Source of the DNA: Pirellula staleyi DSM 6068
GTDB taxonomy: Bacteria > Planctomycetota > Planctomycetia > Pirellulales > Pirellulaceae
DNA length: 64,000 bases
Direction of reading: 5' to 3'
Assembly: GCA_945875845.1 (NCBI GenBank)
Contig: CAMCMB010000012.1
Coordinates: 1-64,000, forward strand
The notes beneath the pieces are model-generated. The model did no database searches. It was not told the DNA's origin and saw only the letters and a list, made by a program, of their open reading frames with translations. The number at the start of each line of letters is the position of its first letter. Position 1 is the first letter of the stretch. The position numbers and the translations under genes are program-made. Below, one piece after another: positions 1 to 64,000 of this stretch.

Positions 1-585
1 ATTCGCGCTGCTATGGCGGAATCGCTTGAGAAATCCGAGTTCACGTCGGCCTACGACCGGCTTGCCGCTCAAGCGGGAAAGAAAGTCGAATCCTCTGCGG
101 CCCAGATGCGTGCGATCCCGCGCGAGGAAGCGGCCAAGATGTTGCGTGACTTGTCCCCGGAACAGATGCGGGAGACTCGCAAGAAGGCTCGTAAGCGAAA
201 GGGTCCGCGAGTGTTGCGAGACGCGTGGTTGGCACCTCTAACGTTGGATCGGAAATCGAATGGTCCGATGGCGAGCAAAGAAGGCCTTCGAGCGAGTGAC
301 AAGGGGTTCTTGGACATCAGCGTCGAGGATTACTTGCGATTGTTAGTTTGGACAGGTAAGCAAAAGCGATCGGACAAGAAAGGCTCGATACCTGCGGACT
401 ATGCGCCTGTATTGGAACGAGTTGGCATTGATGCTGGAATGTGGATCGACTTGGTATGGAATTTCAAAAAGTACTTTGGAAAGAGCCGAGGTGCGGGATC
501 GCCCGATCGAATGCGTGAGATGGCAGTCTCGGGAGGCAAGATGTTCCAACCGGGCCAGAAGCTTGCCCGCAAGTGCTTTGTCTAA
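1..585 (+). CDS. C-terminal part of IS200/RAYT-like transposase (planctomycete type), cut by window edge
   Basis: The reading frame is open from base 1, so the first ATG at 13 is probably internal and the gene starts outside the window. About 195 residues are visible. They contain a basic stretch (KKARKRKGPR, near residue 60), then WLAPLTL, a RASDKGFLDIS motif and DYLRLLVWTGKQ, followed by a region ending in GQKLARKCFV. From memory this arrangement is the C-terminal extension that planctomycete IS200-like/REP-associated tyrosine transposases carry behind the catalytic domain. The catalytic HUH and Tyr motifs are not in view. REP-like palindromes are abundant in the window, which fits a RAYT resident in the genome. 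Identification rests on recalled family resemblance, not a search. Confidence 0.6.
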   Translation: MRAAMAESLEKSEFTSAYDRLAAQAGKKVESSAAQMRAIPREEAAKMLRDLSPEQMRETRKKARKRKGPRVLRDAWLAPLTLDRKSNGPMASKEGLRASDKGFLDISVEDYLRLLVWTGKQKRSDKKGSIPADYAPVLERVGIDAGMWIDLVWNFKKYFGKSRGAGSPDRMREMAVSGGKMFQPGQKLARKCFV

Positions 586-1045
586 ACGAGGTAGTCCAAG
601 CGTCTTTCTTAAAACTTTGCGTGTCGTAAAGTCTCTCCGAGTGCTGGAAGTCTCAACTTTTTCTACCCCGGATCTGCTTAAAGATTCGAGGTCCGTGAAT
701 CCGTATATGCTCCGCTCGCCATCGATCTTGGTCGGTGGAAGCATGACAGGCCAGCTAGCCAATTGCGCGATGATGCGAAACATGGCTCTCCGCCTTTAAC
801 CTGGCAAATCATTCCGCCCCAAAGAGCAAGCCAGAAGGGCGGCGGAAACCTTCGGTGTCCGTGATGACAATCGCTCTGCTTTTTGCGCGTGAGTGGCACC
901 TTTTATTGACATTCCTGTCCGTGAAGAACGGATCTCGCAAAGCCTCAACAATCGGGGGATAATTGCTGATGCCACGGATGACTTGAACTTGGTACAATTC
1001 ACGAATGTATGTGTTGTTACCCCCAAGGGAGACTTGTAACTTTCA
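586..1045. other. Gap with a possible 48-residue coding remnant
   Basis: There is no full gene here. One frame from a GTG at 893 to a TAA at 1037-1039 encodes 48 residues containing VREERISQSL, ADATDDLNLV and CVVTPKGDL, which reads like the natural end of a protein rather than random sequence. It stops 6 nt before the next gene. It may be the tail of a degraded gene, or a small gene coupled to the cassette downstream. The rest of the gap shows nothing recognisable. Confidence 0.3.
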
Positions 1046-1876
1046 ATGGAACAGACGCCAAATTTTGCCCATCCGCCGATTGTCGAATTTGTACTTGGCG
1101 TCCAGTTTGCACCCCTGGAAAATATGACGACTGGGCACCTTGGGCTTTTCTGGGATCGTCTGGGGCGCACTAACTGGCCAGTAGTCGGCGACGAAACCCC
1201 ACTTGAACCGCAGTTTGAGCTATTTGATCGCCCACGATGGAGAACTGCTCGACAATTACAGTTGAAGCTACAGCCGGGCTTCCAGCCTGGTCGCTTTACA
1301 ATTCAGAATACAGATCGTGACCGAATGATCCAAATTCAGGACACTAGACTCCTACTGAATTGGCGAAAGCGTCAGAGTGGTGAAAAGGTCAAGTATCCAA
1401 GTTACAAAGTATTGATTGAAGACTTCGAAAATCACTACAAGCTGCTTGAGCAGTTCGTTGCAGAGCATGCACTTGGCGAGTTGCAGCCCAATCAATGGGA
1501 GATCACCTACGTGGATTCTTTTCCGCAGGGGGAGCTTTGGCAGAGTCCTGCGGATTGGCAAAAAATACTGCCTGGTCTATTTGGCACCCTTTCTACCAAT
1601 TCGCAGTCCGAATTGGTGCTTGAACACCGAGCAGCAGATTGGAGCTATGAGATTGCACCTAAGCGTGGACGATTGCATGTGAACGCACAAGTTGGATTTA
1701 TCGCGGAGTCTTCGCAACCGTCACTACTACTTAACATAACAACTCGAGGGCCGGTCGAGGGTGCAGGAATTCCATCCCTGAGAAAGGGCCTCGACCTTGG
1801 TCATGTTGTTTCCGTACGAGAGTTTCTTGCCATGGTGAACCCATCAGTTAGGTCAAACTGGGAGCAATTGAAATGA
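1046..1876 (+). CDS. TIGR04255 family protein
   Basis: This is a 276-residue cytoplasmic protein with no signal peptide or membrane segment. The opening NFAHPPIVEFVLGVQF is the hallmark N-terminus of the TIGR04255 family: sporadically distributed proteins of about 250 residues with no established biochemical function. The length is typical. The ATG at 1046 lies 6 nt after the stop of the upstream remnant and has no convincing Shine-Dalgarno sequence. Its stop overlaps the next start by 4 nt (ATGA), so the two are translationally coupled. The patchy distribution of the family and the transposase upstream suggest an accessory, possibly defence-related role, but that is inference only. Confidence 0.85.
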   Translation: MEQTPNFAHPPIVEFVLGVQFAPLENMTTGHLGLFWDRLGRTNWPVVGDETPLEPQFELFDRPRWRTARQLQLKLQPGFQPGRFTIQNTDRDRMIQIQDTRLLLNWRKRQSGEKVKYPSYKVLIEDFENHYKLLEQFVAEHALGELQPNQWEITYVDSFPQGELWQSPADWQKILPGLFGTLSTNSQSELVLEHRAADWSYEIAPKRGRLHVNAQVGFIAESSQPSLLLNITTRGPVEGAGIPSLRKGLDLGHVVSVREFLAMVNPSVRSNWEQLK

Positions 1877-2310
1877 GCACCGTACTAGAACCGAACCAAG
1901 CGACTCTGATGGGGCGAGAACACTACCGTGCTCGCGCAAAGAATCGCGAAATGATAACCGCTTATGTTTCGATCTCACCTAGTAGAGCACAATGGGACCG
2001 ATGTTTTGAATCTATCAGCTCAATTCGTAAGTATGAGTTCGATTGGAATGACGAAGGCGCAGATCCTCCCAGAACGGAAGTGGTGTCGCTGGCACTTAGT
2101 TTAGCGAAGACTCTTCGGGCTATGAACGAGCCAGCGCCGAGTCGTTGCTTCGCAACCGACGAAGGCAGCATCATCATCGCGTGGGATAATGATTTTGCAT
2201 ACTTTGAGTTGGAAATCGACGAGTTTCTCCGGTGCGTTGCTCGGCAACTGCTTCCTGGAGCAAAGCGTGCAACTTCTGCAGAACTCGATCCATTCTCTTT
2301 GGGTTTCTAA
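1873..2310 (+). CDS. Small conserved protein of a TIGR04255 cassette
   Basis: A 145-residue soluble protein whose start overlaps the end of the TIGR04255 gene by 4 nt. The central part has a pattern I recognise from small bacterial proteins of unknown function: a W-x-x-E/D-G-A-x-P-P segment (FDWNDEGADPP, about residues 55-65), then VVSLALSLAKTLRAM, then a GSIIIAWDND strand and a FELEIDEF segment. No catalytic motif is evident. The coupling says it is made together with its upstream neighbour, so a shared complex is plausible. No function can be assigned. Confidence 0.75.
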   Translation: MSTVLEPNQATLMGREHYRARAKNREMITAYVSISPSRAQWDRCFESISSIRKYEFDWNDEGADPPRTEVVSLALSLAKTLRAMNEPAPSRCFATDEGSIIIAWDNDFAYFELEIDEFLRCVARQLLPGAKRATSAELDPFSLGF

Positions 2311-2337
2311 TCCTCTGCGACATGGACTGGGCGCTGA

Positions 2338-2793
2338 ATGAAGTTTCAGGATGATCCAATAACCGATGACGAGTGGGTGCTAAGGCGAGTGCATCGGAAA
2401 GAGTTTGTCAATCTTGAGCCCCCAGAGATTCAACTATACGCATTTAAGCCAACCGTTAAGGGCGATTTCGTTGATGAAACAGGCATTAGCGTCTATCGAC
2501 AGGCATGTATCACTGCAATCGATGATGCGCTAGCTAAAGTCGCCAAGGAAAAAAAGTGCCGATATGGGGTGGTTGCACTCCAGGTAGGCTATCTCGGGTC
2601 CATCGGACTTCATCTGATTCGAGACGACGATCAGGTCGTCCCAATCGTTTTAGGGCACGTCGTAATGCCGGGAATCAACTCGGGCAATTACTCATCGAGC
2701 AAAGACTCGGTGCTTGCTAAGATGAAGCAATTGTCAGACTACGTGAATTCCCAAAGGAGCTTCCTAATTCTTCCAACTGCCGAAATCGAATGA
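2338..2793 (+). CDS. Third small protein of the TIGR04255 cassette, unknown function
   Basis: A 151-residue soluble protein starting 27 nt after the preceding stop. It begins with an acidic stretch (ITDDEWVLRRVH), followed by AFKPTVKGDF and TGISVYRQA. The C-terminal half carries YGVVALQVGYL and a GHVVMPGIN motif. There is no signal peptide, transmembrane helix or known active site. Same strand and short spacing make it the last gene of a probable three-gene operon; no further ORF on this strand follows for about 580 nt. Its function is unknown. Confidence 0.7.
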   Translation: MKFQDDPITDDEWVLRRVHRKEFVNLEPPEIQLYAFKPTVKGDFVDETGISVYRQACITAIDDALAKVAKEKKCRYGVVALQVGYLGSIGLHLIRDDDQVVPIVLGHVVMPGINSGNYSSSKDSVLAKMKQLSDYVNSQRSFLILPTAEIE

Positions 2794-3371
2794 AACTTGG
2801 TGCTTTCGATCATTTTCAACCATTCTGAAATCAAAATTGGAGAAGGTTTCTGGCCGTTAGGATTTGCTACCGCTGTGTTAATCAAACCCATCTTTGGAAA
2901 CGGAGATCTTGCGAGTTCTCCGTAGAAATCTGGGGTGGCGGAGGGCACGGCTCGCGCTTCTGTCGTTGCCCGGTATCTCTGTTTCCTAACGGAGATGTTT
3001 GGGGCGGGCGTCGCGGACGCGGAAAAGGCCCAAAACGCTCGAGTAGAAACGAAAAACGCCGAGCGTCGGACCAACCCTGATAAGAAACCTTCTTTGAGTG
3101 ATCGATTGCAAGTGCACTAAAATCCAGGGCCTATCGAGTTCGAGACCGGATCGATGGGTGGTTCTGAGCGTGCCGCGTTACGGAAAATCTGCTTAACAGT
3201 CGGGACATTCGCTGCGCGGATTTTTAGTAGTGTCGATTTGCGCCCAAAAGTGAAATGCAAATCGACAGGATAGTCTCGATTAGCTCGGCAACCATCGCAT
3301 TCTCCTTGGGATCCAGCTATGCTTAGCCTCGGTAGCCAAATTCAAAAAATTCCACACGGAGACTTGAAACC
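2794..3371. other. Intergenic region, no supported gene
   Basis: This 578-nt stretch separates the cassette from the phosphoesterase gene. Short ORFs on both strands (plus 2935-3120, minus 2739-3074) overlap each other, are rich in Arg, Ala and Ser, and have no ribosome-binding site or recognisable motif. The last 50 nt before 3372 contain GGAGACTTGAAACC directly ahead of the ATG, a usable Shine-Dalgarno. No hairpin terminator is obvious. Confidence 0.4.
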
Positions 3372-4274
3372 ATGCAAAGTGAAGATCATCGGTGTGTGCA
3401 ACTGGGCCGACGGGCCTTTCTCCAAAATGGAACCCTGTTAATGGCTACGGCGGCCACCATGGATCCATCGTTGCTGTTTGCGAATCACGCCAAGCAATCG
3501 CTCCGGGTGGGACTTGTGACCGACATGCACCACGCCGACAAACCCTCGGCTGGAAGTCGCCACTATCGAGAGACGCTTGGCAAGTTGGCCGAAGCGGCAA
3601 TCCAGTTTGAAAAAGATAAGGCAGAGTTCGTCGTCGAACTCGGTGATCTTATTGACGCTGCGGATACTGTTGAGACCGAGCAGCGGTACCTCAAGGAGAT
3701 CAATCGGGAGTTCCGTGCCATCTCGAAAGATCGTCATTACGTGCTTGGCAATCATTGCGTCGACACGCTGACTAAGGCCGAGTTCCTGGGTGGAGTTGAG
3801 CAGAAGCAGTCCTACTATTCGTTCGATCGAGGCGATTTTCATTTTGTGGTTCTGGATGCCTGTTTTCGCAATGACGGCGAACCGTATGGCCGCAAAAACT
3901 CGAAGTGGAATGACGCCAACATTCCCGCTGCCGAGTTGGAGTGGTTGCAGGCGGACCTGAGGTCGACCGATCGAAAGACGGTTGTCTTCGCTCATCAGCG
4001 GCTGGACGTGAGCAATGATCACGGTGTTAAGAATTGTCCCGAAGTGCGAAGAGTTCTTGAAGACTCCGGCAAAGTGTTGGCCGTCCTACAAGGCCACAGT
4101 CATCAGAACGACCTAAAGGACATCGGTGGCATCCACTATTGCACTCTGGTCGCCATGGTCGAGGGTACGGGAGCCGAGAACAGCGGGTACTCGGTCATGG
4201 AGCTTGCGGAGGATGGTGTGGTTCGCCTCACGGGCTTTCGAAAGCAAAAGGCTTATGAGTGGAGTACCCAGTAG
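3372..4274 (+). CDS. Exported calcineurin-like metallophosphoesterase
   Basis: The protein has 300 residues. The N-terminus has a twin-arginine motif (LGRRAFLQNG, residues 11-20) followed by a hydrophobic Ala/Thr/Met stretch, so Tat export as a folded metalloenzyme is likely. The dimetal phosphoesterase motifs occur in order: D-x-H in LVTDMHH, GDLID, GNHC (GNH with Cys in place of the usual Asp/Glu), a lone His in VFAHQ, and GHSHQ. The substrate cannot be told from sequence; family members cleave phosphomonoesters or diesters. A ribosome-binding site (GGAGAC) lies 8-13 nt upstream of the ATG. The gene is transcribed toward the DUF1501 gene and separated from it by a palindromic repeat. Confidence 0.85.
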   Translation: MQSEDHRCVQLGRRAFLQNGTLLMATAATMDPSLLFANHAKQSLRVGLVTDMHHADKPSAGSRHYRETLGKLAEAAIQFEKDKAEFVVELGDLIDAADTVETEQRYLKEINREFRAISKDRHYVLGNHCVDTLTKAEFLGGVEQKQSYYSFDRGDFHFVVLDACFRNDGEPYGRKNSKWNDANIPAAELEWLQADLRSTDRKTVVFAHQRLDVSNDHGVKNCPEVRRVLEDSGKVLAVLQGHSHQNDLKDIGGIHYCTLVAMVEGTGAENSGYSVMELAEDGVVRLTGFRKQKAYEWSTQ

Positions 4275-4315
4275 CGGCGTGTTCTCCGCCATCGGCGGTA
4301 CATCTTTTGATCTTG

Positions 4316-4374
4316 CTCCCCTCGCCCTGTACTCCCCTGTACTCGGGGAGAGCCCGAAACGGGGCGAGGGGGAG
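4316..4374. repeat. REP-like inverted repeat between convergent genes
   Basis: CTCCCCTCGCC at 4316-4326 pairs with GGCGAGGGGGAG at 4363-4374, with further C/G-rich complementarity inside. It lies between the stops of the phosphoesterase gene and the convergent DUF1501 gene and could terminate transcription from both sides. A related C/G-rich sequence occurs near 62390-62460. Confidence 0.6.
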
Positions 4375-4390
4375 AAAACGCAGGTCGCCA

Positions 4391-5875
4391 TCAGACCAGT
4401 ATTTCATCGATGGGCATTCCGTGATCGATTTCTAGCCGCTTGCGGCCTGGGACTTCGAGCTTGCGCGAGTCCAGCCCCAGTTGCTTCAAGATCGTTGCAT
4501 GAATGTCCGTAACATAGTGCCGATTCTCGACTGCGTGAAAGCCGATTTCGTCGGTTGCGCCATGCACAACTCCGCCTTTGATTCCTCCGCCCGCCATCCA
4601 CACGCTGAATCCATAAATATGATGGTCTCGGCCATCCGAACCCTGCGTCCCAGGCGTTCGGCCAAACTCGCTTGCGAACAGAACGATGGTGGAATCGAGC
4701 AAGCCTCGTCGCTTTAAGTCTTGCAGCAATCCCGCGATCGGCTTGTCGACCGCCTTGAAGTTTTTTTCATGATTGGTCTTGAGGCCGCTATGCGCATCCC
4801 AAACGCCCGCCCCGCCCGCACCATGTTGAACTTGGATGAAACGAACGCCTCGCTCGATGAATCGCCGCGTCGCAAGCATTTGCATCCCGAAGTCACGCGT
4901 GGCCGGGTCGTCGAGGCCATAGAGGGCTTCGGTTTCTTTGGTTTCCGAGTTTAAGTTCAAAACCTCAGGCACCGAGGTTTGCATGCGAAAAGCGAGTTCG
5001 TAGGCTTTGATTCGGGCGGCCAATGCGGCGTCCTTCGGGTATTCGACCGCCTTGAGCCGATTCAATCCTCCCACCAAATCGAATCCCAGTTGCTGTTCTT
5101 CGTCGCTGATGCCGCTTGCGGATTTAGCGAAGTCGAGCGGATTGTTTGGATCGACGCGAATGGGGATCGCGTCGTGAGCAGGTCCGAGGTAGTGCCCATC
5201 CTTTGCGTTCCAATACTCGCGGTTGCCCATCGAAATGAACTGAGGCAAATTATCATTGACACTCCCCAGTCCATAGTTGACCCAAGCACCGAGCGTTGGG
5301 TATTCGCCATCGAGCATATGACGTCCGGAATGGAACTGAGTCTGGGCTCCGTGATTGTCATCCGTCGTCCACATGGACCGAATGATCGATAGATCGTCTA
5401 CGCAGGCTCCAACATGTGGCACCCAGTCGCTGAGTTCGATTCCAGCCTCGCCGTACTTTTTGTAGCCGACTTGGAGCGGGTAGAGTTTGTTGCGCTGTTG
5501 TCCATTGGCGTCGTTGACAACCGTCACGCGAGCAAGTTTTAATTTGTCCGGATTCTGAGCGTCTTTGTAAGGTGTTTCGCCAATCGACTTCCCACCGAAT
5601 TTCGTGAGTTCGGGTTTGGGATCGAAACTCTCCATGTGCGATACGCCACCGTTCATGAAGAGCCAGACGACGCTCTTGGCTTTGGGTGGGAAGTGCGGTT
5701 GCCCATTCGGCGGCAACCATAGCTTCTCGGCGTCCGCACGGACGATCCCGTCCTGAGCCAACATCGCCCCTAACGCTAAACCTGTAAATCCCATGCCCAT
5801 GTCGGCAAGAAACGCACGTCGGTGAATTCCGCCGTTCGACGTGACATGAACGTGGTTGCTTCGGTTGTTTGTCAT
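4391..5875 (-). CDS. DUF1501 domain protein, Tat-exported
   Basis: This 494-residue protein has a twin-arginine leader ([11 protein letters not shown], about residues 17-27) and a hydrophobic h-region. It covers the whole DUF1501 domain: [20 protein letters not shown] near residue 70, the [12 protein letters not shown] region, WDAHSG, and [17 protein letters not shown] near residue 400. DUF1501 belongs to the alkaline-phosphatase/sulfatase-like fold and is greatly expanded in planctomycetes; its substrates are unknown. Its start lies 11 nt after the stop of the PSCyt1/DUF1549/DUF1553 gene, the standard planctomycete pairing, so the two are almost certainly cotranscribed and work together in the periplasm or on the surface. 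Confidence 0.92.
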
Positions 5876-5886
5876 AAGTAAATGTC

Positions 5887-8700
5887 TTAACGTATCGTGA
5901 CAAAATCGTTGTGGTTGAGCAATGCGAGAACCAAGCTGGTTCGAGCGTGTGCGGTTGGATTCTCGCGATTTTTTTGCTGGGCGATGACGGTCAAACGCGT
6001 TAAGCTTTCGCTTGCAAGTGACTGTTCCTGTGACGTTGGTTCGACCGACAGAACCGTCAGGAAGGCAGCCCGAATAAACTCGGTGTCCGTAGCATCCGGG
6101 TACGTTTTCGCGATGCGCTGTGCGATCTTCTCACCCATCGCAGTCGCCAACTTGCTGTTCTCCAAAGCGAGAGCTTGTTGTGGAACGATGCTCTCTGCCC
6201 GACGGTAGCAGTCCAATACACTTGCGTCGTCAAACATCGAGAGGAATTTTTGATGTTCGTTGTGCGAGTGAACGAAATAGAGACTTCGCCGCCGCGAGTT
6301 CTCGTCGTTGGCAGGAATCGATGGCCCGCCGAGCGTCAGGTCTAATTCGCCCGCGAGATGTAGCAAACTGTCTCGAAGACTCTGCGCTTCCATGCGAACA
6401 GGATTCGCTCTCCAATAGAATCGATTTTCCGGATCTCGCGTCTCGTTGTCGACGGATGCTCCAGCATTCGACGAGGACATGCGATAGGCTTGTGAAGTGA
6501 CGATGAGCCGATGCAAGTGTTTCATGCTCCAACCCTTTTCAATCAACTCGACAGCGAGCCAATCGAGCAATTCGGGATGCGTGGGCGGTGTCCCTTTCAA
6601 GCCGAAATCGAATACGGTTGGCACAAGTGGTTTTCCCATGTGTCGCATCCAGATATGATTGACGGCAACGCGGGCCGGCAGCGGATGCTTGGGGTCGGTC
6701 ATCCAATTGGCCAATGCGGTACGGCGGCCTGTGCTTGTATGAGGAAACGGCTTGCGACGCGACTCCTCCGTCTCCAGGTTGGACTCAAGTGTTTTCAGAG
6801 AACCCATCAGCGGCGTAAAATTCTCTGCAGGCATCTGAAGCGATTGCTTCGCGGTTTCCACGGCGGCCAATGCGGCGGTTCGTTTCTTCTCCAGCTCCTC
6901 TTTCTTGTTGTCGACAGCAAGTGCCACATCCATTTCTGCTTGGGCTGCCGCTTGTTCTGCTTTGGCGACCGTCGCGATCCTCTCCAGTTTGACCGCCTCT
7001 TGAGCGAGGGATGCAGCATTCCCAGTCGATGGCGGTTGGACCCGAGCGTGTTCGGCGGCGGCTCTCGCCGGAATGGTCAGCGATTGAGCCATTGCAGCGG
7101 CCAAAGCCTTTTCTGCGATCAGGACTCCCAGCCGAGCTTGTTCGGAGTTAAGTGGTTTGTCGGCTGCCTTGGACTTTTTCGATCCCTTGGCCTCGGTTGC
7201 GTTGGGATTAGCAGAGGTTTCATTCGAGACAGGCAAAGAGAGTTGATTTGCAGCCGCTTCTTCCGCAGCGACTCGCGCTGCTGCTTCAACCTCGACAAGC
7301 TTCTTGCGAGCGGTCTCAAGTGTTGCTTTTGCTGCGTCAATTGTTTTCTCGGCAGCCTTGATGTAGCTTTCGGCGACAAAGGGTCGCAGGCTAGGTAGAT
7401 AGGCGTCGGGTGGAAGCGCAACGGGCTGAATTTGCCAAGATGCGTTGGACAGAAAGGCCGGGACAGCGGGATGCATCGGTCGGCTCTTGTCGGGATTCCG
7501 ATCGTCGCCGCGAACATGTAAAAAGGTTTCCGAATCGAGATTGCAGTCAAATGCTCTCGGCAGACCATCCCGTTCTGGGTCCACTTCGCCAGGCAGGAAA
7601 TCGGTTCGGACTTGATAGGGTTCAAAAATCGCTCGCATTTGGTAGTAGTCCACGTGAGCGATCGGATCGTATTTGTGGTCATGACATTTGGCGCAATTGA
7701 ACGTTAGGCCAAGCATGGCTTTGGACGTATGCTCGACGGTTTCATCCAGCCAACTGGTTCGGTTGAATTTGAAGTATTGTCTGGCCAAAAACCCGGATGC
7801 CCGCAGTCGATCTAGATCGTTGGGATAGAGTTCGTCCGCTGCCAACATTTCTCGCAGCATTTGATCGTAGCCTTTATCGGCATTGAGCGACTCGACGATC
7901 CAATCTCGCCAATGCCAGATGTGCTTCTGAGAGTTGCGAACTTCGGCCCCGAGTCCCCACCAGTCACTATAACGCCATACATCCATCCAATGCCGTCCCC
8001 AACGTTCGCCGTACTGTGGACTATCGAGCAAACGGGTGACGATTTTGTCATGAGCGTCAAGCGACGCATCGGCAACAAATGCATCGAGTTCGGCCAACGT
8101 CGGTGGCAAGCCGATCAGATCGAGCGACACCCGTCGCAACCAAACTCGCTTGTCGGCTTCAGGTTGCGGCTTCAGATCGCGATTTCGATGTTCGTTGGCG
8201 ATGAAGCGGTCGACAGGATTATGATTCCAGCGTTCCTGTTCCGCAGTTGTCGATCCGAGATTCGGAACAACTGGTCGCACCGGAGTCTTAAATGCCCAAT
8301 GGTCGCGAGGGTCTTGGTCGGGTTTTTCATCGACCGGACCGGTTGCGTTCTGCGCGATCCAGTTTTGGATGGCTGCGATCTGGTCGGGTTTTAGCGGTTC
8401 GCCTTCGGGGGGCATCCGGTCCGATTCCTCTTTTGCAGAGATCCGCTGGAGCAATCTACTTGAATCGACCTCGCCGGGAACGAGTGCAGGGCCAGATTCT
8501 CCACCTTGGATCGCAAGGGCTACCGTGTCGAGCCTCAATCCACCTTCCTGTTTGAGAGCCCCATGACACGCCACGCACCGCTCGACGAACACCGGTTTGA
8601 CTTGCTTCACGTAGTCGACATTTGCCTGCTGAGCGAGCGTGGAGTTGGACATGCAAAGCGCAGCCAACAAAGCAAGAAGTGTTTTCGAATTCAAGGACAC
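5887..8700 (-). CDS. PSCyt1-DUF1549-DUF1553 planctomycete cytochrome-type protein
   Basis: The protein has 937 residues. A Sec signal peptide ([17 protein letters not shown]) precedes a PSCyt1 haem motif CVACH at 42-46 with the downstream DRMPP ligand region near 95. DUF1549/PSCyt2 follows ([16 protein letters not shown]), including a second CxxCH (CAKCHDH, about 358). DUF1553/PSD1 begins near residue 660 ([20 protein letters not shown]) and runs to the C-terminus. Between them, at about 460-650, lies an Ala/Lys/Glu-rich low-complexity segment predicted to be coiled coil. It is first in a two-gene operon with the DUF1501 gene. The family is presumed to do extracytoplasmic redox chemistry; its reaction is not established. 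Confidence 0.93.
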
Positions 8701-9031
8701 GGCGAAGTCGACCTAGAGGAAGGGGGGAGGTAGTCGGTCGGGAGTTGGGAACCTTTATCTTAGTTCAAATTACCTGTTTTCGCAGCCAACAACAAGTAAC
8801 TTGCCTTGCAATTCTCGAATGGATTAAGAATCAATGGGAGGGCGAGGCTCCTGCCCTAAACATCTTTGCAATTTAGAATCCATTGAAAATCAATGGGAGA
8901 GCGAGGCTCCTGCCGAGCTATTTACGCCACGGTTCGGCAGGAGCCTCACCCTCCCCAGCAATGAATGGGTTGGGCAAGGCCTAACAAAACATGTCTACAG
9001 GGGTGGACTCACCCTCCCGCTAAAAACGTTT
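8701..9031. other. Intergenic region dominated by REP-like repeats
   Basis: No gene is supported in this region. It separates the PSCyt1 gene from the esterase gene (both on the minus strand) and is largely occupied by the palindromic elements listed separately. A last incomplete arm (GGACTCACCCTCCCGC) lies around 9004-9019. Confidence 0.6.
8826..8955. repeat. REP-like element: two direct copies plus inverted arm
   Basis: AATCAATGGGAGGGCGAGGC occurs near 8829 and again, with one change, near 8889. The second copy (8895-8918) is followed after 13 nt by an almost perfect inverted arm at 8932-8955, giving a 24-bp stem. This is a typical planctomycete intergenic palindrome. Reading frames through it give peptides such as WEGEAPAE, which are likely to be over-annotated as small genes. 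Confidence 0.8.
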
Positions 9032-9937
9032 TCAATCCGCGGGTTTCGGACTCACCTTCAAAGTGGCTAACCATTCTAGGGATTCTTTCTGCCAAGCGTC
9101 CCACATGGGACCTTGATAGCCATTTAGACCGTGATCCCCTGTGGGTAGTTCGAGGTAGCGGGACGCAATCCCTTTGGCTTGGAGAGCGTCGAAGAACGCT
9201 TTGCTATGATCCGACGAGACGACTCGGTCATTCAAGGCGTGAGCCAAAAAGGTGGGAGGTGTCCCAGACGTGACTTGTTTTTCGTTTGAAAACCAGTCCA
9301 TTTGTTCTTGGGTCGGGTTATCTCCCAAAAGGTTTTTCATGGAGCCTCGATGCGTTTTTTCGTTGAACGTGATGACAGGGTAAATCAGTACCAAGAAATC
9401 GGGACGGCAGCTTACTCTGTCCACGGGATCGCTTGCAGTTGGATTTCCAAGATCAAAGTGAGTACCGGCGGTAGAAGCCAAATGACCGCCAGCCGAAAAG
9501 CCCATAATGCCAATCCGCTTGGGATCGAGCGACCACTCTGCAGAACGATTGCGAACCATTCGCAAGGCTCGCTGCGCATCGAGCAATGGGACCATGGATC
9601 GCCCCTTGGGCAATCGATATTCCAAGACAATGCCTGTAATGCCATGCCGATTCAACCACGCTGCGATGCCATGCCCCTCCGCACCGGTGACCAAGCCTCC
9701 ATAGCCACCCCCCGGACAAATCACGACCGCCGATCCACTGCTCTCGGTCGGACGATGCACGCTGATCCAAGCGTCGGACGCCTCACGCTTGCCCTCGCCG
9801 ACGGGCGCTTCGTTGTCCCAAAGCGAGATCCGAGTCGGTTCAGCAATCGGCTTCGGAACTTTCGTTTCTTGGGCAAAGCAGATTGGAGTGGTTAGGCTCA
9901 AGATCATTCCAAAAACGACATGACGGGGGAGTTGCAT
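9032..9937 (-). CDS. Secreted alpha/beta-hydrolase, acetyl-esterase type
   Basis: The product is 301 residues from the ATG at 9937, which has AAGGAAA about 10 nt upstream and opens a clean Sec signal peptide (MQLPRHVVFGMILSLTT then FAQ). An in-frame TTG at 9988 is possible but unlikely. Motifs: an oxyanion-hole segment PGGGYGG, the nucleophile elbow GFSAGG (G-x-S-x-G), a candidate acid in HALNDRVV and the catalytic His in GDHGLNG near the C-terminus. The pattern matches esterase/lipase proteins related to acetyl-xylan and other carbohydrate esterases; the precise substrate is unknown. It stands alone between repeat-rich gaps. Confidence 0.87.
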   Translation of the reverse strand: MQLPRHVVFGMILSLTTPICFAQETKVPKPIAEPTRISLWDNEAPVGEGKREASDAWISVHRPTESSGSAVVICPGGGYGGLVTGAEGHGIAAWLNRHGITGIVLEYRLPKGRSMVPLLDAQRALRMVRNRSAEWSLDPKRIGIMGFSAGGHLASTAGTHFDLGNPTASDPVDRVSCRPDFLVLIYPVITFNEKTHRGSMKNLLGDNPTQEQMDWFSNEKQVTSGTPPTFLAHALNDRVVSSDHSKAFFDALQAKGIASRYLELPTGDHGLNGYQGPMWDAWQKESLEWLATLKVSPKPAD

Positions 9938-10362
9938 GTGTTTTGTTTCCTTATTGGGTATCAGCATTTTTTTGGACACATTATACAAACGGACTGTTAT
10001 TCTACCGCCGGCACAATGGTTCGGGTACGAGTTCCGCTTCTAGCGGAATAGCGCAAGGCCGTCGATTGAGGATTCGCAAAACCACTTCGGAATTCACCGG
10101 GCGGCTCGCGCCGCTCCGCTACGAAAACATTGGTTCGACCCGAAAGTAAGGGGCATGGTGCCCCCTGTAGGCGTACGTAAATGAATCGATATGCCAGCGG
10201 CTGAGCGTAAGTGAATAATTGAACGGGATTTCGGTTAACGAAGAGTTAACACCCGACCTGCGTTTGGAATCCAGCTTGCCGTCGTGTATAATGTCTTGGT
10301 TGTTCGGGCCCCCCGCGCATCCCACCTTTGCCAGTAAACAATACTCCCGCCCATTAAGCTCT
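9938..10362. other. Divergent intergenic region with a repeat half-copy
   Basis: This region lies between the esterase (minus) and the DUF1592 protein (plus) and must hold both promoters, though no confident -35/-10 pair is visible. It carries a half-copy of the CACCGG palindrome (listed separately) and a small hairpin GGGGCATGGTGCCCC at 10150-10164 with no T-run. Confidence 0.4.
10092..10125. repeat. Half-copy of the CACCGG/GCTACC palindrome family
   Basis: TTCACCGGGCGGCTCGCGCC followed by GCTCCGCTAC matches the left arm of the fuller elements at 45069-45132 and 53744-53808. The right arm is absent here, so this is a truncated copy. Confidence 0.75.
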
Positions 10363-12255
10363 ATGCACAGATTACCCAGCAGCTTAGGCTCAGCCTTGGC
10401 CGCTTTCATATTTGCCCTGATTTCTTCGATGCCTTCCTTGGCTCAGGAAGTCCCGCGCGAGGAAGCTGCCGCGATGGCGGTGCGGACGCTGACGAAGTAC
10501 TGTTACGATTGCCACACCGGCGACAAAGCTGAAGGTGGCGTTCGTGTCGATTTTTTGGCGACCGATGGAAAACTCGAAGATCATGTCGAGCTGGTCGACA
10601 AGATCCTTTTGGTGCTCAAGGAGCAACAAATGCCCCCCGCAGATGCCGAACAACCGGACGGTGCCGAGCGAGTCCAGTCCATCGAGTGGATCGAGCAGCG
10701 ACTGCGACAGTTCGATTGCGGCAGCGTCAGTCGCCCCGGTCGCGTCACCATGCGCCGATTGAATCGAACGGAGTACAACAACACGGTTCGCGATTTGACT
10801 GGCTTGGATTTGAAGTTGGCCAATGATTTTCCATCCGACGACGTCGGGAATGGATTTGACAACATCGGGGATGTGTTGTCTTTGCCTCCGATTTTGATGG
10901 AGAAGTATCTAACGGCGGCCAAGCAGATCGCAGATGAGGTCATGAAAAGCCCCGACGCCGCGAAAAAAGTATTTCCACGCCAGGCAAACGACCCGAACAA
11001 CGTTGACGAAGTGGTCGAAGTGGCTCGTGCGAACGCCAGCAGCTTTGCACAACGTGCGTTTCGCCGACCGTTGGACGCGGACGAGACGGAAAGGTTGTTC
11101 AATCTGATGCGCCTCGCTTGGGACGCAAACGCCAAAAAAGAAGAGATCATGCAGACGCTGATCACGGCGGTCCTGGCTTCGCCGCATTTCATCTATCGCG
11201 TTGAGGAGGATGACCCTCAAGATTTTGTGGACGGGGTGCGGCCTCTCAACGACTTTGAGATGGCTTCGCGCTTATCGTATTTTCTTTGGAGTAGCATGCC
11301 GGACGATCGACTGGTTGAACTGGCCAAGGAAGGAAAGCTCCATACCGCCGAGCAGTTAAATGCGGAAGTTGATCGCATGTTGTCCGATCCAAAAGCGAAA
11401 GCCTTGGTCGAGAATTTTGCCGGTCAGTGGCTTCAATTGCGAGATTTGGAAGCATTGTCACCGGATCCGGTGAAGTTTGCTGCATTCGACGCCACATTGC
11501 GTCGCTCGATGCGGCGCGAGACGGAGTTGTTATTCACAAGTATTTTGGATGAGAATCGAAGCATCCTGGAATTGTTGAGCGCGAGTTACACGTACTTAGA
11601 TGAACGCCTAGCCAAGCACTACGGTATCGAGGGAGTTAGCGGGAATGAGTTCCAGAAAGTCGACTTGATGGGCAAGCGTCGCGGTGTGTTGATGCACGGC
11701 AGTATTTTGCTGCTGACTTCCAATCCGACGCGCACGTCCCCTGTCAAACGTGGTAAATGGGTGTTGGAGAACTTGTTGGCCGAACCGCCGCCACCCCCAC
11801 CGCCGAATGTGCCAGAATTGGGTGCGGCTGGCGAGACGCTGGGAACGTTGCGTCAGCAAATGGAGCAGCATCGGGCCAATCCAAATTGCGCAGTTTGCCA
11901 CGTGAAAATGGATGCTGTGGGGTTTGGCCTGGAGAACTTCGACGCGATCGGAGCATGGCGCGAGGCGGACGGTCGCGAAAAAATTGACCCTTCGGGAATC
12001 CTCCCAGGTGGTCGGACATTTAACGGTCCACTGGATTTAGTGCAAATTTTGGTCGAAGATAAGAAAGTCGAATTTACACGCTGCCTGTCGTTGAAAATGT
12101 TAACATATGCCTTAGGGCGTGGGCTAGGTGTCGCGGATCGCTGTACCATAAGTTCCATCGTCGACAATTTGGCAAAAGATAATTACCGGTTCTCTACCTT
12201 GATTAAATCGATCGTAACCAGCCCACCCTTCACCCACCAAGAATCAGGACGTTAA
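10363..12255 (+). CDS. DUF1587/DUF1592/DUF1588/DUF1585 planctomycete cytochrome-type protein
   Basis: The product is 630 residues from the ATG at 10363, which gives a Sec signal peptide (FIFALISSMPSLAQE); an upstream TTG at 10219 would bury it. In order: a PSCyt1-like CYDCH motif, DUF1587 (RRLNRTEYNNTVRDLTG), DUF1595 (QRAFRRPLDADE), DUF1592 (LNDFEMASRLSYFLWSSMPD), DUF1588 (GVLMHGSILLLTSNPTRTSP and a Pro-rich EPPPPPPP), a second CAVCH motif and DUF1585 (YALGRGLGVAD). This is the complete domain order of a large planctomycete family thought to be extracytoplasmic c-type cytochromes of unknown substrate. The DUF1552 gene starts 2 nt downstream, the usual partner, so they form one operon. Confidence 0.93.
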   Translation: MHRLPSSLGSALAAFIFALISSMPSLAQEVPREEAAAMAVRTLTKYCYDCHTGDKAEGGVRVDFLATDGKLEDHVELVDKILLVLKEQQMPPADAEQPDGAERVQSIEWIEQRLRQFDCGSVSRPGRVTMRRLNRTEYNNTVRDLTGLDLKLANDFPSDDVGNGFDNIGDVLSLPPILMEKYLTAAKQIADEVMKSPDAAKKVFPRQANDPNNVDEVVEVARANASSFAQRAFRRPLDADETERLFNLMRLAWDANAKKEEIMQTLITAVLASPHFIYRVEEDDPQDFVDGVRPLNDFEMASRLSYFLWSSMPDDRLVELAKEGKLHTAEQLNAEVDRMLSDPKAKALVENFAGQWLQLRDLEALSPDPVKFAAFDATLRRSMRRETELLFTSILDENRSILELLSASYTYLDERLAKHYGIEGVSGNEFQKVDLMGKRRGVLMHGSILLLTSNPTRTSPVKRGKWVLENLLAEPPPPPPPNVPELGAAGETLGTLRQQMEQHRANPNCAVCHVKMDAVGFGLENFDAIGAWREADGREKIDPSGILPGGRTFNGPLDLVQILVEDKKVEFTRCLSLKMLTYALGRGLGVADRCTISSIVDNLAKDNYRFSTLIKSIVTSPPFTHQESGR

Positions 12256-12257
12256 AA

Positions 12258-13607
12258 ATGTCGAGTTTGCAAAATTCCAAGTTATCCCGTCGCACAGTTC
12301 TTCGCGGTTTAGGTGTTTCGCTGGCATTACCTTGGTTAGAGGCCACGTCATCGGTTGCCAAAGCGGCAGCAGTTGCTTCGTCACCGACTCGCATGGCGTT
12401 CATCTTCGTGCCCAACGGCGTGGTGATGAATAATTGGGTTCCGAAAACGGAAGGCTATGGTTTTGAGCTTTCACCCACATTGCGCCCGCTTGCACCCGTC
12501 CAAGACGACCTGATGGTCATTACAGGTTTGACGCACGACAAGGGCCGAGCGAACGGTGATGGAGCCGGCGACCATGCGCGGAGCGCTTCCGTGTTTCTGA
12601 CCGGATCTCAGCCCAGGAAAACCGACGGGGAACTCATTCGTTCTGGCATGTCCGTAGATCAAGTTGCCGCGAAAGCGGTTGGACAAAGGACTCGTTTTTC
12701 GTCGCTGGAGTTGGGTGTCGATCCGGGTCGAATGGCAGGGAACTGCGATTCGGGTTATAGCTGCGCGTACTCATCCAATATCTCATGGTCCGGTGAGTCC
12801 AATCCGGTCGGAAAAGAGGTGAATCCGAAACTGGTGTTCGAACGATTGTTTGGGGGTGGCAAGCCTAGCGAAGTGGACAAGAGCCAACAGCAGCGCGAAG
12901 CACTTCAAAAAAGCGTGCTCGATTTCATTGCAGACGACGCAAAGCGGTTGCAGTCGAAACTCGGTCGCAACGACAATCGCAAGCTTGATGAATATATGAC
13001 AGGCGTTCGCGAAGTGGAACGTCGCATTGGAACTCGAACTGCGAAACCGGCAGACATCAATGTCGATTATGCCATTCCGGATGGTATTCCAGGCGATTAT
13101 CAAGATCATATACGAATGATGTGCGACCTCATGGTGCTCGCATTTCAAACCGATTCAACACGCATCGCCACAATGATGTTTGCCAATGCGGGCGACAACA
13201 AAAATTATCGCAAGATCGGCGTCGCGGAGGGCCACCACGATCTTTCGCACCACGGTGATAACCCAGAGAAACTCGAAAAGATTAGCCAGATTAATCTTTT
13301 CCACATTCAACAACTAAGTTACCTGCTCACCAAGATGAAGTCGATTCGCGAGGGCGATCGCAACCTTCTCGACAATTCGATGGTCGTTTATGGTAGCGGC
13401 CTCAGCGACGGCAACCGTCACAATCACGATAACCTACCCATTTTGCTGGCTGGCTCCGGTGGAGGAACGATTGATTCAGGACGGCATGTGCGTTACGACC
13501 TGGAGACCCCGGTTTGCAATTTGTTCATGTCGATGTTGGATCGCGTAGGGGTTGATACGCCCTTTATCGGCGATAGCACCGGCCGACTGCCCGGTTTGAG
13601 TTTATAG
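12258..13607 (+). CDS. DUF1552 domain protein, Tat-exported
   Basis: A 449-residue protein with a twin-arginine leader (LSRRTVLRGLGVSLALPWLE) and then RMAFIFVPNGVVMNNW, the start of the DUF1552 domain, which extends to the C-terminus (VVYGSGLSDGNRHNHDNLP near 380). DUF1552 is distantly related to DUF1501 and the alkaline-phosphatase-like fold. It starts 2 nt after the DUF1592 gene and is its regular genomic partner. The Tat leader suggests export in folded form, possibly with a cofactor. The molecular function is not known. Confidence 0.93.
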   Translation: MSSLQNSKLSRRTVLRGLGVSLALPWLEATSSVAKAAAVASSPTRMAFIFVPNGVVMNNWVPKTEGYGFELSPTLRPLAPVQDDLMVITGLTHDKGRANGDGAGDHARSASVFLTGSQPRKTDGELIRSGMSVDQVAAKAVGQRTRFSSLELGVDPGRMAGNCDSGYSCAYSSNISWSGESNPVGKEVNPKLVFERLFGGGKPSEVDKSQQQREALQKSVLDFIADDAKRLQSKLGRNDNRKLDEYMTGVREVERRIGTRTAKPADINVDYAIPDGIPGDYQDHIRMMCDLMVLAFQTDSTRIATMMFANAGDNKNYRKIGVAEGHHDLSHHGDNPEKLEKISQINLFHIQQLSYLLTKMKSIREGDRNLLDNSMVVYGSGLSDGNRHNHDNLPILLAGSGGGTIDSGRHVRYDLETPVCNLFMSMLDRVGVDTPFIGDSTGRLPGLSL

Positions 13608-13647
13608 ACGTTGGCGGTTTCGAGCTTATTCTAGTTGGAGAGTTTCT

Positions 13648-15978
13648 GTGCGTTTTCTTTGGAACCTTGCGATTGCGTTCTGTTTTTGTGCGCAATTAAC
13701 GAGCCTTGGGGCAGCGCAGGTACGAGATTCGTCGGTGGAGGAACTCATCAAGCTGTTCGATGAGAAGGAAGTGGAACGGCGGCGAGACGCGGCGTACGAG
13801 TTAGTGCGGCGCGGGGATCACTCCGACGCGGTGATCGCGGCCTTGGGAAAAGCATCCAACGATGATGATGTTCAGGTGCGTGTGCAATCGCTCACCGGAC
13901 TAGCACGAGCGGGTAACAAGGCCGTGACAGTGATTCCTGAGCTTTTAACTTGCCTTCGCAATCGCGATGCCCAGGTCCGCTTTCGTGCCGCTCAAGCGTT
14001 GGGAGCGGTAGGTGTGTCCGCGATCGAGCCGCTATCAACCAATTGGATGTCTGCTTCCAATGAGGCAAAAATTGCAACGGCACAGGCTTTTGCGATCATT
14101 GGCCAGCAAGCAACATCCGTCGTCCCATTGATGTCCGAAGGTCTGACTGGAAAGGATGGATTGCCACGGTATGCAGCGGAAGCGTTGGTGGCCATCTCGC
14201 CTCAGGATGAAACGGCGCTGCTGGAAATTTCGAACAATACCGATGCGGCCGCGCGAAAAGTTGGAATCGCAGCGTTGGCTGCGCTGAAGGCGCCTTCGGA
14301 GCTCGCCATTCAAAAACTGCAAAAGGCCGCTACGGATTCGGAGCCGAAGATTCGTGAATTAGCGATTATCGTCGTGGCCAAGTCGCGTCTGTCCATCGAT
14401 GAGAAGTCAACATTAATTGAGGCCGCTTTGATGGACGCGGCCTCGTCCGTTCGAGCGGCGGCTATTGTGGCCATGCGTAATGCGTCGCTGCCAGCTGATG
14501 AGTTCTCGCAGCGGATCGCGGCTCGATTGCAATCGGTTGATGTTGAAGTCGCCAATGCAGGAGTGAAAGCCATTTCCATGTTCGGTGTCGGCGGGAAAAA
14601 TAGTTTGCCTGCCATCGTAGAGCTGGTGAGTAGGGAGGGCATTGATCAACGACTGGTATCGCAAACTCTGGCGAGTTTTGGTGCGGAAGTCGTTCCAGAT
14701 TTGCTAACCGCGATTGAAAAGCAACCCGCCAACGAGCCGGTGTTTTCGCAAGCACTTGGACTGATTGGTGAACCTGCGGTGGCATCGTTGACGCGCGGCA
14801 TGTCAAGCGATGTGGAAGTGGTGAGAATGGCAGCCACGCGTGCGCTCGGGGGCGTGCGTCCGACGAACAGATCGTTGCTTGAGAAGTTGGTGGTGGCGCT
14901 CGAGGACAAGTCAGCTCAAGTGCGTGAGATAGCGGTACGATCACTGATAGCTGCCTCCCGCGAAGCCGATTTCACGCAAGACTCTATCTTGAAAGCTACG
15001 CACGATGTCGAACCACAGGTACGTGCGGTAGCCATTCAGTCACTCCGAAGTTTCAAGTTCACGCCTGAAACAACTCAGGAGACTTTGGATCGAAGCTTGA
15101 AAGATGCGTCGCCAGAGGTTCGAAGCAGTGCGCTGCTCGTCATGAGCGAAATGCCGAAGCTGCTTCAAGGGCAGAGCGACACGTTGGTCGTTCTGGTGAA
15201 GGATGCCGATGTGAAAGTTCGGTCCATGGCGGCCCAAACGATTGGTAAGTTAGACAAAAAGCAGGTGAATGACTCGGTTGTGCAGGCATGCCGTACCGCG
15301 CTTGGGGATAGCGACTATGCGGTTCGGATTGCTGCGACAAAGTCCGTGAAGTCCCTTGGGATCGCAGAACCTGCGGTTTTGGAGGCGCTTGGCTGCAATT
15401 TGGTGGATGACTTGGGCTTGTTGCGAGTGACCTTGGAAGCGATCTCAGGTTTTGGAGACAAGGCAGCGTCTTTGATGGAAACCGTTTCGCATTTGTCCTC
15501 GCATGAAAAAGCCGAAGTGCGAGTCGCCGCGTTGAACGCATTAGCCGGCATTATCAAGGATCCGCCGTTGCTTGTCGGTCACTTAACGAATGCCCTTGAG
15601 GACAAGGAATGGGAAGTCCGACGCATCGCGGGCGTTGCGTTAGGCAAGTTGGGGCCAGAAGCAAAGAGTTCGGTACCTAAATTGTTTCGATTGCTGAGTA
15701 GCAATGAAGATCGGGATTTTGCAAGCGGTGCGTTGAAAGAGATCAACACGGCTCCAGTGGAAGCGATTCCGTTGCTCATAGAAAATCTTGGGTCCGAAGA
15801 GCGCAGGACCGCTTTCTACGCGGTCACCTTGCTCGGAAAGATCGGCCCACCCGCCTCGGAGGCACTGCCCAAATTGGAGGAAATGCTGGAGAAATCTAGT
15901 GGCAATGCGGGTCAAGGGAAATTTGGCAAGAAGCCGTTAGAAGAAGCGATTGCTGCGATCAAAGCCGAACCGAAGTAG
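13648..15978 (+). CDS. Exported HEAT-repeat protein
   Basis: A 776-residue protein with an N-terminal signal peptide (FLWNLAIAFCFCAQLTSLGAAQ). The whole mature part is made of roughly 38-residue alpha-helical repeats with the V-R-x-x-A-x-x-A-L core (for example VRFRAAQALGAVG, VRMAATRALGG, VRRIAGVALGKLG), so it is a HEAT/PBS-lyase-type solenoid of about 18 units. It has no catalytic motif and is probably a scaffold. It begins 40 nt after DUF1552 and ends 5 nt before the RraA-like gene, and may organise the exported DUF1592/DUF1552 proteins; that role is inferred from position only. Confidence 0.9.
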   Translation: MRFLWNLAIAFCFCAQLTSLGAAQVRDSSVEELIKLFDEKEVERRRDAAYELVRRGDHSDAVIAALGKASNDDDVQVRVQSLTGLARAGNKAVTVIPELLTCLRNRDAQVRFRAAQALGAVGVSAIEPLSTNWMSASNEAKIATAQAFAIIGQQATSVVPLMSEGLTGKDGLPRYAAEALVAISPQDETALLEISNNTDAAARKVGIAALAALKAPSELAIQKLQKAATDSEPKIRELAIIVVAKSRLSIDEKSTLIEAALMDAASSVRAAAIVAMRNASLPADEFSQRIAARLQSVDVEVANAGVKAISMFGVGGKNSLPAIVELVSREGIDQRLVSQTLASFGAEVVPDLLTAIEKQPANEPVFSQALGLIGEPAVASLTRGMSSDVEVVRMAATRALGGVRPTNRSLLEKLVVALEDKSAQVREIAVRSLIAASREADFTQDSILKATHDVEPQVRAVAIQSLRSFKFTPETTQETLDRSLKDASPEVRSSALLVMSEMPKLLQGQSDTLVVLVKDADVKVRSMAAQTIGKLDKKQVNDSVVQACRTALGDSDYAVRIAATKSVKSLGIAEPAVLEALGCNLVDDLGLLRVTLEAISGFGDKAASLMETVSHLSSHEKAEVRVAALNALAGIIKDPPLLVGHLTNALEDKEWEVRRIAGVALGKLGPEAKSSVPKLFRLLSSNEDRDFASGALKEINTAPVEAIPLLIENLGSEERRTAFYAVTLLGKIGPPASEALPKLEEMLEKSSGNAGQGKFGKKPLEEAIAAIKAEPK

Positions 15979-15983
15979 TCTCA

Positions 15984-16682
15984 ATGAATAACTTCGAGAG
16001 TCCTTCCTCGTCTGGTTTGCGATTCGACGATTTGCCGATCTCGCTTGCTCAAATGCGTGAACACCTATCGGTGCCGTTGCTTTGCGATGCACTTGATGGA
16101 ATGGGATTGTTGCGTCAAGCTCCGAGGCTCCCACTAATCCCATTGACGGTCCCTGGTATATTGGTGGGTCGTGCCAAGACAACGTTGTGGGCGGATATGT
16201 CGCATATCGATCCAGCCCCTTATCGGTTGGAGTTGGCCGCGGTGGACTCGTGTCAGCCGGAAGATGTTCTGGTGTGTGCGGCCAGCGGTTCGATGCGATC
16301 TGGCATTTGGGGTGAATTGCTTTCGACGGCAGCTCGCAACCGTGGATGTGTTGGCACCATCATTGATGGAGCGGTTCGAGACACGGTCCAGATGCGGAGC
16401 ATGGGATTTCCGGTTTTTGCGCGCGGCACTTGCCCTTACGATAGCCGAAACCGGCAACGCGTTATTGATTACGATGTGCGTATTGAACTGGATGGCGTTA
16501 CTATTGAGCCAGGGGACTTAATAGCAGCCGATGCCGATGGCATCGTGGTTGTTCCTCAAGCGGCAGCACCTCGAGTGGTCGCCGCAGCTTGGGCGAAACT
16601 ACATGATGAGAATCGGGTGCGCGACGCCATTCGCGGAGGCATGTCCGCCACGAAAGCATTTGACGCGTTTGGTGTACTTTAA
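15984..16682 (+). CDS. RraA/HMG-aldolase family protein
   Basis: The protein has 232 residues and is soluble. It carries the family core: GELLSTAARNRGCVGTIIDG (about 115-134) followed by AVRDTVQMRSMGFPVFA. The D-G-x-x-R-D motif supplies the metal and substrate ligands in 4-hydroxy-4-methyl-2-oxoglutarate aldolases. The ending around PGDLIAADADGIVVVP is also standard. Family members are divalent-metal class II aldolases/decarboxylases, or RraA proteins that bind RNase E; with a lyase gene next door an enzymatic role is more likely. Start is 5 nt after the HEAT gene. Confidence 0.85.
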   Translation: MNNFESPSSSGLRFDDLPISLAQMREHLSVPLLCDALDGMGLLRQAPRLPLIPLTVPGILVGRAKTTLWADMSHIDPAPYRLELAAVDSCQPEDVLVCAASGSMRSGIWGELLSTAARNRGCVGTIIDGAVRDTVQMRSMGFPVFARGTCPYDSRNRQRVIDYDVRIELDGVTIEPGDLIAADADGIVVVPQAAAPRVVAAAWAKLHDENRVRDAIRGGMSATKAFDAFGVL

Positions 16683-16774
16683 AAACCACCGCTTGGTTAA
16701 CCCATAGGATAAAATTCAAACGCGTTGTCGCCAATGCGTCGTTTCTCCACCGTTCAACGAAAGTGATTCTATTG

Positions 16775-17707
16775 ATGAGTGTTTTCCGTGGCTGTATGCC
16801 AGCCTTGATGACCCCTTGCGATCGCGCTGGCAAACCCGATTTTGATGCGTTGGTTGCCAAGGGGAAACAGTTGGTAAACGAGGGTATGGCGGCTGTGATC
16901 TATTGCGGTTCCATGGGGGACTGGCCGCTGCTGAGCGATGAGCAGCGACAGGAAGGGGTGCAGCGACTCGCCCAAGCAGGCGTACCCGTGATTGTCGGTA
17001 CGGGTGCGCAGAATTCGCGGATTGCAGCCGATCATGCCGCCCATGCTTGCAAGGTCGGGGCGGCAGGACTCATGGTGATCCCCCGCGTGCTATCGCGTGG
17101 GTCCTCCAGTGCTGCTCAACGGCATCACTTTGCAGGCGTTCTGCGGGCTGCGGATGGGTTGCCAGCCGTCATCTACAATAGTCCTTACTACGGATTTGAA
17201 ACGAAAGCGGACTTGTTTTTTGCTCTGCAATCCGAATTCCAAAACCTCGTTGGCTTCAAGGAGTTTGGTGGCGCCGATTCATTGACCTATGCAGCAGAGC
17301 ACATCACGACCGGTCACCCAAATCTCTCACTCATGGTCGGCGTCGATACGCAAGTCTTTCACGGCATTGTTCGCTGCGGTGCGGTGGGAGCGATCACGGG
17401 TGTGGGCAACGCGCTCCCTCGGCAAGTGCTGCGGCTAGTGGAGTTATGCTTGCAGGCCGCCTCTGGAGTCGGTCCCGCTCGACGCTTAGCTGCGGAATTG
17501 AACGATGCCCTATCGGTGCTTTCGACCTATGACGAAGGGCCCGACTTGGTGTTGTACTACAAGCACTTGATGGTGTTGGAAGGAAATCCAGAATACGAGC
17601 ATCATTTTAACAGCACCGACACATTGACTCGTTCCCAACGCGCCTTTCTAGAGCAACAATGGGAGCAGTTCCGCGTTTGGTGGGATAACTGGGAGGGCAA
17701 AGCATAA
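16775..17707 (+). CDS. Dihydrodipicolinate synthase / N-acetylneuraminate lyase family protein
   Basis: A 310-residue TIM-barrel aldolase from the ATG at 16775 (an in-frame GTG at 16763 is possible). Features seen: ALMTPCD near the N-terminus, the GSMGDWPLLSDEQ segment at the place of the G-T-T-G-E motif, YNSPYYG containing the catalytic Tyr, and GFKEFGG containing the Schiff-base Lys. The GTTGE loop is altered (GSMGD), which argues against a housekeeping DapA and for a catabolic 2-oxo-acid lyase or dehydratase. It lies 92 nt after the RraA-like gene; the two may act on the same keto-acid pathway. It is the last gene before a strong terminator. Confidence 0.85.
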   Translation: MSVFRGCMPALMTPCDRAGKPDFDALVAKGKQLVNEGMAAVIYCGSMGDWPLLSDEQRQEGVQRLAQAGVPVIVGTGAQNSRIAADHAAHACKVGAAGLMVIPRVLSRGSSSAAQRHHFAGVLRAADGLPAVIYNSPYYGFETKADLFFALQSEFQNLVGFKEFGGADSLTYAAEHITTGHPNLSLMVGVDTQVFHGIVRCGAVGAITGVGNALPRQVLRLVELCLQAASGVGPARRLAAELNDALSVLSTYDEGPDLVLYYKHLMVLEGNPEYEHHFNSTDTLTRSQRAFLEQQWEQFRVWWDNWEGKA

Positions 17708-18108
17708 AAGGCCACCCCATTTGAAGGCAGGTTTCGAACTGCCGCTCGCATGAAAAGACAAAGGCCGATGGTTTTCCATCGGCCTTTTTCTTTGTTCCCT
17801 GGCACCGAGGCGAGTTTTGGCTCACCTCGGCGCACAGTCTTAAGCTCTATCGTGAAGCACCGATTCTTGGCAATTGACCCAGTAATCACCAGATTTCGGC
17901 TGTATGCTGCTCCAACCCAGGAGGAAGGCCAGTCGAACATTCCCGCAAATTCTCGACCGACGACAGAGCTTTAAAATGGTTCGTCGTTGGACCAGGAAAT
18001 ACGCCAGTAACCTCTCAACCGTCAATGGCAATTCCACCAATTTTTATTCATTCATGGATTTCTGTCTTATTCGTCTTTTCCTGTATGCCACAAACGACCC
18101 ATCTTGCC
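17708..18108. other. Convergent intergenic region
   Basis: This lies between the stops of the DHDPS-family gene (plus) and the peptidase fusion gene (minus). The hairpin terminator at 17761-17793 occupies the left part. The remainder contains only short overlapping ORFs without ribosome-binding sites. Confidence 0.5.
17761..17793 (+). terminator. Rho-independent terminator
   Basis: A perfect 11-bp stem, AAGGCCGATGG with CCATCGGCCTT, closed by a TTTT loop and followed by TTTCTTT. It lies 54 nt after the stop of the DHDPS-family gene and ends the putative 10.4-17.7 kb operon. Confidence 0.92.
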
Positions 18109-21100
18109 TTACTTGCGATCGAGAAGGTGTTCCTGGAAGAAGTCCGTCATCATTTGATACTGATGGTAGATTTGGTCGGCGTCGACCACTCCATGGCGAT
18201 TATCTGGGTATACCATCAAATCGAACTTCTTATGGGCTTTTTGAAGCGCATGGACGAATTGCAGCGTGTTGGCAATATGAACGTTGTCGTCAATTTCGCC
18301 ATGGATCAACATCAAACGTCCGTGCAAGTCCTTGGCGGAATTAACCACCGAACTTGACTTGTAGCCCTCTGGATTCGCCTTCGGTGTGTCCATGTAGCGC
18401 TCGGTGTAGACGGAATCGTAATTGTTCCAGTCCGTGACAGGTGCGCCCGCGATCCCCGCTCGAAAGAGTTTGCTGTGAGTCATGGAATACGCGGTAAAGT
18501 ATCCGCCATAGCTCCACCCCCAAAGTCCAATGCGTTCCGAATCAACCCAGGACTGTTGGCCGAGCCATTTCACCGCATCTTCCAAGTCCCTAAGCTCGGT
18601 CGCCGCCAGGTCTTTGTAGATCTTCCACGTGTCCGAGTTCCCTCGCCCAAGTGCGGACCGATTATCGCACAACAAGACACAAATGCCTTGTTCCGCCATA
18701 AAGCGGTGCCAAAGATCGCTTCGATGAGTCCATGTGTTCTCAACAGTCGATGTGGATGGCCCTCCATAAACATATATCAAAACTGGCATCTTCTTGCTCA
18801 GCGAACGCGTTGCGAAATCCGTAGGTTTATAGAGCATCGATTGCATCGGGAAGCCATCCCGAGCCTTGATTTCGAATAAGGACACATCACCCGCCTTGAG
18901 GAAGTCAAATCGGTCATTGCGATATCCACCCACAAAGCGAACGTTTTTCCCCTCTTGATTTCGCAACCAGAGTTGGTTGGGCGTCTTGATATCGCTCCAC
19001 AAGTCGAAGTAATAACCGCCTTTGGGATGAATGCTGACTTTATGAACCCCATTCGGTTCGCCGATCGTGTCGAGTTTATTGTTCGTCAAGTCGACTCGTA
19101 GTAGATCCAAATTGATCGGTGCGGAGCGATGCCCAAGCAACCACGCTTGTTTACCATCCGGCGAAACCCAATCAATGGATTTCACGTCCCATGCTCCTTC
19201 GGTTACTGCCGTGCGATTGCCATCGGTCCCTATCCGAAACACATGCCTGCGTCCTGCTACGGAATCGCTTAACCACAGAAAACTGCCATCGGGAAGCCAC
19301 TTCGGTTCGTCAATCACATCCACCCAAGCAGGTGAAGTCTCCTTAAGAAGTTTTGAAAGCTTACTTGAGGCAACGTCGAAAGAGCATAGATCCAGTTTGG
19401 ATTGGATACGATTCTGAATCTGAAAGACAACTTCGTGCTTACTTGGCAATGGATTCCACCCAACGCGAACAATCAATCTGTCGTCTACAGGGTACGCATC
19501 AAGCGGAATCTCTTGTTGTTTGCCGCTTGCCACGTCGACCACATGCAGCGTCGCGAACGGGTTTGGTTGGCCGCTCTTTGGATAGCGAGTCTCCTCGATC
19601 TTCTGTGCGAAGGACAGCGAGTTATCGATCTGGAAGCGAGGAACAAGTGTCTCGTCCAGGCGAAGATACGCAATGGAAGCCCCGTCTGGGCTCCACCAGT
19701 ATCCTTTGAATTTTCCTCGTCCGTAGATTTCTTCTTGGTAGACCCAATCGAGCTTTCCATTGAGTATTTCGCCGCCACCATCGACGGTCAACTTGCGGAC
19801 CTCGGTCGACTCGCAATCTGCGACCCAAATGTTGTTGTCATGAACGTAGGCAACGTGCTTGCCTGTCGGGCTCAACTCCACAAGTTCCTTCGGTTGCTCG
19901 GGGGAATGGGTAATCTGACGAACCGTGTCACGCGGTGGGTCCTTTGCTCGTTCGGAACCGAAATCGCTACCGGTTTGGAATAGATAGATATCGCCATTGT
20001 GCTCGATCAAAGCGTTCTCGAAACGTGCATCGAACACATTGCTTCGCGGGAGATAACCACGTGCTTGTCCATCCTTAAAGGCATCCAATTTGCTTAAAGC
20101 GTCAACGAGTCGACTCATTCGGTCGAAGGGTTGTGTGGCACCTGATTTGCAATCCACGGAGTGCCATCGTCCATCTTGTTGCATCAAGTAAGACTCTTGA
20201 TCCGGAAGCCATTTCGGCATAGCTGGGGCAAGTCCCGTGTAGGCGACCAGCGTTTGAGGATCGTACATCTTGGCTAGTGTCAGTTCCTCTTTGGCCATAT
20301 CGTCCTGCGCGGACTCCATCATGCCAAGCGGTTTCAGGGTTGGTGGCACTGCCATTCGTTTTTCGATGCGTAGAACGGAGTAAGCGGACTTGGGTTGCAG
20401 GCCTGGATCGAAGAAATTCCATACGGCCAACGAATCATCTGCGTTCGGTTCGAGCAAATACGTTGCCAGTACGCCCAGCGACTGCCGTGTGGAAACGAGC
20501 CATCCTGCCTTGGGTTGCCACTCCACCGGTTCGGTAGAGACTTCTACTTTTCGCAATCGATGGTTTTGAAACTCAGGCAGATCCTTGCGCGACACGATTC
20601 GATATTGCGAAGCCGGTAGTTTACTCATGGCGGCCGCTGTCTCGGAGTCGAGCCATGACATTGCGATTCCGTGTAGCCTCAATCGGCCTGCCGCCCAAGC
20701 GTTGTCCGCCGGAATGAAGTAGTACTCTGGTGCATCGGCGTTCAAAATGGATAAACCGACGTTCACCAATTTCACTTCAAAATCAGTCGGAACCATTTCG
20801 GATTTCCGTTTTCGGTCTCTGGGCGTTGGAAAACGACTTGGCTTTCCTGAGTTTGGAACAGCATGCTCGTGGTCATCTTCTTGTTCTACAACCGCATCGC
20901 TCTTTGCCTGACCGGTGTTCCCATTCTTAGACCATTCGAAGCCTTTCGCGATGGCCGGCGCTTCGTCTGCAACGATCTTGGCTTGGATCGAGACGGACTT
21001 TGGGGGATTACTGCCGTCCCGCTGAAGCATGGGGCCAAGTTTCTCGGCGTTCTCCGTTAGCTGCTTGAGGCATGCGTCGACGAACAGATACGATGCGTCG

Positions 21101-22080
21101 ATTCGCCGTTGGTAGCTGGCGTACGAATAGGACTCGACGAGAATTCCGATTTTCCCGCGCAGTCCCATGTACTCGGTCGAGTAGCGCGGCTCATGTCCGA
21201 AGGACTCCCAACGCGTATGATCGGAGCTAAAATTGCCATAATAGAAGGTTGGAAATCCTTGGGCTCCCAATTCCTTGGTTACTGTGGGTAGCATCTCGTT
21301 TCGCATCCATTGAACGAGATCCTGGTTGCTGGCTGGATTGTGCGGGATGTCGTACGTTAGATCGTATTGGTGAAGCGAGCCGTTGGTCGTGTGTGTGTCG
21401 ATCAAAACATCGGCATCCCAAAAGTCTAGCATTCGAACCAACGAGCGGACCTCAGGCGTATCGAGTTTGATAAAGTCGCGATTGAGATCTAGACCAACTG
21501 CGTTCTCGCGGGTTCCCATGCCTAGTTCTGGCCCCTCCTGCCCTGGGCGATGCAAGGTTCCGACGCGTTCGTTGCCGTCGGCATTGAAGTTGGGTACAAA
21601 AACGAGTACCGCTCGCTCGAGAACTTTTGGCATGGAATCCGCAAGCAAATCGCGAGCAAGGGCCAGGAGGGCTTCTTTTCCGTCGCTTTCGCCGCTGTGT
21701 ATTCCGCCGAGCAGTACGATCACTAGCCGACTGTCCGAAGGTGCTAGCGGTAGACTCGGTTTCTCTTCTCGGGCGAGAATGAGAGCTTGGATAGGGCGGC
21801 CTTCGGTGGTCGCTCCAATTTTCATTTGGGACGCAAATGGACTAAAATCGTCCAGCTTTTGCAGGAAATCGAGTACTTCCTGTTCTCGGGCTGTACCGAG
21901 ATAATTCGACTTTTCGGCAACGGTTTGCAGTGACTTAATGTTCTCCGCTCGAGGGGATTTCGATGGCGATAAAGCAGTCTTTTCTTGAGCGAACGCCTTG
22001 ATTTCGGAGCAGCCAAGAAACAAAGCGGTAAGGCAAAATGGAGCGGCCCAGCCGAGAACGACATTACTGCGAATTAGCAT
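18109..22080 (-). CDS. Lipoprotein fusion of M14 zinc carboxypeptidase and S9 (DPP-IV) peptidase
   Basis: The ATG at 22080 (AAGG 7 nt upstream) gives 1323 residues beginning with a lipoprotein signal (ALFLGC, Cys24); a longer frame from 22284 lacks support. Residues ~60-330 are an M14 domain: zinc ligands H128 and E131 (GIHSGES) and H230 (DTHTT), the LDLNRDF substrate-binding pair, and a catalytic Glu in ILVESYSYASY. After a spacer, a DPP-IV beta-propeller begins near 770 (GKHVAYVHDNNIWV). The S9 hydrolase domain has Ser1190 in GWSYGG, Asp1264 in HGEIDDNVH and His1296 in DNRHG. All catalytic residues of both peptidases are present, so a two-activity, membrane-anchored peptide-degrading enzyme is predicted. 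No frameshift joins the halves. Confidence 0.88.
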   Translation of the reverse strand: MLIRSNVVLGWAAPFCLTALFLGCSEIKAFAQEKTALSPSKSPRAENIKSLQTVAEKSNYLGTAREQEVLDFLQKLDDFSPFASQMKIGATTEGRPIQALILAREEKPSLPLAPSDSRLVIVLLGGIHSGESDGKEALLALARDLLADSMPKVLERAVLVFVPNFNADGNERVGTLHRPGQEGPELGMGTRENAVGLDLNRDFIKLDTPEVRSLVRMLDFWDADVLIDTHTTNGSLHQYDLTYDIPHNPASNQDLVQWMRNEMLPTVTKELGAQGFPTFYYGNFSSDHTRWESFGHEPRYSTEYMGLRGKIGILVESYSYASYQRRIDASYLFVDACLKQLTENAEKLGPMLQRDGSNPPKSVSIQAKIVADEAPAIAKGFEWSKNGNTGQAKSDAVVEQEDDHEHAVPNSGKPSRFPTPRDRKRKSEMVPTDFEVKLVNVGLSILNADAPEYYFIPADNAWAAGRLRLHGIAMSWLDSETAAAMSKLPASQYRIVSRKDLPEFQNHRLRKVEVSTEPVEWQPKAGWLVSTRQSLGVLATYLLEPNADDSLAVWNFFDPGLQPKSAYSVLRIEKRMAVPPTLKPLGMMESAQDDMAKEELTLAKMYDPQTLVAYTGLAPAMPKWLPDQESYLMQQDGRWHSVDCKSGATQPFDRMSRLVDALSKLDAFKDGQARGYLPRSNVFDARFENALIEHNGDIYLFQTGSDFGSERAKDPPRDTVRQITHSPEQPKELVELSPTGKHVAYVHDNNIWVADCESTEVRKLTVDGGGEILNGKLDWVYQEEIYGRGKFKGYWWSPDGASIAYLRLDETLVPRFQIDNSLSFAQKIEETRYPKSGQPNPFATLHVVDVASGKQQEIPLDAYPVDDRLIVRVGWNPLPSKHEVVFQIQNRIQSKLDLCSFDVASSKLSKLLKETSPAWVDVIDEPKWLPDGSFLWLSDSVAGRRHVFRIGTDGNRTAVTEGAWDVKSIDWVSPDGKQAWLLGHRSAPINLDLLRVDLTNNKLDTIGEPNGVHKVSIHPKGGYYFDLWSDIKTPNQLWLRNQEGKNVRFVGGYRNDRFDFLKAGDVSLFEIKARDGFPMQSMLYKPTDFATRSLSKKMPVLIYVYGGPSTSTVENTWTHRSDLWHRFMAEQGICVLLCDNRSALGRGNSDTWKIYKDLAATELRDLEDAVKWLGQQSWVDSERIGLWGWSYGGYFTAYSMTHSKLFRAGIAGAPVTDWNNYDSVYTERYMDTPKANPEGYKSSSVVNSAKDLHGRLMLIHGEIDDNVHIANTLQFVHALQKAHKKFDLMVYPDNRHGVVDADQIYHQYQMMTDFFQEHLLDRK

Positions 22081-22204
22081 GGTAAGCCTTGGGGTTTTCG
22101 ATTCCAATTTGTAGGATGTGATGGCTACCATGTTTCTAATTGGCCAGGGTAGGTTTTCACGGTTTTGCAATAGTTTAACTGGAAGCCGAGAAAGAGGAGA
22201 AGGA

Positions 22205-22705
22205 ATGCAAGTCATTCTGAAGACAAGCGCTGGCGATATCACCCTGGAATTGGACGCCGAAGCAGCTCCCATTACCGTTCGCAATTTTGTGCAGTACGCC
22301 CAGGAGGGTCATTATGCAGGGACCATTTTCCATCGGGTTATTAAGAGTTTTATGATCCAGGGGGGAGGCTTTGCGCCAGGCATGGTTCAAAAAAAGAACC
22401 GTGGACCGATCGCGAACGAATCTTCCAATGGCTTATGCAATCTTAAATACACCGTTGCAATGGCCCGGACGAATGCGGCCGACAGCGCCACGGCGCAATT
22501 TTTTATCAACACAAAAGATAATTTTGGGTTGGACAAAAAAATATGCAAGGACGGTTTCGGTTACTGTGTTTTCGGCCGTGTTGTAGGTGGAATGAATGTC
22601 GTCGATAGCATCGAAAAAGCTGCGACCCAGAAAATTGGAGGTCACTCGGATGTGCCCATCGACAACATCGAAATCAATTCTGTGGAAGTTTGCGAAGCAG
22701 CCTAA
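22205..22705 (+). CDS. Cyclophilin-type peptidyl-prolyl cis-trans isomerase
   Basis: 166 residues from the ATG at 22205, preceded by a strong purine-rich site (AAAGAGGAGAAGGA). There is no signal peptide, so it is cytoplasmic like PpiB. Core motifs: AAPITVRNFVQYA, the catalytic FHRVIKSFMIQGG (Arg of F-H-R), and a Q-F-F-I-N substrate-pocket motif. It catalyses proline isomerisation in folding proteins. The upstream in-frame ATG at 22118 would add a non-conserved extension and is rejected. It is divergent from the M14-S9 gene. Confidence 0.95.
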   Translation: MQVILKTSAGDITLELDAEAAPITVRNFVQYAQEGHYAGTIFHRVIKSFMIQGGGFAPGMVQKKNRGPIANESSNGLCNLKYTVAMARTNAADSATAQFFINTKDNFGLDKKICKDGFGYCVFGRVVGGMNVVDSIEKAATQKIGGHSDVPIDNIEINSVEVCEAA

Positions 22706-22728
22706 GCTACGTCCAGTGAAGTACAGTC

Positions 22729-24231
22729 ATGCTTTGGAACGCATCCCTGATCGGTACCCTCATAAACTCGGTTCTGGTCTGTTTTGGAGCGGCTGGATTG
22801 GCGGTGGCAATCGGTTTGTGCATGGCATTGCTGACGACTTGCTTCCGTGTGCCGTTGCGACATCTGCTTAGCATGTGCATGCTGAGCTTGATCTTGGTTC
22901 CAGTGTATGTGCAAGCGACTGCATGGAGCGCGGGTTTTGGCGTTCAGGGTTGGTTTCGTTTGAGCCAAGTCGCGGCCGCGATCTCACCTACGAGAGCCAT
23001 CGCGTCCGTCGTTTGGATACACGGGACTGCCTCTGCTCCCTTTTGCTTTTTGCTATGTGTGCTCGGGCTGAGCCGAGCGATGGATTTCAACACACGTCAA
23101 GCTCTCCTAGATTTCGGTCCTTGGTACGCAGCGACTCGGGTTGTGGTTCCAAAAGCTTGGCCTTGGATTGCAGCAAGTGGGTTGTGGACGGTCGCCATGA
23201 CAGGCAACGACATGGTAGTCACCAATCTATTTCAAGTACCAACTGTGACCGAATCGGTCTATCAACAAGTCCAATTCAATCAGCTGCGATTGTGGTCCGT
23301 CGTTCTGGCTTGTTCATTTGCCTGTCTGGTCGGTGGGTTGACGGTATGCGGGTATTTGCAATTTGAGCACCGACTAGGGAGCGAGGAAGGCAAGAACCAA
23401 CAGCCATCAAATTTCCAAGCATTTGCGTTCCGAGGATTCGCTCGTGGGTTGGGATCCCTCCTCGCATGGGTGTTGGTTGCGATCGTCGTGTTATTACCGG
23501 TCGCCAACTTGATCGTCCAGGCAGGCTGGCAGGTGCGAATGGAGGACGGTGTCGCGTCCCGAAAATGGTCGCTTTGGACGATGATCGAGTCGGTCTCGCT
23601 AGTGAAATCTTTTGCAAGTGAGTTTGCATGGAGTATTCAACTTAGCGCCTTTTCCACTTGCTTGGCGTTGATTTTGGCTTATCCGCTCGTACTAGCGTGC
23701 CGAGGTCGGTGGAAAAACGCAATAATAGTTGGCGGGATGGGGTTCTTGTTGGCATTGCCAGGTCCTATCGTCAATTTGCTCGTAATTCAGTTGCTCAGTC
23801 GCTCGGAGTCGAACTGGGGCCAATTCGTTGCCGATCGATCACTGATAGGGCCAATTCTGGCGATGCAATGCCGCTGCTTGCCGGTGGCTTTCGGAATTGT
23901 GTGGATTGCAAAAATGCGTTTCGATCACCGTAATCGAACGAACCTCCAAATGGACCAAGGGCTACCACGGATGGTGCGAATTTGGATTAGTGCCAAAGCC
24001 ATGACAGCGCCAGTTTTGGTTGCATCGGTCGTCAGTTTCTTTGTTGCATTTGCGGACTTGTCGAGCTATTTGTTGGTTCAACCGCCAGGCGTAACGACGA
24101 TTGCAATGCGAATGTTTGATCTGCTCCACTATGGAACAAAGAACCAAGAATCAGGTTTGGCATTGGTTTTGGTAGCGTTTGGGATGGTTTCTTCGTTTCT
24201 GTTGTCTCGCCAATTGGACTTTGAGTCTTGA
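22729..24231 (+). CDS. Two-domain ABC transporter permease (FbpB/ThiP-like)
   Basis: The protein has 500 residues and about 12 hydrophobic segments arranged as two homologous halves, the arrangement of iron(III)/thiamine-type importers such as FbpB, in which both membrane domains are one polypeptide. An EAA-like coupling loop in the first half is seen around ALLDFGPWYAATRVVVPKAWP; the second half has a degenerate one. No ATP-binding protein or periplasmic binding protein gene lies within the visible neighbourhood, so the cargo cannot be inferred and the partners must be encoded elsewhere. Start is 23 nt after the cyclophilin gene. Confidence 0.82.
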   Translation: MLWNASLIGTLINSVLVCFGAAGLAVAIGLCMALLTTCFRVPLRHLLSMCMLSLILVPVYVQATAWSAGFGVQGWFRLSQVAAAISPTRAIASVVWIHGTASAPFCFLLCVLGLSRAMDFNTRQALLDFGPWYAATRVVVPKAWPWIAASGLWTVAMTGNDMVVTNLFQVPTVTESVYQQVQFNQLRLWSVVLACSFACLVGGLTVCGYLQFEHRLGSEEGKNQQPSNFQAFAFRGFARGLGSLLAWVLVAIVVLLPVANLIVQAGWQVRMEDGVASRKWSLWTMIESVSLVKSFASEFAWSIQLSAFSTCLALILAYPLVLACRGRWKNAIIVGGMGFLLALPGPIVNLLVIQLLSRSESNWGQFVADRSLIGPILAMQCRCLPVAFGIVWIAKMRFDHRNRTNLQMDQGLPRMVRIWISAKAMTAPVLVASVVSFFVAFADLSSYLLVQPPGVTTIAMRMFDLLHYGTKNQESGLALVLVAFGMVSSFLLSRQLDFES

Positions 24232-24302
24232 CGCGAGTCCACTAATCGTGATATAGGCAGACTGTTTATCAATGCGCAAACCAAACTCATACGGATCAAC
24301 CC

Positions 24303-25211
24303 ATGCAAGGATTCAGATCAACGTATCGGGTTGCCGAATTCCGCCGTTGCTCTATTGCATGCTATCTGGCTGTCGCTGCTAGCTTATTTCTGGGTTGCAC
24401 TGGGCCGCTCAAGGATCCGAACTCGCAAAGCATGTTCGTTAAGACACGCGACAAACTATTGCCGAAGGCCGATACGCCCGATCGCCTATGGCGTCCCGAC
24501 CTTGCCATCAAGCCCTTCGTGGAATTTCAAGACGAAGACATATTGATCATGCATGTTCGGAACTGTCGCTATCGGACGGAAACCGACTACGACGTGCGTC
24601 ATTACGACATGCGGTTTCCGCTAGCCGATGTTCGCACATTAGACTTTTTGATTGTACCTTTTACGAACAACACATTATTGGCCCATACTATGTTCAGCTT
24701 TGGCCTGAAAGATGGACGTCACTTTATCATCTCAGTAGAAGCAAGACTGGATGAGGGGGAATCCTATTCCCCAATTCGAGGAATCACAAACAAATTTGAG
24801 TTGATGTATGTTATTGGTGATGAACGCGATTTAATACCGCTCCGGACCGATGTTCGCAAGGTCGACGTGTTTCTCTACCCAGGCCGAGCGACACCTGACC
24901 AAGTTCAAGATCTGCTCGTCGACATGCTGGAGCGAGCGAACCAGTTGCAGCGAGTGCCGGAGAACTACGATACGATTAACAACAACTGTACAACCAATCT
25001 GGTTGACCACATCAACAAACTGAGGCCCGGGCGAATTCCCAAGGATGTGCGGGTTCTGTTGCCTGGCCATTCAGACAAAATGGCGTATGATCTTGGTTTG
25101 CTGGACGTCACCGAGCCGTTTGAAATTGCGAGAAACAATGCACGTATTACGTCGCGGGCCCAGCTATTCCGAGACAGTCCGGATTTTTCTGCACGTATAC
25201 GCGGAAATTGA
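24303..25211 (+). CDS. DUF4105 (Lnb-like N-terminal) lipoprotein
   Basis: 302 residues with a lipoprotein signal whose lipobox is LFLGC (Cys about residue 32). The mature part matches DUF4105: YDVRHYDMRFPLADVRTLDFLIVPF, then HTMFSFGLKDG, and the conserved YDTINNNCTTNLVDHIN near residue 225 that carries the family Asn-Cys pair. DUF4105 proteins are envelope lipoproteins; some family members are intramolecular lipoprotein acyl-transferases (Lnb). Whether this member acts as such is unknown. It sits between an ABC permease and a methyltransferase on the same strand. Confidence 0.8.
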   Translation: MQGFRSTYRVAEFRRCSIACYLAVAASLFLGCTGPLKDPNSQSMFVKTRDKLLPKADTPDRLWRPDLAIKPFVEFQDEDILIMHVRNCRYRTETDYDVRHYDMRFPLADVRTLDFLIVPFTNNTLLAHTMFSFGLKDGRHFIISVEARLDEGESYSPIRGITNKFELMYVIGDERDLIPLRTDVRKVDVFLYPGRATPDQVQDLLVDMLERANQLQRVPENYDTINNNCTTNLVDHINKLRPGRIPKDVRVLLPGHSDKMAYDLGLLDVTEPFEIARNNARITSRAQLFRDSPDFSARIRGN

Positions 25212-25236
25212 AAAGATTGAATAGTAGATCCAATCC

Positions 25237-26055
25237 ATGTTAGAGCCATCCGACCACGATCCGCTGGAATCGCAGAACAAGACTGCGTATGATCGAATGG
25301 CTCGTTCGGGACATGTACTCGCAACGGTGGCGACGCCGGACGAATTACGTCGACCGCTTGAAACCATCGACGCTTCAGGATGGCTCGGTGGTTCGATTCG
25401 AGGCTGGCATGTGTTGTGCCTTGCCGCTGGCGGCGGACGGCACAGCGCTCTGTACCACGCCGCCGGAGCGATCGTTACCGTGGTGGACATCAGCCCTGGC
25501 ATGTTGGAACTAGATCGACAAATTTCGTTGGAGCTCAAGTTCAACGTGCGATTGATTCAGTGTTCGATGGTGGACATGTCCATGCTGCAGGATGACGAGT
25601 TTGATTTGGTCGTCCATCCGGTTAGCACTTGTTATGTCGCGGACGTTGTTCCTGTGTTTGCCGAAGTCGCTCGTGTGTTAAAACCCAACGGGCTCTATAT
25701 TTCACAGCACAAACAACCGACCAACCTCCAAACTTCACTGAACGTTCGCGATGGCAAATACGTCATCGATACCGAAATCGGGCAAGCGGCCATCCCTGCA
25801 AAAACAAATTCGCTCAACCCGTTGCGGGAACCGAGCACTCTTGAGATTGCGCATAGCCTTGAGTCTCTCTTGGGCGGCATATGCCGAAACGGAATGGTGA
25901 TTGAAGATGTCGTCGAACCCAATCATTCGAACCGCTTTGCGCTATCCGACACAATGGGGCACCGCAGCAGATTTGTCTCGCCCTATCTGCGAATCAAAGC
26001 TCGAAAGAAAGGCGTAACCTCAACTCGCAATAGCTGCCTCATCCTACCCAAGTAG
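25237..26055 (+). CDS. Class I SAM-dependent methyltransferase
   Basis: The protein has 272 residues. It has a Rossmann methyltransferase core: motif I VLCLAAGGGRHS (about 67-78), acidic motif II at VTVVDISPGML, a motif near FDLVVHPVSTCYV, and VLKPNGLYISQH as motif III/post-III. The C-terminal 80 residues are of the planctomycete/cyanobacterial type, with no DNA- or rRNA-specific recognition domain, so a small-molecule substrate is likeliest. It starts 25 nt after the DUF4105 gene and ends 6 nt before the CYTH gene. Confidence 0.85.
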   Translation: MLEPSDHDPLESQNKTAYDRMARSGHVLATVATPDELRRPLETIDASGWLGGSIRGWHVLCLAAGGGRHSALYHAAGAIVTVVDISPGMLELDRQISLELKFNVRLIQCSMVDMSMLQDDEFDLVVHPVSTCYVADVVPVFAEVARVLKPNGLYISQHKQPTNLQTSLNVRDGKYVIDTEIGQAAIPAKTNSLNPLREPSTLEIAHSLESLLGGICRNGMVIEDVVEPNHSNRFALSDTMGHRSRFVSPYLRIKARKKGVTSTRNSCLILPK

Positions 26056-26061
26056 TTTCCA

Positions 26062-26628
26062 ATGAAACCTGACTATGATTCACCGATGGAAGTCGAATGC
26101 AAATACCGGGTCGACAATATCGACGAGACGCGTCGCGCGATCGTTGAATTGAAGGCAATCTACATCGGTCATGAGCAACATTGCGACACGTACTTGCGCC
26201 ACCCCTCTCGTAATTTTCGCGACACCGACGAGGCGCTTCGGGTTCGTGAAATCGACGGCAAACCATTTGTAACCTACAAAGGACCGAGGCTCGCCGGACC
26301 GATGAAAATTCGCCCTGAGATCGAGCTCCCGTTGGTTTCGAACACCGTGGATGACTGGCTAAAGATATGGAGACACCTCGGTTTTAGTATTGCTCTAGCC
26401 GTCCGAAAATCGAGACACGTATATCAGTTGGCAATGCAAACCAGCAGTGTCACGATTACGTTGGATCATGTCGAATCGTTAGGTCATTTCGTAGAAATCG
26501 AACGCATTGTGAGAAATCAAGAAGAGATCGAATCGGCTCAGCGGGACATTCAGGAGGTTGCCAAAAGGCTGGGGCTCTCGGAGATCGAATCACGAAGCTA
26601 CCTGGGAATGCTACTCGAACGAGGATAA
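26062..26628 (+). CDS. CYTH-domain protein (class IV adenylate cyclase / CyaB-like)
   Basis: 188 residues containing the defining E-x-E-x-K motif (EVECKYRV, about residues 10-17), a DTYLRHPSRNF segment, LRVREIDGKPFVTYKGP, and RPEIELPL. The tunnel-fold residues needed for triphosphate binding (Glu, Lys, Arg) are present. Family members hydrolyse or cyclise triphosphates (CyaB, thiamine triphosphatase); the substrate here is undetermined. The start could be the ATG at 26062 or the one at 26086 directly before EVEC. It closes the same-strand run that begins at 22.2 kb. Confidence 0.88.
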   Translation: MKPDYDSPMEVECKYRVDNIDETRRAIVELKAIYIGHEQHCDTYLRHPSRNFRDTDEALRVREIDGKPFVTYKGPRLAGPMKIRPEIELPLVSNTVDDWLKIWRHLGFSIALAVRKSRHVYQLAMQTSSVTITLDHVESLGHFVEIERIVRNQEEIESAQRDIQEVAKRLGLSEIESRSYLGMLLERG

Positions 26629-26733
26629 CCTATTCTTTGCGAATTCCGAACCCGACGGGTTCAAAGCCATTAGCCGGTGGTTGAGCAACGGTAGGCGTGG
26701 GCTTGTGGCCAAGTTCCAAGCATGCGGGCTTGG

Positions 26734-27465
26734 TCACTGGGTGATGAATGCTTGAGCCCACATTGCATCCGTCTGGTCGAGCGGTGGTTCGGGGAACGAT
26801 TCGTACAAGTAGTCTTCATAGCCGGCCGCGTCGTAGACTCGATCTAAGAGCGCTTTCAGGTCAAGTTTCGCGTCGGCAAAGTCTCCTTTTAATGGGACAG
26901 GAATGACTGGCAATTCATCTCGAAGCCCGATCGGCCAAGCTTCTACTTTGGGCGCATTCGCTTTTCGAAAAACCGTGACGCAATAGTCACACACAGGTAG
27001 ATCGTTGATGGGCAGTCGGGGCCCTCCTCGCAATAGATCGATCTCAACAATCGATGCGGAGCTAAACATCATCGTGGCTCGCTTCAACAGATATTGTTCA
27101 CGATCTGGGCCGTACCGCTTGTTGCTCGGACTGAGAACTTCGATCATGGTAACCAATTGGCGATCCAGCCGATCGCGGATCTCGATAACTGCATGCCGTT
27201 CGATTTCAACATTGGGAATCGTTGCAAGGATCGACTTGACTTGATTCAGCGCTGGATCGAACGTAGCGACAGATGACTCGTGGGCTGGCGAAGCTTCGAA
27301 GGAGGGTTCATGAATGAAAACGCGTTCTTCAAGTTTGACCAAGAAATTGGGGCGCACCTGGGTTGCCAATGATTCGCGAATTTGCGTCGCGAACGCCATA
27401 TGAAAATCCTCCCAAACAGATGGCTGTTCTAGATAAGGGTTCATCCCGGGAAAAGGCGAGGGCAT
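26734..27465 (-). CDS. DUF4058 family protein
   Basis: 243 residues from the ATG at 27465, beginning with PSPFPGMNPYLE and then WEDFHMAFATQIRESL, the signature opening of DUF4058, common in cyanobacteria and planctomycetes. The central VTMIEVLSPSNK and EIDLLRGG motifs (E...K, E-x-D) are also conserved. The function is unknown; the acidic residue and Lys pattern would suit a nuclease-like fold, but this is speculation. The full family length is present. It stands between a CYTH gene on the opposite strand and a REP cluster. Confidence 0.85.
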   Translation of the reverse strand: MPSPFPGMNPYLEQPSVWEDFHMAFATQIRESLATQVRPNFLVKLEERVFIHEPSFEASPAHESSVATFDPALNQVKSILATIPNVEIERHAVIEIRDRLDRQLVTMIEVLSPSNKRYGPDREQYLLKRATMMFSSASIVEIDLLRGGPRLPINDLPVCDYCVTVFRKANAPKVEAWPIGLRDELPVIPVPLKGDFADAKLDLKALLDRVYDAAGYEDYLYESFPEPPLDQTDAMWAQAFITQ

Positions 27466-27842
27466 AATACAGTCCACAAGTTAGAGCACGATTGCGTCGA
27501 CCGCTACATTATAACTTATGCTATTGCAACGCACCGCGTGCAAAACCGCGATGTTTGGGCTTGCCCCGGTGCGACGAGCGCCGGCTCGACTAGCCATAAA
27601 GCATAACAAATCCCCAGGGCAAGCCTGGGGTATTTCAAATCCCGCCAGCCTTGCGGGCTGTTGATTTAATGGTACGACGGACTTCCTAGTCCGTCGAATT
27701 CCCCATTGACGGACTTGGAAGTCCGTCGTACTGCCCTTACAAAGCATAAAAAAAACCCAGGGCAAGCCTGGGGTGATTCGAATCTCGCCGGCCTTGTGCG
27801 GCGGCGAGTGTTATGATCGATGCCTAATCGTCAAGCAAAAAA
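27466..27842. other. Intergenic region filled by palindromic repeats
   Basis: No gene is supported here. Almost the whole interval between the DUF4058 gene and fusA is taken up by the repeat cluster listed next. Confidence 0.6.
27598..27800. repeat. Composite REP cluster (two outer direct copies around two inner hairpins)
   Basis: A roughly 60-bp unit beginning AAAGCATAA and containing the hairpin CCCCAGGGCAAGCCTGGGG occurs at about 27598-27658 and, diverged, at 27741-27800. Between them are two hairpins, GACGGACTTCCTAGTCCGTC and GACGGACTTGGAAGTCCGTC, which are themselves mutually inverted (TACGACGG...CCGTCGTA). The cluster lies just beyond the fusA stop codon and may act as its terminator. 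Confidence 0.85.
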
Positions 27843-29930
27843 CTAAGCTCTAGCGGCCAGCTGCTTTTTGCGTTCCGTAATAATATCGTCCTGCAAACTG
27901 CGGGGGACCGGAGCGTACTTTGCGAGTTCCATCGAAAAAGTTCCTTGTCCTTTGGTCATGCTGCGCAAATCCGTTGCATAACCGAAGGTGTTCGCCAATG
28001 GGACTTCAGCGCTGATGTACGACACGCGATCGCGGGCGTCGGTTTGAGTTACCAAACCGCGTCGCGAGATGATGTCGCCGACGACGGAACCCTGATCGTT
28101 CTCGGGGCACTCGACATCGCACTTCATGATCGGCTCAAGCAACATTGGGTTCGATTCACGCATGGTTTCGCGGAAGCAATCGCAAGCGGCGATGTAAAAC
28201 GCTCGCTCGCTGGAGTCCACATCGTGGTAGCTACCGTCCTCCAATTCGATCCTGACACCCACGACAGGAAAATCTGCCAGCGGACCCCTTGGGAGTGAAT
28301 CGCGGAAGCCCTTTTCCACAGGAGGAATGAACTGCTTGGGAATACGGCCGCCAGTGACGTTATCTTCGAATTCGAACATCGATTCACCGTCTGGATCCAA
28401 CGGAATCAACTTACCCACGATGTGAGCATATTGTCCTGAACCCCCGGTTTGCTTGCGGTGCTTGTAGTTGAAATCGCGGGCCTGTCCTGGCGATTCGCGA
28501 TAGCTAACCTTGGGCGCGCCGACGTTGACTTCGACTTTGTATTCGCGTCGCATTCGCTCGACATAGATTTCCAAGTGCAATTCACCCATCCCGCAAATGA
28601 TCGTCTCGCGTGTTTCCTCATCGTTGTAGACTTGGAACGTCGGATCCTCTTTGCGGAACCGGTTGAGCGCCTTACTCATTTTGTCTTCGTCCGCCCGAGT
28701 CGCTGGGGTAACAGCAACCTTGATTACGGGGGAGGGGACGAACATGGTTTCCAGCGTACAGTAGTCGCGTGTTTCGCTGTAGGTTTCACCGCTAGCGCAA
28801 TCGATACCCATGATCGCAACGATATCGCCGGGCTCTGCCGAATCGACTTCTTCTCGTTTGTCCGCGTGCATTCGGACAATTCGGCTGAATCGCTCTTTCT
28901 TGCTCGTGCGTTGGTTGATGTAGATTTCGCCCTTTTTGATGGAACCTTGGTAGATCCGCATGAAGGTGAGTTGTCCGAATGGATCTTCTACAATTTTGAA
29001 GGACATTCCGACGAACGGAAGTTTAGGATCTGGTTTTAGTTCGACCTTAACCGACTCATCACCGACTTTTCGTGCTTTGATTTCTCGCTGTTGCGGGTTT
29101 GGCAAGTACTTCAAGACAGCGTCCAACAGCAGTTGAACCCCCTTGTTCTTGTAAGCGCTGCCGCAGAAAACAGGAGTCATGCGCAATTGCTGAGTTGCAT
29201 CGCAGCAGACCTTATGAATCAATTCGGTTGGCACGTCCTCTTCGCTCAGCACCAATTCCATCATCTCATCGCTGTACATCGACAACGATTCGAGCATCTT
29301 GCGACGCATCTCTTGCGACAGTTCGAGAAGATCCGCTGGAATTTCTTCTTCGCGAACGATTTCGCCGTCGTTGCCGTCGAAGTAGTAGGCCTTCATCAAA
29401 ACCAAGTCGATTACGCCTGCGAAGGTTTCGCCAGCACCGATCGGGATTTGCATCATGATCGCATCGGCATTGAGCTTGTCGCGAACTTGCTGAGTCACGC
29501 GAAATGCATCCGCGCCTGTTCGGTCCATCTTGTTGATAAAGGCAAGCCGAGGGACTCCATAGCGTCGCATTTGACGGTCTACCGTTAGGGATTGGCTTTG
29601 AACTCCACCCACGGAACAGAGAACCAATACAGCACCATCGAGAACGCGAAGCGAACGCTCAACTTCGATGGTGAAGTCCACGTGGCCGGGCGTATCGATC
29701 AAATTAATTATGTGATCTTTCCATTGCAACTGAGTCGCCGCACTGGTGATCGTGATGCCTCGCTCCTTCTCGAGCTCCATGTAATCCATCGTTGCGCCAT
29801 CGCCACCACCCTTGACTTCTTCAATTTTGTGGATTCGACCTGCGTAGAACAGAACTCGCTCGCTGAGTGTAGTTTTTCCCGAGTCAATGTGAGCACTGAT
29901 GCCAATATTGCGTAGTTTGGTAAGGTCCAT
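27843..29930 (-). CDS. fusA: Translation elongation factor G, spd/mitochondrial type
   Basis: A full-length 695-residue EF-G. GTPase motifs: G1 AHIDSGKTT, switch [11 protein letters not shown]4 NKMD, and switch I around [17 protein letters not shown]. Domains II-V follow, ending in the usual basic tail. The P-loop reads AHIDSGKT rather than AHVDAGKT, and the N-terminal third closely resembles mitochondrial EF-G1, placing it in the spdEFG1 group known from spirochaetes, planctomycetes and deltaproteobacteria. The ATG at 29930 is preceded by GGTGGAG. It is not next to rpsL, rpsG or tuf, so it lies outside a str operon. A 208-nt gap separates it from hisD. Confidence 0.96.
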
Positions 29931-30138
29931 ACTCCACCCAGCTTAATGCGTTCAGGTATTGCCAAAACGCTACAAAAAAGGAAACAAAAAAATGCCAGGC
30001 CGCAGGAAGTACCCATGAGAGGCACCCGGCGACTGACCTGAAAAAGACGTTAATCAGCACAAAATTGTACTAATACCAACCGGTTACGAAAGGCCAAAAT
30101 GACTTAAGGTCCCCTTCGCATCCGCTCCGAATCTCAAG

Positions 30139-31509
30139 CTATCGCATCAAAACGCTTTGCTTGTGGGCCGTCAGGCCTTCTTTGTCCGCCAAGGCGGCTA
30201 CATGGGGAGCGATCTCGCGCAATGCTTGTTGTTCAAATTCGATCACGCTGCTCGATCGCAAAAAGTGGTTCGAAGAAAGTCCCGAAGCCCAACGAGCCGT
30301 CCCACCTGTCGGCAGAACATGCGATGGCCCCGCCGCATAGTCCCCCAAGGCGACAGGCGAAAAATGCCCCAAAAACGTGGCACCGCTGTTGCGGATCTTG
30401 TTCAAAAGTCGACGGGGATCGTCGATGGCAATCTGCAAGTGCTCCGGCGCAATCATGCTCGTGACTTCGCACGCTTGATCCTCGTCCCTGCACAAAATCA
30501 TGGCTCCAAACTCATTGAGCGACGCGAGCGTCAAATCGCAGCGCTCCAGTTTCCCGAGCTGAGCCAACAGTGATTTCTGGATTCGATCTAGCATGTCTGC
30601 ATCCCAGCTGATGAGGATGCTCGCGCCCGGCGAGTGCTCTGCTTGGGCGAGCATATCCGAGGCAGCGAAATCGGGATTCGTCGATCTGTCGGCGATGACG
30701 ACGACTTCACTCGGGCCCGCGATCGAGTCGATGTCGACTTCCCCGTAAACAAATCGCTTCGCCAGAGCAACAAATAAATTCCCTGGTCCCACGATTTTAT
30801 CTACCGCTGGAATCTCTCGGATACCATACGCCAACGCTGCCACCGCTTGGGCACCACCGACTGCATATACCTCTTTGATCCCAAGCTCATGGCAAACGGC
30901 GAGCATATCTGGATTGTATGCACCCAACGAAGTTGGTGGAGCAACGATCGCGATCTCTTGAACACCGGCGCACTGAGCAGGAATCGCAGTCATCAATACC
31001 GTGGAAGGATAGGCTGCGGCCCCGCCTGGAACGCAAATGCCAACTCGACGCAATGGGGAATAGCGTTGTTCTAAGACAACACCTGGACTCGGATTGGTCA
31101 CAACGCTCTTGTGCAAGATCGCAGTCTGAAAGCCTGCAATGTTCGCTCGTATTTGCCGAACGGTTGAGAGAAATTCTGCGGTAGCTTGGGAATGCGACCG
31201 TTGTAGCAGTTCGATCGGGATTCGAAGCGAGTCTGCCGAGGAGTCCGGATTGTCTAACGCTCTTGCGTAGTGCAAAACAGCTTCGGTTCCGCGATTCTTT
31301 ACGTCATTGCAAATTCGCTCGACAACCGCTTGAGGAGAAAGCGCCTCACCGAATACCGACATGGTCAGTTGTTTGCCACGTTCCGAAACAACCGAACCGT
31401 TCGGGCTCAGCTTTTTTCGTAGTCTCGCAACGTCAGCTTCGAATGTCTCGGTGCTAGCATCGAGACGTTCGATGCACAAAGTGGGTGATGCCATGCGATA
31501 GTCAGTCAT
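30139..31509 (-). CDS. hisD: Histidinol dehydrogenase
   Basis: A 456-residue cytoplasmic enzyme, slightly longer than the usual 430 because of its N-terminus. It oxidises L-histidinol to histidine in two NAD-dependent steps (last reactions of histidine synthesis). Seen: PGGAAAYPSTVLMTAIPA, the signature VDKIVGPGNLFVALAKR followed by DIDSIAGPSE, zinc-site residues in the QAEHSPG segment, and HVLPTGGTARWASGLS. Start is 6 nt after the yebC stop, so it is cotranscribed with yebC; no other his gene is nearby, meaning the pathway genes are scattered. Confidence 0.96.
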   Translation of the reverse strand: MTDYRMASPTLCIERLDASTETFEADVARLRKKLSPNGSVVSERGKQLTMSVFGEALSPQAVVERICNDVKNRGTEAVLHYARALDNPDSSADSLRIPIELLQRSHSQATAEFLSTVRQIRANIAGFQTAILHKSVVTNPSPGVVLEQRYSPLRRVGICVPGGAAAYPSTVLMTAIPAQCAGVQEIAIVAPPTSLGAYNPDMLAVCHELGIKEVYAVGGAQAVAALAYGIREIPAVDKIVGPGNLFVALAKRFVYGEVDIDSIAGPSEVVVIADRSTNPDFAASDMLAQAEHSPGASILISWDADMLDRIQKSLLAQLGKLERCDLTLASLNEFGAMILCRDEDQACEVTSMIAPEHLQIAIDDPRRLLNKIRNSGATFLGHFSPVALGDYAAGPSHVLPTGGTARWASGLSSNHFLRSSSVIEFEQQALREIAPHVAALADKEGLTAHKQSVLMR

Positions 31510-31515
31510 TCGTAA

Positions 31516-32262
31516 TTAGCCGAAGGACGCCAATTGCTCTTCCGTAAAATTGACGTTGGATGCAACCGATTGAATGTCATCATGGTCCTCGAGTTTTTCA
31601 AGGAGTTTCATGACAGCCAAGGCGGTTTCGGAGTCGACATCCACCGTCGTGCTAGGCACGCGTGAAACCTCTTTGAATTCGATTTCGATGGCTTGGGATT
31701 CAATGGCTTCCACCACGGTCGAATAAACATCGGGCGTGCACGAAACTTCGAATCGATCTTCCGATTCGGTCACGTCGTCTGCGCCATTCTCCAGCACAAG
31801 CTCGATCAGTTTTTCAAGATCGACTGCGGACTGCTTGATTGCGATGAACCCTTTGCGTTCGAAAAGATAGGCTACGCAGTTGGTCGAACCCAATTTTCCA
31901 CCCTGGTTTTCGAACATCTTGCGAACTTCGGGAGCGGTTCGATTTCGATTGTCGGTCATGATGTCACACAGCACAGCGACACCACCTGGTCCGTATCCTT
32001 CATAGAGGATTTCTTCCACGTCCCCCCCCTCAATTTCGCCGATTCCTTTTTTGATGGCTCTTTCGATATTTTCCCGGGGAAGTGAAACGGCCTTCGCGTC
32101 AATAATTGCCGTTCTAAGACGGACGTTTGAGTTGGGATCGCCACCGCCAAGTTTTGCGGCAACGATTATCGCTTTGGAAAGTTTGCTCCATAGCTTGCTG
32201 CGTTTGCTATCTACCAACGCCTTGCGGTGCTTAATATTTGAATACTGCGAATGTCCGGCCAT
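31516..32262 (-). CDS. yebC: YebC/PmpR family regulator (translation/transcription)
   Basis: 248 residues with the family start AGHSQYSNIKHRKALVDSKRSKLW and the central EGYGPGGVAVLCDIMTDNRNRTAPEVR. Most homologues begin AGHSKWANIKH; the QYS variation is a minor difference. YebC-family proteins were named as transcription regulators, and more recently have been linked to translation through difficult (for example proline-rich) sequences. The gene lies between the H1-tail protein and hisD in a minus-strand block of translation-related genes, compatible with the ribosomal role. Confidence 0.95.
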   Translation of the reverse strand: MAGHSQYSNIKHRKALVDSKRSKLWSKLSKAIIVAAKLGGGDPNSNVRLRTAIIDAKAVSLPRENIERAIKKGIGEIEGGDVEEILYEGYGPGGVAVLCDIMTDNRNRTAPEVRKMFENQGGKLGSTNCVAYLFERKGFIAIKQSAVDLEKLIELVLENGADDVTESEDRFEVSCTPDVYSTVVEAIESQAIEIEFKEVSRVPSTTVDVDSETALAVMKLLEKLEDHDDIQSVASNVNFTEEQLASFG

Positions 32263-32323
32263 GTTATCCCGCTCCGCTCAAGGAGTCATCCAAGTTCTTG
32301 GTTCAATACGTAATGAAGGCAGC

Positions 32324-33535
32324 CTAACGGGGTTTTTTCTTCGTTATCTTCACGTTGGCAGCCTCTTTCCCGGAAGCTTTGGTGCTTCCTTTGACAGGTT
32401 CTGCGGTTGATTGACTCGATTTTGCCTTGGTAGGCTTTGTTTCCACGGGCTTCTTACTGATAGGCTTGGGTTCTGCTTTTTTGCCTGTTGGCTTTTCCTC
32501 GAGTTTTTTCGTCGCTGGTTTCACTTGGGGCTTGGGGGCCTCCGATTTGCTGGTTGCTGGCTTCGGAGTTTCTGTCCCTTTGGTTGCGGGCTTTTTGAAA
32601 GCCTGTTGGGGTGCCTCAGCCTTTGCGACCGACTTTACCGAAGGTTTGGCAGTCGTAGCTTCTTTGCTGGCGGTGTTGTCAGCGTCCGGTGTCGGAGAAT
32701 GGCCCTTTTTTTTCCCGGTCGGTGCTTCCGCTGGACTGACAAGCTTTTGGGGCGATGTCACTGCAGTCGTCGACTTGGATTTACTCGCTGGAGCCGCGGC
32801 GGTTGCGGGTGCAGAGGTCACTGCTTTGTCGACTTTAGCGTGCTTTTCCGCGACCGGTTTTTCAGCCGCTTTTGGCTTCGCCTTCGGTGTCACCCCAAGA
32901 TCTTTGAAAACCGCCAAAGCCGAAGGGCTTTTGGCGTTCTGGTGAAACTCGACTGCGAACTGATGCAACAGCGAAGCAAATTCACTTCCCTTGGTTTTCG
33001 TGATGGCTCGCTCAATGCCAGGCAGGCTCTTTTTTTCCGCTTCGGCTTCGGTGATCATTTCTGCCTGAACGAGACAGTCCAAAGTCATCGTGTCTACCGG
33101 AATCGCATGTCCACCCAAAGCATGCTGCGAAACGTAATTCAGTATGAAAGGAGATACACCCTTCCACGCGGCGAGCTCATCCGTCGCTTTGCCGAGATTT
33201 GCCTTTTTCATGTCCTCGATGTCATATTGGTACCGAGCTTCAAAAAGCGATTGCAAACAACGCTTAATTCGATGCCCAGCTTGTGTTGGATTCGGCAAAC
33301 TATTGAGAGCTTCGCCAAGTTCAATCACAGTCGTAACGCGAACTTCATTCCAATCGAAATAGGCTTGCTGAAGCCTCGCAAAAGCCTCATCGGCTTGGTC
33401 CGCTCTGGCATCTTCTAGACAGCATGCATAGATCAAATGCTCAAGAACGGATCGTTCACCGACTTCAGGGAGCGGCTTGAAATGCTTTTTAAGAGACTTG
33501 TAAAGTTGCTCGTACTTGGCTGCTCGATTGCTCAT
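32324..33535 (-). CDS. Endonuclease III-like (HhH-GPD) protein with histone-H1-like Lys/Ala/Pro tail
   Basis: A 403-residue two-part protein. Residues 1-210 follow the endonuclease III fold order: helices with a hairpin-like WKGVSPFILNYV at about 124-135, then AIPVDTMTLDCL containing the catalytic-type Asp148. The Lys that performs Schiff-base chemistry in Nth (G-V-G-R-K) is replaced by G-V-S-P-F, and there is no C-terminal four-Cys iron-sulfur loop. Residues ~215-403 are a low-complexity tail rich in Lys, Ala, Pro, Thr and Ser (KPAAK-type repeats), like histone H1 or bacterial H1-like proteins. DNA binding is likely, classical glycosylase/lyase activity doubtful. It lies between rbfA and yebC. 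Confidence 0.75.
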   Translation of the reverse strand: MSNRAAKYEQLYKSLKKHFKPLPEVGERSVLEHLIYACCLEDARADQADEAFARLQQAYFDWNEVRVTTVIELGEALNSLPNPTQAGHRIKRCLQSLFEARYQYDIEDMKKANLGKATDELAAWKGVSPFILNYVSQHALGGHAIPVDTMTLDCLVQAEMITEAEAEKKSLPGIERAITKTKGSEFASLLHQFAVEFHQNAKSPSALAVFKDLGVTPKAKPKAAEKPVAEKHAKVDKAVTSAPATAAAPASKSKSTTAVTSPQKLVSPAEAPTGKKKGHSPTPDADNTASKEATTAKPSVKSVAKAEAPQQAFKKPATKGTETPKPATSKSEAPKPQVKPATKKLEEKPTGKKAEPKPISKKPVETKPTKAKSSQSTAEPVKGSTKASGKEAANVKITKKKPR

Positions 33536-33585
33536 TGTTCTCAGTAGGCTGTTGACAGTTTAGGCTGGTTGCAAATCGTACAATA

Positions 33586-33620
33586 GGCTTATGGCTTAAG
33601 GCTTAAGGCCTAAGGCTTTA
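33586..33620. repeat. Tandem 7-bp repeat at the rbfA stop
   Basis: Five consecutive heptamers of the GGCTTAA type (GGCTTAT, GGCTTAA, GGCTTAA, GGCCTAA, GGCTTTA). The rbfA stop codon (TTA at 33618-33620 on this strand) lies in the last unit. Confidence 0.75.
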
Positions 33621-34136
33621 GACTTGGGCATTCGGATTGTATGGACTATCGCGATGAACGACTTTTTCATTCTCGGAAAGCTCGTCGCTCTCGTCCGTTG
33701 ATGCTTCCTCTTCTTCATCGAGTTCTTCATCGAGTTCGTCATCAACTGGATTCGAAACGGAACTTGCATCCGGGGCTCGCTGATCCTTTTGTTTTTCGAG
33801 CGCAAGTTGATCGAGTATCTGGGCAAGAGCGAGAGACTTTTTGACACCTTCATCGGCGACGAAAGTGAGTTTGGGAGTATAGCGAGTCTCGATTCGTTCA
33901 GCAATTTTCGACTGCAGGAAGCCTGCTGAGTTTTTGAGACCGCGCAAACTGGTCGCCTGTTGACTTTCACTCCCCATGATACTCACCAAAATTTTGGCTT
34001 CGCGCATGTCGGGAGCTACTTCGACGCCGATGACAGTGACATTTTTCACGCGAGGGTCGCGGAGTTCTGTCAAAATCGCCATCGAGACAACTTCTCGAAT
34101 CGCTTCCCCTGCTTTTAATAGCCTACGTGAACTCAT
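33618..34136 (-). CDS. rbfA: 30S ribosome-binding factor A
   Basis: 172 residues. Positions 1-115 are the RbfA KH-like domain: RLLKAGEAIREVVSMAIL, LRDPRVKNVTVIGVEVAPDMREAKILVSI and KIAERIETRYTPKLTFVADEGVKKSLA. It assists maturation of the 16S 5' end and 30S subunit. A further ~55 residues form an acidic C-terminal tail (DDELDEELDEEEEAS) beyond the usual length. The gene follows infB by 123 nt, the conserved infB-rbfA order. Its stop codon lies in a 7-bp tandem repeat. Confidence 0.93.
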   Translation of the reverse strand: MSSRRLLKAGEAIREVVSMAILTELRDPRVKNVTVIGVEVAPDMREAKILVSIMGSESQQATSLRGLKNSAGFLQSKIAERIETRYTPKLTFVADEGVKKSLALAQILDQLALEKQKDQRAPDASSVSNPVDDELDEELDEEEEASTDESDELSENEKVVHRDSPYNPNAQV

Positions 34137-34259
34137 AAAACCGTCTTGTTCAATCGGCGATGAAGCCGACTGTTGAAATCAAAAGGAAAGTAACGAAACA
34201 GCTGTGCTCGATCGCACACACAAATCGATGAAGGTTATTCGGCGTTGTCTAAGGGTCAA

Positions 34260-37244
34260 CTAAGATCTCGACAATTCAAGCTTTCTTGCAACCTCTTCGA
34301 TACGGTATGCCTCTAGGACGTCGTCGACTTTGACGTCATTGAATCCCGCCAATTTGATACCACACTCCATTCCACGAGGCACTTCCTTAACGTCATCCTT
34401 GATTCGCTTAAGCGTGTCCAAAGCATAGTCGCCAATTCTACGGCCTTCGCGGTTGACTCGGATTCGACAACCTCGTTCGATCGACCCTTGCGCAACGTAG
34501 CAACCGGCGATGGTTCCAACGCGAGAAACGGCAAAGACTTGTTTGACCAATGCTCTGCCCAATTCAACAACTCTTTCTTCGGGCTTGAGCCTACCTTCGA
34601 TTAGGGCTTTGATGTCCAACGCCAAATTGTAGATAATGTCGTAACGTCGCACTTCCACATTGCGAACATCAGCGAGAGCCCGAGCGGCTTCGTCGGGAAT
34701 AACGTTGAACCCGACGATCACTGCTTGGGACGCACTTGCGAGGGTCACGTCCGCAACCGAAATCCCACCAACGGACCGTTGCAAAATCTTGATCTCGACT
34801 TCAGGATGGTCGAGCTTGGTCAACTCCTTTTCGATTGCTTCGAGCGAACCGCGTGCGTCTGCTCGGATGATCAAGTTGAGAACAACCTTATCTTCCTTGA
34901 CGCCGAGTTTGCCGGACTGGAGCAACTCTTGGAATGTTTCGAATGAAACCTTCTGCGAAGTACCAGAAAGAGATTGAGCGCGGACGAGCACTTCGCGGCT
35001 AGCTGCAATCTGCCTTGCTTGGGCGATGTCATCCAATACGTGGAATCGCTCGCCTGCTTCTGGAGCTTTATCAAGTCCAGTGATATTGACCGGCATGGAC
35101 GGGCCGCACTCCGTCATCTGCTTGTTTCTCCTCAGCGTATCGCCGAGAGCCTTAACACGTCCAAACGAAGAACCGCAGACGACGATATCGCCCACTCTCA
35201 GCGTTCCGCCCTGAACCATGACCTTGGCGATAACACCACGATCGGCTGCTTGTTCGCTTTCCAAACAAACGCCAACGGCAGCCTTTTTCGGATTGGCTCT
35301 GAACTCGTGTAATTCGGCCACCCCGAGCAAAGTCTCAAGCAATTGATCCATGCCTTCGCCGGTGATAGCGCTCGTTGGCACGACTTCCACGTCGCCGCCC
35401 CATGTACTGGGCGTTAGCCCAAACTGGGTCATCTGCGTCATAACGCGATTGATATCGGCTCCAGGCAAATCGCATTTATTGACCGCAACTACAATCGGAA
35501 CGCCCGCAGCCTTTGCATGCGAAATGGCTTCTTCGGTTTGGGGCATGATTCCGTCGTCGGCCGCGATCACCAAAACGGCAATATCGGTGACATTAGCACC
35601 GCGTGCCCGCATTTCGGTAAACGCTTCGTGGCCGGGTGTATCCACAAAAGATATTGCGCGCCCATCCTTTTTGACTTGATAGGCACGAATCTGCTGGGTG
35701 ATCCCTCCGGCCTCACCCGAAACGATCTTGGTGCCGATCATGTAGTCGAGCAACGATGTCTTGCCGTGATCGACGTGCCCAAGGAACGTTACGATAGGCG
35801 GACGCGTGACCAAGTCTTCCTCATTGTCCTCGACGTCATTAATCTTTCCGATCAAACTGGTTTCCAGCGTTTCTGCTTCGCGGAACTCCAACTCAACTCC
35901 CAGATCCGATGCAATCAACCCTGCTTGTTCTTGGTTCAGCGTGGAATTGATGGTAGTCATCGTTCCCATCGTCATCAATGAACGGAGTACACGCGCGGCG
36001 GTAACACCTGCCGCTTCCGAGAAACTCCGTATGGTGCAAGGCATCGAAAGAATCACCTTCTCTTTGCGCACTGCGGTGGGCGTAGGCTTGGGTCTTCGCC
36101 CTCTGTTGCCCTTGAGTCTTCGATCATCTTCCTCGATGGACGCCAAGTCTCTCGACGTATTGATTCGAGTTCCGCGTTTGCGACCCGATTCGATACCTGC
36201 CAGGCCCTTTTTCTTGACGGGAGCTTCTTCCTCAACGACCAGTTTCTTGCCCTTGGCGTTTAGCTTGTTCTCAGCATTTGCTTGAAAACCGGCTAATCCA
36301 GCATGTTGGGTTTGGCTTGGAAGCGATGCTCGACCACCCACTGTACCAGTCGTTTTTCCAGGAATTGAGCCCGTACTGCCGGGTGCCCCCGCAGGCTTTT
36401 CGGCGGGCTTGTCCATTCCTCGACGGACACCTTGGATCACATCGGGCGTTAATTTTACGATCGGCTTTTGTGTGGCTTGCTCGGCTATTTTCGGGGCCGG
36501 ACTTGCAGTACCCGACTTTGGAATTCCTGCCAACTTGATGTTCAGCACGGGATCGCGAGTTCGCTTTGGCTTGTCCGACGCGGGCTTGACTTCGCCCGGC
36601 TTTGCACCACCAAGAACACGAACTCTTCCACTCGTTGCGGCGGGAGAATAAAAGTCCTTTCTTGTTAGACCATCCCCGGAACGTCCGGGTTTGTCTTCTG
36701 AAACAACGTTCGAGCCTCCTTGGGCGTTACTAGATTGCAAGTCAGTGGGGACTTCCACATCCACGGTCTCTGCGACCGTGGTCGTTGATTTTTGTTCGGC
36801 ATCTAGGTCGGGCGAGTCCAGACTAACGGACGCCTCGATCTGATCGGAGCTAACGACCTCGATATCGTCCTCTTCAACGCTTGTCTCACTCTCGAGAGCA
36901 ACGGCAACTGCGGTCCCTTGAGTCGCTGCGGTGCCAGATTCCACCACCTTGGAGCGAGATGCAGACAGGTCGCGTTTGGCACCTCCAATACGCTGACTCA
37001 AATCACGTTTTGGCGCCTCCTTGATGGGCTCGCGAATCGGCTTAACAACCTGGGGCGCCGCTGGGGCAGCGGCAGCCGGCGCAGCCTTTTCCTCTATGTG
37101 TCGCTTGATGCGAACAATCTCTTCGTCCTCGAGACTAGCAAGCGCGCTCCCTTTGCCCTGAATACCAATGCGAGTACACAGGTCAACCAGCTCCTTGCTG
37201 TCCATTCCTAAGTCTTTAGCCAGCGAATAAATTCTTACTGCCAC
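34260..37244 (-). CDS. infB: Translation initiation factor IF-2
   Basis: 994 residues from the GTG at 37244, chosen because it has AAGGA 10 nt upstream and begins AVRIYSLAKDLGMDSKELVD, the conserved IF2-N start; ATGs at 37265 and 37286 have no such site. Layout: IF2-N domain, a ~390-residue linker rich in Lys, Pro, Glu and Gly, a second IF2-N (KVILSMPCTIRSFSEAAGV), then the G domain with GHVDHGKTS, DTPGHEAF and NKCDLPGAD, and domains II-IV. It positions initiator tRNA in the P site and promotes subunit joining. It is in the nusA-infB-rbfA cluster. Confidence 0.96.
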   Translation of the reverse strand: MAVRIYSLAKDLGMDSKELVDLCTRIGIQGKGSALASLEDEEIVRIKRHIEEKAAPAAAAPAAPQVVKPIREPIKEAPKRDLSQRIGGAKRDLSASRSKVVESGTAATQGTAVAVALESETSVEEDDIEVVSSDQIEASVSLDSPDLDAEQKSTTTVAETVDVEVPTDLQSSNAQGGSNVVSEDKPGRSGDGLTRKDFYSPAATSGRVRVLGGAKPGEVKPASDKPKRTRDPVLNIKLAGIPKSGTASPAPKIAEQATQKPIVKLTPDVIQGVRRGMDKPAEKPAGAPGSTGSIPGKTTGTVGGRASLPSQTQHAGLAGFQANAENKLNAKGKKLVVEEEAPVKKKGLAGIESGRKRGTRINTSRDLASIEEDDRRLKGNRGRRPKPTPTAVRKEKVILSMPCTIRSFSEAAGVTAARVLRSLMTMGTMTTINSTLNQEQAGLIASDLGVELEFREAETLETSLIGKINDVEDNEEDLVTRPPIVTFLGHVDHGKTSLLDYMIGTKIVSGEAGGITQQIRAYQVKKDGRAISFVDTPGHEAFTEMRARGANVTDIAVLVIAADDGIMPQTEEAISHAKAAGVPIVVAVNKCDLPGADINRVMTQMTQFGLTPSTWGGDVEVVPTSAITGEGMDQLLETLLGVAELHEFRANPKKAAVGVCLESEQAADRGVIAKVMVQGGTLRVGDIVVCGSSFGRVKALGDTLRRNKQMTECGPSMPVNITGLDKAPEAGERFHVLDDIAQARQIAASREVLVRAQSLSGTSQKVSFETFQELLQSGKLGVKEDKVVLNLIIRADARGSLEAIEKELTKLDHPEVEIKILQRSVGGISVADVTLASASQAVIVGFNVIPDEAARALADVRNVEVRRYDIIYNLALDIKALIEGRLKPEERVVELGRALVKQVFAVSRVGTIAGCYVAQGSIERGCRIRVNREGRRIGDYALDTLKRIKDDVKEVPRGMECGIKLAGFNDVKVDDVLEAYRIEEVARKLELSRS

Positions 37245-37488
37245 TGAGCAAAATTCCTTGGGCATTAGCCCGTTGAAACGAGGCAAGTCGACCGAACGGC
37301 TCGGCTTAAGTTGCTCGCCTGTTTCTGATTTTTATTATTTCATTGGACGCCCCCACGCTGCTGTAGCGGGTCACCCACACCATTCGGCATACCGCATGCC
37401 GAACTTCTTTTCTGCTTCAATGACAACGACTGCCATTGAACCGCATCAATTCTATGCCAAATATGATAATGCATAAATGGAACTTACG

Positions 37489-38928
37489 TTAGGCGTTTTC
37501 ACCAGTTTGCTGTCCCCCTTCGGGTGGGGGCCCCTTTAAGGGCTCATCCGCCGGGGGGATTTCAAGTTCTTCTTCAAGCAACAGGTCCTTTAAGGGCTCC
37601 ACTACGGGAGGCTCTAAGGGCTCCATTGCGGCAGAACCATCGAGCTCTGAAGAGTCCTCAACCAGACTTTCTGTCACAAAGGTTGGAGGAGGCACAGATC
37701 GCCCCTCTTTTTTGTCGAGATCCTCCGTGGCGCGGCGTTCTTTTTCAAGTTTCTCTTGATACTTGCGCTCCTCCTCGGCGATCTCTTGATCTTCCGCTTT
37801 GGCATCTGCCTGTTCCACTATCGCATCCACTTGTTCTTGAGACCAGCCTCCCATTTCCATCAGAGCATCAGGCTCGATAACGGAGAGGTCATCATAGGAA
37901 AGGTAGCCTTGTTCGACGAGCTGCTGGGCAACCTCCTCTGTCATCCCCTCAATCTCCATGAATCCTTCCATCGCTCGCTCAATTTGACGTTCCAATTCAG
38001 GAGCGGTCATAATTTCAATGTCCCAGCTGCAAAGTTTGCTCGCCAGTCGGACATTTTGGCCAAATCGACCGATTGCCTGCGACAAATGCTCTTCGTTTAC
38101 CAAGGCAATTGCGCGTCCTATCATGTCACACAGAAGCACTTGCTCGACTTCTGCCGGTTGCAATGCATTCGGAATGAGGACCATTGGGTCGTCGCTCCAG
38201 CGCACAATGTCAATGCGTTCGCCCGCGAGTTCACCCGTGACGTTCTTGATCCGATTGCCGCGCATCCCAACACATGCACCTACGCAATCGATGCGTTGAT
38301 CGCTACTGCTAACGGCGACCTTGCTACGATATCCGGGTTCGCGACTGATCGCGTTGATTCGTATGATTCCTTCGGCGATTTCCGGTATCTCTTGCTCGAA
38401 CAATCGCTGAATCAACATCGCCTTGGTTCGCGACAAGATGATTTTGACACGATTTCCGGCCGCCTTGACTTCGTAGATGATCGCTCGAACGCGAGAGCCA
38501 CTGTGATAGCTCTCACCTGGAATTTGTTCGCTTCGGGGTAAAATGGCTTCGACGTTGCCGAGTTGAACGATGGTTACGCCACGCTCCGTACGCTGAACAA
38601 TGCCGGTCACCAACTGACCGACCTGAGTGTGGAATTCATCTATTCTTGCGTCCCGCTCGGCTTCCTTGAGTTTCTGGATAATCACTTGCTTGGCCGTCTG
38701 CGCGCCGATACGACCAATCTCGTCCTCGCTGAGACTTCGTCCGTTGACGGTTGCTGTGATACCGCCGCCGTCGCGAGCGATGGATACAAATACGTCGGCT
38801 TCTTCACCGAATTGACGCTTTGACGCGGTTACCAGCGCAGATTCTATCGCTTGAATGACCAATTCCGGGTCGATTTGCTTTTCGCGATGCAACGAATCGA
38901 CAATTCGGAGCAATTCTTGTGGATTCAT
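37489..38928 (-). CDS. nusA: Transcription termination/antitermination factor NusA
   Basis: 479 residues from the ATG at 38928 (ACGGA just upstream); a longer frame to 39180 runs into the divergent gene and lacks the conserved MNPQELLRIVDSLH start. It has the NusA N-domain, the S1 domain (GQLVTGIVQRTERGVTIVQL), KH1 with GACVGMRGNRIKNVTGEL and KH2 near IGRFGQNVRLAS, then a helix-hairpin-helix region (LVEQGYLSYDDLS). The last ~60 residues are acidic and Pro-rich (EPPVVEPLKDLLLEEELE). RNA-polymerase-bound elongation factor. The usual upstream rimP is missing; a divergent oxidoreductase gene is there instead. Confidence 0.95.
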   Translation of the reverse strand: MNPQELLRIVDSLHREKQIDPELVIQAIESALVTASKRQFGEEADVFVSIARDGGGITATVNGRSLSEDEIGRIGAQTAKQVIIQKLKEAERDARIDEFHTQVGQLVTGIVQRTERGVTIVQLGNVEAILPRSEQIPGESYHSGSRVRAIIYEVKAAGNRVKIILSRTKAMLIQRLFEQEIPEIAEGIIRINAISREPGYRSKVAVSSSDQRIDCVGACVGMRGNRIKNVTGELAGERIDIVRWSDDPMVLIPNALQPAEVEQVLLCDMIGRAIALVNEEHLSQAIGRFGQNVRLASKLCSWDIEIMTAPELERQIERAMEGFMEIEGMTEEVAQQLVEQGYLSYDDLSVIEPDALMEMGGWSQEQVDAIVEQADAKAEDQEIAEEERKYQEKLEKERRATEDLDKKEGRSVPPPTFVTESLVEDSSELDGSAAMEPLEPPVVEPLKDLLLEEELEIPPADEPLKGPPPEGGQQTGENA

Positions 38929-39112
38929 TCCGTTGTTATCTGTTGGGTTGATAGTTTTTGATTGGGGGTGGTGGTGAGTTGAGAGCCCCCCGAATTCACT
39001 ACCTCCCGTGTTCTGCGCAAGAAAGTTGAAACTATCCTCCCAGCCCGAAAATGTCAACCGCCAATTGCATCTTGGCACTGGGCGCAGCTTGTTCTGCACC
39101 CATAATGTTGAC

Positions 39113-40516
39113 ATGAATTCGTCAAAGGACTTCGACACCATAATTATCGGCGCAGGAATGAGCGGCTTAGCAGCCGGCATCCGCCTTGCCCACTACGACC
39201 AACGCGTATGCTTGCTTGAAAAGCATTGGACGATCGGCGGGCTCAATTCTTTCTATCGCGTCAACGGCAGAAACTATGACGTCGGTCTTCACGCGATGAC
39301 CAATTTCACCGAAAAAGGTGCCAAAAAAGGGCCGCTTGCCCGCCTTTTGAAGCAACTTCGCTTTCGATGGGATGATCTTCAGCTTGCCGAACAAAAAGGC
39401 TCTCGAATCGCCTTTCCGAGCGTCCATCTCGATTTCACGAACGAGATTGGATTTCTCCAAGCCGAGATCAACGAGAAATTCCCCCACCAAAAAGACGCCT
39501 TTCAGACACTTTTGAACCGCCTCGTAGACTACGACGATTTGAAACAAGAGGACTTCCAACTCTCCACTCGCACCATCCTTTCCGAAATCCTTAGCGACCC
39601 ATTGCTGATTGAAATGCTGCTCTGCCCATTGATGTGGTACGGCAACGCGCGTCAACACGATATGGACTGGGGGCAGTTTTGCATTATGTTTCGAAGCATA
39701 TTCCTCGAGGGGTTTGCACGACCTTTCAAAGGCGTTCGACTCATTCTCAAACATCTCGTGCGCCGATTTCGCGAATTAGGGGGTGACCTGCGTTTGCGAA
39801 GTGGTGTCGCTCGCATTTGCATCGAAAATGGCCGAACGACCGGTGTTGAACTCGAGAATGGAACGTTACTCACCGCAAAACGTATTCTTTCCAGCGCAGG
39901 GATAGTCGAGACGATGCGCATGTGCGACGACAACTCGCTTTCCGAAGTCCACATGGCCGGAGAGATGTCCTTCATCGAATCAATTTCCGTGCTAGAGTGC
40001 CAACCCAAGCAGTTTGGTTTCGACAAGACGATCGTTTTTTATAATGACTCCGAAAAGTTTCACTGGACAAAGCCCACCGATCAATTGTGCGATGTACGCA
40101 CCGGTGTGATTTGCTCTCCAAACAACTACGTTTACTCGAGCGCCGAGGGAGAACTGGAAGCGGGCTTTGTCCGGCTCACGACTATCGCCGACTACAACCG
40201 ATGGTCTAACTTGACCGACGAACGTTACGCTCGCGAAAAACTCGCTTGGTACGACGAATCGGTCGCAAACGCCATTCGATTTATGCCAGACTTTCGCCGA
40301 TACGTCATCGACACAGACATCTTTACTCCCAAGACGATTCGCCGATTTACTTCCCACGACAACGGGGCTGTCTACGGAGCCCCGGACAAGCAACTCGACG
40401 GCACAACGAGACTCAGCAACCTATTTCTTTGCGGAACCGATCAAGGGTTCGTCGGTATCGTCGGTGCAATCGTCAGCGGCATCTCAATGGCCAATCAACA
40501 CTGCTTACGACAGTGA
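39113..40516 (+). CDS. FAD-dependent oxidoreductase, phytoene desaturase/carotene isomerase-like
   Basis: 467 residues from the ATG at 39113; the in-frame upstream stretch overlaps the divergent nusA promoter region. The N-terminus has a dinucleotide-binding fold TIIIGAGMSGLAAGIRL with the Glu of LLEKHWTIGG, followed by YDVGLHAMT, the pattern of CrtI/CrtISO-type flavoproteins. The C-terminus has the second FAD motif in LFLCGTDQGFVGIVGAIVSG. These enzymes desaturate, saturate or isomerise polyprenoid chains. No carotenoid or hopanoid gene is adjacent, so the substrate is open. It is transcribed divergently from nusA (184-nt gap) and its last 12 bp overlap the convergent pepT. Confidence 0.82.
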   Translation: MNSSKDFDTIIIGAGMSGLAAGIRLAHYDQRVCLLEKHWTIGGLNSFYRVNGRNYDVGLHAMTNFTEKGAKKGPLARLLKQLRFRWDDLQLAEQKGSRIAFPSVHLDFTNEIGFLQAEINEKFPHQKDAFQTLLNRLVDYDDLKQEDFQLSTRTILSEILSDPLLIEMLLCPLMWYGNARQHDMDWGQFCIMFRSIFLEGFARPFKGVRLILKHLVRRFRELGGDLRLRSGVARICIENGRTTGVELENGTLLTAKRILSSAGIVETMRMCDDNSLSEVHMAGEMSFIESISVLECQPKQFGFDKTIVFYNDSEKFHWTKPTDQLCDVRTGVICSPNNYVYSSAEGELEAGFVRLTTIADYNRWSNLTDERYAREKLAWYDESVANAIRFMPDFRRYVIDTDIFTPKTIRRFTSHDNGAVYGAPDKQLDGTTRLSNLFLCGTDQGFVGIVGAIVSGISMANQHCLRQ

Positions 40517-41794
40517 TCGGTCCGTAATGGATCGGTCCGTAATGCCAAGTCGTTCTCGCGACCAGAGCTCTGCCAGCCGAATCACGTGCTGCCCGGCTTG
40601 AACCATATGATCCAGAGAGGCGAACTCCCGGACCGAGTGAATGTTGAATTGACCGACTGAGAGGTTGGGGGTTGGAAGCCCCAGTTCGCTCATCAACGCC
40701 CCGTCCGTACCGCCTCGAATCGAGTCGCGACGACAGGGTAAATTCAGGTCCGCGTAAGCTTGTTCGGCCAACTCGATGGCTTTTGGAAAACCTCGCAAGA
40801 CATCCGCCATATTCCTGTACTGAACGACCGTGTCGACTTGCCCCTCCATGCCAGGAAATTCCTCTAAAACGCGATCCATGGTTGCCTTCAGAAGCTGGAT
40901 GTACGTCTCGAGTTTTTGCGTCTCGAAGTCCCGAACGATGAATTGGATCACGGTTTCGGCCACACCTCCTTGAATGGTGAAAGGATGCACAAATCCTTGA
41001 CGATCCGAGGTTGACTCTGGGGAAAGAGTCTCGGTTGGTAACAACGCGATGAACTTTGCGGCAGCCCGAAGCGAATGGACCATTTTCCCTTTTGCGACCG
41101 CCGGATGGGTGTTTCGTCCGCGAAACGTTACAGTTGCCCCATCCCCAGAAAATGTCTCAACATCGATGGTTCCTGCGGCTCCGCCGTCAAGCGTATAACC
41201 CACGATCGCGTCTGCTCGATCCAGATCAAAGTACTTCGTCCCTTTGCCGATTTCTTCATCGCACGTAAACAAGACTCGAATGGGGCCGTGCGGTACACTC
41301 GGATTCTCCATCCAGTGCTGAACACACTGCATGATGGTCGCCACCCCAGCTTTATCATCCGCACCAAGCAGGGTTTTCCCGTCGGTTGTGACGAGAGTAT
41401 GGCCCCGCAGATCGGCGAGCTCGGGCGTAGAAATCAAATCAATGGTGTCGCCCGAAAGCAACGAAATGGGCGCGCAACCGTAGTTCTCGATCACCTGCGG
41501 ATTGCAGCCGTCACCTGGAGCTTCAGGCGACGTGTCCAGATGTGCATTGAGAAGCACCGTCGGAGCAGCCCAGGATACATTGGATGGCACGGTCCCCCAT
41601 ACCAGGCCGTGTGCGTCCTGGCAGGCGTCGGAAATCCCCATTTCAAGCAGTTGCTCTGCAAGCATTCTGCCGAGCTCCAACTGCCCGACCGAGCTAGGGT
41701 AGCTAGCGCTCGCGGGATTCGCTGCGGAACCGACTCGTACATACTGTAAAAATCGATGAAGAAGTTTTTGGCGGTTTATCTCGGCTGGCTGCAT
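40505..41794 (-). CDS. pepT: Peptidase T (tripeptide aminopeptidase)
   Basis: 429 residues, M20 family dizinc peptidase. Metal and catalytic motifs: LNAHLDTSPEAPGD, LLGADDKAGVA, TCDEEIGKGTKYFD, VGYTLDGG and the final His in FNIHSVREFASLDHM. It releases N-terminal residues from tripeptides in the cytoplasm. Shine-Dalgarno AGGA overlaps the stop of the upstream small secreted-protein gene (TTTTAGGAATG), so the two are coupled. The C-terminus ends ITDRSITDRSLS, from a short DNA duplication (GATCGGTCCGTAATG twice), and converges on the oxidoreductase gene with a 12-nt overlap. Confidence 0.95.
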   Translation of the reverse strand: MQPAEINRQKLLHRFLQYVRVGSAANPASASYPSSVGQLELGRMLAEQLLEMGISDACQDAHGLVWGTVPSNVSWAAPTVLLNAHLDTSPEAPGDGCNPQVIENYGCAPISLLSGDTIDLISTPELADLRGHTLVTTDGKTLLGADDKAGVATIMQCVQHWMENPSVPHGPIRVLFTCDEEIGKGTKYFDLDRADAIVGYTLDGGAAGTIDVETFSGDGATVTFRGRNTHPAVAKGKMVHSLRAAAKFIALLPTETLSPESTSDRQGFVHPFTIQGGVAETVIQFIVRDFETQKLETYIQLLKATMDRVLEEFPGMEGQVDTVVQYRNMADVLRGFPKAIELAEQAYADLNLPCRRDSIRGGTDGALMSELGLPTPNLSVGQFNIHSVREFASLDHMVQAGQHVIRLAELWSRERLGITDRSITDRSLS

Positions 41795-41796
41795 TC

Positions 41797-42129
41797 CTAA
41801 AATCCGTACGCCCGCGAATCCATGTACATCCCGGGAAAACTGTAGATTCTTCGAATGCGAACGGGTGGCTGCGCATTATAGAAGACCCCAGAGTTGATTT
41901 GCGGATGACCGTAGTCGTAGCCAATCGAGTGGTAGTAGTTCAGAACGTTCTGTCGGTTCGTCGCATCGGCTCTGGCTCTCGCAATGAGATACTGCTGAGC
42001 AGGTGACTCTTCGAACCGGGCACTTCTTGTCGTAACGGAACCACCTACCAATGGTGCGTCGAATTGTGCAAAAGCCGTCGAGGAAGTTATCGCAGCCGAT
42101 AAACCGACTGCAACCAGAAATAGTCGCAT
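41797..42129 (-). CDS. Small secreted protein, unknown function
   Basis: 110 residues from the ATG at 42129, opening a Sec signal peptide (RLFLVAVGLSAAITSSTAFAQ). The longer frame from 42180 would place 17 residues ahead of that leader. The mature 90 residues are rich in Tyr, Arg and Asn (NVLNYYHSIGYDYGHPQ, YSFPGMYMDS) with no known domain. The pattern resembles small exported proteins often seen in Rhodopirellula-type genomes. It is directly upstream of, and coupled to, pepT. Confidence 0.65.
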   Translation of the reverse strand: MRLFLVAVGLSAAITSSTAFAQFDAPLVGGSVTTRSARFEESPAQQYLIARARADATNRQNVLNYYHSIGYDYGHPQINSGVFYNAQPPVRIRRIYSFPGMYMDSRAYGF

Positions 42130-42410
42130 AGGATGGAGTCCTTTTGTGGTGGAATGGGAGCAAACCGATCGACCATCCATGGCTTACCGCTCGAAACGCT
42201 CCATTTTTCGAGCTAACACCTAATGCTATCGTCACATGCAGTCATCAAAAAACAATGGATTTATCGCGGAGGCTACAATCCCATCGACCGCCATATTTGA
42301 ACCGCCCTATTTGAACCTCCATTGCCCAGGTTGGACGAAAGGGGAAGATGCGATAAACTTTGCAACGACGTTTTTCCATCTCGTTCTCGTTTTTGACTGC
42401 CCCTTCTGCT

Positions 42411-43685
42411 ATGCTCGATCGCAAATTTGTTTTAGAAAACGCCGAGTTAGTTAAGGCCAATTGCCTTCATCGGGGTGCTCATGCCGATATCGAGCGCTTT
42501 GTCGAACTCGAACTCGAACGCAAGACTAAGCTCAATCAGGCCGAAGAGCTGAACCGGCAAGCCAACGCAACAAGTAGCAGAATGGGTGGAGCCACGCCCG
42601 AACAACGCGAGGCACTCAAAGAAGAAGGTAGAAGACTGCGCGAGCAAAAAGATGCCGTCCAAGCCGACCACGACTCACTCGACAGGGAGATTGCTGCGAT
42701 TCTGTCGCGCGCCCCAAACATGACCCACCCCGCTGCTCCCATCGGACGGGACGATCAAGCCAATCTAGAAATCGCTCGGGGGAAAACCGCGATTCCTACC
42801 TTTGATTTCCAGCCACTAGACCATCTGCAATTGGGCAAACAGCATGATATGATCGACTTTGAGGCAGGAGCTCGCGTTGCCGGTGCTGGTTTTTACTTTC
42901 TAAAGAAGGATGCAGTGCTGTTGGAATTGGCGCTGCAACAATTCGCCATTCATTACTTGATCCAACGCGGCTTTGTACCCGTATCAACGCCCGACGTTGC
43001 CAACACCGAGACGCTGCACGGTATCGGTTTCATCCCCCGCGGACCCGAAACCCAGATCTACAGCATTGAGAACTCGGATCTCAATTTGGTCGCCACTGCC
43101 GAGATCACTCTAGGTGGTATGTATTCCGGGCAAGTGCTGGAGGCCGAGCACCTACCGCTCAAACTCGTCGGCATAAGCCATTGCTTCCGAACAGAAGCGG
43201 GAGCGGCGGGCCGTGCATCGAAAGGACTCTATCGAGTGCATCAGTTCACCAAGATCGAAATGTTCGCGTTTACATTGCCCAATCAAAGCGATGCGATCCA
43301 TGAGGAGTTGCGGCAACTCGAATGCGATCTGTTCGATCAACTCGAAATCGCCTATCGCGTGGTGGATACGGCGACCGGCGATCTCGGTGGCCCAGCCTAT
43401 CGCAAATACGACTTAGAAGCCTGGATGCCAGGTCGAGGTAACGGGGGCGAATGGGGCGAAGTCACTAGCACTTCCAATTGCACCGATTATCAAGCCCGGC
43501 GGCTCAATATTCGCTACAAAACAAAAAAGGAAAAAGGAACTCATCTGGTCCACACGCTCAACGGCACCGCCATCGCAATCAGCCGAGCCCTCATCGCCAT
43601 CATGGAAAACCATCAAATGTCAGATGGCCGCATCCGAGTTCCGGCCGTCCTCAGGCAATGGATGGGCAAAGAGATTATCGGGTAA
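42411..43685 (+). CDS. serS: Serine--tRNA ligase
   Basis: 424 residues from the ATG at 42411 (start MLDRKFVLENAELV); an in-frame TTG at 42360 is upstream of the conserved start. The N-terminal antiparallel coiled-coil arm that grips tRNA-Ser spans about 30-105. Class II synthetase motifs: motif 2 around GISHCFRTEAGAAGRASKGLYRVHQF and motif 3 LNGTAIAISRALIAIMENHQ. It charges tRNA-Ser with serine and also supplies substrate for selenocysteine insertion where present. It is monocistronic here and followed by a large palindrome. Confidence 0.97.
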   Translation: MLDRKFVLENAELVKANCLHRGAHADIERFVELELERKTKLNQAEELNRQANATSSRMGGATPEQREALKEEGRRLREQKDAVQADHDSLDREIAAILSRAPNMTHPAAPIGRDDQANLEIARGKTAIPTFDFQPLDHLQLGKQHDMIDFEAGARVAGAGFYFLKKDAVLLELALQQFAIHYLIQRGFVPVSTPDVANTETLHGIGFIPRGPETQIYSIENSDLNLVATAEITLGGMYSGQVLEAEHLPLKLVGISHCFRTEAGAAGRASKGLYRVHQFTKIEMFAFTLPNQSDAIHEELRQLECDLFDQLEIAYRVVDTATGDLGGPAYRKYDLEAWMPGRGNGGEWGEVTSTSNCTDYQARRLNIRYKTKKEKGTHLVHTLNGTAIAISRALIAIMENHQMSDGRIRVPAVLRQWMGKEIIG

Positions 43686-43743
43686 TGTGTTTGAAATGGA
43701 ATGCATGACGCAGTGCACTAGCATGGGATTGCAGCATCCTTTA

Positions 43744-43852
43744 GTTGAACGACGCTCCGCGTCGTTTGGGGCCGGGTAAGAAAACGACGCGGAGCGTCGT
43801 TCAACGAACTCTTTCCAGCAACGAACTCTTTCCAGCAACGAACCCATTCCAG
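43744..43852. repeat. Perfect 24-bp inverted repeat and 17-bp tandem repeat
   Basis: GTTGAACGACGCTCCGCGTC (start of the arm at 43744-43767) is exactly inverted at 43782-43805, a 24-bp stem with a 14-nt loop. Directly after it, GAACTCTTTCCAGCAAC occurs twice in tandem (43806-43822, 43823-43839) with a third partial copy. The element lies between the convergent serS and Tgl-like genes. Confidence 0.92.
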
Positions 43853-45010
43853 TTAGGAAACTCGGTCGTCCTCGGGAAGCACAATATCACTCGTTCCAGG
43901 GCACACCCATCTCGGATACTCGCGACTCGGATCGATACACCCTCCTTCCAAATAAACACCTCGCGGATCTTGGAGTTTTTCCATCGATTGCATGATCTGT
44001 CGTAATTCGTCCGGATTGGCGAGCGATGATTTTATGTGGTTTTGAACAACGTTCTCATCGATTAGCAGTTCGCCGCGACTGTCGCGATAGGTTGCATTTC
44101 GCCAATGAAAAATCTCCAGGCATTTTGCTTGCAGCGTGAAGGATTGATTGCTCTTCCAAAAATCACTAAACAACCCATCACCTAAATAAAACACCCAAGA
44201 CCCTTCGAATCCCAAGGCATCCGACGAATGGGCGTCCGGGTTGCGAAACCAAACGCGATCACCCGGTACATAGTACTTGGCTGGAAGTGGATTTTCGCGA
44301 GAACCGTATTCTCTCATAAAGACCTCATGGAATTCACCGGAACGAATCACACGTTTTTCCGCCTGATGCTGTAGTCTTTTGAGCAGTTCTCGATTGCAAT
44401 AGTTGGCTTCTTCTGCCAAGCCCAAGGCGACGACGTATTCCGTCGCCCGGTAGCATGAAAAGGAATACGCGGTAACTCCTTCTGGTGGTTGCGTTGCAGT
44501 CCTCAAGGCCTCGATCATGCATTTGCCAGGGCGAACGACAAATCCACGGCTCTCATCGTAGTCCCAGTATTCCATGGGGCGTTCCGCCTCATAGGCAGCA
44601 AAAGAAAGATAGGTTTTCCTCGCCGCTTCGACAATATTGCAACGAACGCGAATCGCCGATTCCAATTCGTTCAAACTTGGGAACTCAAACCGGACAGGAC
44701 CAGCCAGCATCGCAAAGAGAATTTCTTTTTCAAGATGGCTGCGGTCTTGAGTTGATAACGAAAGCCGGTTTGCTAATTGCAGCGTATCCCCACCCGGCGT
44801 CCATTGGTCTAAGCTTTCTTGCAAAAATTCAAACTGTACGACGAGGCGAGAGCCCGAAACCGACAGGCCGATATCGACTGACTTTGTCATTCCTCGCTTA
44901 TCAAGCCAATCAAGGCACTGGTCGAACGTTCGATCCGACGATTCCGCCGACTGCTTCCAAATACCAATCCCACCACCTCTCCGATTCTGACTCATTGGGA
45001 TTGGATCCAT
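43853..45010 (-). CDS. Homologue of Bacillus Tgl protein-glutamine gamma-glutamyltransferase
   Basis: 385 residues from the ATG at 45010 (AAGGAAA 10 nt upstream); the frame back to 45100 is repeat DNA. From residue ~100 on, the order of motifs matches Bacillus spore-coat transglutaminase Tgl: GPVRFEFPSLNELESAIRVR and CNIVEAA, then AYSFSCYRATEY with Cys186 at the place of catalytic Cys116, GDRVWFRNPD, and a WVFYLGDGLF strand. Such enzymes form isopeptide cross-links between Gln and Lys. Differences: a ~95-residue N-terminal extension, Ser where Tgl has Glu before the Cys (F-E-C), and apparently no Glu187 equivalent. Activity is therefore uncertain. The resemblance is from memory, without alignment software. 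Confidence 0.7.
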   Translation of the reverse strand: MDPIPMSQNRRGGGIGIWKQSAESSDRTFDQCLDWLDKRGMTKSVDIGLSVSGSRLVVQFEFLQESLDQWTPGGDTLQLANRLSLSTQDRSHLEKEILFAMLAGPVRFEFPSLNELESAIRVRCNIVEAARKTYLSFAAYEAERPMEYWDYDESRGFVVRPGKCMIEALRTATQPPEGVTAYSFSCYRATEYVVALGLAEEANYCNRELLKRLQHQAEKRVIRSGEFHEVFMREYGSRENPLPAKYYVPGDRVWFRNPDAHSSDALGFEGSWVFYLGDGLFSDFWKSNQSFTLQAKCLEIFHWRNATYRDSRGELLIDENVVQNHIKSSLANPDELRQIMQSMEKLQDPRGVYLEGGCIDPSREYPRWVCPGTSDIVLPEDDRVS

Positions 45011-45338
45011 TTGTTTGATTTCCTTTCGAAGTGCATTACGTAGGGGATTTGAATTTGTTCTGTTTAACTCACCGGACGGTTCGCGCCGTTCCGCTACCAA
45101 ATGTTAGCGGCAGGGGGCGAGCCCTCCGGTGATGACCCAAGCTTTTTTCACAACCTAGGAGGGGATTTGACCGAAATCAATGTTCGGTGGCAGGTAGGAT
45201 AACATCAAAGGCAGAGTTGGTGGTTTCGGGTCCAAGATTGGAATTTATGGCCCAAAATTACTTCTTAGCCTTTGTCGGGAACCGAAGTATAATCCATACT
45301 TTTGAGTCAACGGATTTCTGGGTCCGGAATTCGGAATT
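45011..45338. other. Divergent intergenic region with a palindromic element
   Basis: Promoter region for the Tgl-like gene (minus) and the acyltransferase (plus). It holds one complete CACCGG palindrome. No clear promoter or other signal could be assigned. Confidence 0.45.
45069..45132. repeat. Complete copy of the CACCGG/GCTACC palindrome
   Basis: A 64-nt inverted repeat: TCACCGGACGGTTCGCGCC on the left pairs with GGGGGCGAGCCCTCCGGTGA on the right, with an inner GCTACCA/TGTTAGC stem. Same family as 53744-53808 and the half-copy at 10092. Confidence 0.88.
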
Positions 45339-46511
45339 ATGACCAAGGTGTTCTCTAAGCTGGGCCACTTCCAATCCTCATTGCTTTCGTCCCTGATCGG
45401 AGAACGGACTCGCTACGTCAATGCCGGGCAACGTGTTGAATTGCTCGACGGAATCAAAGGCGCAGCGGCGTGTGTCATCGTTGGTCATCACTTGAGCGAA
45501 TTCTCGCCAAGCGCGCATCTGGCCAATCAATTTGCGCCCAGCTTGATGTACGGGATTTACAATTATGGATTGTTTATCGTGCACCTGTTTCTCGTTTTCG
45601 GGGGTTTTGCCTTGGCGATGGCGATGCCCGACGAAACGATTTCCTGGCGTAAAGCCTTCTCGTTCTTCGGAATAAGATACGTGCGCTTAGCCGCTCCCTA
45701 TCTTGTCATGCTATTCCTCTTGGTTGCGGTGTCTTGGTCTGCCTTGGGTCGCAGAATGGATCCGCCGCTAATCGATTCCTTTCATTGGTCACAATGGTTC
45801 GCCCACGTCTTTTTTCTTCAAGACATCCTGGGCTATGGGAATTTGTCGGCGGGCACGTGGTATTTATGTATCGATCTGCAGTATGTGGCCCTGTTTTTGA
45901 TAATTCAAGCATCGCTCCACGCGGTAGAAAAAGTCACTCAGCAGGATTTCAACGGGCCAGTTGCAATGTCCGTAGTATTGATTCCTCTGGGGTTAGTATC
46001 CGTCTGGTATTGGAATCGAGTCCTCGAATACGAGATCTTTGTTTTTTATTTCTTGGGACCGCTTGTCCTTGGTTCGCTTATCGCATGGACATTGAAAGGC
46101 AAAATCTCTTGGAGAGTACTTGTCTTTTATGCGATAGCGATGGCTGCGTCCCTTGCGATCGAATTTCGACCAAGAATCTTAGTAGGTCTCGGGTCAGGGC
46201 TGATCCTGTACGCGTGTGTCCGTTTCTGGAGGACGCTTCCGATTCCGTCACCCATACTTTGGCTGGGAAAAGTCTCGTATAGTTTGTTCCTCATTCACTA
46301 TTTGGTGAATGGAATTGTGCTCCATGGACTGGACCCTTGGATTGGCAATAGCCCACTGCGAGCCTTCACTGCCCTGCCGATCGCATTTTCGGCAAGCCTC
46401 ATTTCCGCAGCGGGTTTGTATTATTGCGTGGAAGCCCCAACCGATCGGTTTCTCAAGTCGCTCAGAAAGAAACGCGAGTCAAACAACGAAGACGGCAACA
46501 GTGCTGTTTAG
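45339..46511 (+). CDS. Acyltransferase 3 family membrane protein (OafA-like)
   Basis: 390 residues with about 10 membrane segments. After a ~30-residue cytoplasmic start, LLDGIKGAAACVIVGHH carries the active-site-type His of acyltransferase-3 proteins; R-x-x-R-L-x-x-P-Y follows in IRYVRLAAPYLV. The C-terminal part has WLGKVSYSLFLIHYLV, also typical. Family members transfer acetyl or other acyl groups to sugars of surface polysaccharides, glycolipids or peptidoglycan. No polysaccharide gene is adjacent, so the acceptor is unknown. Its stop is inside the first of two tandem 17-bp repeats that precede a perfect palindrome. Confidence 0.88.
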   Translation: MTKVFSKLGHFQSSLLSSLIGERTRYVNAGQRVELLDGIKGAAACVIVGHHLSEFSPSAHLANQFAPSLMYGIYNYGLFIVHLFLVFGGFALAMAMPDETISWRKAFSFFGIRYVRLAAPYLVMLFLLVAVSWSALGRRMDPPLIDSFHWSQWFAHVFFLQDILGYGNLSAGTWYLCIDLQYVALFLIIQASLHAVEKVTQQDFNGPVAMSVVLIPLGLVSVWYWNRVLEYEIFVFYFLGPLVLGSLIAWTLKGKISWRVLVFYAIAMAASLAIEFRPRILVGLGSGLILYACVRFWRTLPIPSPILWLGKVSYSLFLIHYLVNGIVLHGLDPWIGNSPLRAFTALPIAFSASLISAAGLYYCVEAPTDRFLKSLRKKRESNNEDGNSAV

Positions 46512-46539
46512 AGAGCCTGGGTTGTTTAGAGAGCCTGGG

Positions 46540-46569
46540 CTCGTTCCCAGGCAATTGCCTGGGAACGAG
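46540..46569. repeat. Perfect 30-bp palindrome between convergent genes
   Basis: CTCGTTCCCAGGCAA is followed immediately by its exact reverse complement. Just upstream, TGTTTAGAGAGCCTGGG occurs twice in tandem (about 46504-46538). It separates the acyltransferase and clpC stops and could serve as a bidirectional terminator, though it lacks a T-run. Confidence 0.93.
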
Positions 46570-46611
46570 TCTGTTCAGATTCAACGTTGGGACGTTTCAG
46601 AAGTGGACCGA

Positions 46612-49149
46612 TTAAGCCCCTGCTGCTGCTGGCTCGACAGTCGCAGCCGGCTCGCGTGCTTCGCCTTTGAAATCAAGCCGAATGATCTTGCCTTCCGCAT
46701 CCTTGAAAACATCGACGAGCAAGGTATTCTTGCCCTCAAACGTTCCCCTTAGCAGTTCCTCAGCCAACGGATCTTCGACGCGTTGCTCGATCGCTCTGCG
46801 AAGCGGTCTCGCTCCGTAATCGAGATTGGATCCCTGCTTGATGATGAACTCTTTGGCTTCATCCGTCAGGATCAACTCAAAGCCACGTTCCTTCAATCGT
46901 TCGCGAACTTTGGACATTTCGAAATCGATAACCTTTTTGAGATCCTCTTTATTGAGGTGCCTAAAGATGATCGTGTCGTCAAGCCGGTTCAAGAACTCAG
47001 GTCGGAAGACTCGCTCGATTTGATCCATCACTCGTGCCTTCATGCTTTCGTAGGAAGCATCGCCGTCTGGCTTTTGAAAGCCGAACGCCGACTCGTTCTT
47101 GATCGCGTCCGCACCTGCGTTGGTGGTCAAGATCAAGATGGTATTTCGGAAGTCAACATTGCGTCCGAAGCTATCGGTCAAGCGACCTTCCTCCATCACT
47201 TGGAGAAGCATGTTGAAAATATCCGGGTGTGCTTTCTCGATTTCATCGAGCAAAACAACCGCATACGGGCGGCGTCGAATCTTTTCGGTCAACTGACCAC
47301 CTTCTTCGTAGCCGACGTAACCCGGAGGGGCACCGATGAGCCGACTCACGTTGTGCTTCTCCATGTACTCGCTCATATCGATGTGAACGAGAGCTTCGGA
47401 ATCTCCGAACAAGCATTCGGCAAGCGCCTTGGCAAGCAGTGTTTTACCAACACCGGTCGGACCGGCGAACACAAAGCAACCCGTAGGACGCTTTGGATCT
47501 TTCAGTCCGCTTCGGCTCCGGCGAACGGCTTTGGCGACAGCTGTAACCGCTTGCTCTTGGCTAACTACCCGTTTGTGCAGTTCGGCTTCCATGTTCATCA
47601 ACCGCATCGAATCTTCGGTCGATAGACGTGTCAGCGGAATACCTGTCATCTTGGAGACGACTTCGGCAACCACTTCCTCATCCACAACGCCATCTGTTTC
47701 GCGGCTTTTCTCGCGCCAGTCGCGAGTGATTTGTTCTTTCTTGCGACGCAACTTGTCGGCTTGATCTCGAAGGCTGGCAGCCTTTTCGAAATCCTGATTT
47801 GCGACGGCGTCTTCTTTTTCCTTGTTCAAGCGTTCGACATCTTCGTCGATATCTTTCAAGTCGGGTGGCTTGCTCATCGTGCGAAGCCGAACCCGGGCTC
47901 CCGCTTCGTCGATCACATCGATTGCCTTGTCCGGTAGGCATCGAGCGGTGATGTAGCGTTCGCTCATTTCAACTGCGGCGGCTATCGCGTCGTCGGTGAT
48001 TTGAACACGGTGATGCTCTTCGTAACGAGACTTGAGTCCCTTCAGAATTTGAATGGTTTCTTGAGTTCCAGTCGGCTCGACCATGATCTCTTGAAAGCGT
48101 CTGGCTAACGCGTTATCTTTCTCGATGTACTTTCGATACTCGTCGAGGGTCGTCGCTCCTATGCACTGGATTTCGCCGCGCGCCAGTGCTGGCTTGAGAA
48201 CGTTGGCCGCATCAATGGCTCCTTCTGCCCCACCCGCTCCGACGAGCGTGTGGAGTTCGTCGATGAACAAAATCGTGTTCTTCGCTCGCCGCACTTCGTT
48301 CATGACCGCTTTGATGCGTTCTTCGAACTGCCCTCGATACTTGGTGCCAGCAACCATCATTGCCAAATCGAGAACGACGATACGCTTATCGGCGAGAATT
48401 TCGGGCACTTCCCCGTTGATAACACGCTGGGCAAAGCCTTCGACGATTGCGGTCTTACCAACACCAGCTTCTCCCAAGAGAACAGGATTGTTTTTCGTGC
48501 GTCGGCAAAGCACTTGAGTGGCTCGCTCGATTTCGCGTTCGCGACCGATAACCGGGTCGAGTTTGCCTTGTCGAGCAAGTTCCGTTAGATCCCGTCCAAA
48601 ACTATCCAGGGCGGGTGTCTTGCTTTTGCCACCTTTGGGTGATTGGCCTGGCTCGTTTCCGCCGCCCGTACCTTCTCGTCCGCCGCGTTCGCCAACTTCG
48701 GCGCTTTCCATACCATGTCCGAGCAAGTTAAGGACTTCCTCACGAACATCTTCGAGTTTCATCCCCAAATTCATCAGAACTTGAGCCGCGACCCCTTCTT
48801 GCTCCCGGAGCAGGCCGAGCAAAATATGCTCTGTTCCCACGTAATTGTGGTTTAGATTGCGAGCTTCCTCCATGGAGTACTCGATGACTTTTTTGGCACG
48901 AGGTGTCTGAGGCAACTTGCCAATCGTGACCATTTCGGGTCCGCTTTGCACTAGCTTCTCAACTTCGAGACGGATTTTTCTCAAATCGACATCGAGATTC
49001 TTGAGAACATTGGCAGCGACACCGCTCCCTTCCTTGACCAACCCCAGAAGGATGTGCTCCGTCCCGATGTATTCGTGATTAAATCGCTGTGCCTCTTGGT
49101 TAGCCAATTGCATAACTTTGCGAGCACGATCTGTGAATCTTTCGTACAT
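46612..49149 (-). CDS. clpC: ATP-dependent Clp protease ATP-binding subunit ClpC
   Basis: 845 residues from the ATG at 49149 ([25 protein letters not shown] upstream). Two Clp-N repeats (~1-145) precede the first AAA+ module with Walker [10 protein letters not shown], a UVR motif ([20 protein letters not shown]) that identifies ClpC rather than ClpA/ClpB, and a second AAA+ module with GPTGVGKT and DEIEKAH. It unfolds proteins and feeds them to ClpP; adaptors dock at Clp-N/UVR. No ClpP or McsA/B is adjacent. A 353-nt gap precedes it, consistent with its own promoter. Confidence 0.96.
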
Positions 49150-49502
49150 TTCCAAACCTTTCTTTCGTGGTCGACCGGATAGTGTTGTGCCAAAGTGGCT
49201 GGACACCAACCGTCCTCCCTACCATTGTAGGAGACTCGTGTGGTGGTGATCGCTTTCCGACCTGCAACATTGACTTGCAAAATCAGATGCAAATCATGTT
49301 CCAACCCGTCTAGCCTGTCATTTTCGACGCAGTTTTTCACCGACTGATCAAAGACAAGTTAGCTTGGCTCGCCAAAGCGACGAGGCCTCCCCATACGTTG
49401 TAGATTTGAGCAAATAGCGTTTTTGTCTGCCCCGAACTTATAGCTCTTTCAACTGAACGGAAAGGGCCGTCCATTCCATACAAACCGATCGTAACGGTTT
49501 TG
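49150..49502. other. Upstream region of clpC
   Basis: 353 nt between clpC and the next minus-strand gene. Only overlapping short ORFs lacking ribosome-binding sites are present. A clpC promoter is expected here, but I cannot point to a convincing -35/-10 pair or CIRCE/CtsR-type operator. Confidence 0.4.
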
Positions 49503-50081
49503 TCAGGCGTGTGCAGGGGGTGTTTGAATCTTAAGCCGCAAGCACTGTTCTTTTTCTGACCGCAGTTCAGGCATCCAAGGTAACGCGGCATCGAGTCGAT
49601 CGGTGCTGGAAATCAATTCAAGTGCTTGCGAAATTCGCCTCGTTCTCCGGAGAATCGAGATCCAAAGCAGTGTCGACTCGACGTCATCACTGCCCCGAGA
49701 AACATTTTTTCGCACCAGTTTCTCCGCTTCGAAATAGTTGGCCTGCAAATAGAACTCTTGGGCAAGTTCCAGGTTTTTTTGGCGTTCTGGACTCGTTCGC
49801 GATCGCATGGAAACATCGTGAACGCTAGGCCGAATTGCAGAAATCAACGCAGCCACACCCAGCAAAAACCAAACTCCTGAAAGCACCAGACTTGCCAACC
49901 AAGTCGGACGGAACAAGTTGGACATCCATTCGGGCCAAACAAAAGTGGCAAGCCAAGCGAGGACAAGCACCCAACCAAAAAGGACGGAAACGAGCAACGA
50001 ATGAACATCCCCTTTCCACCAGGCTTTTTGAAAGCCAGGCCAAAATCGCATAGCGAAAACAACGGTAGCTTTGGATTCCAT
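49503..50081 (-). CDS. Membrane protein with a C-terminal helical (TPR-like) domain, unknown
   Basis: 192 residues from the ATG at 50081. Two transmembrane helices (LLVSVLFGWVLVLAWLATFV and LASLVLSGVWFLLGVAALI) precede a charged cytoplasmic or periplasmic part. The latter has a TPR-like pair: NLELAQEFYLQANYFEAEKLV and a second helix set around STLLWISILRRTRRISQALELI. Such proteins usually mediate contacts between partners; no catalytic residues are visible. Its family cannot be named. It lies between clpC and a REP element. Confidence 0.6.
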   Translation of the reverse strand: MESKATVVFAMRFWPGFQKAWWKGDVHSLLVSVLFGWVLVLAWLATFVWPEWMSNLFRPTWLASLVLSGVWFLLGVAALISAIRPSVHDVSMRSRTSPERQKNLELAQEFYLQANYFEAEKLVRKNVSRGSDDVESTLLWISILRRTRRISQALELISSTDRLDAALPWMPELRSEKEQCLRLKIQTPPAHA

Positions 50082-50238
50082 TCTCGCGATTTTTTGTCCG
50101 GAGGATCGTAAATTCAAACAACCCCAGTCTAGAGAGGTAGAAGCAGCAGCGGCAACGCCAATTTGGCAAAAAACGAGTTGGACGGGTTGCCACGCCTGTC
50201 ATCCTTGCACGGACGGTCCGGAGGCAGCGTCCGCCTCG

Positions 50239-50355
50239 CTAGCCCGGATTATTCACGGGGGGTTAATGATCAGCCGAAAGGCGCTAGCCTCCGGTTATGG
50301 CGGATTAGACAACCGTGGGCTAGCGCCCTTCGGCTAATGAATAATCCAGGCTAGC
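50239..50355. repeat. Long inverted REP element
   Basis: CTAGCCCGGATTATTCA on the left matches, inverted, TGAATAATCCAGGCTAG on the right; inner arms GCCGAAAGGCGCTAGCC and GGGCTAGCGCCCTTCGGC also pair. Total span is about 117 bp. GCGCTAGCC-type palindromes are common in planctomycete genomes. Confidence 0.85.
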
Positions 50356-50672
50356 TAGCTTTCGATGGTTCGCGGTGGACTTTCCTGCTTGAGCAAGTCC
50401 TCAAGCCGTTGATTCAAGTGGTCCATTTCCACTAAAAGTAGGTCGTAACGATTCATCAACGAAGAGAGAGTTGCGATTTCTTCGGGAGCAAGGGCCAGGT
50501 TTGGCTCTTCCCCTTGAACCACTTCTCTTGGAAGGACCAACTTAGCCGACTCTTCGATCGAGGCGATCGAGGCGATCGAGGCGATCGAGGCGATCGACGC
50601 GATCGACGCGATCGAGGCGATCGAGGCGACCGAGCTGTTTTCGAAAGTGGACGGCGTGTGAATTGATAGCAT
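50355..50672 (-). CDS. Small protein with an Ala-Ser-Ile tandem repeat
   Basis: 105 residues from the ATG at 50672 (AGGGA nearby). After LSIHTPSTFENSS comes eight to nine repeats of the tripeptide S-I-A, then a C-terminal 60 residues with an Asn/Leu-rich helical pattern (ATLSSLMNRYDLLLVEMDHLNQRLEDLL), likely coiled coil. It comes from a 9-bp DNA repeat. The frame to 50819 lacks a plausible start. The end of the gene abuts a REP element. Function unknown; coding status is moderately supported by the ribosome-binding site and the clean coiled-coil end. Confidence 0.55.
   Translation of the reverse strand: MLSIHTPSTFENSSVASIASIASIASIASIASIASIASIEESAKLVLPREVVQGEEPNLALAPEEIATLSSLMNRYDLLLVEMDHLNQRLEDLLKQESPPRTIES
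50555..50635. repeat. 9-bp tandem repeat (CGATCGAGG type)
   Basis: Eight full 9-mers and a degenerate ninth; two internal units read CGATCGACG and the last CGACCGAG. Each full unit contains CGATCG. Unit length is a multiple of three, so copy-number change would preserve the frame of the surrounding ORF. Confidence 0.95.
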
Positions 50673-50896
50673 TTTGCGTTTCCCTAGAGTGCACTGAGCT
50701 ATCGGGATTCTCGGCCTCGCAATGCAATTCCATGGACGCAAAGTCGGATAGATAGGGTTGTGACGAATTCCAAACTTGTGAGCACTGGGCAGTCCGTGCC
50801 TTGAGAACTTTCGGACCATTGCGTCGTAGCGGCTTGACGATCTTTCAATTCCGCATAAACTCTGCCTTGAGAAGAGCCCTTTGAGAAAGATTTTTT

Positions 50897-50980
<84 letters not shown>

Positions 50981-50989
50981 TTTTTTAAA

Positions 50990-51577
50990 TTAGCAATATC
51001 TTTTTTCCCAGTTGGCGACTTCCGCTTTCATTGCTTCAAAGTCCGGCACTCCGCCTAACTTTTGCCTAGCGTCGAACGCAGTTTCGAATTTTTGAATTTG
51101 CTCTTGGATTGGTCTTCGCAACTCTTCGGTTAGCCGATCGATAAACAAGACGCCGTCGAGGTGATCCACTTCGTGCTGGATAATTCGAGCCATGAATCCG
51201 TCAAACTCCGTGTTGACCTCATTTCCACTTAAATCATAGGCGTTGACATGCAGCGACTTGTTTCGTTTGACATGTGCATTGAGACCTGGAAGAGACAGGC
51301 ACCCCTCTTCCGCTTCGGTTGCCCCCTTGGCTTTGTTGATCTCGGGATTGATGAAAACCATCTCAGGACCTACCTCTTTATCACCGCTTGGGTTTGCGAT
51401 GAACAATCGAAGCGGTAAATTCACTTGATTGGCTGCCAAGCCAACACCGCGAAATTCGTACATGATCTCGAACATCGCATCGACCAACTCCTTGAGTTGC
51501 GAGTCCACTCGCATCACAGGCTTGGAACGGTGACGCAATGTTGGATGTGGATAGGTAATGAGTTGGAGGGAAGCCAT
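50990..51577 (-). CDS. def: Peptide deformylase
   Basis: 195 residues with the three deformylase motifs: GVGLAANQV (motif 1), EEGCLSLP (motif 2 with the metal Cys) and QHEVDHLDG (motif 3, metal His pair and catalytic Glu). It removes the N-formyl group from nascent proteins at the ribosome. Length is typical with a short C-terminal extension (FEAMKAEVANWEKRYC). It is divergent from the following secreted-protein gene and not with fmt, its frequent partner. Confidence 0.96.
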   Translation of the reverse strand: MASLQLITYPHPTLRHRSKPVMRVDSQLKELVDAMFEIMYEFRGVGLAANQVNLPLRLFIANPSGDKEVGPEMVFINPEINKAKGATEAEEGCLSLPGLNAHVKRNKSLHVNAYDLSGNEVNTEFDGFMARIIQHEVDHLDGVLFIDRLTEELRRPIQEQIQKFETAFDARQKLGGVPDFEAMKAEVANWEKRYC

Positions 51578-51662
51578 ACAACCTGGGATATCGAAAATAA
51601 GAGTTGCGTGTTACGTTGAAAGCGTCGAATATTGTGGTCGAGATAACGCACTTCGTAAACCT

Positions 51663-52775
51663 ATGAATCCCAACGAATTTATCTCCCGGACACCCATTTG
51701 GGTTTTGACGATTTCGAAGCGGGTTCGGCTCATCGTTTTAGCCGTTTCTCTCTTGGGTGCGATCGACCCACTCGCCAATCGTGCATGTTCCCAAGATTTT
51801 CGCCAGTTGGCGGAAGAGAAATTTGGCAAGGACAGCCGCATTTGGTTTTCCGAACCAGGAGACACGAGCCTCGATCGGTGGGAGCCCCGTGAACTCTTCG
51901 AGGACTTCGGAATCATTCTTGAATGGAATGCACAAAACGTTGTGTTGGTTCGGCCTGACGCGAAAAGCGAAAGCACCATCTCAGGTGATTATGTTGTTCG
52001 AATCGAACCGAATTGGACCAACCCTGCCGGCGAAAAAATTCATCGGCTCTTTCGGCAGTACCAGTTTCAATCCGTTGCCGATCAAGGAAATGAGTCGATC
52101 AAGCTAGGAGAAATGCCGCGTTGGCAGCAACGTGTGATCTTAGCCGAGATGATCGAATCGCGTTCTGCTCTAGCTGCCCCGGATGCTGCCGGAAAACTCT
52201 TTTCGGTCCTTGCCAAACTGAATCCCCCACAACTGCTCGTTGCAACCATCCCGATACCTTGGGGCTCCGAGACCCTCGATGCAAATCTTCCCAAAATTCA
52301 ACGATTGGCCGACGTATGGATTCTGGATGAAAACGAAGCCGTGCAGCTCATGGGAGCTGCTTGGTTGCTAAGCGGACCCAAAAGGGCGAACGCCATCGAA
52401 TCGCTCGAAAATCTTGCCAAGAACTCCAAGTCACAGATCGTGCGTTCGTACGCAAAGGCACAATTGTGGCGAACCGTGCCACCGGCGGAAGTGATTTCTG
52501 ACCGCTATCCCAAATGGCTTGCGGAGAGAGATTCGTTGCTGTTACCTATCCAAGCCGGACCAACCATGCTTTTGGCAGAGCGATTGGCGCAAGCTGGCCA
52601 ACCGGTTCTCGCCATCTCCGAGTGGCTTCGCATTGCGACACTTCATGAGGATCGATACCATCTGGCAAGCAAAGCGATACCTAAAGCTGTGGCGGCACTC
52701 CGATCGCTTGGCAGGAATGAGGAAGCGGATAAGGCTGAATTGTTGCTCCAGCGATATCAAATCAAGACGCCCTAA
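51663..52775 (+). CDS. Exported planctomycete-type protein, unknown function
   Basis: 370 residues from the ATG at 51663. An N-terminal hydrophobic stretch (RVRLIVLAVSLLGAIDPLA, about 20-38) serves as a signal or anchor. The mature part has no recognised enzyme motif; the second half is alpha-helical with repeated A/L pairs (AVQLMGAAWLLSGPKRANAIESLENLA) reminiscent of solenoid helices. It is 30 nt upstream of the ExbB/TolQ-like gene and probably cotranscribed, which suggests a periplasmic partner of the energised channel; that is inference. Confidence 0.6.
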   Translation: MNPNEFISRTPIWVLTISKRVRLIVLAVSLLGAIDPLANRACSQDFRQLAEEKFGKDSRIWFSEPGDTSLDRWEPRELFEDFGIILEWNAQNVVLVRPDAKSESTISGDYVVRIEPNWTNPAGEKIHRLFRQYQFQSVADQGNESIKLGEMPRWQQRVILAEMIESRSALAAPDAAGKLFSVLAKLNPPQLLVATIPIPWGSETLDANLPKIQRLADVWILDENEAVQLMGAAWLLSGPKRANAIESLENLAKNSKSQIVRSYAKAQLWRTVPPAEVISDRYPKWLAERDSLLLPIQAGPTMLLAERLAQAGQPVLAISEWLRIATLHEDRYHLASKAIPKAVAALRSLGRNEEADKAELLLQRYQIKTP

Positions 52776-52805
52776 CACGCTGTTCCAAACAAGGATGAGT
52801 TCAAG

Positions 52806-53663
52806 ATGTTGGAAATCAACCCACCACTCCAATTGTCTCCCATCAGTAAACAATCAAAAAAACGCGATGCCATTGAGTTCGCGATGTGTTTGCTAATGCT
52901 AAGTCTGACAACGCATCGGCTTGAAGCCCAAGGAGCGAACCCGCCTGCACTTTCGCCGACGGCGAGCCAAACGAACACGGCTTCCGACGACACGTTTTTC
53001 GAAATCATCTTTAGCGGCGGCGTTATGGGGGTCGGAATCATGTTCCTACTGATCCTAATGTCGATCTTGGCCGTTTACCTAGTAGTGGATCAAGCCTTGG
53101 CCCTTCGAAAAAAAGAATTGGTACCCGCAGACTTGGTGGAAAACGTTCGGCAGTTGCTTGCGCAAGGCAAACTCAAAGAAGCAGACCAGACCTGTCGAGA
53201 CAGACCCTGTCCCCTTTCGTTCGTTCTTCAGAGCGGCATCTCGGAAATAGAATATGGATGGCCAGCGGTTGAGAAAGCCATCGAGGACTCCACGGCGGAA
53301 CAAGCGGCTCGACTCTATCGAAAACTTGAATACCTCTCTGTGATCGGCAACATCGCACCGATGCTCGGCCTTCTCGGAACGGTCACAGGCATGATTCTTG
53401 CATTTCGGCAGGTGGCATTGTCGCAAGGCACCGCCGGGGCTGGCGATCTTGCAGCGGGTATCTATTCAGCCCTGGTGACCACGGTGGCTGGCTTGGTCAT
53501 CGCGATTCCGGCATTGGGTGCCTTTGCGATCTTTCGAAACAAGATCGATGAAATCATTTCCGACACCGCCTACTCGGCGCAACATGTTTTCGGTTCGGTA
53601 CGCCGCCGAATGCCAGGCGCAACCGCTGCAAGACCGAGCATTGCTCCACCCCCGAGAGGCTAA
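52806..53663 (+). CDS. MotA/TolQ/ExbB proton-channel family protein
   Basis: 285 residues. After a possible signal peptide (FAMCLLMLSLTTHRLEA), three transmembrane helices are arranged as in ExbB: one at GVMGVGIMFLLILMSILAVYL, and a pair flanking a conserved GLLGTVTGMILAFR and ALVTTVAGLVIAIPAL. These residues form the proton path that, with an ExbD/TolR partner, energises outer-membrane transport or cell-envelope work. ExbD is normally next, but here a repeat block and a convergent gene follow, so the partner lies elsewhere. AAGGATGAG precedes the ATG. Confidence 0.9.
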   Translation: MLEINPPLQLSPISKQSKKRDAIEFAMCLLMLSLTTHRLEAQGANPPALSPTASQTNTASDDTFFEIIFSGGVMGVGIMFLLILMSILAVYLVVDQALALRKKELVPADLVENVRQLLAQGKLKEADQTCRDRPCPLSFVLQSGISEIEYGWPAVEKAIEDSTAEQAARLYRKLEYLSVIGNIAPMLGLLGTVTGMILAFRQVALSQGTAGAGDLAAGIYSALVTTVAGLVIAIPALGAFAIFRNKIDEIISDTAYSAQHVFGSVRRRMPGATAARPSIAPPPRG

Positions 53664-53675
53664 GGATCGTTCGAC

Positions 53676-53808
53676 GCACCATTCGGCTCGCGCCGCTCCG
53701 CTACCAGATTCACCGGACGGCTCGCGCCTTTCCGCTACCAGATTCACCGGACGGCTCGCGCCGTTCCGCTACCAAAATGGTAGCGGCAGGGCGCGAGCCC
53801 TCCGGTGA
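53676..53808. repeat. Tandem array of CACCGG palindromes (two half-copies and one full)
   Basis: Half-copies at about 53676-53708 and 53709-53742 are followed by a complete 65-nt palindrome (53744-53808) whose arms CACCGGACGGCTCGCGCC and GCGCGAGCCCTCCGGTG and inner GCTACCA/TGGTAGC are nearly perfect. It lies between the convergent ExbB and decarboxylase genes. Confidence 0.9.
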
Positions 53809-53819
53809 GGACCCAAGTG

Positions 53820-55418
53820 TCAGAGTTCTGCGATGCTATCGGCGATTCGGTCCACCATTTCTTCGGTGGTTTTTGGATTAAAGAAAACAGCCTTCCAAGC
53901 AGGAATATGGACCCCGTGGGGACAGTATCCGTAACTCGTGGTAAAGCCTAGCCTGGCATCCAACGAAGGATCCATACTTTTTAGGCGTTTGTCAAACAGT
54001 TGTCGGATCTCAGGCAAGTAGCGTGCAAGTTGTTCAGGCGTTAATTCATTGCGAACCAATCGCTGAAAGATCTCTTCGGCGTTCCGCCCCCTAGGCAAGA
54101 CCCACCAGTTCACCGATGCACCACAGGTGCCCGCGTTCAGTACCTTGCAGTGCTCAATCGTTTCTAATTTGTCTTTGAGTCGCTGTGCGAGTTCGAGCGA
54201 TCTTGCAAGCAACATCTGCCAACCTGTTAACCCGATCCCGTTGAGCGAAGCGATGACACTGTAAGGTCCTATTGCTGGACGCGAGCATTCAAGCGTAAAC
54301 AATGCGGGGTCCCGGCTTGCATCCGCATCAGAAAAATAAGGAGTGTCTGAAACGGTTCTTGCAAGGTACTTAAGGTCCTCGCGTCGATTAACGATGAAGG
54401 CACTCGAGGGATAGTGCCCTCGTCCCATCTTGTGAAAATCGATCGTGACGCTATCCGCAAATCGAAGACCTCGGTTATTGGTCCCTACACGCTTGACGAG
54501 TTCCAACAAGCCCGACTCCATTCGAAGTGAGTTCTTGGTGATGTCATAGTCGGTCAACATCGCAAACGCCCAGCCCACGGCGGCATCGGCATGAAGCTGC
54601 GGCATCGGAACCGAATACTGTTTGCTTTTTGCTACAAGGATATTTCGAATCGATTCGATATCATCGATTCCAAACCCATCCGTAGTTCCAAACGTTGCGC
54701 ACACATACGCAACTTTCGTTTTGGATCGATAAAGTTCGTCTAGTTTGGACTCGAACAGATCGATTCGCATCGCGAGATGCTCGTCCGTCGGAATCGCAAT
54801 GAGGTTCGCCGTGCCAATTCCTAACCAACCCGCTACCGTTTGATTGGAGTAATGGCCGGCTTCTGAGCAGATGCCTACGATTCGCTCACCCAGCAACCCT
54901 GTTCGCATTGCGCCCGGCAGTGCGCGTTCAAGGCCAATCTTGGCGCCATACAGGTTGGATATCGTGCCGCCGATCGTAAAAACACCCCATGGATCTTCCG
55001 TGTGATAAAAAATCAGGTTGGCAAGGGTCGTAATCGCCTTGACCTCAAGCTCGTTGGAACGTTGACTATAGCGGTCGGTGCAAAGGTTCGGATTCTTCAG
55101 AATACAGGCAAGCACACCGATGAGTGAAGCATGGTTGGCAGGTCCCCGCACGTTTTCGAGATGCAGCGGATTGCTCCAACTATCTGTCCCCCAAAAGTAG
55201 GGGAAAATCGCGTCGCGAGCGTCCTTCAGGTTGCCCGGGAGCATATGGATTTCCGGGTTTGCCCTCGCCGTCTCGTAATTTTGACTCATGAGGCTTGCTG
55301 GCGACGAAGCCCCCTCCGCGGCCACGGCGGAAAGAAGTTCGGCGAAAATTTGCGAAATCGCAGGCTGGTTCCAATCGAAAAAAGTCGTCACTAGCTCTTG
55401 ATATTTTTCACGATCCAT
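53820..55418 (-). CDS. PLP-dependent amino-acid decarboxylase (group II type)
   Basis: 532 residues. Fold type I PLP motifs: TIGGTISNLYGAK (phosphate binding), SEAGHYSNQTVAGWLG (His that stacks on the ring), HADAAVGWAFA (Asp to the pyridine N), and TIDFHKMGRGHYPSS with the Schiff-base Lys. This places it among the glutamate/tyrosine/aromatic amino-acid decarboxylase relatives. It is longer than the usual ~470 residues at the C-terminus. The particular amino acid cannot be told. No amino-acid antiporter gene is next to it, so acid resistance is not suggested. Confidence 0.88.
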   Translation of the reverse strand: MDREKYQELVTTFFDWNQPAISQIFAELLSAVAAEGASSPASLMSQNYETARANPEIHMLPGNLKDARDAIFPYFWGTDSWSNPLHLENVRGPANHASLIGVLACILKNPNLCTDRYSQRSNELEVKAITTLANLIFYHTEDPWGVFTIGGTISNLYGAKIGLERALPGAMRTGLLGERIVGICSEAGHYSNQTVAGWLGIGTANLIAIPTDEHLAMRIDLFESKLDELYRSKTKVAYVCATFGTTDGFGIDDIESIRNILVAKSKQYSVPMPQLHADAAVGWAFAMLTDYDITKNSLRMESGLLELVKRVGTNNRGLRFADSVTIDFHKMGRGHYPSSAFIVNRREDLKYLARTVSDTPYFSDADASRDPALFTLECSRPAIGPYSVIASLNGIGLTGWQMLLARSLELAQRLKDKLETIEHCKVLNAGTCGASVNWWVLPRGRNAEEIFQRLVRNELTPEQLARYLPEIRQLFDKRLKSMDPSLDARLGFTTSYGYCPHGVHIPAWKAVFFNPKTTEEMVDRIADSIAEL

Positions 55419-55690
55419 AAAGGTCCTTGATCCATTGAAGTCGGAAGAAAACAGATTGAAGAGTGCAAGGAGTTAACGGCAGGACCTTACCAACCAACTG
55501 GTTTGGTGGAAATCTTAGCGGTTGTCCGGAAAAAATGGATCTAGTATGCACTTTTACGAATACTTAACCTAGACGGATCTAGACGAATGGTGCGAAGCTG
55601 ACGATCATAAGACGTGATATGGGTTCACTTTTTCAGCAGTTTGAATCTTATACGAGTTCGCTGTAACTCCTCAACTTGACGATACTACTT

Positions 55691-57274
55691 ATGATTTTTC
55701 CACTTGCTGCACTTGCGATTGCGTTCTTGTTCTCGCTAATTGCCACGCCGATTGCTCGACGCGTAGCGATCCGGATTGGGATGGTGGATCACCCAGATAC
55801 GCACAGAAAACTGCACCGCGAACCGATCGCACTTTGCGGCGGAACCGCACTTTTGTTTAGCTTGTTTGCGACGGTCGCCGTTTTCTTGGTCGCGACCCAG
55901 GAATATTGGACAATCTTCAGGGAGAGTACGTATGCGGCGATTTCGTTAGGCGTTGGTTCCGTCGCAATCGTGATTTTGGGGATGCTCGACGATCGATTTG
56001 CGTTGCGAGGTAGGCAGAAACTTGCTGGCCAAGTTCTGATATGTTTGTCGATTATTGCCTTTGGGTTTACTATTCCTTCGCTGGGGATTTTTGGTTGGAC
56101 TTGCGAATTGGGCTTATTAACGATCCCAATAACGTTGGGGTGGCTGTTGCTTTCGATCAATTCGGTCAATCTGATCGACGGCGCGGATGGGCTGTGTTCT
56201 TCGGTGGGTTGGATCTCGTTTTCGGCTCTCTCCGCGATTGGATGGTTTACGGGTCACCACATGGAGTCGATGATTGCGGCCGCGATGGCCGGGTCCCTTC
56301 TGGGCTTTTTAGTGTTCAATCTCCCACCCGCGAAAGTATTTCTTGGTGACTCCGGTAGTATGCTGGTCGGTTTGATTCTCGGGGTGCTGGCTATGCGGAG
56401 TTGGCTGAAGCAATCGGATTCTATTTCGATCGCGATTCCAATCGTTCTCATGTCGATTCCCCTGTTCGACGCCAGCATGGCGATCGTTCGACGAAAGCTG
56501 ACAGGCCGTAGCGTTTTCACGGTCGATCGAGGGCACCTGCATCACAACCTAATGCGGTTTGGAATCAAAAATCGTTGGCTCGTTGGGGTCATCACTCTCT
56601 TGAGTTTGGTTACCGCCAGCGGCGCGGTACTTGGAGTCGTTTACAAGTCCGATGTACTCTCCATTGGAACCATGTTCTTTGCCCTCGGATCCCTGGTCGT
56701 CACTCGCGTTTTTGGTTTTGCGGAGTTCGAGCTCGTATTCAAACGAGGCATGAATTTCTCTCGCAGTTTGATCGCTCGACGAGGCGTTTCCGACGATCGA
56801 GTGCGACAACAAACAGTTCGATTGCAAGGATCCAGGCAATGGGGGACAGTTTGGAACACACTCATCGAGTTCGCAGAGAAGCACCAACTTGCGAAAATTA
56901 GTTTGGACTTGAATATGCCATGGTTGCACGAAGGGTTCCATGCGAGCTGGCACAAGAACAAAATGCCGGAATTCTCGGAACGTTGGTTCGTGAAACTTCC
57001 GGTCGTTTCCGAAGGGAAAGTTCTCGGGCGAATCGAAGCTTTCGGACACCACCAAGACGCAAGCACCTATGTTGTTCTGACTGCATTGTCGGAAATGTTG
57101 AAAGAACTGCAGCCTGGAATTCAAAGCATTACCCAAGATTTCAAAGAACTGAACACGGCTGCCAAAAAGGCTCCTGACAAGACCACGTTGAAAAGCGATG
57201 CCGAGATGGCTGCGAATACTCCTAGTCCCTTCGAAGTTGGGCGAATGCAACCAGCCGACTCGTCCATCGGCTAG
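55691..57274 (+). CDS. WecA/MraY-family sugar-1-phosphate transferase with C-terminal extension
   Basis: 527 residues from the ATG at 55691 (a TTG at 55676 is also in frame). About 10-11 transmembrane helices hold the family motifs: VDHPDTHRKLHREPIALCGG, LGMLDDR, the catalytic NLIDGADGL, FLGDSGSMLVG and RGHLHHNLM (H-x-H-H). It transfers a phospho-sugar, probably GlcNAc-1-P, to undecaprenyl phosphate for O-antigen or exopolysaccharide. Residues ~350-527 are an additional soluble domain not found in WecA or MraY. No glycosyltransferase cluster is adjacent; the next gene is an efflux adaptor. Confidence 0.9.
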   Translation: MIFPLAALAIAFLFSLIATPIARRVAIRIGMVDHPDTHRKLHREPIALCGGTALLFSLFATVAVFLVATQEYWTIFRESTYAAISLGVGSVAIVILGMLDDRFALRGRQKLAGQVLICLSIIAFGFTIPSLGIFGWTCELGLLTIPITLGWLLLSINSVNLIDGADGLCSSVGWISFSALSAIGWFTGHHMESMIAAAMAGSLLGFLVFNLPPAKVFLGDSGSMLVGLILGVLAMRSWLKQSDSISIAIPIVLMSIPLFDASMAIVRRKLTGRSVFTVDRGHLHHNLMRFGIKNRWLVGVITLLSLVTASGAVLGVVYKSDVLSIGTMFFALGSLVVTRVFGFAEFELVFKRGMNFSRSLIARRGVSDDRVRQQTVRLQGSRQWGTVWNTLIEFAEKHQLAKISLDLNMPWLHEGFHASWHKNKMPEFSERWFVKLPVVSEGKVLGRIEAFGHHQDASTYVVLTALSEMLKELQPGIQSITQDFKELNTAAKKAPDKTTLKSDAEMAANTPSPFEVGRMQPADSSIG

Positions 57275-57381
57275 TTTCATAGTTGAAAAACGCAGTTGGG
57301 TTGGGCTTTACGCTCCAGATAGAATAAAATGCAGGGGCTATTTCTTGAGCCCTCCATTCACCTCATCTGAATCAGTCAAGC

Positions 57382-58941
57382 GTGTCGAAAAACAAAAGCC
57401 TAATTTACAAGCTCTTTCTTGCGGTCATTCTGCCGATTCTCTTGATATTAAGTGGCGTTGGGCTGTTCGTGGCTATGGGTAGTCAACAACCCAAACAGGT
57501 CGAGACGGACGGGAAAGATCCAGCTTCGTTAATGGCCAAACTCGCCATTGTCGGGGTTCAGTCGGTCAAGCCGTTCGAAGGCATTGCTTCTCTCGACGTG
57601 AATGTCATGGGGACGGTCGTTCCTTACCGACAGGTCACGCTCGGAGCCGAAATCGCAGGCCGCATTAAATTCAAAAGCGACGAATGCCGGATTGGCCGAT
57701 ACGTTCACAAAGGGGACGTGCTTTTCAAAATTGACCCAACCGACTTTCAACTTGAAGTCGATCGGCTAGCGGCCATGCGTGATGCTGAGTACGCCCAGCA
57801 AACCGAGCTCGATCAGGAGCTTTCCAACGCTCAAAAGTCTCTGCTGCTAGCCGACGAGGACTACGCCCTTCAAGAGAAGGAACTCACTCGCTTAAGTTCT
57901 CTGCCCAACGGATTCGCAAGCGCGTCGGAAATGGATCAAGCTCGTCGATTGCGAATAACCAGCGCTAGTCAACGGCAGACGATTCAAAACCAGATTCAAC
58001 TCCTGGAATCCAAGAGAACACGCATTCTGTTGGGCGAACGACTTGCCGCGGCACAACTTGAGCAGGCCAAAGTCAACTTGGAGCGAACGGAAGTCAAGTC
58101 ACCCATCTCTGGTGTGATCATTGCCGAATCGGTCCAAGAGGATTCCTTCGTTCAAAAGGGTTCAACTCTATGTATGATCGAGGACACTCAACGCGTTGAG
58201 GTTTCTTGCAATGTTCGTTCCGATCAATTGCTTTTGATTTTGGACCAAACCCAAACCAACGAATCAACTCCGCCGTCGTCAAGAATTGTGAAGTCGGCAA
58301 GTTATGAGTTGCCCGCAACTCCAGTCACCGTCTCCTATCATGTTGCGGGCCGCGAACATACCGTTTACGAATGGCATGGGAGCTTGAGCCGATACGAAGG
58401 GATTGGTCTCGACGCTCAAAGCAGGACCGTTCCGATTCGAATAACGGTCCCCAAACCAGAAGAGGTCTGGCAGGGCGGCAAGATGATTGAGGAAGACCAT
58501 AACGGTGGACTGCCGGCGTTGGTAAGAGGCATGTTTGTGGATTGTTCGATCCGGACCAATCCAAATCGACCGCTCGTCTTGCTCCCAAAACTCGCTCTCA
58601 AGCCGGGAAACCAAGTCTGGAAATTTGAGCCCGACGACTCCCTTGTTACCTCTCCTGTAGGAGAAACGTCCATAAAAGAATCCACCAAGAGCGGGTCGGC
58701 CAGGCCAAAGCTGAAGATCGAGGAGTGGTCGGCGGGACGCGTTCGAATCTTGACAGATGTGAGAGTCATCAGCACGATCCGGCTTCCCGAGGATCCAAAA
58801 CAAGAGTACTGGATTACTGAGGCAAATCCCGATTTAACGCCAGAGACACTCACCATCGTATCACCCTTGGCAAACATCATCGGGGATGGAACCGACAAAG
58901 TCCGATTTCAACGATCAACCAAGGGAGATAACCAGCCGTGA
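57382..58941 (+). CDS. RND efflux periplasmic adaptor (membrane fusion protein)
   Basis: 519 residues starting with GTG at 57382. It has an N-terminal anchor (LFLAVILPILLILSGVGLFVAM), a lipoyl half-motif at VTLGAEIAGRIKFKS with KGDVLFKIDP, a long alpha-hairpin (about 125-230), the second lipoyl half VKSPISGVIIAE and a beta-barrel domain. It bridges the inner-membrane pump and an outer-membrane channel. Its end overlaps the permease start by 4 nt (GTGA). No TolC-like gene is visible downstream in the window. Confidence 0.93.
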   Translation: MSKNKSLIYKLFLAVILPILLILSGVGLFVAMGSQQPKQVETDGKDPASLMAKLAIVGVQSVKPFEGIASLDVNVMGTVVPYRQVTLGAEIAGRIKFKSDECRIGRYVHKGDVLFKIDPTDFQLEVDRLAAMRDAEYAQQTELDQELSNAQKSLLLADEDYALQEKELTRLSSLPNGFASASEMDQARRLRITSASQRQTIQNQIQLLESKRTRILLGERLAAAQLEQAKVNLERTEVKSPISGVIIAESVQEDSFVQKGSTLCMIEDTQRVEVSCNVRSDQLLLILDQTQTNESTPPSSRIVKSASYELPATPVTVSYHVAGREHTVYEWHGSLSRYEGIGLDAQSRTVPIRITVPKPEEVWQGGKMIEEDHNGGLPALVRGMFVDCSIRTNPNRPLVLLPKLALKPGNQVWKFEPDDSLVTSPVGETSIKESTKSGSARPKLKIEEWSAGRVRILTDVRVISTIRLPEDPKQEYWITEANPDLTPETLTIVSPLANIIGDGTDKVRFQRSTKGDNQP

Positions 58942-61900
58942 AGACAGTCGTTGAATGGGCCCTTCGAAACATTGCAGGTATCAATGTTCTTGTCGTTTTG
59001 ATTCTCGTCACTGGATTCTTGTCGTTCTTCGGGATGAGGCGAGAGACATTTCCTGAGTTTCAGTTGGATGTCATTCTCGTGAGCGTCCCTTATCCAGGGG
59101 CAACACCGGACGAAGTCGAGAGTGGCATTTGTCAGAAAATCGAAGAGGCCATCCAGCCCCTCTCAGGCATTAAAAAACTGACGAGCATTTGCCGAGAGAG
59201 CGGTGGCTTTACGCTCGCTCAGTTGGAAACCAATGTAACCGATCCGCAAAAACTCTTGTCCGAAATCCGGTCCGCTGTGGACCGTGTCTCTGTCTTCTTT
59301 CCAGAACGAAGCGAGAAATCGACCGTCGAACAACTCACGTTTCGGTTGCCTGCAATCCGCGTCGCGATTTTGGGTCCCGATGACCGATCGAGCGCTGCGG
59401 AAATTCGTTTGAGGTCGTATGCAGAAAACGTCCGAGAACGGTTGCTTGAGCTCCCCTCGGTATCGCAAGCCCAAATCCAAAATGCAAAACCTTACCAAAT
59501 CGACGTCGAGGTCGAAGAAGACACACTTCGAAAGTATGGGCTGACTCTATCGCAAATTGCAAGCGTTCTGCGACGAGAGAACATCGAACTACCCAGCGGC
59601 CAGCTCAAAAGCGATGGCCAAGAAATCCTGCTTCGAGGAAAGAATAAACGCGATGTGGGCGATCAGATCGCCACGCTGCCCGTCATCACGCAACGCAACG
59701 GTGTGGTGTTAACGATCGCGGATATCGGCAAAGTGCGCGACGATTTTGATGATGTCACTGCCATCAGCGAAATCAACGGCAAACCCGCGATGGTGATCGT
59801 GATCGAGAGAACAAGCGACGAGGATCTGCTCAACATTTCCGATGAAGTCCATGGGTTCATCAAGAAGGCCGAGATTCCCGATGGCTATGCATTGAAAGCC
59901 TGGGGTGACGAGAGCCTCGACGTTCGCGATCGAATTCGAATGCTTCGGGAAAACGGTATGCAAGGTGGTATCATCGTATTCTTGCTGCTCGCTATCTTTT
60001 TAAATCTCCGTCTCGCGTTTTGGGTAGCGATGGGGATTCCCATCAGCGTAATGGGGGCTGGGATCTATTTGCTCTACACCGGTGAAACGCTGAACATGTT
60101 GACCATGTTCGCTTTTTTGATGGCGGTCGGAATCGTAGTCGACGACAGCATCGTTGTCGGCGAGAACATTTTTGAGCATCGCCGGATGGGCAAATCGAAC
60201 TTGCAAGCTGCGATCGATGGCGCAAGCGAGGTTCTGCCGAGTGTCTTTTCAAGCGTTGCGACCACGATCATCGCGTTCATACCTTTGTTCTTTGTCTCCG
60301 GCGTGATGGGGAAATTCATCGCGGTCATGCCAGCCGCCATCATCGCGATGTTGCTGATTTCCCTGGCAGAAGCCTCAATCGCATTGCCAGGCCACTTGTC
60401 GCACGCCGAAGTTGCTCCCAAAACCGCCGTGCAACGCTTTCGTAAAGGCTTGTCTCAGTTGATTTCACCCATCGAGCGATTCTTTGAGGCTATTGGTAAA
60501 CCCTGTAACGCGGCCTTGGATTGGTTCGGTGAGCGGTTCTACACTCCCATTCTCCGGACGTCATTGACCTATCCAGCGTTGCCGATTGCTGCGGGATTTC
60601 TGGTGGTAGCCACCGCTTTTGGTATGGTCCGTTCGGGCATCGTTGCGTTCGAATTTTTCCCAAACCTAGACGGCAAGACGATCCTCGGACAGGTTGTCTT
60701 TCCTGACGGAACTCCCGTTTCGGTAACGAGCGAAGCGACCCGGCGAATGGAAACGGCGATTCGACGCGTCAGCGAACAGATCGCAGAAAAAGAAACGCGC
60801 GAGGGAACCAACAAAACACCTCCCCCTCAGGATCCGAACGCACCCAACGGACCGGTCGTTTTGACCTTTTTACAAGTGGGGTCGGCGGCGAAGGGGGACC
60901 CCGCTGCGGGCGATCGGATCTCGGGCTCGCATATTGGGCAAGTCCAGGTCGAGATTCACGAAGCCACGCTTCGCAATGTTACCAGCGATACCATCCTGAA
61001 CATGTGGCGCGAGGAAGCGGGTATTTTTCCCGGCGCAGAACGGGTCACTTTTCAATCACAAGACATGGGGCCGGGCGGCCGAGCACTTGAATTCAAAATC
61101 TTGGCTCCTCGAAGTGACGTCGTCGCACTCGAAGCCGCTGTCGAGGCCTCCAAAGAAGCTCTGAGTAAATTCGCGGGCGTGTACGATGTCCGAGACGACT
61201 CATCGCCAGGTAAGGTCGAGTTTCAGTTCAGCATCAAAGAACGCGCCAAGGCTCTCGGAATAACCGTGGCCGATCTTTCAGAAACCGTACGCAACGCCTA
61301 CTACGGTGCCGAGGTGATGCGATTGCAACGCGGGCGGCATGAAGTCAAATTGATGGTCCGTTACCCCATGGATGAACGTCGCTCGCTTTCGGATTTTAAT
61401 GACTTGAGAGTCCGTGGGGCCGACAACATCGAACGCCCAATCACCGAGTTAGCCGACATCACGGTCACCCGTGGCTACTCCGAAATCAATCGACTTGATC
61501 AATTGCGATCGATTACCGTCAGCGCAGAAATCGATACCGCTCAAGGGAACGCCGCCCTTGTGGCGAGCAATCTTAGACAGACGCTCGTCCCAGAGCTTCT
61601 CGAAAAGTATCCCAATCTGCGGTTCCGCTGGGAAGGTCAACAGCAGGAGACCGCCGAATCGTTCTTTAGCCTCGTGATTGGTTTCACCGTGGCGATGTTC
61701 TCGATGTATCTGTTGCTCGTGTTCGAATTCACTTCCTACCTGCAGCCGTTGATCATCCTAGCAACCGTTCCTTTTGGAATTGTAGGAGCGATTTACGGCC
61801 ACGCGTTCATGGGCCTGTCGCTAACGCTTTTCAGCATGTTTGGAATGGTGACTCTGTCAGGGGTCGTGGTCAACGATTCCATTGTACTGGTGGATTTCAT

Positions 61901-62258
61901 CAATCAATGCATTCGCAAAGGGATGCCGGTCAATGAAGCGCTCATGACCGCAGGCTCACGGCGATTGCGGGCCGTGTTTCTAACGAGCGTGACAACGGTT
62001 GCAGGTTTGCTCCCGATGCTGTCGGAGAAATCGCTTCAAGCACAAGCGTTGATACCGATGGCGACGAGCTTAGCTTTTGGCCTGATCGGTTCGACCTGCC
62101 TAGTGCTGCTGATGGTCCCGTTTTTGTACAAAGCCTACGCAGTGCTGACGTTCTCAAGAGAACAGATGGCCGGAATTGAGCCAGTTGATCCTAAAACGGA
62201 AATGCCCCCATCTGCGGTTGCGTCGACAGTCCAAAGCGATCAGCTTGTGGCGACATAA
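58938..62258 (+). CDS. RND-family efflux permease
   Basis: 1106 residues, full length. Start is a GTG overlapping the adaptor stop. TM1 is AGINVLVVLILVTGFLSFFG; TM4 contains the proton-relay Asp pair in VGIVVDDSIVVGENIFEHRR; the second half repeats the arrangement (VTLSGVVVNDSIVLVDFINQ). Two large periplasmic loops carry the porter domains. It exports drugs, lipids or metals using proton motive force. Sequence belongs to the hydrophobe/amphiphile exporter type rather than the heavy-metal type. Confidence 0.95.
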   Translation: MKTVVEWALRNIAGINVLVVLILVTGFLSFFGMRRETFPEFQLDVILVSVPYPGATPDEVESGICQKIEEAIQPLSGIKKLTSICRESGGFTLAQLETNVTDPQKLLSEIRSAVDRVSVFFPERSEKSTVEQLTFRLPAIRVAILGPDDRSSAAEIRLRSYAENVRERLLELPSVSQAQIQNAKPYQIDVEVEEDTLRKYGLTLSQIASVLRRENIELPSGQLKSDGQEILLRGKNKRDVGDQIATLPVITQRNGVVLTIADIGKVRDDFDDVTAISEINGKPAMVIVIERTSDEDLLNISDEVHGFIKKAEIPDGYALKAWGDESLDVRDRIRMLRENGMQGGIIVFLLLAIFLNLRLAFWVAMGIPISVMGAGIYLLYTGETLNMLTMFAFLMAVGIVVDDSIVVGENIFEHRRMGKSNLQAAIDGASEVLPSVFSSVATTIIAFIPLFFVSGVMGKFIAVMPAAIIAMLLISLAEASIALPGHLSHAEVAPKTAVQRFRKGLSQLISPIERFFEAIGKPCNAALDWFGERFYTPILRTSLTYPALPIAAGFLVVATAFGMVRSGIVAFEFFPNLDGKTILGQVVFPDGTPVSVTSEATRRMETAIRRVSEQIAEKETREGTNKTPPPQDPNAPNGPVVLTFLQVGSAAKGDPAAGDRISGSHIGQVQVEIHEATLRNVTSDTILNMWREEAGIFPGAERVTFQSQDMGPGGRALEFKILAPRSDVVALEAAVEASKEALSKFAGVYDVRDDSSPGKVEFQFSIKERAKALGITVADLSETVRNAYYGAEVMRLQRGRHEVKLMVRYPMDERRSLSDFNDLRVRGADNIERPITELADITVTRGYSEINRLDQLRSITVSAEIDTAQGNAALVASNLRQTLVPELLEKYPNLRFRWEGQQQETAESFFSLVIGFTVAMFSMYLLLVFEFTSYLQPLIILATVPFGIVGAIYGHAFMGLSLTLFSMFGMVTLSGVVVNDSIVLVDFINQCIRKGMPVNEALMTAGSRRLRAVFLTSVTTVAGLLPMLSEKSLQAQALIPMATSLAFGLIGSTCLVLLMVPFLYKAYAVLTFSREQMAGIEPVDPKTEMPPSAVASTVQSDQLVAT

Positions 62259-62318
62259 ACAAGCGTGCGCACACCCCCTAGTCTGTGAATTGATTATCGT
62301 CGCCATTTGCTCCCGCGA

Positions 62319-62470
62319 TCGTTGGGCCTCGGGCCCAAGGATCGCAAATGCTTGGCGTGCTAAGGGGTGGGGCATGTCTAGAAACCACTCGCTCCCTCGC
62401 CCTCGGTACTCCGGGGTAGAGGGTTGGGGTGAGGGTGGCTTTTGGGGTGAGGGTGGCTTGGCAGCGTCGC
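62319..62470. repeat. REP-like palindromes between the efflux operon and the toxin-antitoxin pair
   Basis: TTGGGCC-TCG-GGCCCAA is a perfect hairpin at 62322-62338 flanked by CGATC and GGATCG. Farther on, CTCCCTCGCCCTCGGTACTCC with GTAGAGGGTTGGGGTGAGGG repeats the C/G-rich type seen at 4316-4374, and GGGGTGAGGGTGGCTT is duplicated in tandem. Confidence 0.65.
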
Positions 62471-62484
62471 CGTGCCCGATGTCG

Positions 62485-62853
62485 TTAACCTTGAGTGACC
62501 GATGTAGAAATGGTCGCACCCACGGCTTCGGCATAGCGTTGTAAGGTCAGGAGGGTTGGGTTCGCGTTCTCGGCATTATTTTCCAGCCGGGAAAGTGCAC
62601 TTCGCTTTAGACCCGATTTGGTTTCGACATCTGCGAGAGACAATCCGAGAGATTCCCGCCGCGATCGTAAGTCAGCGATCGTTTTGGTAACCTGTTGTCT
62701 TACCCGAGCCCGGGCATTTTTTCTGAATCTCCCCTCAGCTAAAATCTCGTCCTTGGCCCTTTCAGTTTCACGCCGAGCAGTCGTTAGCTTGAGCCGTTCG
62801 TTCTCTGTGAGTTCACGGTGAACACGTTCGGAAGTAGCTTTTTTCTTAGCCAT
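62485..62853 (-). CDS. XRE-family antitoxin/DNA-binding protein
   Basis: 122 residues. The first ~55 are highly charged (Lys/Arg/Glu). Residues ~60-118 are a Cro/CI-type helix-turn-helix: LRSRRESLGLSLADVETKSGLKRSALSRLEN, then PTLLTLQRYAEAVG. It lies 102 nt downstream of the BrnT-like toxin gene on the same strand, the toxin-first order seen in related pairs. It probably neutralises the toxin and represses the shared promoter. Confidence 0.83.
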   Translation of the reverse strand: MAKKKATSERVHRELTENERLKLTTARRETERAKDEILAEGRFRKNARARVRQQVTKTIADLRSRRESLGLSLADVETKSGLKRSALSRLENNAENANPTLLTLQRYAEAVGATISTSVTQG

Positions 62854-62955
62854 ATAGGTGAACCATGTGACAGTCTAGGGCTGCAATCAATGAGGCGCGA
62901 ACGCCTGCGAAATCGACGTTTCGTTGCAATATGGCAAGTCCGCTGGCAACTCTGT

Positions 62956-63201
62956 TTAATCGATTTCGTACGCAGTTACGGGAACAAACGTACCGCGGTC
63001 GATGAATTCGAACACACAAGCCAGAAACTTACCTGTCGACGTTTCTCCGAACACGATTGGTCGACCTGACGCGCGACTTTGTCCTATCTCCTCTGAATCC
63101 AGAACCACTTCCTCAAACTCATCGGGTGTCACACCGTGCAGAGCCAAGTACGCGACTATTTCATGGTTCCAAATAAACCGTACGTACGGCAGGTCGTTCA
63201 C
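62956..63201 (-). CDS. BrnT-like toxin (putative)
   Basis: 81 residues from a GTG at 63201; no ATG gives a better start and the frame continues open to 63270 with non-conserved sequence. Conserved core: FIWNHEIVAYLALHGVTPDEFEEVV, then SGRPIVFGETSTGKFLACVFEFID and FVPVTAYEID at the end. The pattern matches the small BrnT/DUF4258-like ribonuclease toxins in planctomycetes and cyanobacteria, usually paired with an XRE or BrnA antitoxin. Here an XRE gene follows. The catalytic residues cannot be confirmed by eye. Confidence 0.68.
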   Translation of the reverse strand: MNDLPYVRFIWNHEIVAYLALHGVTPDEFEEVVLDSEEIGQSRASGRPIVFGETSTGKFLACVFEFIDRGTFVPVTAYEID

Positions 63202-63238
63202 ATATATGTTAACACACAAAAATACCAAAATCAAGTCA

Positions 63239-63361
63239 ATGCAGCGACTGGTGGAATATGCCGAGTCCATTGGGATTCATCCCGAACGTGCGAAGAGCCT
63301 CCTGCGGCGTGCGCGTGAAAAACTTGCCTCAGATTCGACCTTGCGTCATTGGTATTGTTAG
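63239..63361 (+). CDS. Possible 40-residue ORF, sigma-region-4-like helix
   Basis: An ATG at 63239 opens 40 codons: MQRLVEYAESIGIHPERAK, then SLLRRAREKLASD. The IGIHPERAKSLLRRAREKL part resembles the end of sigma-70 region 4. No ribosome-binding site is evident. It lies opposite and just upstream of the toxin gene. Could be a relic or chance. Confidence 0.3.
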   Translation: MQRLVEYAESIGIHPERAKSLLRRAREKLASDSTLRHWYC

Positions 63362-63391
63362 TATTTGTAGCGATTTCAAAGGTGGAGACGA

Positions 63392-63514
63392 ATGAACAGC
63401 AAATTCTTGCTCGACTGCTGGGAAATGTTTCGTCGCGAACGTATCGCCACCGACGACCGCATGCTTTGTGATCTGCAAATCCAGGGAATATTCCTGATTC
63501 GCCTCGGGCGATAG
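63392..63514 (+). CDS. Possible 40-residue small protein, unknown
   Basis: The ATG at 63392 has a good ribosome-binding site, GGTGGAG, 5 nt upstream. The product has 40 residues (MNSKFLLDCWEMFRRER at the start, IQGIFLIRLGR at the end). It has no known domain. It is 190 nt upstream of the truncated csb1 on the same strand. The site makes it a better candidate for a real gene than its neighbour at 63239. Confidence 0.4.
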   Translation: MNSKFLLDCWEMFRRERIATDDRMLCDLQIQGIFLIRLGR

Positions 63515-63598
63515 TCCCGATTCATCGAGTCCATCATCCTGTGAACCCCGTCAGGTGGGTCAAACAAGAAAATAAAAAATTTTTTTGAAAAGAATCTC

Positions 63599-63625
63599 CG
63601 CTCGTGACCAAACGTGTCACGAGCG
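63599..63625. promoter_or_regulatory. Inverted repeat, candidate operator upstream of cas genes
   Basis: CGCTCGTGAC (63599-63608) and GTCACGAGCG (63616-63625) are exact reverse complements separated by 7 nt. The repeat follows an A/T-rich tract (63570-63592) and lies 79 nt before the csb1 remnant. It may be an operator for a dimeric regulator or an RNA hairpin; no T-run follows, which argues against a terminator. Confidence 0.5.
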
Positions 63626-63704
63626 TTTGCTATCTTTGCTCTGGTATTGTGATACCTGCAATTCAACTGCCATTACTTCCTTCCCGTCCAACGAGATAGC
63701 AATC

Positions 63705-63818
63705 ATGAAATTTTCTGACTTACAAAACGCCGTTCGAACGGCAGCCGCAATTCGTTGTCGCACACGACTTCAACCTGCCGGCGGGGAAGGTGATAAAGTT
63801 TTTCCACCGACGTACTAG
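63705..63818 (+). pseudogene. csb1: Truncated 5' end of csb1 (cas7 of CRISPR type I-G/I-U)
   Basis: 37 codons, MKFSDLQNAVRTAAAIRC then RTRLQPAGGEGDKVFPPTY, followed directly by TAG and two more in-frame stops. The AAIR-x-R-TRLQPAGG-x-GDKVFPPTY pattern is the conserved N-terminus of Csb1, the Cas7 backbone protein of type I-G (formerly I-U) Cascade; a normal Csb1 is several times longer. It ends 18 nt before the cas3 start. The downstream part of the gene has been lost, or a full copy lies further on. Recognition is from memory. Confidence 0.75.
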
Positions 63819-63836
63819 AGCTAGGGAAAGTAAGCA

Positions 63837-64000
63837 ATGATGCAGTTTAAGGATGCTTTTAAACTACTAACTGATTATCCACCATTCCCGTGGCAAGAGG
63901 CGCTGTATCGAGACTGGTTCAGTACAGGCAACTTTCCAGCCACTTGCAGTTTGCCGACGGGACTCGGCAAAACATCGGTCGTCGCGGTTTGGCTGATCGC
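63837..64000 (+). CDS. cas3: Type I-G (I-U) CRISPR-associated helicase Cas3, N-terminus, cut by window edge
   Basis: 54 codons are visible (ATG at 63837 or 63840; GGGAAAG upstream). DYPPFPWQEALYRDWF is a Q-motif-like start and CSLPTGLGKTSVVAVWLIA is a Walker A motif (G-L-G-K-T), the opening of the Cas3 DExD/H helicase of this subtype, which lacks an N-terminal HD domain and places it elsewhere. Cas3 unwinds and cuts target DNA after Cascade recognition. The gene continues past base 64000, so completeness is unknown. Confidence 0.85.
   Translation, partial: MMQFKDAFKLLTDYPPFPWQEALYRDWFSTGNFPATCSLPTGLGKTSVVAVWLI

Follow-up and report, generated by a model that had tools for sequence, protein, structure and literature searches.

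A truncated csb1 precedes cas3 at the edge of a type I-G locus

The window analyzed here (64,000 nucleotides) is the first 64 kb of a 119,078-base contig (C12) in the 7.0-Mb, 149-contig assembly of Pirellula staleyi DSM 6068. Its right end holds the border of a type I-G CRISPR-Cas locus (the subtype formerly named I-U). Operon layouts are denoted by letters coined in this analysis: layout A is csb1-csb2-large cas3; layout B, that of the window operon, is cas3-cas8g2-csb1-csb2, with Bp as a minor variant; and layout C is cas3-csx17-csb1-csb2. The following features were delimited at the border.

63599..63625, + strand: palindrome CGCTCGTGAC-CAAACGT-GTCACGAGCG, with the core GTGACCAAACGTGTCAC at 63604-63620; presumed operator of a retained promoter
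63705..63818, + strand: leader ORF of 37 codons, ATG to TAG; 5′ stub of a csb1 of layout A, not native to the resident operon
63819..63836, + strand: 18-nt junction with in-frame TAG (63822-63824) and TAA (63831-63833) and a weak Shine-Dalgarno-like GGGAAAG (63824-63830)
63837..64000, + strand: start of cas3g (ATG at 63837; TIGR02621), 941 aa, running on beyond the window to contig position 66662

The leader ORF ended in GDKVFPPTY and was closed by a TAG at 63816-63818, and the cas3 ATG was located 18 nt 3′ of this stop. A preliminary description had noted a truncated csb1 start of 37 codons with this end, followed by stop codons and by cas3 18 nt later, and the sequence agrees with it. It had also spoken of csb1 fused onto cas3; the two ORFs do share a frame, but three in-frame stops in all intervene before cas3, and there is no leader-cas3 fusion.

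When compared with the Pfam Csb1 profile (Cas_GSU0053, PF09617), the leader matched from the first profile position with an E-value of 5.7e-5 and 23.6 bits, slightly below the cut-off of 25. Leader residues 16-37 covered profile positions 1-22 of 168, so that the complete domain is absent, and no NCBIfam family was assigned to the 37 residues. A PF09617 search of the whole genome (E ≤ 1) returned two places, the leader (24.6 bits, or 25.9 with its in-frame neighbours) and the intact csb1. Likeness to csb1 past the PPTY residues into the 18-nt junction was not significant (130 of 2000 shuffles were as good). The 54 cas3 codons within the window already matched the Cas3g family TIGR02621 (3.3e-15), and the full 941-aa protein scored 610.6 bits against a cut-off of 400.

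To the right of the window we read on in contig positions 62001-82000 (L002), where the gene order was cas3g, cas8g2, intact csb1, csb2, a transposase-like gene, cas2 and a cas4-cas1 fusion. Cas3g, Cas8g2 (TIGR04106), Csb1 (461 aa as translated; TIGR02570), Csb2, Cas2 and Cas4-Cas1 all scored above their NCBIfam cut-offs, and the type I-G gene set is complete. An adjacent CRISPR array holds 70 repeats (ATTTCCATGACCGAAAGGTCATGGCCTCATTGAAGC) and 69 spacers (L002 12663-17721). The other cas genes and the array were therefore found where the preliminary description had placed them. No Rfam family matched in L002 at the gathering score. Spacers targeting the own genome or rival loci were considered and discarded: when all 69 spacers were compared with the window and with the collected loci, the longest among the best 20 matches was 17 nt.

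The transposase-like gene, together with short REP-looking repeats, occupies the gap between the resident csb2 and cas2 (L002 8408-10289); its match to REP-associated tyrosine transposases (54 bits) is below the cut-off of 80. Upstream of the CRISPR locus, an HTH_3 protein gene (62485-62853, - strand, 122 aa) adjoins a 104-aa ORF (62956-63270, - strand) that has no confident Pfam match, in a toxin-antitoxin-like arrangement. A second Cas3-like helicase of the same genome (G000:C9:109176-110729, a frame of 577 aa) scored below the I-G cut-off.

The leader is the start of a foreign, layout-A csb1

The leader shared 84% identity with the first 37 residues of Csb1 (385 aa) in a relative (G096), the best foreign match, but only 42% with the resident csb1, and that over 24 residues only. 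The leader therefore derives from a layout-A csb1 and is not a copy of the resident gene. In G096 the csb1 is full length and is the first gene of a layout-A operon, ∼3 kb before cas3. The deletion of most of a csb1, as previously suggested, thus stands as to the loss itself, but the gene lost was a foreign one and the resident csb1 is intact.

Among 199 family genomes sampled, 16 (the own genome included) matched the leader at E ≤ 0.01. One of a different genus (G025) carries 31 codons of a layout-A csb1 in front of a layout-C cas3, with a promoter element of the same kind as that of the window upstream. A profile of ten N-termini matched 26 of 396 order genomes and 18 of 392 phylum genomes (E ≤ 0.01), with misses possible because scoring was limited to 19 candidates per genome. 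Strong matches (E < 1e-8) amounted to 17 places in the order and 7 in the phylum, the own genome included. Only the own genome (G000) and G025 had clearly short frames among these; in G088 the frame was of 184 codons, at a contig start, and in G578 of 269 codons.

Within the genus (27 genomes including the own), a DNA search with the leader region, which could miss a diverged stub, did not find the leader in the 26 other genomes; two of them gave a 23-27 nt match, over the palindrome only. Protein searches of 13 of the 26 were likewise without a leader match. Two layout-B cas3 genes of the genus had no csb1 stub in the scanned upstream DNA, namely G195:C110 and G136:C266 (L141), the latter 65% identical over 536 residues and truncated by the contig end. 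At a further same-genus cas3 (G123:C177) just 207 nt were available upstream. I-G layouts vary within the genus, and G136 has both B and C.

A palindromic element lies upstream of the leader

The core GTGACCAAACGTGTCAC is located 100 nt upstream of the leader ATG, and the same core precedes I-G operons of all three layouts. With up to two mismatches allowed, 23 of 112 cassettes had it in the 300 nt preceding their first gene, with 0 of 112 in the antisense control and 0 of 96 on right flanks. By source, it was found in 20 of 43 own-family loci and in 3 of 69 named loci, two of which (L154, L158) duplicate family genomes by sequence. At L057, L068, L074 and L080, GGAC...GTCC replaces TGAC...GTCA, a change matched on both arms as expected for a palindromic site. 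In the own genome the pattern GTGACCANNNNTGTCAC had five sites and its reversed control none.

The proposal that a promoter was kept with the stub gains plausibility from this element, although no sigma-70-like site was found. The palindrome also scored as a terminator-like stem on both strands, and it may act as such. Mimicry of the CRISPR repeat, an autoregulatory arrangement known as CreR-like, was considered and rejected: the own palindrome resembles the stem of the own repeat, but in the two loci compared (L063, L066) the promoter elements are of the same kind as that of the window and the repeats have unrelated stems. A LexA box was rejected as well, with no TIGR00498 match in the assembly at E ≤ 1e-5.

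Two further genomic sites of the palindrome precede other genes. One (G000:C23:56600-56616; L097 1501-1517) lies before a pair that reads, from its ORFs, as putative imuA/imuB-like genes, and the other (G000:C14:10860-10876; L096) before a 400-aa gene that looks homologous to an element-bearing gene in G010 (L093). The palindrome may belong to a damage or stress regulator.

Stubs of foreign cas genes recur at the borders of I-G cassettes

A translated search of the collected loci revealed pieces of foreign cas genes at the borders of other I-G cassettes too. The survey set comprised 132 distinct cas3-holding cassettes, for which 114 flanks of 300 nt or more were available on the left and 114 on the right. 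Both flank strands were compared with the N-terminal 110 and the C-terminal 110 residues of the effector proteins, and intact neighbour genes and frameshifted pieces of the same gene were taken out by hand. Named loci entered the set by layout-B Cas3 likeness (80 of 311 confirmed ones were retained), and layout B is therefore over-represented.

N-terminal stubs of a foreign cas gene were present on the left flank at 13 of the 114 loci, and were derived from csb1 (2), csx17 (1), cas8g2 (1) or cas3 (9):

Left-hand N-terminal stub loci: L002 (window), L023, L024, L052, L057, L073, L075, L140, L160, L170, L179, L194, L148

L148 failed the open-frame rule of the flank search and was counted from other searches, L024 and L075 were inspected individually, and L024, at first set aside, was readmitted after flank search and inspection. 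Right flanks carried C-terminal csb2 stubs at 5 of 114 loci (L057, L159, L197, L207, L216). The search of both strands gave no antisense stub. At the window locus no stub followed the own csb2, and the transposase-like gene occupies the gap.

The polarity was not without exception. Debris of a cas3 C-terminus lies left of the layout-B cas3 at L084, a locus outside the 132-cassette set, and beside the cas8g2 stub left of the cassette at L075, and a weak C-terminal match was obtained on the left flank at L006. A layout-A cas3 piece on the right flank of L184 was left uncounted, as were possible csb2 stubs of only 9 and 15 residues on the right flanks of L160 and L157, respectively. Other candidates were discarded: the right-side N-terminal match at L017 belongs to the following gene of that same cassette, a promoter element had matched an over-extended ORF at L050, the repeats at L020 were REP-like, the pieces at L086 and L009 belong to an adjacent or the same gene, and the match at L059 reached only E 0.001 and 24%.

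Stub loci lie in assemblies labelled Methanothrix (L160, L170; archaea), Opitutus (L179), Verrucomicrobiota (L194), Terriglobia (L148) and Planctomycetota (L140); since these are metagenome assemblies, a misplaced contig is possible for them. L160 and L170 may represent one event, as may L179 and L194. Both Methanothrix loci have a stub of layout-C cas3 in front of an I-G cassette of layout B, an arrangement suggestive of either I-G cassette exchange across the bacterial-archaeal divide or an old common swap.

Layered I-G debris was observed at L057 (G147:C9:206000-225900, positions 3984-19901), where a cas3 N-terminal piece precedes a layout-A operon and csb2 and cas3 pieces lie after it, before cas2 and cas4-cas1. 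Some layout-A cas3 genes, as at L069 (5122-5943, - strand) and L057 (14920-15765, + strand), are followed by an ORF of ∼275 aa that matches only the C-terminal half of layout-C csb2; this ORF may be either a gene in its own right or a large remnant.

At 10 of the 13 left-hand loci, no more than ∼100 nt separated the end of the matched stub region from the incoming first gene, the distance in the other three being 117 nt (L052), 472 nt (L140) and 493 nt (L075). The right-hand stubs at L159, L197 and L207 begin within 10 nt of the csb2 stop. The incoming piece would thus, in many cases, span nearly from first start to last stop, and breaks so close to these points would leave scant room for a promoter of its own. 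In several cas3 stubs the matched part stopped, as judged by eye, at conserved helicase motifs, although similarity may simply fade there. No common motif beyond shuffles was detected at nine left junctions, and no direct repeat longer than 9 nt was detected between the borders of the window locus.

The element was located upstream of the stub in 3 of the 13 stub loci (L002, L024, L052); this check covered another cassette of L057, and L148 had only 386 nt. Retention of the promoter is therefore supported for the window and for G025, but these counts do not establish it as a general rule.

Effector layouts are interleaved among related adaptation genes

A tree was built by a quick method from 35 Cas4-Cas1 proteins (27 of layout B, 5 of A and 3 of C), and its long-branch warnings apply to rows distant from the window. 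The window protein (B) paired with that of L063 (C; support 99), L066 (C) with L071 (A; 100) and L090 (A) with L140 (B; 97). The nearest Cas4-Cas1 to that of the window belongs to a layout-C locus, not to a layout-A locus. Six changes of layout were needed on the tree against a minimum of two, yet the layout labels clustered beyond shuffles (4 of 200 were as low). These data suggest that effector exchange has been repeated but not free. Related adaptation genes accompany differing effector layouts, as in situ replacement predicts.

Discussion

The identity of the stub and its foreign layout, the intact layout-B operon behind it, the recurrence of stubs at other loci and the mixing of layouts on the Cas4-Cas1 tree are direct observations. 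In our interpretation the leader is most probably a scar, the 5′ stub of a layout-A csb1 kept when a layout-B cassette replaced the remainder. A layout-A cassette, with csb1 first, would formerly have occupied the position behind the old promoter. A whole layout-B cassette with little or no promoter would then have taken its place behind that promoter, whose region remained together with the first 37 codons of csb1, start codon included, and cas3 would be translated from its own start on the transcript of the old promoter. That the retained promoter drives cas3 is inferred, and so are the place and the time of the replacement. A border remnant of the old module, as in situ replacement would leave, was found on the left side only, and no relative with an intact layout-A operon at this position in the chromosome came to light.

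As a variant of this reading, and not exclusive of it, the scar might have formed in another host, with the whole locus, stub included, transferred afterwards. Such a transfer would fit both the failure to find the leader elsewhere in the genus and the variation of layouts within it, and we have nothing specific against it; we regard it as possible, although hardly probable.

Loss without any exchange at the border is an unlikely explanation of the window locus. Here an upstream or tandem layout-A operon would have been deleted from csb1 codon 38 to the layout-B cas3. A single event would suffice, tandem or layered I-G cassettes exist (G093, G147), and the window locus alone fits deletion and replacement alike. 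The opposing evidence comes from other loci, where the cas3 and csx17 stubs and the right-side C-terminal stubs fit replacement better.

The preliminary description had raised the possibility of a regulatory leader. A leader peptide is a short ORF ahead of the first gene, and the stub has that position; it differs in being the remnant of a gene and in not being found in the rest of the genus. A selected ORF whose translation would control cas3 by coupling or attenuation could account for the intact ATG-to-stop frame, 18 nt from cas3 and in phase with it, and the stub frames of the Methanothrix loci extend past the next start. Compared with the G096 csb1, the leader has 26 synonymous and 7 non-synonymous changes (pS 0.92, pN 0.09), and most of the divergence therefore arose under protein-level selection. 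The low pN indicates either that truncation was comparatively recent, in which case it is also expected, or that the ORF is still selected. Conservation in relatives, which would mark a regulatory leader, was not found in the DNA and protein searches of the genus, clearly short frames among the strong order and phylum matches were confined to G000 and G025, and the RNA fold is ordinary (z -1.03, a value reached by 28 of 200 shuffles). The lack of a match in the genus searches and the ordinary fold favour a passive scar, a selected role of its own being very doubtful, and the leader presumably has none. That description also proposed that the promoter and 5′ end of the resident csb1 had been duplicated and now precede cas3, which is scarcely credible given the far closer likeness of the leader to the foreign csb1.

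With the leader read as a replacement scar, a broader model may tentatively be considered, one that we hold to be rather improbable as it stands. I-G effector modules would move as compact start-to-stop cassettes and be caught, promoterless, behind a resident promoter and first codons, in the manner of a gene trap; the stubs left at the 5′ and 3′ ends would then be homology arms and the site a slot of recurrent exchange.

In situ replacement of effector modules beside retained adaptation genes has been reported, exchanges within subtypes such as I-U among them, and many of the boundaries could be placed to the nucleotide (PMC5704561); the same process of effector replacement is described in PMC6452270 and PMC12669027. 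The window resembles the former cases in that adaptation genes were kept and effector genes exchanged. The main-text account of PMC5704561 gives boundaries without mention of a first gene surviving as a 5′ stub, a last gene surviving as a 3′ stub or placement behind an old promoter, and in a literature covered mostly at the level of titles and abstracts we recognised no description of border stubs. The type I-G Cascade reported in PMC9638904 has, like the window operon, cas3, cas8g, csb1/cas7 and csb2 genes, but the solved complex contains the larger Cas8g1, whereas the window operon encodes Cas8g2. The finding is thus a variant of known module replacement, a border scar with a polarity that is consistent though imperfect.

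It has been proposed that exchanging effector modules offers a way to evade anti-CRISPR proteins (PMC6452270). Border stubs constitute a sequence-level record of the replaced and the incoming module and of the positions of the breaks, and leftovers of this kind also occur next to I-G operons of other bacteria and of two archaeal assemblies. Some of the short cas "genes" that adjoin operons may be scars and not new components. The stubs also suggest that an incoming operon can come under the old promoter, so that the old regulation would be passed to the new genes.
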